Source: Bacteroidota bacterium
GTDB taxonomy: Bacteria; Bacteroidota; Bacteroidia; Flavobacteriales_D; Sanyastnellaceae
Assembly (NCBI GenBank): GCA_027593035.1
Contig: JAQCJQ010000013.1
Coordinates: 1-34,857, forward strand
DNA: 34,857 nt
Direction: 5' to 3'
The notes below the pieces were generated by a model, which was given only the letters and a program-made list of their open reading frames with translations, did no database searches and was not told the origin of the DNA. The translations under genes and the position numbers were made by a program. Below, piece by piece: positions 1 to 34,857 of the stretch (position 1 is the first letter of the stretch; each line of letters starts with the position of its first letter).

Positions 1-94
1 GAGTTGTTAACGACGTATGTGTTTTCCATATGATCGGTATAATCCTAGGCGTAAGTTAAATCGCTATGAAGACCTCTTCACATCGCTAGATTCT

Positions 95-102
95 TAGCTT
101 TG
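95..102 (+). promoter_or_regulatory. Bacteroidota -7 promoter element for pruA
   Basis: TAGCTTTG matches the Bacteroidota sigma-70 -7 consensus TAnnTTTG exactly. Transcription would start near 108, leaving a leader of about 25 bases before the ATG at 133. No good TTTG -33 box is visible at the expected distance. The element overlaps an in-frame TTG at 100, which argues against that codon as the translation start. Bases 1-94 hold nothing else I can support. Confidence 0.45.
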
Positions 103-132
103 CACAACAGATTAACAATAAATCAAGCCCAC

Positions 133-1749
133 ATGTCCAACGGAAGATTCAACATACCCTACCCGATCAATGAGCCTGTTTTGTCATACGCGCCAGGGTC
201 TATAGAGCGACAAGAGGTGCTCGACGAGTACAGAAAACTGTACAATCAACAAGGTTTGGATGTGCCGTTGTACATCGGTTCTGAAGAAATTCGGACGGAT
301 CACAAAGTGGCCATGCGTCCTCCCCATGACCATCGGCACGTACTAGGACATTTCAATTACGGCAATGCTGAACATGTTAAGCAAGCCATTGATGCCGCAT
401 TGAAGGCACGCACTGATTGGGCCAATATGCCTTGGTATGAGCGAGCTTCGATCTTTTTGAAGGCTGCTGACCTTGTTGCCGGTCCTTATCGTGCCAAGAT
501 CAATGCCGCGACCATGTTGGCTCAGTCTAAAAACGTGTTTCAAGCAGAGGTAGATGCCGCTTGTGAATACATCGACTTCCTGAGATTCAACGCCTATTTC
601 TTACAGGAAATCCATGAAATCCAACCAGATAGTGCCGAAGGCATCTGGAATCGCATGGAGTACCGTCCATTGGAAGGGTTTGTCTTTGCAGTCACTCCTT
701 TTAATTTCACGGCGATCGCAGGCAACTTGTGTGCTTCTGCTGCATTAATGGGCAATGTGGTCGTTTGGAAACCCGCCGACAGCCAAGTATTCAGCGCTCA
801 AGTTCTCATGGAAATATTCCAAGCAGCGGGATTGCCTGACGGCGTGATCAACATGGTCACGTGCGATGGTCCTGTTGCCGGGGATGTGGTATTCAAGCAT
901 CCGGATTTTTCCGGATTGCACTTCACGGGTTCTACCGGTGTATTCCGACACCTTTGGAAGGAAATTGGAGACAACATTGCCCGTTACAAAACGTATCCCC
1001 GCATTGTTGGAGAAACGGGTGGCAAGGATTTTGTCCTAGCGCATCGGTCAGCGCATGTCAATGAAGTGGTTGCAGGACTGATCCGCGGAGCTTTTGAATT
1101 TCAAGGACAAAAATGCAGTGCAGCGAGTCGGGCCAACCTCTGGCCAGAAATTCAAGATGCTTTGCTTTCTGAAGTGAAAACCATTAAGATGGGATCACCT
1201 GAAAATCCAGAGCATTTCGTAAACGCCGTCATCGATGCCAATTCGTTCAATAAAATCAAAGGCTATCTTGATTTCGTCGCCAACGCAGAAGACGCAGAGA
1301 TTTTGTGTGGCGGGAAATGTGACGACTCGGAAGGGTACTTCGTTGAACCCACCATCGTACTTGCAAAAACACCCCGATTCAAAACCATGGTAGAAGAAAT
1401 CTTTGGTCCAGTATTGACGATATATGTCTATCCAGCCGAAGATTTTGAAGGGGCAATGGACCTCGTTGATACCACCAGTGAATATGCATTGACTGGAGCC
1501 ATTTTCTCACACGATCGTTACGCCATTGAGCGGGCTACGAAGCGACTTGAGAATGCGGCTGGAAACTTCTATGTCAATGATAAGCCCACAGGTGCAGCCG
1601 TTGGGCAACAACCGTTTGGAGGTGCTCGCGGTTCAGGCACCAATGATAAGGCCGGAAGTATCTTGAATCTGCTTCGATGGGTTAGCCCTCGAACGATCAA
1701 AGAAACGCGCGTCCCTGCAAAAGATTACAGGTACCCATTCCTAGGATAG
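133..1749 (+). CDS. pruA: L-glutamate gamma-semialdehyde (P5C) dehydrogenase
   Basis: Oxidises glutamate semialdehyde (from delta-1-pyrroline-5-carboxylate) to glutamate with NAD+, the second step of proline catabolism, in the cytoplasm. The 538-residue protein has the full aldehyde dehydrogenase core: catalytic Asn in TPFNFTA (Asn191), the FTGSTGV nucleotide-binding turn (264-270), general base Glu294 in VGETGGKDF and nucleophile Cys328 in FQGQKCSAASR. The opening NEPVLSYAPGS is typical of the single-domain PruA of Bacteroidota, as opposed to the long PutA fusion. I chose ATG 133 because the longer frame begins at a TTG (100) inside the promoter, and because family members begin at this point. 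No proline dehydrogenase gene is in the window. The gene is monocistronic and converges on the minus-strand gene at 1785 with 35 bases between them. Confidence 0.96.
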   Translation: MSNGRFNIPYPINEPVLSYAPGSIERQEVLDEYRKLYNQQGLDVPLYIGSEEIRTDHKVAMRPPHDHRHVLGHFNYGNAEHVKQAIDAALKARTDWANMPWYERASIFLKAADLVAGPYRAKINAATMLAQSKNVFQAEVDAACEYIDFLRFNAYFLQEIHEIQPDSAEGIWNRMEYRPLEGFVFAVTPFNFTAIAGNLCASAALMGNVVVWKPADSQVFSAQVLMEIFQAAGLPDGVINMVTCDGPVAGDVVFKHPDFSGLHFTGSTGVFRHLWKEIGDNIARYKTYPRIVGETGGKDFVLAHRSAHVNEVVAGLIRGAFEFQGQKCSAASRANLWPEIQDALLSEVKTIKMGSPENPEHFVNAVIDANSFNKIKGYLDFVANAEDAEILCGGKCDDSEGYFVEPTIVLAKTPRFKTMVEEIFGPVLTIYVYPAEDFEGAMDLVDTTSEYALTGAIFSHDRYAIERATKRLENAAGNFYVNDKPTGAAVGQQPFGGARGSGTNDKAGSILNLLRWVSPRTIKETRVPAKDYRYPFLG

Positions 1750-1784
1750 GAGCCTGCGGGTCATTTAATTTTTATAAGGGAACT

Positions 1785-2327
1785 TCATTGCTCCATGTCT
1801 TCTTCGTACCGAGGTCTCGGAATCGAAGACATGTCCACGCTTTCTGGCTCACCTCCTGCCGATTGGATGAAGTTTGAGCGGTGTTTTTTAGAAAGTACAC
1901 CCTGCTCATCCAACCAAGCAGTGAGGACGAGGTATTTCTCTTTCTTTCCAAATTGTCCGACCGTTGCAATTTTTCCTTGGATCGACCTTAGCCGAAACGC
2001 ACTGTTCAAAATGCTCGCGCGGATGATGCCATAGTGGTTCGAATCGAGCCCTTTGAAAATCAAAGCGTTGTCAATCAATGTCTTGTAAGGCATTGGCTTG
2101 TTGGCTGCTTCAAGTTGTTCTAAAATGAACTTGCCCCAAACACTCTTGGGGCCTCGCTTTTTGGCTTTTGTTCCAATCCGTGTCAAAACCGCTCCAGAGG
2201 TCGCATCGACATTCTTTCCTTTGAGCTTCCTAAGTGTTTGTTCTATGTGCTTCAGCTGACTAGCAACTCGCACTTTCTCCTCTTCGTAAAACGCCAACAT
2301 AGCCGCCAATTCTACAGTCGAAAACAT
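1785..2327 (-). CDS. Uncharacterised protein, coiled coil plus winged-helix-like domain
   Basis: I do not recognise this 180-residue protein by name. Residues 5-38 form a likely coiled coil (ELAAMLAFYEEEKVRVASQL and on). A basic linker, KAKKRGPKS (54-62), is followed by a compact segment (62-140) that reads like a winged helix: VWGKFILEQLEAANKPMPYK, a second helix, IIRASILNSAFRL, then a beta wing ending KKEKYLVLTAWLDEQG. The layout resembles HARE-HTH-type DNA-binding modules, but that is inference. The tail (150-180) is polar and acidic. The frame stays open upstream to 2468, but that extension runs through the 3' end of RNase P RNA and its terminator. ATG 2327 is therefore the start, with a promoter-like TATTTTTG just upstream. 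There is no signal peptide or membrane segment. Confidence 0.75.
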   Translation of the reverse strand: MFSTVELAAMLAFYEEEKVRVASQLKHIEQTLRKLKGKNVDATSGAVLTRIGTKAKKRGPKSVWGKFILEQLEAANKPMPYKTLIDNALIFKGLDSNHYGIIRASILNSAFRLRSIQGKIATVGQFGKKEKYLVLTAWLDEQGVLSKKHRSNFIQSAGGEPESVDMSSIPRPRYEEDMEQ

Positions 2328-2349
2328 GACTATTGTAATTTTAGAAGTG

Positions 2350-2357
2350 CAAAAATA
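2350..2357 (-). promoter_or_regulatory. Bacteroidota -7 promoter element for the 180-residue gene
   Basis: On the minus strand TATTTTTG is an exact TAnnTTTG match. An ATTG about 21 bases upstream could serve as the -33 box. Transcription would begin near 2344, giving a leader of roughly 17 bases before ATG 2327. The element lies just past the rnpB terminator hairpin, so the gene has its own promoter rather than depending on read-through. Confidence 0.5.
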
Positions 2358-2380
2358 AGGGTATAAACAATGATTGAGCA

Positions 2381-2414
2381 ATGACACAAGAGAGAAAATT
2401 CCCTCTTGTGTCAT
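2381..2414 (-). terminator. Hairpin terminator of rnpB
   Basis: A perfect 12-bp inverted repeat: ATGACACAAGAG at 2381-2392 pairs with CTCTTGTGTCAT at 2403-2414 around a 10-base loop. It lies directly after the predicted 3' end of RNase P RNA. No uninterrupted T run follows on the minus strand, so it may act as a terminator, a processing guard or both. Confidence 0.7.
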
Positions 2415-2754
2415 AAAACCGTCACAATAAGCCGGATTCTGTTCTCCATCGAAATGAAGCTTCATCATCTATCTGCGCAATCTACCCCCTAACTCGAGCG
2501 AGCAGCCCTCAAACGCTAGTGTACATGATCTTGCAACCCGCAAGGTTTACCTAAGCCAGCAAATCACTTTACTGCTGGTGAGCTCTTACCTCACCTTTTC
2601 ACCCTTACCTGTGCTCGAAAGCCATCGGCGGTTAAAATTTCTTTAGCACTATCTGTCACAATTTGCATTGTGCCTTCCTTTTGAGAAGTGCGGCGCTCTG
2701 CGTTGTCCGGACTTTCCTCTCCAGCATTCTGGAGCGATGAAGTATGGCGGTTAA
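2415..2754 (-). ncRNA. rnpB: RNase P RNA, bacterial class A
   Basis: Catalytic RNA of RNase P, which matures tRNA 5' ends. On the minus strand three universally conserved blocks occur in order and at normal spacing: GAGGAAAGTCCGGAC (2719-2705) of the 5' P4 region, GAGGTAAGAGCTCACCAG (2592-2575), and ACAGAATCCGGCTTAT (2442-2427) of the 3' P4 region. The ends close as helix P1: AACCG at 2752-2748 pairs with CGGTT at 2421-2417, continuing after one C/A mismatch. GGTAAACC near 2550 fits the L15 loop that pairs with tRNA CCA. Length of about 340 bases is normal. The 5' end lies only about 3 bases after the stop codon of the M28 peptidase gene on the same strand. End positions are estimates, good to a few bases. 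Confidence 0.96.
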
Positions 2755-2756
2755 AC

Positions 2757-4040
2757 TCAGTCCCAAGTTACGTCAACTGCAACAGTATCGCTTCCTCGTT
2801 GAACAACGACTGTTGAAGTTTCACCTGCATTGAACAAGCTCAATGCCTGCATGTAGCTCATCATATCAATGACTTGTACCGTATCAATGGAAACCACCAC
2901 ATCGCCTCTTTGTAGGTTCGAGTTGGCCGCTGGTCGCCCCTCACTAACGCCATCGATTCGCATCCCCCTGCCATCAAACAGATAATCGGGAATGACTCCA
3001 AGGGTCACCTTGAAAGAAGGCGTGCTGTCCTTGTCCTGATCAACCGTCGGTGTAAAAGGCCAATCAGATTTCTGATCCAGAGTTCGCATGATGCGCTCAA
3101 CAAAATCAACCACCTTGATGATGCCCTCGATATTGATTTTTTCAGGTGTGTCAGATGGCTTATGATAATCCGGGTGCTGTCCTGTGAAGAAATGGAGCAC
3201 TGGAATGTCTACCAAATAAAAAGAAGTGTGGTCACTCGGTCCCACCCCACTTTCACTTGGTATTAAAATGAGGCTGTCTTCATTGCAAGCTTGGAGCAAG
3301 TTCATCCACTCTGGCGAAGTTCCTGTACCGTACACGGCCAAGGTGTCGCCGTGCATGCGCCCCACCATGTCCAAGTTGATCATGTATTTGATGGAATCCA
3401 GTCCAATCGTTGGGTGCTTACAAAAATGATTGGATCCCCAAAGTCCTTTTTCTTCTCCCGAAAATCCAGCCCAGAGGACGGGATGCTCTGGTGTGTCTAG
3501 AGCAAAACGTCGAGCCAATTCCACCATGGCTGCAACGCCAGACGCATTGTCATCTGCACCTGCGTGCAAACGGGGCTCACCTCGGAACAAGGAACCTTCA
3601 CCACCATAGCCCAAATGATCATAATGTGCTGCCAAGACCCCCCATCCTGAAGATTCTTCGCTATTGCTCGAAAACAAAACATTGCGGCCTTCAATTTCTT
3701 GTACCAGCGCCATTCCTAAAACGGCGCTATCCCCCATGCCATGCATCTGCATTGGAGGGTGTGGCTTGTAATGGAACGTTTGTATGCTACCGCTATCCCC
3801 CCTGGCCACCAAATCAATCGAATTGAAAACCGAATCCAACCAGGCCGAAGCCAAAAGCTCGCCATGGGTTCCTGTTTCTCTTCCTTCCATTGCTGGAGAG
3901 GCCAATGCCTCTACATGAGCCAATAGGCGCTTAGAAGCGACCTCGTCAGCACTTTCACTCGGTGCGCAACCGAAACCAAACAAAAGGAATAACCCAAAGA
4001 TTGCAGTGTAAACCCCTTCAAATTGTATCGTTGCCTTCAT
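2757..4040 (-). CDS. M28-family zinc aminopeptidase with C-terminal PDZ domain, lipoprotein
   Basis: Exported metallopeptidase that probably trims N-terminal residues from peptides in the cell envelope. The 427-residue protein opens with a hydrophobic signal ending FGFGC, with Cys25 the likely lipid-modified residue (the lipobox is loose). The two-zinc M28 site is complete: His139 and Asp141 in AAHYDHLG, the bridging Asp in GADDNASG (161-168), Glu196/Glu197 in SGEEKG, Asp224 in NLDMVGR and His293 in DYHKPSDT. Residues about 345-425 form a PDZ domain (LQRGDVVVSIDTVQV), as in several bacterial M28 proteins. It is divergent from the PD40 lipoprotein gene, with 30 bases between starts. Its stop codon nearly touches rnpB. 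Substrate specificity cannot be read from the sequence. Confidence 0.93.
   Translation of the reverse strand: MKATIQFEGVYTAIFGLFLLFGFGCAPSESADEVASKRLLAHVEALASPAMEGRETGTHGELLASAWLDSVFNSIDLVARGDSGSIQTFHYKPHPPMQMHGMGDSAVLGMALVQEIEGRNVLFSSNSEESSGWGVLAAHYDHLGYGGEGSLFRGEPRLHAGADDNASGVAAMVELARRFALDTPEHPVLWAGFSGEEKGLWGSNHFCKHPTIGLDSIKYMINLDMVGRMHGDTLAVYGTGTSPEWMNLLQACNEDSLILIPSESGVGPSDHTSFYLVDIPVLHFFTGQHPDYHKPSDTPEKINIEGIIKVVDFVERIMRTLDQKSDWPFTPTVDQDKDSTPSFKVTLGVIPDYLFDGRGMRIDGVSEGRPAANSNLQRGDVVVSIDTVQVIDMMSYMQALSLFNAGETSTVVVQRGSDTVAVDVTWD
2763..2770 (-). promoter_or_regulatory. Possible rnpB promoter inside the peptidase coding sequence
   Basis: TAACTTGG on the minus strand is one base off TAnnTTTG and would start transcription at about 2756, matching the predicted 5' end of rnpB. 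It lies within the last codons of the M28 gene. No convincing -33 box is visible. Co-transcription with the peptidase followed by 5' processing is the alternative. Confidence 0.3.
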
Positions 4041-4047
4041 ATCGCAT

Positions 4048-4055
4048 TACTTTCG
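4048..4055 (+). promoter_or_regulatory. Possible -7 element for the 4071 operon
   Basis: TACTTTCG differs from TAnnTTTG at one base and lies 15 bases before the ATG at 4071, with ATTG at 4022-4025 a possible upstream box. It sits in the 30-base gap between two divergent starts, so the promoter of each gene must overlap the start of the other. Confidence 0.3.
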
Positions 4056-4070
4056 CGCAAAATTCGTTCA

Positions 4071-5183
4071 ATGACGCTCAAGTTCCTTCCGTTCGCGACA
4101 CTAACTACATTTATTTTCTTTGGTTGCCAATCTTCTGATTCAGGGATCACGCGTGATTTGAAGTTGAATCTGCCCACGGACTCCTTGACAACAGAAAATG
4201 AAATCCACTTGGGCAACATGCGACAACTGACTTTTGGGGGTGACAATGCCGAAGCTTATTGGTCATTTGACAGCCAGAAACTCGTGTTTCAAGCGAACAA
4301 TCCGTCTTGGAATACGGGGTGCGATCAGATTTTCTATATGCAACTCGAGGAGGACCGAAGCCCATCCTCCACCCCACCCACGCAAATATCCAGTGGACAA
4401 GGAAGAACAACCTGCGCGTATTTCATGCCAGGCGACGAATCCGTCATATTTGCTTCAACACATCTGCAAGACTCGCTTTGCCCAGAAGTGCCTCCACGTG
4501 GACCGAATGGTGAGTACGTTTGGCCCATCTACGCCTCATATGACATCTTCACAGCGAACTTGCAAGGAGAATTGCTCGCTCAGTTAACCGACCATCCAGG
4601 GTACGATGCTGAAGCCACATTGAGTCCTCAAGGTGATAAAATAGTCTTCACGAGCACACGGAGCGGAGATTTGGAACTATACACCTGTGATATCGATGGC
4701 TCGAATGTCTTTCAAGTGACCGATGATTTGGGCTATGATGGTGGGGCCTTTTTCTCACCGGATGGCAGCAAGCTCGTTTGGAGAGCAAGCCGTCCTCAGT
4801 CTCCTGAGGACGTGGAACATTATCAGGCTTTGTTAAAGCAAGGTCTCGTTGAGCCCACTGAAATGGAACTTTTTGTCGCCAATGTTGATGGCAGTGAGGC
4901 TCGTCAAATAACGGCATTGGGCGGAGCCAATTGGGCCCCCTATTTTCACCCGAAAGGCCAACACGTGCTGTTTTCAAGCAACCACCATACCGGTGGCTTC
5001 CCGTTCAATATTTTCATGATCGGCTTGGATGGTAGCGGTCTGAAGCAAATCACTTTCGACAGTGCATTTGATTCGTTTCCCATGTTTTCACCTGACGGAC
5101 GTTATTTGGCCTTCTCTTCGAATCGAAACAACGGGCGAACCCGCAGCACGAATGTATTCGTAGCTGAATGGCAAGAACAATGA
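4071..5183 (+). CDS. PD40/WD40-like beta-propeller lipoprotein (TolB-like)
   Basis: A 370-residue exported protein. A short hydrophobic leader ending FIFFGC (Cys19) marks a lipoprotein. The rest is a beta-propeller built from PD40 repeats, each with a core like SPDGxxLxFxSxR: LSPQGDKIVFTSTRSGD, FSPDGSKLVWRASR, FHPKGQHVLFSSN and FSPDGRYLAFSSNRN. Blades are linked by segments ending in QIT or QVT (for example EARQITAL). Such propellers occur in TolB and as the N-terminal part of S9 peptidases, but no peptidase domain follows here, so a binding or scaffold role is inferred. A frame open from 4023 would overlap the divergent M28 start; ATG 4071 begins the signal peptide. It overlaps the next gene by four bases (ATGA), which suggests translational coupling. 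Confidence 0.87.
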   Translation: MTLKFLPFATLTTFIFFGCQSSDSGITRDLKLNLPTDSLTTENEIHLGNMRQLTFGGDNAEAYWSFDSQKLVFQANNPSWNTGCDQIFYMQLEEDRSPSSTPPTQISSGQGRTTCAYFMPGDESVIFASTHLQDSLCPEVPPRGPNGEYVWPIYASYDIFTANLQGELLAQLTDHPGYDAEATLSPQGDKIVFTSTRSGDLELYTCDIDGSNVFQVTDDLGYDGGAFFSPDGSKLVWRASRPQSPEDVEHYQALLKQGLVEPTEMELFVANVDGSEARQITALGGANWAPYFHPKGQHVLFSSNHHTGGFPFNIFMIGLDGSGLKQITFDSAFDSFPMFSPDGRYLAFSSNRNNGRTRSTNVFVAEWQEQ

Positions 5184-5776
5184 GACACCAGTATTACGCT
5201 TTAAATAAACCCTTCGGATACTTGAGCCAGTTCTCCGACGAGGCCAAGCATCCCGGATTGTTGAAGTTGAAATTGGGTCTACCCAAAGACGTCTATCCCA
5301 TTGGTCGATTGGACCGGGATTCTGAAGGACTGCTCTTGTTGACGAACGACAACCGGTTCAAGTCGGACATGATCTCTCCAGAAGGTGAGCATGAGCGTCG
5401 ATATTGGGTCCAAGTGGAAGGCGTACCCAATGACACTGATCTCCGCGCTTTTGAGCGTCCAATGGATTTGACTATTCGGAAAAATGCGTTCACGACACGG
5501 CCTTCTTCAGCCCGATTGCTGGAGGGCCTCGAACTACCGGAAAGGAATCCACCCATTCGGCAGCGCTTGAACATTCCAACCGCTTGGATTGAAGTTTGCT
5601 TGACCGAAGGGAAGAATCGACAAGTGCGGAAAATGACGGCACACGCCGGATTTCCGACGTTGCGCTTGATCCGAAAAGGCTTTGGGTGTTTGGACCTCGA
5701 CGGCATGGATCTTGAACCCGGAAAAATCCAGGAGCTAACCCAAGAGGAAGCCTATCAGGCTTTGAGAAACGAGTGA
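5180..5776 (+). CDS. rluE: RluE-family 23S rRNA pseudouridine synthase
   Basis: Isomerises a uridine in 23S rRNA to pseudouridine; E. coli RluE modifies U2457. The 198-residue protein has the family's compact form without an S4 domain. It starts RHQYYALNKPFG, has the catalytic motif GRLDRDSEGLLLLTND with nucleophile Asp45, and ends with the family block EGKNRQVRKMTAHAGFPTLRLIR. Start ATG 5180 overlaps the stop of the upstream gene as ATGA; an in-frame ATG at 5168 is possible but would overlap more. One base separates its stop from plsC. The exact target uridine is inferred from the family and could instead be an RluB/RluF-type position. Confidence 0.88.
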   Translation: MRHQYYALNKPFGYLSQFSDEAKHPGLLKLKLGLPKDVYPIGRLDRDSEGLLLLTNDNRFKSDMISPEGEHERRYWVQVEGVPNDTDLRAFERPMDLTIRKNAFTTRPSSARLLEGLELPERNPPIRQRLNIPTAWIEVCLTEGKNRQVRKMTAHAGFPTLRLIRKGFGCLDLDGMDLEPGKIQELTQEEAYQALRNE

Positions 5777-5777
5777 C

Positions 5778-6533
5778 ATGACCCGGCTTTCCTCTGCTTT
5801 ATTGACTTTATTGGTGCTGCTCTGGTCTTTTTTTTGTTGCTCTCTAGCCTTGGTCGTCACGCTCGCCTCAAAAAAGGCCATCCCATGGGTTTTGAAGGGC
5901 ATCGGAAGTGATTTGTGGAGCAAATACATTCTGGTGTTGACAGGCAACGGCAACATGGCCGTCACCCACTCATCGGAGCATAGCCAACAACATCAGATCC
6001 CCTCAGAAGCCATCTTTGTGTCCAATCATGTGAGCCAATTGGACATCAACGCGGCGTCCTTTGCCATTCCACATCCCATTGTCTTTTTGGCCAAAGCCTC
6101 CATTCGGAAGGTCCCCATTCTTGGATTGCTCAACGAGCGTGTTGGAACAGTCTTCATCGATCGTGCCGATAAGGAGGGAGCACGCAAAGCTGTTTTTCGG
6201 CTCAAGTCAACTTTGGAGAGAGGCATTTCTGTGTTGGTTTTCCCCGAAGGAACACGTTCTAAAAGTGGTGCAATGGGTTCATTCAAAAAGGGAGCATTCC
6301 ATTTGGCGGTGCAAGCTGATGTGCCCATCATTCCTTTGCACATTCACGGAACACGTAAGACGCTACCCAGTGGTTCTTTTTGGGTGCGCCCCAATCCCAT
6401 TCACGTTCGTTTTGGTGCCCCCATCTATCCATCGGAATGCGCCAACAACATTGGAACGCTCACTGAGAGCGCTAAATCTGCTGTCGAATCACTAGGGGCG
6501 TGGCACGTAGAGAATGTGATAACTCCCGATTGA
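5778..6533 (+). CDS. plsC: 1-acyl-sn-glycerol-3-phosphate acyltransferase (PlsC family)
   Basis: Transfers an acyl chain to lysophosphatidic acid to make phosphatidic acid, the precursor of membrane phospholipids, at the inner membrane. The 251-residue protein has an N-terminal membrane anchor (about 6-30) and all four acyltransferase motifs: NHVSQLD (83-89, with the His/Asp pair), GTVFIDR (123-129), FPEGTRS (155-161) and VPIIPLHI (182-189). It is the last gene of a three-gene plus-strand cluster, starts one base after the rluE stop, and converges with fadH with 3 bases between stops. A related lysophospholipid acyltransferase activity cannot be excluded. Confidence 0.92.
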   Translation: MTRLSSALLTLLVLLWSFFCCSLALVVTLASKKAIPWVLKGIGSDLWSKYILVLTGNGNMAVTHSSEHSQQHQIPSEAIFVSNHVSQLDINAASFAIPHPIVFLAKASIRKVPILGLLNERVGTVFIDRADKEGARKAVFRLKSTLERGISVLVFPEGTRSKSGAMGSFKKGAFHLAVQADVPIIPLHIHGTRKTLPSGSFWVRPNPIHVRFGAPIYPSECANNIGTLTESAKSAVESLGAWHVENVITPD

Positions 6534-6536
6534 ATT

Positions 6537-8555
6537 CTAAGTTCCCAGCGCATAGGCTGCTTCCAGCCCTTCCAGGATAGCACGTTGAGCGTCCAATCCA
6601 CGCGCATTGCTCGCTCCGCCAACAACCTGTAGATTGACACCGCGACGAGTCAAGTCTTCGACGAGATCTTGACGGCTCTCTTGGCCAGCACACACGACGA
6701 CGTGATCCACTTCCAACGTACATGGATTGCCCGATTGAGTATAATGCAAGACACCGTTGTCCCATTTGTGGTATTCCACATCAGAATGGGTTTGAACCCC
6801 ACGGTCTTTCAATGTTTTTCGATGGATCCAACCCGTTGTCTTCCCGAGACCTCCCCCCACTTTGCCACTGGACCGTTGGAACAAGTGAATCTCCCTCTTT
6901 GACTTGCGGGATTCAGGTTTGAGGATCCCTCCTCGTGCCTCTAAGTCCTCGTCAATGCCCCAGGCCTTGGAGAAATCCCCATCTCCATCATGGGATAAGA
7001 AATCGGCCACATCAAACCCGATGCCACCAGCTCCAATGATCGCCACACGAAGGCCTACATCCACCTTTTCTTTGAGGACATCGATGTATCCTACGAATGC
7101 CTTTTGGTTTTCTGACCCCGGGATTTTGAATGGTCGTGGACGCACACCCGTTGCCAAAATGACGGCATCAAACTGACCGGTAAGTTCTTCTGCTGTAACG
7201 GATTGATCCAGATGAACCTCCACCCCAAATTTCACGAGCATGCTTTTGAAATAACGGAGTGTTTCATGGAATTCTTCCTTGCCAGGAATTTTCTTCGCCA
7301 GATTGAATTGTCCTCCGATTTCTGAGCTCTCATCAAACAATTCGACTCGATGTCCGAGTCTAGCGCATTCCGTTGCCGCACTCAGTCCAGCAGGCCCTGA
7401 ACCAACGACAGCAACGTGCAAAGGCTTGATGGCCTTGGCGTCCAGGGGCCATTTCGTTTCATGACTGGCGCGTGGATTGACCAAGCACGTTGCCACCTTT
7501 CGCTTGAATATGTGGTCCAAGCAGGCTTGGTTGCACCCAATGCACGTGTTGATTTCATTGGCTACGCTAGCTTCGGCTTTGTTGACAATCTCCGGATCAG
7601 CTAAAAATGGCCGGGCCATTGAAATCAAATCGGAAGCCCCGGACTGCAAGGCCGCTTCACAGGTTGCTGGATTGTTGAAACGATTGGTCGCTACAAGCGG
7701 TATGTCCACCGCTCCTTTGAGCTTTTTGGTGACGAAAGAAAAATGACCGCGTGGAACCGAGGTTGCGATGGTGGGAATCCGAGCCTCATGCCAACCGATT
7801 CCAGTATTGAGCACATTGGCACCGGCCTTCTCGATGGCTTTCGCCAGCAGGACGACTTCCTCCCAAGAGCTGCCGTTCGGAATCAAATCCAACATGCTCA
7901 ACCGGTACATGACCACGAAATCAGGACCGCAGGCTTCTCGAATTCCCCGGACAATCTCAAGGGGGAATTGCATGCGGTTTTCAAATGAGCCCCCCCAACG
8001 ATCGCTGCGGGTGTTGGTTGCTTCAACCAAAAACTGATTGATCAAATACCCTTCAGAACCCATGACTTCAACACCATCATATCCGGCGATTTGAGCCAAT
8101 TGTGCAGATTTAATGAAGGCTTTGATGGTTCGCTGTACACCTCTGTTGGAAAGGCTGCGGGGTTTGAAGCGGTTGATTGGAGCTTGAATGGCAGAGGGCC
8201 CTACGTTGAAAGGGTGGTAGCTGTAGCGTCCGCCATGCAGTATCTGCATGCAAATGCGTCCGCCCGCCTGGTGTACCGCATCTGTAATGACTTGGTGCTC
8301 ACGAGCGTGGTGCTTGCGTTGCATTCGCGCTCCTCCTGGCCCCAACACCCCTTCTCTGTTTGGCGAGATTCCGCCCGTAACAATGAGAGCAGCTCCTCCA
8401 GCAGCACGTTCAGCATAGAACCTCGCCAATGCTTGCATGCCGCCTTTTTGCTCTTCAAGCCCGGTATGCATGCTCCCCATGATGACCCGATTCGGAAGGG
8501 TCAAATGAGCGACCTGGATCGGTTCAAACAGATGCGGGTAAAGTGGATGTTTCAT
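6537..8555 (-). CDS. fadH: 2,4-dienoyl-CoA reductase, NADPH-dependent (FadH family)
   Basis: Reduces 2,4-dienoyl-CoA during beta-oxidation of unsaturated fatty acids, using FMN, a 4Fe-4S cluster and FAD. From ATG 8555 the protein has 672 residues, the same length as E. coli FadH. An old-yellow-enzyme TIM barrel carries probable catalytic Tyr170 (GSEGYLINQF) and His256 (GIGWHEARIPT). The cluster cysteines are Cys338, 341, 345 and 357 in CIGCNQACLDHIF and CLVNPRA. A FAD domain (GSGPAGL, 385-391) and an NADPH domain (GAGGIGFDVADFL) follow. A GTG at 8570 is an alternative start but would overlap the upstream stop; ATG 8555 follows that stop after one base. Related flavin oxidoreductases act on other enones, but motif spacing favours FadH. 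Confidence 0.9.
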   Translation of the reverse strand: MKHPLYPHLFEPIQVAHLTLPNRVIMGSMHTGLEEQKGGMQALARFYAERAAGGAALIVTGGISPNREGVLGPGGARMQRKHHAREHQVITDAVHQAGGRICMQILHGGRYSYHPFNVGPSAIQAPINRFKPRSLSNRGVQRTIKAFIKSAQLAQIAGYDGVEVMGSEGYLINQFLVEATNTRSDRWGGSFENRMQFPLEIVRGIREACGPDFVVMYRLSMLDLIPNGSSWEEVVLLAKAIEKAGANVLNTGIGWHEARIPTIATSVPRGHFSFVTKKLKGAVDIPLVATNRFNNPATCEAALQSGASDLISMARPFLADPEIVNKAEASVANEINTCIGCNQACLDHIFKRKVATCLVNPRASHETKWPLDAKAIKPLHVAVVGSGPAGLSAATECARLGHRVELFDESSEIGGQFNLAKKIPGKEEFHETLRYFKSMLVKFGVEVHLDQSVTAEELTGQFDAVILATGVRPRPFKIPGSENQKAFVGYIDVLKEKVDVGLRVAIIGAGGIGFDVADFLSHDGDGDFSKAWGIDEDLEARGGILKPESRKSKREIHLFQRSSGKVGGGLGKTTGWIHRKTLKDRGVQTHSDVEYHKWDNGVLHYTQSGNPCTLEVDHVVVCAGQESRQDLVEDLTRRGVNLQVVGGASNARGLDAQRAILEGLEAAYALGT

Positions 8556-8556
8556 G

Positions 8557-11500
8557 TCAATCGAAATCACGGTATTTGTCTACCAAATCATCACGACGAA
8601 TGGTATTGCGCAGATATTGATACAAGTAACGGGTACCATCATCACCCTTGAGCTCCTTTTTTTCTTTTTTGATGTCGGCAATCATGGTCAAGAAGGTCAA
8701 ATCAGGCGAAGAAACATTCAGTTTCCCAAGTTTGTATTCAAAGTAGTACCAATTGCTCTCATCTCCATGCAAATAGATGCGGAACGCATCACCGCTACGA
8801 CTTCGAATCAATTCAATTTTCCCCGGTATTTCTTGGAATACGATGTGTTTGCCCATCGTAACCAATCCGATTTTACCCGTTGACACAAACATCTCTTCAT
8901 TGTCATCCCAAACCAAGTCGACCTCATTGAAAACAAGGCTGTTTTGGAGCTTTTTCGGAACATTCTTGATTTGCCCAGTCATGGCAAGTTCATTCATGAG
9001 TTTCCCGCTCTTCTCCTGTCCGATCCAAGAATTGAGCGCCTGCAAATAATTGACCTCATTTAGCACCAAAGGCTCAGAAGAAAGCCACGACTGAATTTGC
9101 ATGGACATCCTTTCAAACAAATCGTCTTCAAAATGAAAGTCTAAACGAAAGGAGCCCTTCAGATGATGATTCCCTGAACCATCCTGGAAGAAGTCTCCTG
9201 AGAAATCTTGAGCGACTAAATTGAAATCCAATGGCATCTTCAGATCACCTTGACCTGTTAAATTGCATCGAATCGCGTCCAAATCGATTTGATTTCCGGG
9301 TGCGGATTTGTCTTCAAACTTTTCCCTTGTCGAAATGATGTAATGACCGTCTCGGTATCGAAGAGCCCCTTCAATTGACATCAACAACCTGTCATCGGGA
9401 TCGGACATCGGATCGAGGAATCCAGACTGCATGGTAAAGGGCGCTCTGGATGATGCCATCAAACCGTAAGCCAGAGGGTCTCCGTCCTGATCCTTGATGT
9501 CTTGATCGACCGGAATAGCCAATTCTAAGGGGTCAAGAAAGGACTCGAAGTGGATCCACGTGGCAAGGAACTGATCACAAGGCTTCAAGAGCTTCACGCC
9601 TCCGTCAAACCACAAGTGGGGTTCTGAGGAAGCCATCCGGATCGTCCCTGCAAACCCAAAGGCGGGACTCAAAGCAAATCCATCACGGGCCATGACCTGA
9701 CCTGTAGCGACTGTTTGGAAAGCTTCATCGACATAAATCGCGTCCATTTCAATGTAGGCGGTGTCACCCAATTCGTCACGATAACGATAGACGCCATCGC
9801 CATCAAAAGACATGCGTCCATGAATCAGCAGGTTCGCTCGATCGATGTAATGCTGTCGAGTAACATCGTTGGCCACGAGTCCGGCATTGTTCAATTTGTC
9901 AATCCGAGCGCCCTTTCGAATGACGACGACACCGCTATCCGGATAAATACGGGCATCGGCAAGGGCCAATTCTTTCACTTGCTGGCAGCGAAGGAAATCG
10001 TCTTGAATGCGATAGGTCGCACGGATGCTCAAGAAATGCAGTGAATCCTGCTCTGGATGCACTGAAATGAAATTCGACACGGTACGATCCTCGCTGAAAT
10101 CAAAAGGAAGACTATCAATTTGTCGATCTGAAATCAAATCGACTTCATCTCGGTCCATAAACCAACGAAAGCGATCCATATAACAGATGTACTGCTGGAT
10201 GGGCAGTTCGATTTTAGTTTCTCCAGAATTGGGCATGAAGTCGCCAATGCGTTCATCAAAATCAACGCGACATCGCACATCATGCGTTTGAAACGCCGCA
10301 ATGCCTCCCGACCGACCGGATACCTCAAAAGCAGATGAATCCGAAAGAATCTGTCGTTCTTCAAAAGTGAAGTCATGGGAGGATAAAGAAGATTCAGAAA
10401 AGCTGAATTCACCCGCCCCTTTTAAGCCTGCGTTCGTTAGCGTCGTTTGACCTTCAAGCCATACATCTTCGCCAAAAAACATCAAGCGCTCTTGGCTCGA
10501 TTGCATTTCAAGTTCTTCCGACAGCGGCCTGTACACAACATAGCCTCCATGGTTCTCTATGCTTGGGACATTGGCTTCATGACTGCTTCGATTGCTCATC
10601 CAATTCACTGCTCCAATGGTCGAGTCGGGGAGAAAAACGAAGTTGTCGCTTCTGACTTCTGCGGTCAAGAATTCGATTCGACCAGCTCCTTGCAATCCAC
10701 TTCCGTTCAGGGTGACCCCATTGGAAAACCGTGCGCCACTGTCATAAACAAACTGTCCCTCAGGAGGTGTGCTCGTTTGGAGTCCAAGGTGCAAGTCTTC
10801 CATGATTCTCAACGGATCATGGAGTTCCTCTAAAATACCAGCCGAAACCAAGGTCCCATTGAAAACAAGCGATTCAGAAGTCAAATCGTCCAGCGCGTTC
10901 AAGACAAAAGGGTCTACTGCGTAATAGAAATCGTCACGCTCGTATGCTCCGCTGTACAACGTCGGTTGATCAAAATAGACAAAGCTGGGGTCAACGCTTG
11001 TGAAAATGGGGTATTCGGGATGATTTGTTGACCAGATTCCAGATCGATTGTTGGGATGATCAATGGCCAAGGTTCCAGACACTTCTTCCAGTAGGCTACG
11101 AACACGCTTTTTGATCGGCCGGCCTCTAGAATCGTAATTTTCAGGGTCATTGATGGACATTCCAATGCCGGCGATTTGATTCAACTGAATGGAAAAGGAA
11201 TCGTAATCAAACACAAAGCCATCCCCTTTCATGTCCAAGTTCCCAGCAACAAGCCGTCCATTGAAGGTGAAATCCCTATTTTCCGAAAGCACCACTTCTC
11301 CATTCTGCGGGTAAATTTTGACGTTCTGTGAGTCACTCAAGAACATGTAATCCACCCCATGAATTGACAGAAATCCGTTCAGCAAACTCCATTCAGCATT
11401 TTCACCCGATTTTGGAGTTGACTGCCATTGCAGCACGTCGTAATCCTCTCGGCCACTGTAGTTTCTCATGTTGGAGAAGACCTTAGACTGAACTTCACAC

Positions 11501-13041
11501 CAACGGGATTCCGGATCAAAATAAACGAATCCAGCATTGGCCAGGTTGAGGAGCTCTACCCGAGCTTGCACCTCGCTCATGCGAATGAAGTGCGCGTAAT
11601 CTTCACTTGAAAACGCACGGCGACCATTTTCTTTGCAGAAATTCTTCACTCGAGTCAATGGATGCACATCGCCAATCCCCTGCATTTGAAGAAAGGACTC
11701 ACGTTTAAAAAAATCATCGCTTTCAAACACACCTGTGATGGAGCTTCCTCCAAACACAGAGCCTATGATAATCTTGGTCTCCTTGCGATTCCAAGTGAAG
11801 CCATCAACGTCCCATGATATAGCGTGGTAATTGTCTTTGAATGACTGCTGTCCGAGGCCTTCGGTTTGTCGCATCACACGCAAAAAACCGGATTCGTCGT
11901 CGAGACGCACACTCACATCCGGGTGACTGATGGTGTCCGTTCGAAAGAATATGTTCATCCGACTGTGTGCCGTTGAAAACCCTTTAGGGGTGAATATGAA
12001 TTCTGCCGCGCTGAACACCATGAAGATTGTATCATTGCGGAAAACCTCCACTTTAGCAAGCAAATCAGGCGTCCCAATTCCCGATATGCGCGATCCCTTA
12101 ATCGCCATGCCCCCTTCATAGACGAGATCTTGGAAAAGCCCATCCAAACGAATGATCTCTGCATCGCTACTGAACCGAGGGTACGACTTGCTATCCATGT
12201 CAGCGTGGTTCTGCAATTTGGTTGTCACCTTGCCATTGAGCGGTTCCGTTATGAGATTGGAATGCCAGGTGGCATCATCACAAGTGAACCCGCTGCTTTT
12301 CAATTTCAATTCGAACGGCCCCAACTCCGCGAAATAACCGAGCGAGTCAAAAGCGGTTCCAATCCAAGGCACTTTGCCTCCAGACAAGGCCAGACGATCC
12401 GAGGTGAGATCCCATATTCCACTCGTCCTTTCCACTTCAATTCGATCGTTGTCAGCGACACCAATCAAACGGGCATTCTGGAATGTGAGCATGGGGATGG
12501 AATCAACGCGCAACTCAAATGGCGCATCTTCAATGGCCCATGTTCCACTAGAAGAATTGTACAGTATTTGCTCGCGAATCAAGCCAGGACTCAAGCTGAG
12601 AAATGGCCCTAAATCACGCTTCCATTTCTTGGTGTTCAGCATGGCATCTACGACATGATGCCAGGAATGCCACAATTCAGGGTCGTTCCGGTTGATGAGT
12701 TGTTCTACAGATAGCAGATAATCCAAAAGCCCTTTGGACATGGAGATCCTATTCTCCTGGAAAGCATTGCAAAAAAGGGCGATTGAATCCAGCTGGGATG
12801 AACGCAATTCTGGGCTACAGAGCAAAGGTGCTAGCGTCCTTTTCACCCATTTAGCTTGTTCCCCATTCGATTTAGCCAGCTCATCTTCTAGCTGCTCCCC
12901 CAGTCGCTCGCAATTCGCTTCATAATACTGCCCAATACTTTGCGCAGGCATCCATCCAATGCACAGCAGAAAGCAGAAAATACGCAAGCGGCTTAACACA
13001 TCGATCGAAGTTGTGAATGAGCGCTTGGTGGGACCTTCCAT
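8557..13041 (-). CDS. Giant exported beta-rich repeat protein of unknown function
   Basis: A 1494-residue protein that I cannot assign to a named family. Residues 1-38 form a signal peptide (LRIFCFLLCIGWMPAQSIGQ), preceded by a basic n-region. A helical stretch follows to about residue 160. Beyond that the protein is mostly alternating polar and hydrophobic beta strands. Three segments look like diverged copies of one unit: MKGDGFVFDYDSFSI (about 600), LQGAGRIEFLTAEVRSDNFV (about 777) and LKGAGEFSFSESSLSSHDFT (about 872). MSFDGDGVYRYRDE near 1063 is weaker. The pattern G-x-G-x-hydrophobic-x-F, then x-S-x-D-F-x-F, recalls beta-jellyroll or solenoid envelope proteins such as AsmA/TamB or OstA types, but this is only a resemblance. 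There is no later membrane segment and no T9SS tail, so a periplasmic or outer-membrane-associated location is inferred. It lies 38 bases after prmA and 1 base before fadH. Confidence 0.85.
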   Translation of the reverse strand: MEGPTKRSFTTSIDVLSRLRIFCFLLCIGWMPAQSIGQYYEANCERLGEQLEDELAKSNGEQAKWVKRTLAPLLCSPELRSSQLDSIALFCNAFQENRISMSKGLLDYLLSVEQLINRNDPELWHSWHHVVDAMLNTKKWKRDLGPFLSLSPGLIREQILYNSSSGTWAIEDAPFELRVDSIPMLTFQNARLIGVADNDRIEVERTSGIWDLTSDRLALSGGKVPWIGTAFDSLGYFAELGPFELKLKSSGFTCDDATWHSNLITEPLNGKVTTKLQNHADMDSKSYPRFSSDAEIIRLDGLFQDLVYEGGMAIKGSRISGIGTPDLLAKVEVFRNDTIFMVFSAAEFIFTPKGFSTAHSRMNIFFRTDTISHPDVSVRLDDESGFLRVMRQTEGLGQQSFKDNYHAISWDVDGFTWNRKETKIIIGSVFGGSSITGVFESDDFFKRESFLQMQGIGDVHPLTRVKNFCKENGRRAFSSEDYAHFIRMSEVQARVELLNLANAGFVYFDPESRWCEVQSKVFSNMRNYSGREDYDVLQWQSTPKSGENAEWSLLNGFLSIHGVDYMFLSDSQNVKIYPQNGEVVLSENRDFTFNGRLVAGNLDMKGDGFVFDYDSFSIQLNQIAGIGMSINDPENYDSRGRPIKKRVRSLLEEVSGTLAIDHPNNRSGIWSTNHPEYPIFTSVDPSFVYFDQPTLYSGAYERDDFYYAVDPFVLNALDDLTSESLVFNGTLVSAGILEELHDPLRIMEDLHLGLQTSTPPEGQFVYDSGARFSNGVTLNGSGLQGAGRIEFLTAEVRSDNFVFLPDSTIGAVNWMSNRSSHEANVPSIENHGGYVVYRPLSEELEMQSSQERLMFFGEDVWLEGQTTLTNAGLKGAGEFSFSESSLSSHDFTFEERQILSDSSAFEVSGRSGGIAAFQTHDVRCRVDFDERIGDFMPNSGETKIELPIQQYICYMDRFRWFMDRDEVDLISDRQIDSLPFDFSEDRTVSNFISVHPEQDSLHFLSIRATYRIQDDFLRCQQVKELALADARIYPDSGVVVIRKGARIDKLNNAGLVANDVTRQHYIDRANLLIHGRMSFDGDGVYRYRDELGDTAYIEMDAIYVDEAFQTVATGQVMARDGFALSPAFGFAGTIRMASSEPHLWFDGGVKLLKPCDQFLATWIHFESFLDPLELAIPVDQDIKDQDGDPLAYGLMASSRAPFTMQSGFLDPMSDPDDRLLMSIEGALRYRDGHYIISTREKFEDKSAPGNQIDLDAIRCNLTGQGDLKMPLDFNLVAQDFSGDFFQDGSGNHHLKGSFRLDFHFEDDLFERMSMQIQSWLSSEPLVLNEVNYLQALNSWIGQEKSGKLMNELAMTGQIKNVPKKLQNSLVFNEVDLVWDDNEEMFVSTGKIGLVTMGKHIVFQEIPGKIELIRSRSGDAFRIYLHGDESNWYYFEYKLGKLNVSSPDLTFLTMIADIKKEKKELKGDDGTRYLYQYLRNTIRRDDLVDKYRDFD

Positions 13042-13079
13042 GAAACGAAATTACAACCGGAGCACGTCGAAATCCTTGC

Positions 13080-13946
13080 TCAATGGGTTGACTTTTCCCA
13101 CAATGCACAACACCAGCCTTCCCGGTCCGTACTGGAAAGGAAATTCCATCCCAATTTGTGGGATTGAGCTCTCAACTGCTCAAGGTCTGAGGGAAAAAAG
13201 CCACTCATCAAAATGCGCGATTGAGGTTTCAATACGTGGTCATAGGCCCGCATATCCGCGAGCAAGACATTGCGATTGATGTTGGCGAGTAACAAGTCGA
13301 ACCGATTGTTCCAAGGGCTGAGCAGACCCGCATCCCCAAGAATTACTTCACCTGGAGCCGTTTCGGGATCCAATCCATTGAGCTGGTAGTTGGATCTCGT
13401 ATTGTCAAACGACCAAGTATCGATGTCAATGGCCACAACTTCTGATGCGCTTAAGAGGTGTCCCGCTATGGCTAACACACCAGTGCCACAACCCATGTCC
13501 AAAATGGACTTCCCCTCTACTGACTCGTCCAGAAGCCTCCGAAGCATTTGCCAAGTGGTGGCATGATGACCCGTGCCAAAGGACATTTGCGGCTGGATGA
13601 CCACATCCAATCCACTTGTTGGCTTGGGATGAAAGGGAGCCCGCATGTGGGCCAATCCATCTACATCAATGGCCGGATAATCCGCCTCCCAAGCGGCGTT
13701 CCAATTCTCTGATTCGACGGCTTCAAATTCAAACGCAATCTCCGCAATGCCCTTCAAATCCGACATGATTTCATCGCAAGCTTCGCGGTCAATCTCCGTC
13801 TCTTTTCCATAGGCAACCATTCCCTCATCAACATTTTCAAACATATCAAATCCGCATGTTTCCAACCAGGCCACGGCAATCTCACGAGCCGGTAGCAACG
13901 GCTTGATGGTCAACGTGAGTTTTAGAAATGTAGGGTTTGAAGTCAT
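13080..13946 (-). CDS. prmA: Ribosomal protein L11 methyltransferase
   Basis: Methylates lysines and the N-terminus of ribosomal protein L11 with S-adenosylmethionine. The 288-residue protein has the family signature QMSFGTGHHATT (120-131), the SAM-binding loop ILDMGCGTGVLAI (148-160), the acidic VVAIDIDTWS strand end and the catalytic-loop motif ANINRNVL. The N-terminal 100 residues form the L11-recognition domain (ESENWNAAWEADY is typical). The start ATG 13946 abuts the tpiA stop with no base between (TAAATG), indicating one transcript. The 1494-residue gene follows after 38 bases. Confidence 0.94.
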   Translation of the reverse strand: MTSNPTFLKLTLTIKPLLPAREIAVAWLETCGFDMFENVDEGMVAYGKETEIDREACDEIMSDLKGIAEIAFEFEAVESENWNAAWEADYPAIDVDGLAHMRAPFHPKPTSGLDVVIQPQMSFGTGHHATTWQMLRRLLDESVEGKSILDMGCGTGVLAIAGHLLSASEVVAIDIDTWSFDNTRSNYQLNGLDPETAPGEVILGDAGLLSPWNNRFDLLLANINRNVLLADMRAYDHVLKPQSRILMSGFFPSDLEQLRAQSHKLGWNFLSSTDREGWCCALWEKSTH

Positions 13947-14711
13947 TTATTGCGCTTTGGAAATCGCTTCATTCGACGCCTTGACAATGGCCAAGAAATC
14001 CGTTGCATTCAATGCGGCACCTCCGATGAGTCCTCCATTGACATCTGGTTGCATGAAGATCTCCAAAGCATTGGAAGGCTTGCAACTGCCACCATAAAGA
14101 ATCCGAGTGGAGTCTGCGATGGATTGGTTAAAGAGCGCCGTCAAATGCTGGCGAATCGCGGCATGCATTTCTTGCTCAGCAGAAGCCGTTCGCCCTGTTC
14201 CAATAGCCCAGATCGGCTCATAGGCGACGACGACACGGTCCATCTCTTCGGACGAGACGTCACTGAGAGCATGAGATAACTGAGCCAGTACCTTTTCGAA
14301 ATGCCGACCAGCATCCCGCTCATCGAGATTCTCACCGCAACAAAGGATAGCCATCAAACCCGCATCCAGTGTTTGCTTCATCTTGGCGGCCACAGCGGCA
14401 TTCGTCTCGCCGAAAGATTCGCGACGCTCTGAGTGTCCAATGAGTACTGATTTGACTCCGATTGACTTCAACATAGAAGCCGTGTACTCTCCCGTGTGCG
14501 CTCCCTCTCCAGATGCACTGCATTGCTGACTCGACAGAGCAACAAATTCGTTACAACGGGGACGCAAGGCAGCGAGGTAAGGCGATGGCGGAGCGACCAT
14601 AACCTCTGTATGACCGGCTGATTGCATGCCTTCAACGACCTCGACCATCAACTTATCGGCTTCATCCCACAATTTGTTGCACTTCCAGTTCCCTGTTACG
14701 ATGTTCCGCAT
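13947..14711 (-). CDS. tpiA: Triosephosphate isomerase
   Basis: Interconverts dihydroxyacetone phosphate and glyceraldehyde 3-phosphate in glycolysis and gluconeogenesis. The 254-residue protein has the complete active site: Asn8 and Lys10 in GNWKCN, His93 in IGHSERR, Glu165 in AYEPIWAIGTGRTAS including the mobile loop 6, and phosphate-binding GGS (207-209) and the Gly pair near 230. GNWKCN has Cys where most enzymes have Met. The frame is open upstream to 14777, but the extra 22 residues are unlike any TIM, so ATG 14711 is the start. It is the first gene of a likely four-gene operon with prmA, the giant gene and fadH, and is divergent from recQ across 72 bases. Confidence 0.96.
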   Translation of the reverse strand: MRNIVTGNWKCNKLWDEADKLMVEVVEGMQSAGHTEVMVAPPSPYLAALRPRCNEFVALSSQQCSASGEGAHTGEYTASMLKSIGVKSVLIGHSERRESFGETNAAVAAKMKQTLDAGLMAILCCGENLDERDAGRHFEKVLAQLSHALSDVSSEEMDRVVVAYEPIWAIGTGRTASAEQEMHAAIRQHLTALFNQSIADSTRILYGGSCKPSNALEIFMQPDVNGGLIGGAALNATDFLAIVKASNEAISKAQ

Positions 14712-14783
14712 GACATTTGTTTCTCGATAAGGGTGCAAAGTTCGCCCATCAAACGTGCAAGAAAAACTAGCCGTCACTTTTTA

Positions 14784-16682
14784 ATGCAATCCACTCCTCT
14801 CCTCTCATCCGCAGCGCGCTTGCTCAAGGAATATTGGGGCTATGATGCATTCAGGCCAGAACAAATTGCGCCCATCATTTCACTTTGCGAGGGCAAGGAT
14901 GCCCTCGCCATCATGTCAACAGGTGCAGGCAAATCCATTTGTTTTCAGGTTCCAGGGTTGCATCGTGGAGGCCTTTGCTTGGTCATCTCGCCGTTGATTG
15001 CCCTGATGATTGATCAAGTGGACGCATTGAAAAGCAAAGGGATTGCCGCCGCTTTCATCTCTTCCGATTCGGGGGGGCACGACATGGATCGGATTCTGAA
15101 CAATGCGGTTTTTGGAGGACTTCAATTCCTTTATGTCTCGCCCGAACGGCTCAAGCATCCCGTTTTCCTCGCTCGAATTGAACGCATGGACGTTCGTACC
15201 ATTGCGGTGGATGAAGCGCATTGCATTTCACAATGGGGGCATGATTTCAGACCGTCCTATCGCGAAATCAGAGCACTTCGTCCAATGTGCCCTCTGGCTG
15301 TTTGGGGGGCGTTTACGGCCACCGCCACGGCCCATGTGGCCGATGACATTGCGACGCAGTTGTCCATGTCGTCTGCCATCGTGCACCGTGCTTCCATGAG
15401 ACGATCGAATTTGATGTTCGGAGTCTATACCCTGGGTGACTCAGAACGGATGTTATTGGAAAGTGTGAGGCGCATGCGCGGCGCTGGATTGGTGTATTCA
15501 GGGACGCGCCACGCCGCCGCTCAAATTGCTCAAAGGTTGGCTCAGCTCGGTGTCAAAGCAGAAGCGTATCATGCCGGACTGTCATCCCGTGAAAGACAGA
15601 ATCGTCAAAAACGATGGATGGAAGACAAGACACAGGTTCTCACCTGCACCAGCGCATTTGGCATGGGAGTCGATAAAGGCAACGTTCGATGGGTGTTTCA
15701 TGCCCACGTGCCCACAGACATGGAAAGCTATCTACAAGAAGCAGGAAGAGCCGGGCGTGATGGACAGCCTTCAACCTGCATGCTTTTTCCCTCCTCTGAA
15801 GCGATCGATGCGGCTAAAAACAATGCCATCGTGATGTTTCCTCCGCTCCCATTCATCCAGTCCGTGTACCAAGGGTTGGCCAACCAGGGATCAGTTTCCA
15901 TCGGTGATTGCCCAGAAAAAGCAACGCCATTCGACATGGAGACTTGGATGCAACAGCACAAGGCTTCGAGAAAACCAACAGAGTCCAGCTTGCGATTGCT
16001 GCAAAAAGAGGGCCTCATCGAATGGCAAACCATTGAGCCATCAGATGACATGCGATTCAAGCTGACACCTGCGCTTGAGCGCGGATTGAAAACAAAGGAT
16101 TCCTTGACCACCGTTTCGATTGTTGGCCATTGGATTGTTCGTCATGCCAACGAAGCGGGGTGTGAGACTCGATTTTCATTGGATGCTCTTTCGCGAGGAA
16201 GCCAACAATCGGAAACTGATGTCAAAGAGGCAATCCATCAATTCGACGCATGGGGATGGATCGAGCGCGTGCAGCCCACTTCAGCACTTTCCATAGCCTG
16301 GAAAACCGCTCGAATCCGTTCAGAATCGTTGACCATCTCCAAAGAGCTGCTTGAGACAAGGCGGATCGTGGCTGAAGCCAAGTGGAAAATCATGGAGAAA
16401 TACCTTGAATCGAGTGCATGCAAAGCCCTCAGCATCGAGGGTTATTTTGGACACCACGATCTTTTGTCCTGTGGCGTTTGCGATGCCTGCAGGGCTGATA
16501 AGATTCTGAATTCCATGCTTGATCTACCGGCAATTCCACCCGGTGGTTTGCGGATAACCGAATGGCTTTGGCAATTCCCATTGATTGAGCACCAGAAGAA
16601 AATGAAGGAACTCGCTGTGCTTCGAGAAGCGGACAAGGTGATCATTCAGGGAGATTGCATTTTACCGAGGCGTTCAGACTGA
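14784..16682 (+). CDS. recQ: RecQ-family ATP-dependent DNA helicase
   Basis: A 3'-to-5' DNA helicase acting in recombination and replication repair. The 632-residue protein has Walker A STGAGKS (45-51), the DEAH box (143-146) followed by the RecQ-specific aromatic loop CISQWGHDFRPSYR, and motif VI QEAGRAGRDGQ (near 318). About 200 residues of winged-helix-like sequence follow. A four-Cys cluster then lies near the C-terminus: SSACKALSIEGYFG and LSCGVCDAC (about 542-567). In E. coli RecQ the zinc site directly follows the helicase core, so this is the shorter subtype with a C-terminal zinc site that I recall from Bacteroidota; no HRDC domain is evident. ATG 14784 matches the family N-terminus; the frame is open further upstream but overlaps divergent tpiA. 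Confidence 0.93.
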   Translation: MQSTPLLSSAARLLKEYWGYDAFRPEQIAPIISLCEGKDALAIMSTGAGKSICFQVPGLHRGGLCLVISPLIALMIDQVDALKSKGIAAAFISSDSGGHDMDRILNNAVFGGLQFLYVSPERLKHPVFLARIERMDVRTIAVDEAHCISQWGHDFRPSYREIRALRPMCPLAVWGAFTATATAHVADDIATQLSMSSAIVHRASMRRSNLMFGVYTLGDSERMLLESVRRMRGAGLVYSGTRHAAAQIAQRLAQLGVKAEAYHAGLSSRERQNRQKRWMEDKTQVLTCTSAFGMGVDKGNVRWVFHAHVPTDMESYLQEAGRAGRDGQPSTCMLFPSSEAIDAAKNNAIVMFPPLPFIQSVYQGLANQGSVSIGDCPEKATPFDMETWMQQHKASRKPTESSLRLLQKEGLIEWQTIEPSDDMRFKLTPALERGLKTKDSLTTVSIVGHWIVRHANEAGCETRFSLDALSRGSQQSETDVKEAIHQFDAWGWIERVQPTSALSIAWKTARIRSESLTISKELLETRRIVAEAKWKIMEKYLESSACKALSIEGYFGHHDLLSCGVCDACRADKILNSMLDLPAIPPGGLRITEWLWQFPLIEHQKKMKELAVLREADKVIIQGDCILPRRSD

Positions 16683-16690
16683 ACACTTGC

Positions 16691-16698
16691 TACCTTCG
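16691..16698 (+). promoter_or_regulatory. Possible -7 element for rlmI
   Basis: TACCTTCG, one base off TAnnTTTG, ends five bases before ATG 16704 in the 21-base gap after recQ. If used, the rlmI transcript would begin at or next to its start codon (leaderless). Read-through from recQ is equally possible. Confidence 0.25.
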
Positions 16699-16703
16699 CA
16701 GGC

Positions 16704-17897
16704 ATGTTGGACATCAAGAGCATACAGCTAAAGGCTAAAAAAGACGAAGGCATCCGAAGACGACATCCGTGGGTGTTTAGCGGAGCGATCAAGCTTGTGG
16801 AAGAAGGGATCGTCGATGGGGCTTTGGTTCAAGTTTGCTCCAACAAAGGGGGACACTTGGGATATGGTCACTATTCGAAAGGCACCTCAATCGCCATCCG
16901 GATGATTTCATTTGACGAAACCATTCCGAGCGCTGAATTCTTTCAAACTCAAATCCAACAAGCCGTTGCTGTCCGACGCGATTTGAACTTAATTGCATCT
17001 GAAGGACAAAACATTTGTCGATTGATCCATGCAGAAGGCGATGGTTTGCCTGGACTGATCGTCGATTATTACGACCGTGTCGCTGTGATTCAGACCCATT
17101 CGTTGGGGATGCACCACGCCTTGCCGTGGATCGTTGATGGTTTGAGAATGGCTTTACAAGATGAGTTGGTCGGAGTCTACAACAAAAGCGCAAAAGTCTT
17201 GCGAAAGAATGGACACACAACCAACATGGATGCTTGGGTCCTCGGATCGGAGCCGGAGAACTGGAAAGCACAAGAGCATGGAAATTCCTATGTAATCGAT
17301 CTCATTGAAGGACAGAAAACAGGATTCTTCATCGACCAACGAGAAAATCGTTTCCTGGTATCTCAGCTTTCAAAAGGAAAGAAAGTCCTGAACACGTTCA
17401 GTTATACTGGCGGGTTTTCAATCAGCGCCCTTCAAGGTGGTGCTACGGAAGTGCATAGCTTGGACAGCTCTGCTCGGGCTTTGGAAATTGGTGAAGCCAA
17501 TGTGCTTGCCAATGGATACAAAGAGGAGGTTCATCAATCCATTCAGGCGGATGCCTTGGATTACCTCAAGGATGGCGTAGCCGATTTTGACATCGTCATT
17601 TTGGACCCTCCTGCTTTTGCTAAAAGTGCCTCAGCTCGCCATGCCGCAATCCAAGGTTACAAACGCATCAACTTACGAGCCTTGGAGACCATGAAATCGG
17701 GAAGCTTGCTCTTCACCTTCTCATGCTCCCAAGCCGTGGATGACCGCATGTTCACCAACACGGTCATTGCAGCGGCTATCCAGGCCGGCCGAACGGCACG
17801 GATTCTATATCGCTTGCATCAGCCCGCAGACCATCCGGTCAGTGCGTTTCACCCGGAAGGGGCCTACTTGAAGGGGCTCGTTGTGCGCGTCGAATGA
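16704..17897 (+). CDS. rlmI: 23S rRNA (cytosine-C5)-methyltransferase, RlmI family
   Basis: SAM-dependent RNA methyltransferase; E. coli RlmI makes m5C1962 in 23S rRNA and has almost the same length (396 residues against 397 here). The N-terminal PUA domain (about 1-75) begins IQLKAKKDEGIRRRHPWVFS. The Rossmann domain has VLNTFSYTGGFSISAL as motif I, DPPAFAKSA (from 301) as motif IV, and the catalytic cysteine Cys341 in TFSCSQA. It starts 21 bases after recQ and ends 4 bases from the convergent pdxH stop. The target cytosine is assigned by family similarity only. Confidence 0.9.
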   Translation: MLDIKSIQLKAKKDEGIRRRHPWVFSGAIKLVEEGIVDGALVQVCSNKGGHLGYGHYSKGTSIAIRMISFDETIPSAEFFQTQIQQAVAVRRDLNLIASEGQNICRLIHAEGDGLPGLIVDYYDRVAVIQTHSLGMHHALPWIVDGLRMALQDELVGVYNKSAKVLRKNGHTTNMDAWVLGSEPENWKAQEHGNSYVIDLIEGQKTGFFIDQRENRFLVSQLSKGKKVLNTFSYTGGFSISALQGGATEVHSLDSSARALEIGEANVLANGYKEEVHQSIQADALDYLKDGVADFDIVILDPPAFAKSASARHAAIQGYKRINLRALETMKSGSLLFTFSCSQAVDDRMFTNTVIAAAIQAGRTARILYRLHQPADHPVSAFHPEGAYLKGLVVRVE

Positions 17898-17901
17898 AGG
17901 A

Positions 17902-18543
17902 TCAAGGATCCAGCGGAGTGATTTGCCAATCCTGATTCATGCGCTCGTAACGCCAGCGTTGGTGCAATCGATTCGGGCGACCTTGCCAGAACTCGCACGC
18001 TGAGATCATCACCCGGTATCCGCCCCAATGCTCTGGGCGAGGAATCACCTTGATGCCTGCAAATTCGGATTGAAACGCTTCAAATCGACTGAGTAAATCG
18101 TCTTGATTGTTGGATTGACTCTGTTGGGAAGCCCATGCCCCGATTTGACTTGATCTTGGTCGAGAATTGAAATAAACATCGCTTTCCTGAGCAGTTAGGC
18201 GCGTCGCGACACCCTCAATGCGCACTTGTCTTTCGAGTTCCTTCCAGAAAAATGTCACACCTACTTTCGGATTAGCATCGATATCCCGCCCCTTAGAACT
18301 GGAGTAATTGGTGTAAAAACGCAATCCATCCTGTTCGATGCCCCGAAGTAAGACAATTCGACCAGAGGGCATTCCATCTTGGCTTACCGTAGAGAGGCAC
18401 ATGGCATTGTAATCATAAGCATCGACCTCTGAAGCTTCTGTCAGCCACTTCTGAAGCAACTCTTCAGGAGTGGTCAATAAGTCTTGTCGATTGAATGACT
18501 GCTTCTGATAGTCTTTGCGAACGTCGATTCTAGAGTGCTCCAT
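17902..18543 (-). CDS. pdxH: Pyridoxine/pyridoxamine 5'-phosphate oxidase
   Basis: FMN enzyme that oxidises pyridoxine or pyridoxamine phosphate to pyridoxal 5'-phosphate, used for example by the aminotransferase at 28153. The 213-residue protein has the FMN-binding stretch GRIVLLRGIEQDGLRFYTNY followed by SSSKGRDI, the dimer segment RQVRIEG, the SRPRSSQIGAWAS block (127-139) and the signature CEFWQGRPNRLHQR (183-196). N-terminal HSRIDVRKDY is typical of the Bacteroidota enzymes. A near-consensus -7 element, GATATTTG, lies on the minus strand at 18568-18561, about 18 bases upstream of the start. It converges on rlmI. Confidence 0.96.
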   Translation of the reverse strand: MEHSRIDVRKDYQKQSFNRQDLLTTPEELLQKWLTEASEVDAYDYNAMCLSTVSQDGMPSGRIVLLRGIEQDGLRFYTNYSSSKGRDIDANPKVGVTFFWKELERQVRIEGVATRLTAQESDVYFNSRPRSSQIGAWASQQSQSNNQDDLLSRFEAFQSEFAGIKVIPRPEHWGGYRVMISACEFWQGRPNRLHQRWRYERMNQDWQITPLDP

Positions 18544-18636
18544 GGGGGTAATTCTAAAGACAAATATCGAAATGAATGTCGCAAACGAAACCTTTTCTTA
18601 CAACTCATAGTAAAGGCCACTCTAATCCCATTTGCC

Positions 18637-18861
18637 ATGAGGAATTTGATTGTGAGTTACAAAAAACTTCCAGCATCCATTCAGAGATCGTTAGAATCCA
18701 TGTATCCGGATGGGTATGAAGACGAAACCTTTGAATTCGAAATGCCTGGAAAGCATACCATTTGCAAAGCCATTCGCGTTACGCTTGAAGGTGTCAACTA
18801 TCTGATAAAGCTGGATCAACGCCCTAAAATGACGGATTTCCTTATGGATGACGACTGGTGA
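18637..18861 (+). CDS. Small conserved-type protein, 74 residues, unknown function
   Basis: A short cytoplasmic protein beginning MRNLIVSYKKLPASIQRSLE. It contains YPDGYEDETFEFEMPGKHT and ends in an acidic tail, TDFLMDDDW. The alternating pattern FEFEMP, CKAIRVTLEGVNYLIKL suggests a small beta sheet after one helix. I have the impression of similar small proteins in other Bacteroidota, but cannot name a family. The frame is open back to 18535, overlapping the pdxH start on the other strand; ATG 18637 gives the more protein-like sequence. Its stop lies 10 bases from that of the convergent phosphoesterase gene. Confidence 0.65.
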   Translation: MRNLIVSYKKLPASIQRSLESMYPDGYEDETFEFEMPGKHTICKAIRVTLEGVNYLIKLDQRPKMTDFLMDDDW

Positions 18862-18871
18862 GCAATGCTCT

Positions 18872-20221
18872 TCACTTCAATTCATACCCGTTAGCAGCTT
18901 CGATGGACTTTTCCCATAGAAGCTCACCTTCGCTATTCTTAACGGACATTTTCAAAACGCGCTCCTTGCGTGGGCCAGAGAAATCAAGCAACGCGTAGTT
19001 GCGGTCTCCAACCATCGTGCCTTCTACGCGCTTTGAATTCGGCTCCTCCGAATTGTCATAGCTACTGCTCGTCAATGGGCTGACTGTTAAGTCATAGACA
19101 AAGCGTCCATTGGGAAGCTGAATTTGAGACAACTCTGTCGAATGACGATCTCCGGATAAAAAGACGACCCCTTTGATGTTGAGTTCATTCAGGGCATCTA
19201 GCAGTTCTTCGCGTTCTTCTGGATACTGGGCGAAATTTTCATACTTCGCCACGTCGCTCAACATTTGCCCGCCAACGGCCACCATTTTAAAAGGGGCCCT
19301 GCTATTTTTAAGTGCATTGAGCAACCAGTTCATCTGCACCTCCCCCAATAACCTTCTCTTTTCAGATCCCATCGTGTGATTCACGCGATGCGTTCGATTG
19401 TCCAATAGGAAAAAATCGACATCTGCATATTGGAAATAGGCAACATTCAACTCGGGCGCTTCACGAAGCCCATTTCCTGGATTGACCCAGAATGAATCAA
19501 ATGATTCCTTGGCCCAATCGGCATGATACCAGGATCCATCCGAGTTGTCAGGACCAAAATCGTGGTCATCCCAAATAGCGTAGTGGCTTCCCTTAGACAA
19601 CAGTGACTGCAATTCAGGCAGCTGTCTCATCTGCTCATACCGGTATATGTAACCTGCTTTGCTCGTGACGTCCACTTCTCTCAAATAGACATTGTCACCG
19701 AGCCATAGCATGCCTTGAAAGCTTTCTCGAGCGATCGATTTGAACGTCTGATAATCACCACCATAGGGTGTTCCAGGTCGATCGTATTGCTCTTCGTTGA
19801 TGAATGCGCAACTTCCGGTAGCAAAAGTGAAAGCAGGAGGATCTTTCCGGTATTGCCACAATTCCTGAGTGGTCCAATGCAAGGTATCAGAAACCACCCG
19901 ACCGTCCAAAGTCTCAATACAGGCCTCGTACTGGACATTTGGCTCTAAACCACTAATCTCAAAAACAGAACAATTGTGAGCATCCCGTATTCCATCAGTA
20001 GACCGCGCACCGGCGATTGATGTATCCCTTTCCCAATAGGACAGCTTCATGTCGGATGCGTCCGTTGTTTGGCTCCAGAGTACAGCGTGGCGCATGCCAA
20101 CGTGCCCAAGCATCGGAGCTCCTGTTAGCTCAGTTGTTGTGGGATTTTCGCTTGTACAGCCTGCAATGAAAAGCAAACAGCTGAATGGAATGCTGATCCT
20201 CTTGAATGATAGATTATTCAT
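18872..20221 (-). CDS. PhoD-like metallophosphoesterase, lipoprotein
   Basis: Exported phosphodiesterase/phosphatase of the alkaline phosphatase D superfamily, probably releasing phosphate from phosphate esters in the envelope. The 449-residue protein has a perfect lipobox, FIAGC (Cys22). An N-terminal fibronectin-like domain (about 30-120) precedes the catalytic domain with TGSC (135-138), GDNVYLREVD (175-184), WDDHDFGPDNSD (217-228) and SGDRHSTEL (356-364), which supply the metal-binding Asp, Asn and His residues. This layout is typical of PhoD proteins. The start ATG 20221 gives a normal signal peptide; the frame is open 13 codons upstream. A consensus TAAATTTG ends five bases before the ATG, so the message may be nearly leaderless. 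Confidence 0.9.
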   Translation of the reverse strand: MNNLSFKRISIPFSCLLFIAGCTSENPTTTELTGAPMLGHVGMRHAVLWSQTTDASDMKLSYWERDTSIAGARSTDGIRDAHNCSVFEISGLEPNVQYEACIETLDGRVVSDTLHWTTQELWQYRKDPPAFTFATGSCAFINEEQYDRPGTPYGGDYQTFKSIARESFQGMLWLGDNVYLREVDVTSKAGYIYRYEQMRQLPELQSLLSKGSHYAIWDDHDFGPDNSDGSWYHADWAKESFDSFWVNPGNGLREAPELNVAYFQYADVDFFLLDNRTHRVNHTMGSEKRRLLGEVQMNWLLNALKNSRAPFKMVAVGGQMLSDVAKYENFAQYPEEREELLDALNELNIKGVVFLSGDRHSTELSQIQLPNGRFVYDLTVSPLTSSSYDNSEEPNSKRVEGTMVGDRNYALLDFSGPRKERVLKMSVKNSEGELLWEKSIEAANGYELK

Positions 20222-20226
20222 TCCAA

Positions 20227-20234
20227 CAAATTTA
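20227..20234 (-). promoter_or_regulatory. Bacteroidota -7 element for the PhoD-like gene
   Basis: TAAATTTG on the minus strand matches TAnnTTTG exactly. A TTTG upstream lies about 25 bases away, a little far for a -33 box. The predicted transcription start falls at or within a base or two of ATG 20221. Confidence 0.45.
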
Positions 20235-20260
20235 CTCTTTATGGGCTGAGTTTTTTGCAC

Positions 20261-20289
20261 AAAAAAAGGGGACCCATGGGTCCCCTTTT
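20261..20289 (-). terminator. Rho-independent terminator of the T9SS cargo gene
   Basis: The 26-base perfect palindrome AAAAGGGGACCCATGGGTCCCCTTTT (shown here only as stem halves AAAAGGGGACCCA and TGGGTCCCCTTTT) at 20264-20289 is followed on the minus strand by further T residues. It lies 23 bases after the stop of the gene at 20312-21280 and separates that gene from the PhoD-like gene's promoter. Confidence 0.88.
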
Positions 20290-20311
20290 CAATGCGATGT
20301 AAGAGTGAAGC

Positions 20312-21280
20312 TTACTTCGAAACAACGATGTTCTGAGCATCACTGAAGTTCGCATGTTTCACGGCAACAGTGTAGTTACCTGCAGCCAAGCTGTGCTTGA
20401 CAACAATGCGATTTCCTCCAACAATGTTTTCTTGAGCAACCTCCTGAGAGATGACAGACTTACCAGCCATGTCCGTTACTTCAAGAATGATGTTCTCACC
20501 ACCCAAGTTCAATTCACGATCAAACTTTACGCTGAACGTGCTTTCGAATACTGGGTTAGGGAAGATATTCCACTCAGTCGTTCCGTCAATGTTAGACAAA
20601 CCGTTCGTAGCGCCATTGTTTTGACCGAAGCAAGATCCGTCATTGTATGTAGCGTCAGCGCTGAAGTTAGCAGCATTGCTATCAGTGCATCCGAATACTT
20701 GCGCATCCGTAGAAGTGAAGGTCAAGTCGTGAGCGCGCCATGCAGCACCTTCAGCGTCCCATCCCTGCAAGTTCAAAATGCCAGTAGCTGTTCCGTCTGT
20801 AGTCAATTGCATCAACAAAACACGGTTTCCAGCTTCAGTTGCAGCTTGTACGTCTGTAGGAACAACAAACCAGGCACCGTCAGTGATCGTCAATTCAGAT
20901 CCGCCGAGGAAGTTGTTGTAATCTACACCTACAGTCCACAAGTTGTTGTTTTCACTATTTGTAGCTCCGATGGTTACCCAGCTATCAAAAGCAAGACCAG
21001 CATCCAATGCCACAATTTGATTGTTGACATCCAAAGAAGAAAAGCTTCCATATTGGTGTTGGTAAAAAGAGCTCGTAGTCGCTACGTTCAAAACATGTTC
21101 GCCGTCAGCGAAAACAGCGTGCAAAGAGTGCTCGGCAGAAGGCAATACAGCGTACACTCGGTACGTGTTCCCTTCAACCTGGCCGCCATTGTTTACTGCT
21201 TCGACAACCAGCTCAACATTGCTGGCACTCGCCCCGAAGGCGAGAAAAGAGGCCGCAGCCAGTGTGAAAAGGTTCTTCAT
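20312..21280 (-). CDS. Secreted protein with T9SS type A sorting domain
   Basis: A 322-residue secreted protein. Residues 1-20 are a signal peptide (MKNLFTLAAASFLAFGASAS). Residues 21-190 form a beta-rich module (NTYRVYAVLPSAEHSLHAVF, LAFDSWVTIG, GAWFVVPTDVQAATEAG) resembling an uncharacterised module I associate with marine Bacteroidota. A short Cys-bounded motif, GCTDSNAANFSADATYNDGS (197-216, closing Cys217), follows; such GCTD...DDGSC units are frequent in T9SS cargo and may bind calcium. The tail from about 237 (WNIFPNPVFESTFSV ... YTVAVKHANFSDAQNIVVSK) is a type A sorting domain, so export through the outer membrane by T9SS is expected. It is a single gene with its own upstream region and a strong terminator. 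The function of the module is unknown. Confidence 0.88.
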   Translation of the reverse strand: MKNLFTLAAASFLAFGASASNVELVVEAVNNGGQVEGNTYRVYAVLPSAEHSLHAVFADGEHVLNVATTSSFYQHQYGSFSSLDVNNQIVALDAGLAFDSWVTIGATNSENNNLWTVGVDYNNFLGGSELTITDGAWFVVPTDVQAATEAGNRVLLMQLTTDGTATGILNLQGWDAEGAAWRAHDLTFTSTDAQVFGCTDSNAANFSADATYNDGSCFGQNNGATNGLSNIDGTTEWNIFPNPVFESTFSVKFDRELNLGGENIILEVTDMAGKSVISQEVAQENIVGGNRIVVKHSLAAGNYTVAVKHANFSDAQNIVVSK

Positions 21281-21555
21281 TTGAATGAATTATTTGATGT
21301 TTCTGGTCAAGATTTGATGTCTGTTGAGGCTAAGATAAGGTAAACTCATTCAAAATCCCAAAATTTCTCGAATGAATTTAACGGAGACTTCATAGACGGA
21401 TACGCATATCTCAACGACGGAATCAAAATAAGGGCATTTTAATGACATCTGCAAGAATCCGAAGAAACAAAATGTTATTACAAGAGGAGCGCAATCAGTT
21501 GGTACCTCATCCGTAGGAATTATTAAGTTGGTAAATTGGTCGAAAGTTTCTGATT
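21281..21555. promoter_or_regulatory. Divergent intergenic region between the T9SS cargo gene and paaZ
   Basis: 275 AT-rich bases, the longest gap without a gene or RNA call. On the minus strand TATCTTAG (21337-21330) is a near-consensus -7 element, with TTTG at 21362-21359 exactly 21 bases upstream as a -33 box, giving a leader of about 45 bases for the cargo gene. That leader holds two copies of ACATCAAAT (21320-21312 and 21300-21292). GAATGAATT occurs at 21283-21291 and again at 21370-21378. For paaZ, TAAATTGG at 21532-21539 is a weaker -7 candidate. No structured RNA or terminator is apparent. Confidence 0.4.
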
Positions 21556-23622
21556 ATGACATCCACACCCCATCATTTAGAGCATTATTTGTGCGATCAA
21601 TGGGTTCCTTCTACAAAGCAGCACCAAGATTCTACAGCGCTGCTGCATGCCATACATGGTAGTGAAGTAGCTCGATTGAATGAGGACGCGGTAGATGTAG
21701 AATCCGCCATGCGCTACGCTCGTATGATCGGAAATGCGAATCTGCGGGTACTGACGTTCCAAGAAAGGGGCCGCATGTTGAAGGCGCTGGCCCTTCATCT
21801 TCATAGCAAGAAAGAGGAATTTTATTCCTTGAGCTGGGCGACGGGAGCGACACGCAACGACTCGTGGATTGATATCGAAGGTGGGATTGGCAATTTATTT
21901 AGCTACGCGAGTCTTCGCAAGCAATTCGGGGACACCCCGTTCGCATTGGATGGCGCAGGAATACCGTTGAGCAAGGCAGGCACTTTTGTGGGACATCATA
22001 TTCTGGTTCCTAAACAAGGAGTTGCCATCCACATCAACGCATTCAACTTCCCTGTTTGGGGCATGCTTGAAAAAGTGGCCGTGAATTGGTTGGCGGGTGT
22101 ACCGGCGATTGTTAAACCTGCTTCAGCCACAAGTTATTTGACCGAAGCCGTCGTTCGTGAAATCATTGCGTCCAACATCCTTCCCCCGGGGGCCATTCAA
22201 TTGATCTGTGGACCCGCTCGCAACATTTTAGATTATGTGGACGAACGGGACGTGGTGACATTCACCGGTTCTGCGGAAACGGGACGCAAGCTCAAGTCAA
22301 ACCCCCGGATATTAGAGAATTCGGTTCCTTTTAATATGGAGGCCGACTCCCTCAATTCCGCCATACTCGGTCCACATGTACAGCCCGGGGATCCTGAATT
22401 TGATTTGTTTGTCAAAGAAGTGCGCAAAGAAATGACTGTGAAATGCGGTCAGAAGTGCACCGCTGTGCGACGGGTGTTTGTACCGAAGCATTTGATGGAC
22501 CCGGTGCAAGAAGCGTTAATTGCAGCATTGAAGAAGACAACCCTAGGCGACCCGCAAGCCGAAGGCGTTCGCATGGGGGCCTTAGTCAATCACGCTCAAA
22601 GGGAGGAGGTCCTTCAAAAAATAGAAGCGTTGGAAAGCGAGGCCCATTGTGTTTATCGTGACACTTCACCACCTGTTGGCGCCTCCAACGATTTGGGTGC
22701 GTTTATTGGCCCCACCTTACTGAGAATGGATGATCCTCTGAAGGCTAAGCGCTGTCATGACGTTGAAGCCTTTGGCCCCGTCAGCACCTTGATGCCTTAC
22801 AGTGATCTTGGTGAGGCCGTTGAATTGGCCAACCTGGGAAAGGGATCCTTATGCTGCTCTTTTGTTAGCCACAACCAGGATGATGTGCGCTCATTCGTGC
22901 TTGAAGCCGCACCGATGCACGGCCGCATTTTGGTCTTAGACCGCGACTGCTCCAAAGAATCCACCGGGCACGGCTCTCCCCTGCCCTTGCTTGTACACGG
23001 GGGACCAGGGCGTGCCGGCGGAGGTGAGGAAATGGGAGGCATGCGGGGTGTTCATCATTATATGCAACGAACAGCGATCCAAGGTTCTCCATCGATGGTG
23101 AGCGCAATCACGAAATCGTACCAGCCCGGCGGAGCTCAGGTCGAAGCCAACCCACACTTGTTTCAGCAGCATTTTGAAGACCTGCAAATTGGGCATACAG
23201 TGACCACGGCCAAGCATACGGTTACCGAGGCCGACATTGTGAATTTCGCCAATGTCAGTGGCGATCACTTTTATGCTCATGTTGATGAGACCAGTTTGGA
23301 GGGCACGATATTCACCGGAAGGGTCGCCCATGGCTACTACCTATTAAGTAAAGCCGCAGGACTTTTTGTGGATCCGAAGAAGGGGCCTGTTCTGTTGAAC
23401 TATGGTGTCGAATCAGCGCGCTTCACGAAACCGGTGTATCCGGGCGCGACTGTTGGCGTTCGTTTGACCGTAAAGGAGAAAATTGCGCAAGAAAAACGCA
23501 GTCCTGAAGACATCGCAAAAGGCATCGTAAAATTTTATGTCGAAATGCACGATGAAACCGGTGAAAGTGTCGCGATCGCGACCATTCTGACCATGGTGAA
23601 AATGCGAAATCAAGAGGATTGA
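21556..23622 (+). CDS. paaZ: PaaZ-type bifunctional aldehyde dehydrogenase/enoyl-CoA hydratase
   Basis: In phenylacetate catabolism PaaZ opens the oxepin-CoA ring with its MaoC-like hydratase domain and oxidises the resulting semialdehyde with its NADP-dependent dehydrogenase domain. The 688-residue protein (E. coli PaaZ 681) has both. The dehydrogenase, about 1-525, shows INAFNFPVWG (Asn164), FTGSAETG, Glu262 in NMEADSLNSAIL and nucleophile Cys301 in GQKCTAVRR. The MaoC domain, about 535-685, shows NVSGDHFYAHVDE with Asp570 and His575, and RVAHGYYLLSKAAGL. All key residues are present. It opens an operon whose next gene starts at the A of its TGA stop. No other paa gene is in the window, so a role with another CoA thioester is possible. 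Confidence 0.93.
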   Translation: MTSTPHHLEHYLCDQWVPSTKQHQDSTALLHAIHGSEVARLNEDAVDVESAMRYARMIGNANLRVLTFQERGRMLKALALHLHSKKEEFYSLSWATGATRNDSWIDIEGGIGNLFSYASLRKQFGDTPFALDGAGIPLSKAGTFVGHHILVPKQGVAIHINAFNFPVWGMLEKVAVNWLAGVPAIVKPASATSYLTEAVVREIIASNILPPGAIQLICGPARNILDYVDERDVVTFTGSAETGRKLKSNPRILENSVPFNMEADSLNSAILGPHVQPGDPEFDLFVKEVRKEMTVKCGQKCTAVRRVFVPKHLMDPVQEALIAALKKTTLGDPQAEGVRMGALVNHAQREEVLQKIEALESEAHCVYRDTSPPVGASNDLGAFIGPTLLRMDDPLKAKRCHDVEAFGPVSTLMPYSDLGEAVELANLGKGSLCCSFVSHNQDDVRSFVLEAAPMHGRILVLDRDCSKESTGHGSPLPLLVHGGPGRAGGGEEMGGMRGVHHYMQRTAIQGSPSMVSAITKSYQPGGAQVEANPHLFQQHFEDLQIGHTVTTAKHTVTEADIVNFANVSGDHFYAHVDETSLEGTIFTGRVAHGYYLLSKAAGLFVDPKKGPVLLNYGVESARFTKPVYPGATVGVRLTVKEKIAQEKRSPEDIAKGIVKFYVEMHDETGESVAIATILTMVKMRNQED

Positions 23623-25142
23623 TGGGATTGGTATCATTCGAACGTCTTGTTTCCTTGCTTCCCCGTTTGGCTTTACTCCTCATCTGCCTTGAGCTCTGCA
23701 TCGCAGGACATGCGCAAACAAGGGACACAGCCGAACTGGTTGCAGCCGATTATTTAAGCGGCGAGTCCATTCAAAAAGATTTAGACTCCTTGAAAATCTG
23801 GGTGGAATCCATGCACCCAGCCCCCTTCGCACGTTGTTCGGAGCAAGATTGGAATGAAGCCTATCTAGAGGCTTCTGAGCTCTACAATGGTGGAGGAACG
23901 CGCTTAGCCGCAGCACAAGTTTTTGCTCGCTTGACCAATGTCATGAAAGACAGCCACACATGCGTTTCTTTGAAAGCACTTTCAGATGATCTGCGGGAAT
24001 TGCATGGCCGTTTGCCTTTTGAGATCACCACCATACAGAACCGCATTTACATCGCGAATGATGCTGTTGAAACCATCGAAAAAGGAACTGAAATTCGAGG
24101 GGTCAACGATCAGTCGGCCCGGATGGTTCTCGGCATGGCACTGCAATTGGTTCCGCTTGAGGGCGACGCTCCGATTGCCCGTCTGCGTTTGGCGGAAAAG
24201 TTCTGGAATGACCTGGGTCCGATGATGATCCAGTCCACTCCTATTGACTCCATCATCATCCAACTTACAGACAGCGACGAGAAGAATTTCGAGCAAGCCG
24301 TGGCCATCAACCAATCCAAATCCTTCCTCGAAAGCAGATCCGATAAAAGCCCGATCAACTGGGAGTTCATCCAGCGCGACGGTGCAGAGTTTGCGCATCT
24401 GACGATCACGTCCTTTCAATCCCAACACAATCGAGCATTCCAGCGTTCATTGCGTCGCGGGTTCAAGCGGTTAAACCGACTCCAGGACGGCGACCGCAAG
24501 CACCGTCATGGTCTGATCCTGGATATACGAGGCAACGCTGGAGGCAACGTAGCCTTGATGGAAATGCTCCTGCCGTATTTAACCAACAGCCCTGTATACC
24601 TTCCTCATGCGGTAGCCATTCGACAAAGCGCGTACACGAAATCGCAATATCCTCGGAATCAAATCAACTGGCCGATTCGCAAAAGCAGCAGCCTCTATGA
24701 ACTCACTCGTTTTTCTAAAGCACTGCGGAGCACTCCTATAGGGGTCACAGAAGAAATCCCGTTCGACATCCCCTCACAACCTCACAAGCGCTTACAATAC
24801 TTAGGGGAAGTGGCTTTGTTGATGGATGGGCTGTCTGCTTCGGCCTCGGTGGCTTTTGCCAGCTGGTTCATCCAAAGTGGCCGAGGAGAAACCTTTGGCG
24901 AACCTTCCATGGGCAGCGCTTCGGGGACGTTTGGCAATCCTGTTAAGCGTGTTTTACCGCACACAGGATTGACCGTCAACATTGCGACCGCTCAGTATTT
25001 TAGCTCCGCGTCCCATGTATGGGATTCGAAACCCATTCTGCCAGACCATCCCATTTCTTGGAAGGCCTCTGACATTCAAAATGGAAACGACCCCGTTTTT
25101 GAGGCGGCCCTTCAATGGCTTCAAAATGTTCAACTCCAATGA
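23622..25142 (+). CDS. S41-family peptidase, exported
   Basis: A 506-residue protein with a signal peptide (LALLLICLELCIAGHAQ) that places it in the envelope or outside. The S41 (tail-specific protease-like) fold is indicated by the substrate-binding strand LILDIRGNAGGN (298-309) and the nucleophile region LLMDGLSASASVAFA, with Ser405 or Ser407 as catalytic serine, followed by FGEPSMGSASGTFGN. The last motif has Glu where CtpA/Tsp enzymes carry the catalytic Lys; many Bacteroidota S41 proteins share this GEP form, so a Ser/His/Glu-type mechanism is more likely. No clear PDZ domain separates the N-terminal helical part from the core. The start ATG 23622 shares its A with the paaZ stop (TGATG), and the gene overlaps the GH92 gene by four bases. 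The substrate is unknown. Confidence 0.87.
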   Translation: MGLVSFERLVSLLPRLALLLICLELCIAGHAQTRDTAELVAADYLSGESIQKDLDSLKIWVESMHPAPFARCSEQDWNEAYLEASELYNGGGTRLAAAQVFARLTNVMKDSHTCVSLKALSDDLRELHGRLPFEITTIQNRIYIANDAVETIEKGTEIRGVNDQSARMVLGMALQLVPLEGDAPIARLRLAEKFWNDLGPMMIQSTPIDSIIIQLTDSDEKNFEQAVAINQSKSFLESRSDKSPINWEFIQRDGAEFAHLTITSFQSQHNRAFQRSLRRGFKRLNRLQDGDRKHRHGLILDIRGNAGGNVALMEMLLPYLTNSPVYLPHAVAIRQSAYTKSQYPRNQINWPIRKSSSLYELTRFSKALRSTPIGVTEEIPFDIPSQPHKRLQYLGEVALLMDGLSASASVAFASWFIQSGRGETFGEPSMGSASGTFGNPVKRVLPHTGLTVNIATAQYFSSASHVWDSKPILPDHPISWKASDIQNGNDPVFEAALQWLQNVQLQ

Positions 25143-28100
25143 TTCAATTCGCACGTTGCTCAGTCCGTATAGCGCTCTTCATTTTCATCGCAGTCAACAT
25201 ACTTGGCTGTTCAGATAGGAGCATGCCTGAATCCTTGCATGCGACAGTCAATCCTTTCATTGGCACCGGAGGACACGGTCACACGTACCCCGGTGCAACG
25301 GTTCCATTCGGCATGGTGCAATTGAGTCCTGATTCCCGCCTTGACGGATGGGATGGATGTGGAGGTTATCATTATAGCGACTCCATGATCTATGGCTTCT
25401 CGCATACCCACTTGCAGGGAACGGGTGTGTCCGATTATGGCGACATCTTGATCATGCCTTGCACGCAGTTTCGAGCAGACGCTGAAACGTGGGCCGATCG
25501 ATACAAAAGCCGCTTCGACCACGAGCAAGAAAACGCACACGCTGGCTATTACAATGTCCAGCTCCAGGATCATGGCGTTGATGCCGAATTGACCACCACG
25601 GAGCGGGTCGGTATCCATCGCTATCGATTGAATGAACCGGACACCCTCACCTTGATCATAGACCTTCAACATCGCGACGAGTTGATTCACTATAGCATCG
25701 AACCACTCAATGATTCCACCTTGGTTGGCCATCGATTGTCAGACAATTGGGCTCGGGAACAGCATGTGTACTTCGCCATGCGATTCGACCAATCTTTTGA
25801 ATGGCAAGACCAACTTTCAGAAATTCAAATAACCGACACGTTGGATGACGGTACCCTCCTACAAACTGTGGAGTACGTGCCCGTTTTCGCTTGTGATTTT
25901 GGAGTCATCGAGGAGTTGAATGTTCGACTCGCTTTGAGTTTTGTTGATATCGACGGGGCTTTGAACAACCTCACAGAAGAGGCTCCACGATCTGACTTTG
26001 ATTTTTATCGTCAACAAGCCGAAGCCTTATGGGAGGAGCAGCTTCAAACTGTCACGGTTGATGGTGGTACTGCAGACGAACAAGCCGTTTTTTATACGGC
26101 GCTTTATCACAGCTTCACCACGCCCAATGTGGCTTCCGACGTGGACGGAAGGTATCGAGGAACAGATTTGAGCATCCACCAACTGACACCAGAAGAAGGA
26201 CTGCATTACACGGTCTTTTCACTGTGGGATACCTTCAGGGCATTGCATCCCTTATTGAACTGGCTGGAACCTCAACGGTCTCGTGACTTTGTTCGCACGA
26301 TGTTGCGCATGCATGAGCACGGCGGTCAACTGCCTGTGTGGGAACTGGCCGGCAATTACACCGGCTGCATGATTGGCTACCACAGTGTCCCCGTGATTCA
26401 AGACGCCGTAAGTTGGGGCATTGATGGATTCGATCAAGAACAGGCATTGAAGGCCATGTTGCAAGCTGCAGACAGTGCTCATCTTGGACTCCCCTCATAC
26501 CAAGCATACGGCTACATTCCCTTGGATGAAGAGCACGAATCGGTGTCCAAAACATTGGAGTATGCCTATGACGACGCATGCATCGCTGCGTTTGCTCGGC
26601 AGATGCCTTCAGCACGATCCGGAGATGATCAAGTCGTAAAACGCTTCACACAACGGGCGCTCTTCTATCGGAATTTATTCAATTCATCGACCAACTTCAT
26701 CCAGCCAAAACGCGGAGGAGCCTGGTTGGAGGACTTTGAGCCGCGCGAAGTCAACTTCAATTACACGGAAGCCAATGGTTGGCAATACAATTTCTTCACG
26801 CCACAAGACATCAACGGCCACATAGCACTGATGGGCGGCGACTCGGTCTATTTCCAGATGCTAGAACGCATGTTTACCTCGAGCAGTGAAACGACCGGAC
26901 GGCAACAACCTGACATCACAGGGATGATTGGACAATATGCCCATGGCAATGAGCCTAGCCACCACATGGCTTACCTCTACCCTTTTGTTGGCAACACCTC
27001 CCGCACTGCTGAATTGGTGAGGCAGATTCGAAATGAACTGTATCCCAATGCACCCGATGGATTGTCTGGCAATGAGGACTGCGGACAAATGAGTGCTTGG
27101 TATGTCTGGAGTGCATTGGGCCTGTATCCCGTTACGCCTGGATCCAACCAAATCATCGCCGGTATCCCTGCTTTTGAAACAGCAACGGTCCAACCGCGTC
27201 CATTCACAGGTCACAAGGCCAATCCCTTGACCATTGACTTCAAAAACCCAGGCCATTACATTGCTGGCTGGACACTGAATGGGACGAAAAAAACAACGAG
27301 CTGGATATCCAAGGTTGACCTAAAGGAAGGGGGGACATTGCAGTTTCATGGCGCTGAGCATGCCAGCGAATTTGGAGCGGACCGGGGCAATCGGCCTACA
27401 GAAAAGCTGGATGACTCTGATTTTGTAAGCGTCCCAGTGATTCATGCCCCACGCACTTTCCAGTCTCTGCAAACCTTTGTCACCATTACCAACTCGGATC
27501 CTGAGGTGATTACGAAATTCCGAGTCCTCAACTTGGATCAAAGTGAGAGCAATGCACCGTGGCAGGTTTATAGGCAGCCCATTGAATTGAAAGCAAGCCA
27601 GCGCATCGAAGCCTTCAGCGAGAATATCCTTGGCAACATATCAGCCCAAGTGTCTCATCGGGTTCGTCAAATAAGCCACCGCCATGCCTTGCAGCTGAGC
27701 GAACCTTTCGATCCCCAGTATGCTGCAGGAGGAGCCCAAGCATTGATCGACGGGATTCATGGCAATGCCCACTATCAAACAGGTGATTGGCAAGGGTTTT
27801 GGGGCAAGGATGTTACCGCAACGGTCGATTTGGGCGAATCCAAGATGATTCAGACCATGTCCATGGGTGCCTTGCGCGACATTCGGCCGTGGATTTTCCT
27901 TCCCCGATCAGTCACCTTCTCTTGCTCACGAGATGGCGTGAATTGGGAAACCATCGAAACCGTGTCGCATCGTCTGTCGGATGAGGATGACGTCAATGTG
28001 GCGCACCGATTTGTTTCCAATCAATCCCGTGAAGCGCGGTATTGGCGTGCAGAAGTCCAACATTATGGAGACCTCCCTGCTGGACACCTCGGAGCGGGCA

Positions 28101-28153
28101 ATCCAAGCTGGGTATTTCTAGATGAGTTCGAACTATCCGTGAAGTCACCCTGA
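25139..28153 (+). CDS. GH92 alpha-mannosidase family lipoprotein with C-terminal binding domain
   Basis: Exo-acting, calcium-dependent alpha-mannosidase of glycoside hydrolase family 92, acting on mannan or N-glycan-like glycans. The 1004-residue protein has a lipoprotein signal ending ILGC (Cys24). The GH92 domain runs from VNPFIGTGGHGHTYPGATVP (from 37) through YGFSHTHLQGTGVSDYGDI (85-103), ELAGNYTGCMIGYHS (from 402), HGNEPSHHMAYLYPF (from about 602) and GNEDCGQMSAWYVWSALGLY (from 644), which include the acid and base residues. A chitobiase-like C-terminal segment (about 775-850) and a galactose-binding, F5/8 type C-like domain (about 870-1000, ALIDGIHGNAHYQTGDWQGF onwards) follow. It starts by ATGA overlap with the S41 gene. 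No SusC/SusD pair is nearby, unlike most glycan-utilisation loci. Confidence 0.93.
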   Translation: MIQFARCSVRIALFIFIAVNILGCSDRSMPESLHATVNPFIGTGGHGHTYPGATVPFGMVQLSPDSRLDGWDGCGGYHYSDSMIYGFSHTHLQGTGVSDYGDILIMPCTQFRADAETWADRYKSRFDHEQENAHAGYYNVQLQDHGVDAELTTTERVGIHRYRLNEPDTLTLIIDLQHRDELIHYSIEPLNDSTLVGHRLSDNWAREQHVYFAMRFDQSFEWQDQLSEIQITDTLDDGTLLQTVEYVPVFACDFGVIEELNVRLALSFVDIDGALNNLTEEAPRSDFDFYRQQAEALWEEQLQTVTVDGGTADEQAVFYTALYHSFTTPNVASDVDGRYRGTDLSIHQLTPEEGLHYTVFSLWDTFRALHPLLNWLEPQRSRDFVRTMLRMHEHGGQLPVWELAGNYTGCMIGYHSVPVIQDAVSWGIDGFDQEQALKAMLQAADSAHLGLPSYQAYGYIPLDEEHESVSKTLEYAYDDACIAAFARQMPSARSGDDQVVKRFTQRALFYRNLFNSSTNFIQPKRGGAWLEDFEPREVNFNYTEANGWQYNFFTPQDINGHIALMGGDSVYFQMLERMFTSSSETTGRQQPDITGMIGQYAHGNEPSHHMAYLYPFVGNTSRTAELVRQIRNELYPNAPDGLSGNEDCGQMSAWYVWSALGLYPVTPGSNQIIAGIPAFETATVQPRPFTGHKANPLTIDFKNPGHYIAGWTLNGTKKTTSWISKVDLKEGGTLQFHGAEHASEFGADRGNRPTEKLDDSDFVSVPVIHAPRTFQSLQTFVTITNSDPEVITKFRVLNLDQSESNAPWQVYRQPIELKASQRIEAFSENILGNISAQVSHRVRQISHRHALQLSEPFDPQYAAGGAQALIDGIHGNAHYQTGDWQGFWGKDVTATVDLGESKMIQTMSMGALRDIRPWIFLPRSVTFSCSRDGVNWETIETVSHRLSDEDDVNVAHRFVSNQSREARYWRAEVQHYGDLPAGHLGAGNPSWVFLDEFELSVKSP

Positions 28154-29352
28154 TGGAAGACTTTCTCAATCGAGGGTTGGCGCAAACCACGCTCCATCCC
28201 CTCAACATCGAAGTGAGCCATGCACGCGGCGCCTATATTCACTTGAAGGATGGAAGCCAAATCCTGGATTTCATTTCCGGAATCGGCGTTTCGACTTTTG
28301 GGCATCACCATCCCGAGATCGTTGCAGCGCTGCACCAACAAATCGATGACCACCTTCACGTCATGGTATATGGTGAAGCGCGACAGAAATCGCAGGATTT
28401 GGCGGCGCAAAGCCTTCTCGCCTATTTGCCCGACACGCTCGATGCCGTCTATTTCGTGAATTCCGGGGCCGAGGCGATTGATGGCGCGCTCAAATTGGCG
28501 CGTAGGATCACTGGGCGTCAAAAATTCATGGCCATGGAAGGCGGTTACCATGGCAATACTTTCGGTGCACTCAGCATCAGTTCAAACCGATCAAGGCGGG
28601 CCCCTTTTGAGCCCTTGCTGCAAGGTGTTAGCTTCATTCCATTCAATGACGAACAAGCCCTCGAAGCCATTGACACGTCCTACGCTGCCGTAATCGCAGA
28701 GACCGTGCAAGGCGATGCTGGCATTCGCATTCCGACAGCGACATGGCTTCAGAAACTTAGGCATCGCTGCAATCAAACAGGAGCTTTGCTCATCCTCGAC
28801 GAAATCCAATGTGGTGTCGGTCGCACAGGCAAACCTTTTGCCTTCGAACATTTTGGCATTGAACCGGATATTCTCTGCCTGGGCAAGGCGCTGGGTGGTG
28901 GAATGCCTCTGGGCGCATTCGTCGCTGCTAAGCAACACATGCGCCAACTCGCACATGACCCGGATCTCGGTCACATCACCACCTTTGGCGGACATCCTGT
29001 CGCATGCGCATCGTCCGCAGTAGCAATGGCATTGATGAAAAAATTGGATTGGGATGCCATCGAACGAAGAGGTGCTCACATGGAGGAAACGCTCATCCAA
29101 CAGGATGGAGTACAGGCCGTTCGACGCCTCGGGTACTTCATCGCAGTTGACATGGAGAGTGCAGACGCGGTGCACTTTTGCGTGGAACATGCGCGAAAGA
29201 ATGGCCTGCTCATCTTTTACTTTCTCAGCACGCCGCATGCTTTTCGCATTGCGCCGTCACTCCTGATCACAGACGCTGAAATTGATCATGGGTTGAATGT
29301 CCTCAACCAAGCATTGGACGCTTGGTCAAAGCGACGGGCGCTCGGGTCATGA
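28153..29352 (+). CDS. Class III PLP-dependent aminotransferase
   Basis: A 399-residue fold-type I aminotransferase of the ornithine/acetylornithine/4-aminobutyrate group. Visible motifs: FVNSGAEAIDGALKLAR (101-117) for phosphate binding, YHGNTFGALS (132-141), LLILDEIQCGVGRTG (212-226, with Asp216 contacting the PLP nitrogen), the PLP lysine Lys245 in LCLGKALGGGMPLGA, and TTFGGHPVACA. The donor and acceptor cannot be read from this; no arg or lys biosynthesis gene is adjacent, so I give no symbol. Its ATG shares the A of the GH92 TGA stop. The last 50 bases overlap the 3' end of the convergent esterase gene, which is longer than usual for this window. Confidence 0.9.
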   Translation: MEDFLNRGLAQTTLHPLNIEVSHARGAYIHLKDGSQILDFISGIGVSTFGHHHPEIVAALHQQIDDHLHVMVYGEARQKSQDLAAQSLLAYLPDTLDAVYFVNSGAEAIDGALKLARRITGRQKFMAMEGGYHGNTFGALSISSNRSRRAPFEPLLQGVSFIPFNDEQALEAIDTSYAAVIAETVQGDAGIRIPTATWLQKLRHRCNQTGALLILDEIQCGVGRTGKPFAFEHFGIEPDILCLGKALGGGMPLGAFVAAKQHMRQLAHDPDLGHITTFGGHPVACASSAVAMALMKKLDWDAIERRGAHMEETLIQQDGVQAVRRLGYFIAVDMESADAVHFCVEHARKNGLLIFYFLSTPHAFRIAPSLLITDAEIDHGLNVLNQALDAWSKRRALGS

Positions 29353-30232
29353 AGTGAGACATTGCGAGAACAGAGCGCTTCGCTTCCGGTAAAATATCAG
29401 GAAACAATTGCCAACCATGCAAGGCATTGTCCTCTTCTCGCCACACGACCTCGATGGACTCAGCGATGAGCAGGTCTCGGAACAAGCAGGCATCCGGATA
29501 CAGATACTCGGCAGTAGAAGTTTCGATCATGGTGGGCGGAAAACCGTCAAAAGAGCCCAAAACGGGAGATGTGGCTGCCTGATTGGAGTCAGCCCCAGCT
29601 AAATAGTGTGTCGTGTATTCAAGCATGTCAAGCCGACCGAAGGGACTCCAAGCATTCGAGTTGGTACGACTGCTCATGGAACTTGACCGCAAGTCCAACC
29701 ATGGGGATAGCAATATCAGCCCTTTAATTTGTTCACGTTGACTCGCTTCCAACCGTTGCATCATCGAGACGGCCAGGTTGCCACCTGCTGAATCGGCTAG
29801 GACATACACAGAATCAAATTCACTCTCGAAAACGTTCCATAGCGCCTCAAGCGCTTCCAAAGCGGCAGGATAAGGTGATTCTGGCGCCAAAGGGTATTCC
29901 GGGATCCAAACCTCACACCCCGTTTCTTTCGTCAACGCGCTGGCGATGGCTCGGTGGGTTCTGGCGGAACCAAAGGCAAACCCCCCTCCATGCACAAAAA
30001 AAACACCTGTCTTGGGTTCGGTGCGTTTCAAACGCAACCGAGCCATTTGCAGGCCTTCGCTTTCCTCATATGAAAAGTGGACATCAGCCGGTCCCGGATA
30101 CAGCATAGCCAAAGAGTCCAATGCCAATCGAATTTGCACGGGAGTCAAACCCACGACATCCCGTCGCAAAAAGCGCCCAAGACTATGCGTAGTGCTAATA
30201 AATCGAGGCGGAAGATTCCAAAGCGGCTTCAT
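29303..30232 (-). CDS. Alpha/beta hydrolase, HSL-type (family IV) esterase
   Basis: A carboxylesterase or lipase-like enzyme of 309 residues acting on short-chain esters. The oxyanion-hole motif HGGG is at 81-84, the nucleophile Ser148 in VLADSAGGNL, the acid probably Glu242 in STAEYLYPD (Asp in most relatives), and His272 in ALHGW. There is no obvious signal peptide, so it is probably cytoplasmic. The start ATG overlaps the stop of the M14 gene as ATGA, so the two are probably co-translated. The family fold appears to end near residue 295; the last 14 residues (TRAPVALTKRPMLG) are those encoded opposite the aminotransferase C-terminus. Confidence 0.88.
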   Translation of the reverse strand: MKPLWNLPPRFISTTHSLGRFLRRDVVGLTPVQIRLALDSLAMLYPGPADVHFSYEESEGLQMARLRLKRTEPKTGVFFVHGGGFAFGSARTHRAIASALTKETGCEVWIPEYPLAPESPYPAALEALEALWNVFESEFDSVYVLADSAGGNLAVSMMQRLEASQREQIKGLILLSPWLDLRSSSMSSRTNSNAWSPFGRLDMLEYTTHYLAGADSNQAATSPVLGSFDGFPPTMIETSTAEYLYPDACLFRDLLIAESIEVVWREEDNALHGWQLFPDILPEAKRSVLAMSHFMTRAPVALTKRPMLG

Positions 30233-32058
30233 TGAGGAAATTTCCGATCGGTAAGTGAACGAAAAACAGGATAGCGATTGACCGTCCCTTCAAAATGTAT
30301 CGATTGCTTGTACAACCAGTCCAACTGCGCACGGGGTTGACTCATTTTTTCCGGAAAACGTTCTTTTTGTGTTGCGAAGTCCGCCGCCAGCCCCGCATCA
30401 TTTTGAAGCAAATCGTAAGCGGTCTCTTCGAACACATAGCTGCTAAAGTGCTCTTTTTGTTGCAAAGCACTATCAAAGAAATTCCACGTGAAGTACGAAT
30501 CATGTGCTCGAGGATCCAACGTCTCCGCTAAAAACCGGATCCCATCCTGTGCTGTTGCAATGATCCAATCGCCGGCAAAGAGCTGGACTGATTCCGTCAC
30601 CTCGCGAATCGAATCCGTTCTGTTCATGTGGTGGCCTTCATATGGCTTATTGGATGAATCAAAGGACTCGATGTAATCAACGCGCAACGTCAAAACCGTA
30701 TCTCGTGGTAGAGCAGTCATTTCAATGCCATTCCATGCCAGGCGATCCACCACTTCATGCCAGGCTTGGGGAATGCAGTAGAATTCGGGCAAAACCGTCT
30801 CGAACCGAGTTTTGTATGCATTCCAGTAAGGAATCGTGTCTTGCCAGACCTCAGAATGATCATAACGCAACCGTGTGCTTTTCGTGATGGGACTGATTTC
30901 CCTCCTAGCTGCATATCCTTTGAACAATAGTGCTGTGGAATCGGCATAGTTCAAATCCCATCGAACGGGCAATTTCTGAGCTACCGCAAGCCTGCTTTGC
31001 TCCTCCTTACGGATCTGCATGATTTCATCAGACATTTTCATGCCCAAAAGCCCCATTTCCTGAAGCAGCAGTCGCGTGGCTTCAACACGTTCGGGAAATG
31101 GTTTCAACATGTGTGCTTCGGCCGTGAAGCCCAGCGTTGAAAACAACGTGGTATAGCCGGTGCTGTAACGAGGTGTTTCCAGAAAGCCCACGATGCCATT
31201 TTCAGGAACTTCATTTTGAAGGTTTACATAAGGAATCATCGGCTCACCTCTTTGCTCCATTCGAGCATAGAGTTGGGGTTCAAAGACGTTTTTTAAAAAA
31301 GGTCCGATGACCGGACCCGCCTTATCAACCTGCGTCGTGATCAAGGTCATTCGGTAGGAATAGTCGGCACCATTGGTCGTATGCGTGTCAATGAAAATGT
31401 CCGGCTTTACGGCATGAAACAATTGGACAAAAGCCTTGGCATTTCGACTGTCCATTTTGATGAAATCTCGGTTGAGATCCAAGTTTCGGCTGTTGCCACG
31501 GAACCCATAATAATCGGGGCCATCCTGGTTGGTTCGAGAACAGCAGTTGCGGTTCAAGGCGCCACCAACATTGTACATGGGAATGATGACCACATCCATC
31601 ATATCCAAGTAAATGCTCTTCATTTTCTCGTTCTCGAGAACCTCTCGCATCCAACCGATCGAGGCATCCACACCGCAAGGTTCTCCAGGATGAATGGCGT
31701 TGTTCACGAGCATGCACAAACGATCCATGGAGGAATTGCGGGTGAGCTTCAGAGCCTCGAGATTGTGAATATTGGCTGCGTTTGGAGAAAAGACAAAGGC
31801 ATGAATGGGCCTTCCGACATCGCTGATGCCGACTTCAATCAAATTCACTTCATCGTGTGCATTCGCGAGTTCTTGGAAAGCCGCGATTGCCTCGGACCAT
31901 GTGGGCGTAACATTGTTCTCCAATGCAACTTGAGGGTCGCTACCCAATGCCATTGACTGGGCTACAGAAGCCGTTGAGCAAGAAAGTAAAATCCAGCAGA
32001 GCGTTGAGCCCATGGCCATTGTTCTTCTTCTCAGTTGATTGAAGCCTCCCGTTTTCAT
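30229..32058 (-). CDS. M14-family zinc carboxypeptidase, exported
   Basis: A secreted or periplasmic metallocarboxypeptidase of 609 residues. A basic n-region and hydrophobic core (STLCWILLSCSTASVAQ) form the signal peptide. The zinc ligands are His123 and Glu126 in NNAIHPGEPCG and His226 in DTHTTNG. RNLDLNRDF (191-199) is the substrate-carboxylate-binding block, and Glu314 in GFTAEAHML is the likely general base. A beta-rich C-terminal region of about 250 residues follows that I cannot name. ATG 32058 is used; Met14 or Met16 would also leave a workable signal peptide. It is divergent from yqgE across 36 bases and overlaps the downstream esterase start by four bases. Confidence 0.9.
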   Translation of the reverse strand: MKTGGFNQLRRRTMAMGSTLCWILLSCSTASVAQSMALGSDPQVALENNVTPTWSEAIAAFQELANAHDEVNLIEVGISDVGRPIHAFVFSPNAANIHNLEALKLTRNSSMDRLCMLVNNAIHPGEPCGVDASIGWMREVLENEKMKSIYLDMMDVVIIPMYNVGGALNRNCCSRTNQDGPDYYGFRGNSRNLDLNRDFIKMDSRNAKAFVQLFHAVKPDIFIDTHTTNGADYSYRMTLITTQVDKAGPVIGPFLKNVFEPQLYARMEQRGEPMIPYVNLQNEVPENGIVGFLETPRYSTGYTTLFSTLGFTAEAHMLKPFPERVEATRLLLQEMGLLGMKMSDEIMQIRKEEQSRLAVAQKLPVRWDLNYADSTALLFKGYAARREISPITKSTRLRYDHSEVWQDTIPYWNAYKTRFETVLPEFYCIPQAWHEVVDRLAWNGIEMTALPRDTVLTLRVDYIESFDSSNKPYEGHHMNRTDSIREVTESVQLFAGDWIIATAQDGIRFLAETLDPRAHDSYFTWNFFDSALQQKEHFSSYVFEETAYDLLQNDAGLAADFATQKERFPEKMSQPRAQLDWLYKQSIHFEGTVNRYPVFRSLTDRKFPQ

Positions 32059-32062
32059 CTGT

Positions 32063-32070
32063 CAAATTTG
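32063..32070. promoter_or_regulatory. Palindromic CAAATTTG in a divergent promoter region
   Basis: CAAATTTG reads the same on both strands and is one base off TAnnTTTG in either direction. It sits in the 36-base gap between the starts of the M14 gene (32058) and yqgE (32095). Used on the minus strand it would start transcription at or very near the M14 ATG. A shared core or an operator half-site are both possible. Confidence 0.3.
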
Positions 32071-32094
32071 ATGTAAAAGTCGGAACTTAGCACC

Positions 32095-32673
32095 ATGATT
32101 CGATTCACTCCTTCATCTGTGGCGGAGCCCAAGCCCGGACAAGTCTTGTTGTCTGAGCCCTTCTTAGAAGACGTTTATTTTGGACGAAAGGCGGTACTTC
32201 TGTGCGAGCACAACAAGGAAAGTTCTTTTGGTTTTGTCTTGAACAATTTCATCGAAGTCGATCTGCATGAATTGCTTCAAGACATGCCTCAATGGGAGGC
32301 TCGCATCAGTTTGGGAGGGCCTGTCAAAAATTCAAACCTTTACTATTTGCACACCTGCCGGCAGGTCCCTGATGCGACACAAGTGATGGAGGGGTTGTAC
32401 ATGGGAGGTGATTTCGATTGGATCAAGCAGGCCGTTTTGGACAAAAAAATCACAGACCTCGAGCTTCGTTTTTTTGTCGGATATGCGGGATGGACTTCCG
32501 GTCAATTGGCCGATGAAATCAAAAGCAAGTCCTGGTTTGTTGTAGACGCTTCCATGGAGAAAATCATGGACACCACGATTGAAGAAGACGATTACTGGAA
32601 GCAACTCATATTGGCGATGGGGCCTGAATTTACTCACATCGCGAATGCGCCAACTGATCCCAGTCTAAACTGA
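32095..32673 (+). CDS. YqgE/AlgH family protein
   Basis: A 192-residue cytoplasmic protein of the widespread YqgE/AlgH (DUF179) family, whose molecular function is unsettled. Family blocks are clear: PGQVLLSEPFLEDVYFGRKA near the start, LCEHNKESSFGFVLN (36-50), ISLGGPV with NSNLYYLHT, and the most conserved stretch RFFVGYAGWTSGQLADEI. Near-consensus GAACTTAG ends four bases before the ATG. The 3' end overlaps that of the convergent DUF2797 gene by nine bases. The algH name from Pseudomonas implies regulation of alginate, which should not be assumed here. Confidence 0.94.
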   Translation: MIRFTPSSVAEPKPGQVLLSEPFLEDVYFGRKAVLLCEHNKESSFGFVLNNFIEVDLHELLQDMPQWEARISLGGPVKNSNLYYLHTCRQVPDATQVMEGLYMGGDFDWIKQAVLDKKITDLELRFFVGYAGWTSGQLADEIKSKSWFVVDASMEKIMDTTIEEDDYWKQLILAMGPEFTHIANAPTDPSLN

Positions 32674-33501
32674 TTGCACTTGAATGGTAATGCGGTATCC
32701 AGCGTGACTCCGCACGTTGAAAACTCGGTTTTCATCGAATAGCATATACTGCCCTTTGATTCCTTGAAGTACACCCCTGAATTGAGGGGTTTTATCGAGT
32801 CGGATGCTATTGATTTTTTCTGGATACGTCAATACGGGATACCGAATTTCAACGGGAGAAGACTCGTCTTCAAAGAAGCTTTCATAAGACTCTCCGAGCC
32901 AATCAAAGGCCGTTTCACGTGCCTCCACCAATAAATTGCAATCAAACGGTACATCGGCCAGCATTTTCCGGAAATTGGTTTTGTCCGCCATGTGGTCCTT
33001 CAGTGCGACTTCCAATTCACCCGCGAGTTGGCGATAGGGCGTGTTGGCGATAACGATGGCACCAGACGCGCCTTGATCCACCCATCGGTTTGGGATGTTT
33101 GTCAATCGGGTGACCCCCACCTTGAGACCACTCGTGTGACTGATGTAGACCGCATGAGGCTGGTTGTGATGTTGTTCCTCCCATTCCTTGTCGCGAAGTG
33201 CTATGCCCTCGTGGATCCGGCTCAACTCCGGATGGAACACACTCTCGACCGCTTGAGGCGCTTTCAACCAAGCGTCATAACTCATCCCTTCCCCGAATGT
33301 CTTCCGGATGCGCTTTCCTGTCTCAACGCAATTGATTTCGCCCTCAAACTGAATGGAGAGTTCTTGGCCTATCCACGTGTGCGGATCCAATGAAGGCATA
33401 GACTCAAGCCGATCTGCTCCCTGCCATTGGTATTGCGCGCTCTTCTGATCAAGCAAATCCAAGCCTACAGACATTTTTCGAATGTTCCCCTCCCAGTTCA
33501 T
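32665..33501 (-). CDS. DUF2797 family protein
   Basis: A 278-residue protein of unknown function that I assign to DUF2797 from its N-terminal GNIRKMSVGLDL, the EINCVETGKRIRKTFGEGMS block (55-74) and VYISHTSGLKVGVTRLTNIP (118-137) followed by RWVDQGAS. That last part resembles a GIY-YIG-like core. Many family members carry a Cys-rich zinc motif after the TGK block; here that region reads GEGMSYDAWLKAPQAVESVF and only Cys58 remains nearby. There is no signal peptide. ATG 33501 is chosen because the family begins a few residues before GNIRKM. It converges with yqgE (9-base overlap); its start lies 93 bases from that of the divergent T9SS cargo gene. Confidence 0.82.
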   Translation of the reverse strand: MNWEGNIRKMSVGLDLLDQKSAQYQWQGADRLESMPSLDPHTWIGQELSIQFEGEINCVETGKRIRKTFGEGMSYDAWLKAPQAVESVFHPELSRIHEGIALRDKEWEEQHHNQPHAVYISHTSGLKVGVTRLTNIPNRWVDQGASGAIVIANTPYRQLAGELEVALKDHMADKTNFRKMLADVPFDCNLLVEARETAFDWLGESYESFFEDESSPVEIRYPVLTYPEKINSIRLDKTPQFRGVLQGIKGQYMLFDENRVFNVRSHAGYRITIQVQSV

Positions 33502-33594
33502 GACGCGAAGCTAAAATATTCTTGCGCCTGTAACGCTTCGCAATCGGATAAGTTAACCGTATTTCGTATATTGCAAAACGATAAATTCACAAGC

Positions 33595-34494
33595 ATGAAA
33601 AACTTTTTACTGTTAGTTGGTTTGATTTCAAGCGTAACCGTTTTCTCGCAAGACGTTCTTTACGCTGAAGGATTTGAAGACTTCGCTGTTGGCGAATTCG
33701 TCTCTAGTCATCCTGTTTGGTCCACTTGGGCCAATGCTCCTGAGACGGAAGAGGACTCTCAAATCACCGATGAAATGGCTCATGAAGGGTCAAATGCACT
33801 TAAAATCTACAACACGGCTGCTACAGGAGGTCCCATGGACATCATGTTGATTGCTGGTTTGAACGGCGACGTTTACGATGTGTCTTTCTGGATGTACGTC
33901 CCGTCTGGCTTTGTAGGTTACTACAATGTTCAAGAAGAACAAGAGCCTGGTGTTGCTTGGGCGTTTGAGTCAACTTTTTTGCTTGATGGTTCCATCAGTG
34001 TATTCATGGACGGCGCCATTGTTGCTGAAGGTACTTACCCATCAGACACGTGGTTCCAAGTTTCTCACTTGGTTGACATGGATTCTGACAACATCACGCT
34101 CTCCATCGATGGTTCATCCATTGGCACTTTCCTTTTCGACTCAGGATTCGGAGGCGTCAATTTCTATGCCTATGGTGACAACGTCACTTACAGTACGTAT
34201 TTTATTGATGATGTTGTCATTGCTACAGCGGTGCCTTCTGCAATCACAATTCCTGAAGCACTGGCCTTCAATTTTGGACCAAACCCTGCCGTGAATTACA
34301 TCAATGTTCAAGGACAGCCTGCTGACGCCTTGTTGAAGATTCACGCGCTGAATGGCCAGTTGGTTTTGGAGCAAAAAGTCAATTCATTGGATCGCGGACA
34401 ACGCATCGATTTGAACTTGGACAACGGGATTTACTTTGTTGAAATATCAAATGGTGCATTGCGCTCTACGCAACGCCTAGTGGTGCAACACTAA
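33595..34494 (+). CDS. Secreted lectin-like protein with T9SS type A sorting domain
   Basis: A 299-residue secreted protein. The signal peptide is MKNFLLLVGLISSVTVFSQ. Residues about 20-215 form a beta-sandwich of concanavalin A/LamG type, suggested by YAEGFEDF at the start, SFWMYVPSGFVGYYN, DTWFQVSHLVDMDSDNITLS and STYFIDDVVI, a pattern seen in carbohydrate- or surface-binding domains. The tail from about 225 (FNFGPNPAVNYINVQGQPAD ... GIYFVEISNGALRSTQRLVV) is a type A T9SS sorting domain, so the protein is expected on or outside the outer membrane. The frame is open back to 33427, but ATG 33595 starts the signal peptide. It stands alone and ends at a strong hairpin terminator. The ligand is unknown. 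Confidence 0.88.
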   Translation: MKNFLLLVGLISSVTVFSQDVLYAEGFEDFAVGEFVSSHPVWSTWANAPETEEDSQITDEMAHEGSNALKIYNTAATGGPMDIMLIAGLNGDVYDVSFWMYVPSGFVGYYNVQEEQEPGVAWAFESTFLLDGSISVFMDGAIVAEGTYPSDTWFQVSHLVDMDSDNITLSIDGSSIGTFLFDSGFGGVNFYAYGDNVTYSTYFIDDVVIATAVPSAITIPEALAFNFGPNPAVNYINVQGQPADALLKIHALNGQLVLEQKVNSLDRGQRIDLNLDNGIYFVEISNGALRSTQRLVVQH

Positions 34495-34516
34495 CAATTC
34501 ATTTTGTGCCGATCAG

Positions 34517-34545
34517 AAAAGCCCGCTACCCTGCGGGCTTTTTTT
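34517..34545 (+). terminator. Bidirectional rho-independent terminator
   Basis: AAAAGCCCGC (34517-34526) pairs with GCGGGCTTTT (34533-34542) around the loop TACCCT, and the T run continues to 34545. It lies 22 bases after the T9SS cargo stop and 5 bases from the stop of the convergent hydrolase gene. The A run on the left makes it usable on the minus strand too. Confidence 0.93.
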
Positions 34546-34549
34546 ATGC

Positions 34550-34857
34550 TCACATATACCGTTGATCCAAAAAGTTCCTAGATCGATTGATCAGATCCAA
34601 CATGTCGTCAGGCAATTCAGAAGACAACCAAGGTTGCCTCGACCCGAATGTATGTCCACCTTGGTTTAGCCACTGGATGTCCATTTGAGTCACCTTGCAA
34701 AGAGACTCCGCCTCACTTGGCAACACGGCCAAATCATCCTTTGCATGCGCAATAAAAACCGGGCATTCCAGCCTGCTCAACGCATCTTGAATGTTCAAGT
34801 TCCCCTTTTCCCTGTGGAAGGACTCGTAAAAGCCAAAACGGTGGTGTAACGTTTGAC
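34550..34857 (-). CDS. Alpha/beta hydrolase, C-terminal part (5' end beyond window)
   Basis: The frame stays open to the right edge, so this is the last 102 or so codons of a longer gene. The visible sequence (TLHHRFGFYESFHREKGN onward) includes CPVFIAHAKDDLAVLPSEAE, where the Asp of AKDD fits the catalytic acid, and NQGGHTFGSRQPW, where His fits the catalytic histidine of an alpha/beta hydrolase of dienelactone hydrolase or S9-like type. The nucleophile lies outside the window. It ends 5 bases from the shared terminator. Confidence 0.75.
   Translation of the reverse strand, partial: QTLHHRFGFYESFHREKGNLNIQDALSRLECPVFIAHAKDDLAVLPSEAESLCKVTQMDIQWLNQGGHTFGSRQPWLSSELPDDMLDLINRSRNFLDQRYM

Follow-up and report, generated by a model that had tools for sequence, protein, structure and literature searches.

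A large exported protein of Bacteroidota with repeated, putatively antiparallel beta regions and a likely winged-helix insert

Results

The window analysed here, a stretch of 34,857 nucleotides from a Bacteroidota bacterium, carries at 8557..13041 on the minus strand a gene for an exported protein of 1494 amino acids (P0001, here called X), with its ATG at 13041 and its stop codon at 8557-8559; all features of X given below lie on the same strand. The initial annotation gave these coordinates and this length correctly and lacked the strand, and its outline of the protein was confirmed in part. Residues 1-37 (12931..13041) form a predicted signal peptide, a hydrophobic segment followed by Q and probably cut by SPI just ahead of Q34 or Q38, at a small-x-small-Q motif (Q-rule), and TM-like windows are confined to residues 12-21 by hydropathy, leaving no later membrane segment. 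A short helical N-terminal domain follows at residues 38-165 (12547..12930), with a beta/helix moment ratio of 0.61 (36-165) and helices in a low-confidence model. Most of the remaining chain is beta-like, with moment ratios of 1.28-1.76 over residues 165-455 and 540-1290; a first beta region at about residues 166-455 (11677..12546) has a ratio of 1.28. The C-terminal part, residues 1290-1494 (8560..9174), is mixed alpha/beta, with a ratio of 1.03 and a terminal motif that is conserved in family f1. As noted earlier, X could not be placed in a known family: P0001 gave no match to Pfam at a cutoff of E<=1 or to NCBIfam at one of E<=5, and in the PDB we found no family that covers X as a whole.

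The HMM self-comparison proposed in the initial annotation detected two internal repeat pairs with HHalign. Of the three copies originally suggested, near residues 600, 777 and 872, the latter two form repeat A, with copies at about residues 757-836 (10534..10773) and 847-926 (10264..10503); residues 756-809 align with 846-899 at P 96.2% and E 2.6e-9, the best among 496 window pairs, and the match extends to 774-836 against 864-925 at P 94.5%. The copy near 600 gained no support as a further member, as windows starting at 504 and 544 reach a P of just 7.5-9.4% against those starting at 664 and 704. Overlooked before was repeat B, with copies at about residues 548-591 (11269..11400) and 1007-1047 (9901..10023), in which 547-590 aligns with 1006-1046 at P 94.8%.

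Coevolution within the X family points to antiparallel strand pairing. Ladders were counted in an alignment of 207 rows, an earlier run with 151 rows having been noisy, and only at a separation of at least 15, shorter ones being inflated by the diagonal. At separations of 15-45 there are 29 antiparallel ladders against a null mean of 11.35 and maximum of 18 (20 permutations), and 8 parallel ladders where 11.6 are expected; at separations of 46-120 neither kind is in excess. A chain of consecutive antiparallel pairs runs through about residues 1032-1166 (9544..9948), with ladders at 1032-1055, 1051-1068, 1068-1084, 1096-1119, 1111-1137, 1132-1147 and 1146-1166. We rejected a parallel beta-helix, given the deficit of parallel ladders at short separation. 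The predicted strand order remains compatible with a beta groove, and a groove-like working mode would be possible. Two AlphaFold models, built from five-row alignments (A4 and A5, each the window protein with L031-L034), reached pLDDT values of 29.7 and 33.2, and the beta part was read from neither; since both models are poor, the beta fold of X is putative. Foldseek with the second model (pLDDT 33.2) returned 1257 matches at E<=10, none of which reached E<=0.001.

Between the first beta region and repeat B lies a domain that the initial annotation missed, at about residues 458-535 (11437..11670), which likely has a winged-helix fold, judging from profile matches to the PDB, model topology and Foldseek. 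Its profile (A6) matches HTH/winged-helix proteins in the PDB with E-values of 7.3e-4, 0.003, 0.0052 and 0.0089, and the six best matches are all HTH or winged-helix proteins by name or known fold. In a low-confidence AlphaFold model the order of elements is H-E-H-H-E-E, and pLDDT in this block rises to 64. The winged helix is a fold normally used for DNA binding, and we considered and rejected a DNA-binding regulator: an export signal is present, and the recognition helix, with a mean charge of -0.58, is at -1 or below in 60% of 151 members and basic (+1 or above) in merely 17%. Because the domain lies more than 400 residues past the signal peptide of P0001 with no membrane-like window between, it should be located outside the cytoplasm. 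Among open-licence papers, a search found none on winged helices that are periplasmic, secreted or extracellular; a looser search returned mostly transmembrane regulators whose winged helices, as far as the retrieved excerpts go, are cytoplasmic.

The export signal recurs across the family. The 200 members compared here all have a signal-like segment. In 149 of them, small-x-small-Q follows the hydrophobic segment (F, the next commonest residue at the Q position, occurs in 61 of the same windows), compared with 214 of 4000 random windows of the mature part, and a lipobox was found in just 3 of the 200. X thus looks Sec/SPI-exported and cleaved at the predicted Q-rule site, cleavage being judged at the level of the motif. 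By crude hydropathy, 12 of 146 members have a TM-like window past residue 60. The T9SS tail that the initial annotation found missing is likewise missing from Pfam and NCBIfam sorting-domain matches of P0001, as follows for the latter from the lack of any NCBIfam family at E<=5, and no T9SS C-terminal sorting domain is named among the weak matches of 29 members to these databases. The presence of X does not follow the T9SS translocon SprA as a rule: SprA_N is present in 42/42 chosen genomes with X, and also in 18/22 genomes without it. All four SprA-less genomes of this comparison likewise lack X. Both the location and the function proposed here for X are inferred, and a periplasmic location is preferred over a surface or extracellular one solely because known sorting signals are absent.

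Upstream of X, also on the minus strand, lie genes for the ribosomal protein L11 methyltransferase PrmA (13080..13946; PF06325, E 2.5e-38) and triosephosphate isomerase (TIM; 13947..14777; PF00121, E 2.8e-82). Homologues of X keep this neighbour, with PrmA immediately upstream in 32/40 and 27/40 loci of two locus sets; both neighbours, PrmA and TIM, are enzymes of the cytosol and are uninformative about an envelope role for X. In genomes without X, we saw no gene replacing it beside PrmA (1.5 kb flank, 20 of 22 genomes). The next genes that could be recognised there by eye are PlsY-like (L311), Mpl-like (L312, L316, L319), RecJ-like (L321, L322), ClpS-like (L318) or SH3-like exported (L308, L309).

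An undescribed exported beta-repeat protein, as originally proposed, is supported by these data, and its spread is wider than was guessed. The family profile matches 235/245 genomes of the order and 309/396 of a class sample (absent in 87), and 11/296 of a differently drawn phylum sample (absent in 285); since these counts differ so, many families commonly carry X and others lack it. It is retained in a genome of 1.7 Mb in the class sample (G781), and a scan of viral contigs found no relative. Pairwise identities of X across 26 loci correlate with those of PrmA (r 0.73) and TIM (0.585), the PrmA-TIM value being 0.616, which supports a single old family with vertical inheritance. Length is 1473-1599 in 36 of 40 loci and 1675-1857 in the other four, and X is better conserved than TamB or OstA_2 across similar genome sets. 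In two families that lack X in these samples, f17 and f22, ribosomal protein uL4 is closest among PDB chains to that of 7jil, which we take to be Flavobacterium johnsoniae, and of 9i5t, respectively. We recognised no paper on X in an open-licence literature collection.

Discussion

Inference from sequence supports a protein built of a helical head, long antiparallel beta stretches, two repeat pairs and a winged-helix insert. We propose, with a probability of roughly 45%, that X is a soluble periplasmic housekeeping protein of the envelope, a scaffold or chaperone-like factor in which the winged helix serves to dock a partner protein. We envisage the beta part as an elongated sheet or groove that would hold, guide or space a client between the membranes, with an outer-membrane protein, a lipid or a glycan precursor as candidate clients. 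The helical head, like the winged helix, may dock protein partners and not DNA. Since some lineages do without X, it would belong to the core of envelope assembly or maintenance and yet be replaceable. More tentatively, and at well under even odds, X could be an unseen part of a class-wide periplasmic machine, a giant antiparallel beta scaffold with a winged helix docking outside the cytoplasm, overlooked because lineages near the usual laboratory species lack it.

The initial annotation likened X to AsmA/TamB and Lpt-type proteins, and homology support for such a component is absent. X could nevertheless be a soluble groove of this kind that conducts lipid or protein, carrying hydrophobic cargo across the periplasm with no detectable homology. 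Folds of this type are expected to have consecutive antiparallel strands, and the size, beta content, repeats and ladder pattern of X are all consistent with one. Moreover, residues 740-960 score 2.6% (E 0.017) against AsmA in HHalign, above same-segment controls of 0.1-0.3%, so that a very remote link is conceivable; the highest control overall is 5.7% (TIM, helical segment). This AsmA score is the best obtained, with TamB at 1.3% and OstA_2 at most 0.8%, and is far below the 71% of TamB against AsmA (alignments of 16 TamB rows limited to the C-terminal part, of 15 OstA_2 rows, and of 11 of 16 fetched AsmA loci). Separate TamB, OstA_2 and AsmA matches coexist with X in its own genome, and neither P0001 nor any of 29 members has a Pfam match to the OstA family. 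According to PMC12045153, every AsmA-like protein of E. coli has an inner-membrane anchor; an uncleaved anchor is not seen in X at motif level, given the Q-rule site in 149/200 members. We therefore consider a conducting groove unlikely.

Somewhat less probable still is a structural protein that is secreted or displayed on the cell surface, of the matrix, S-layer-like or adhesin type: X is large, beta-rich, exported and repetitive, but lacks a match to T9SS C-terminal domain models and, in nearly all members, a lipobox, and its steady length, vertical inheritance and near-universal presence in the order contrast with adhesins, which are variable. We consider it improbable that X is a large enzyme or carbohydrate-active protein of the periplasm in which the winged helix has no catalytic part, even though invariant polar residues in 30 divergent members include H373, D533, D535, Y613, Y700, D749 and D1029; the invariant residues are dispersed along the chain and many are Gly, and Pfam and NCBIfam gave no convincing match to a catalytic family for 29 members, with weak matches scattered over single members. 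We give hardly any credence to an inner-membrane-tethered signalling protein that binds DNA, which has the fold of the insert in its favour and against it both the long span that separates the insert from the signal peptide, free of membrane-like windows in P0001, and the rarity of a basic recognition helix.

A 4.5 kb gene kept in 309/396 genomes of the class is probably important in the envelope, yet this class-spread family has no Pfam or NCBIfam model. Work on strains of the f17 or f22 kind may have missed X, which is absent there. The question raised is which envelope function most of these bacteria give to X, and how the others manage without it.

X shares features with several known systems. 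Residues at about 458-535 likely have the fold of the winged-helix domains of MarR, IclR, GntR and TFE proteins, whereas the domain in X sits in an exported protein and has a mostly acidic or neutral recognition helix. OstA_2/Lpt-type proteins (PF13100), whose fold is a jellyroll, are exported beta proteins like X, but the same genome encodes an OstA_2 protein of its own. AsmA-like proteins and TamB are large, as X is, and occur in the same genomes; they also lie beyond the inner membrane and have antiparallel beta structure, as is predicted for X. The E. coli AsmA-like proteins, for which PMC12045153 describes a beta-taco, are all anchored in that membrane, whereas X looks SPI-cleaved and adds a winged helix and a helical head. 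Finally, BamG and BamH, subunits of the Bacteroidota BAM complex, are envelope factors characteristic of this region of the tree, as X would be; PMC12611786 describes them as universally conserved across the phylum, and by that description they are set apart from X, which is absent from many genomes.

Gene model and export

Protein X, the large exported protein of the window, is encoded on the minus strand by an open frame that runs from an ATG at 13041 to a stop at 8557-8559, and the coordinates and 1494-residue length given in the initial annotation hold. So does its description of X as a protein of no recognisable family: X matched no family in Pfam at E<=1 or NCBIfam at E<=5, a phmmer search of the PDB returned three matches, all with E 0.07 or worse, and 29 family members gave scattered weak matches to 12 Pfam families (at most two members each, best E 0.0057) and 6 NCBIfam families (one member each). 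An NADH:flavin oxidoreductase/FAD fusion (open frame 6537-8570, minus strand) overlaps the 3' end of X by 14 bases (8557-8570); this neighbour is present at 11 of 40 X loci, all in genome family f1. One homologue (L006, genome G010) contains one in-frame TAG, reflecting either a broken gene or a sequencing error.

A hydrophobic N-terminal segment is present in 200 of 207 members, and within the 20 residues that follow it 149 of these 200 carry a small-x-small-Q motif; the next commonest residues in the Q place of the same windows are F (61) and A (36), and random windows of the mature part contain the motif in 214 of 4000 cases. When we count the first small-x-small match alone, a match that in many cases still lies within the hydrophobic stretch, Q comes next in 48 of 198 and is still the top residue. 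A lipobox is found in 3 of 200. In P0001, the window's own copy of X, residues 34 and 38 are both Q. A Q-rule for Bacteroidetes SPI substrates has been described (PMC10653852). The hydrophobic N-terminus of P0001, and a hydropathy profile with no membrane-like window past the signal, agree with the signal peptide and lack of later membrane segments originally proposed; by a crude hydropathy test, 12 of 146 members have a membrane-like window after residue 60.

Architecture of X

Hydrophobic moments divide X into a helical head (36-165), beta-rich stretches at 165-455 and 540-1290, and a terminal part of mixed character. Repeats had been claimed near residues 600, 777 and 872; comparing family windows pairwise with HHalign (496 pairs) recovers the latter two as a pair (756-809/846-899) and yields one further pair (547-590/1006-1046), with no copy around 600 joining the first. 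A coevolution analysis of 207 aligned rows (effective number 168), with ladders counted at separation 15-45, reveals 29 antiparallel ladders at threshold 11 against a null mean of 11.35 and maximum of 18 (20 permutations); parallel ladders are not in excess (8, with 11.6 expected). The corresponding figures are 14 against 3.75 antiparallel and 3 against 4.15 parallel at threshold 12.5, with a small antiparallel excess at 9.5 (52 against 34.85, maximum 46). Neighbouring ladder pairs run from 1032 to 1166 as a strand meander, and this meander and the antiparallel excess speak against the main fold being a parallel beta-helix; it may instead be a groove, sandwich, barrel or propeller.

A likely winged-helix insert lies at about residues 458-535. 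A profile of residues 452-538 from 53 diverse members (A6) matched 35 PDB entries, led by 3cta (E 7.3e-4), 3jw4 MarR (0.003), 6ep3 (0.0052) and 1q1h TFE (0.0089), then 6cmv Lrs14-like and 5x11 PadR, with lower matches including non-HTH proteins such as NCS-1; we take 3cta and 6ep3 to be HTH/winged-helix folds. Pfam matches of the 53 inserts were weak, many to HTH families and others not (best Tfb5, E 0.00041, one member), and the window's own insert segment matched no Pfam family. In a model of X that is poor elsewhere, the block that scores best runs helix-strand-helix-helix-strand-strand, and winged-helix regulators, judged by name or known fold, account for almost all the 50 Foldseek matches listed for that model (E 0.01-0.15; none reached 0.001). 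The recognition helix has a charge of -1 or below in 60% of 151 members and +1 or above in 17%. Taken together, the profile, model block, Foldseek matches and helix charge suggest that the insert is probably a winged helix and is unlikely to bind DNA.

Two further features were seen in members of particular families. Members of f20 and f21 (L042, L040, L043, L037) have a long insert that separates the helical head from the first beta region (columns ~244-385 of A1, the 29-member profile alignment), Ala/Pro/Lys-rich in f20. The C-terminus of f1 members (A1 columns ~2000-2013) bears a conserved motif of the form RNDFVDRFREFD, possibly a docking peptide; several members outside f1 end instead in a charged Lys/Glu tail with terminal Gly-Phe.

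Distribution, neighbourhood and inheritance

X occurs at one place in its own genome, and a single-sequence search found matches in 51 of 60 relatives. Counted with the A1 profile, X is present in 235 of 245 genomes of the order (at least 90% complete), in 309 of 396 genomes and 153 of 196 genera of the class sample, and in only 11 of 296 genomes of the phylum sample, which was evidently drawn differently; the single-sequence query gives the same 11. Listed genomes mostly have one match, and rows with two or three include split-contig pieces (e.g. G019). Misses were listed for 20 of 87 genomes in the class sample and 20 of 285 in the phylum sample. Fifteen of the 20 class misses listed fall in f14, f15, f16, f17 and f22, two in f19 and one each in f9, f90 and f103; f9 and f19 also include many or some carriers. 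Thus, X is widespread in many families while others lack it, and our guess is that families of the second kind make up more of the phylum sample. For two families that lack X in these samples, the closest PDB chain to uL4 of an f17 genome is 7jil (E 3.6e-88, next 5.4e-64), presumably from F. johnsoniae, and that of an f22 genome is 9i5t (E 1.4e-79, next 4.7e-68).

PrmA (13080-13946, minus strand) lies within 7 genes of X at 33 of 40 loci, and in 32 of these is its immediate same-strand upstream gene on printed maps; at L062 two small frames separate them. TIM (13947-14777, minus strand) lies within 7 genes at 26 of 40. In a second set of 40 class loci, PrmA is directly upstream at 27; the distance between the stop-to-stop frames there ranges from -83 to 291 bases. 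At 20 PrmA loci of X-less genomes, other genes come after PrmA, and the profile found no X in 1.5 kb flanks. In other families of the order (L065-L077), a large ~1800-2400 aa protein (cluster 3), TPR-like at its start by eye, often lies downstream of X, in some loci with PlsY between. The window also encodes a 227-residue protein (1785-2468, minus strand; no Pfam family at E 1e-5) of cluster 18, common to four other loci, and, further from X, an aldehyde dehydrogenase-MaoC fusion (21556-23622, plus), a GH92 glycosidase (25115-28153, plus) and an M14 carboxypeptidase (30229-32058, minus), all ordinary genes.

Across 26 loci, pairwise identities of X correlate with those of PrmA (r 0.73) and TIM (r 0.585), values reached in 0 of 999 permutations, and PrmA against TIM gives r 0.616. 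These patterns fit an old, vertically inherited, repeatedly lost gene. When the window genome is compared with related genomes, in overlapping, non-identical sets for each protein, X shows higher conservation than TamB or OstA_2: X identities are mostly 42-44% in the genus (39% in one), 73-74% for the closest and 30-32% at order level, against 31-36%, 67% and 18-26% for TamB (51% in a partial row) and 38-39%, 63% and 21-23% for OstA_2.

Discussion

Our data support a conserved, exported and vertically inherited family with the architecture described here. We infer that X is soluble and periplasmic and acts in envelope assembly or maintenance, where its winged helix would serve as a docking module. 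T9SS does not appear to be the key to X, since SprA_N occurs in 18 of 22 X-less genomes as well as in all 42 X-bearing genomes chosen; four SprA-less genomes (G287, G295, G653, G061) all lack X, too few lineages for a conclusion. A survey of phylum signature proteins drew its queries from a few genomes, including P. gingivalis, B. fragilis, B. thetaiotaomicron and G. forsetii (PMC1887533). X may have been overlooked because these few query lineages may lack it.

The AsmA/TamB- or Lpt-type kinship suggested initially is not borne out. We collected OstA_2 (15 of 15), TamB (15 of 15) and AsmA (11 of 15) from related genomes, and the window genome has its own match to each of the three. Compared by HHalign, segments of X reached at most 0.8% for OstA_2, 1.3% for TamB and 2.6% for AsmA (residues 740-960, E 0.017), while TamB against AsmA, the positive control, gave 71% (E 3.6e-5); OstA_2 scored 0.2% against either. 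For residues 740-960, control comparisons (PrmA, TIM and an unrelated neighbour of 2100 residues) gave 0.1-0.3%, and the highest control over all segments was 5.7% (TIM against the helical head). Given these low scores, we do not file X under any of the three families, with which it may share a fold or a very remote link.
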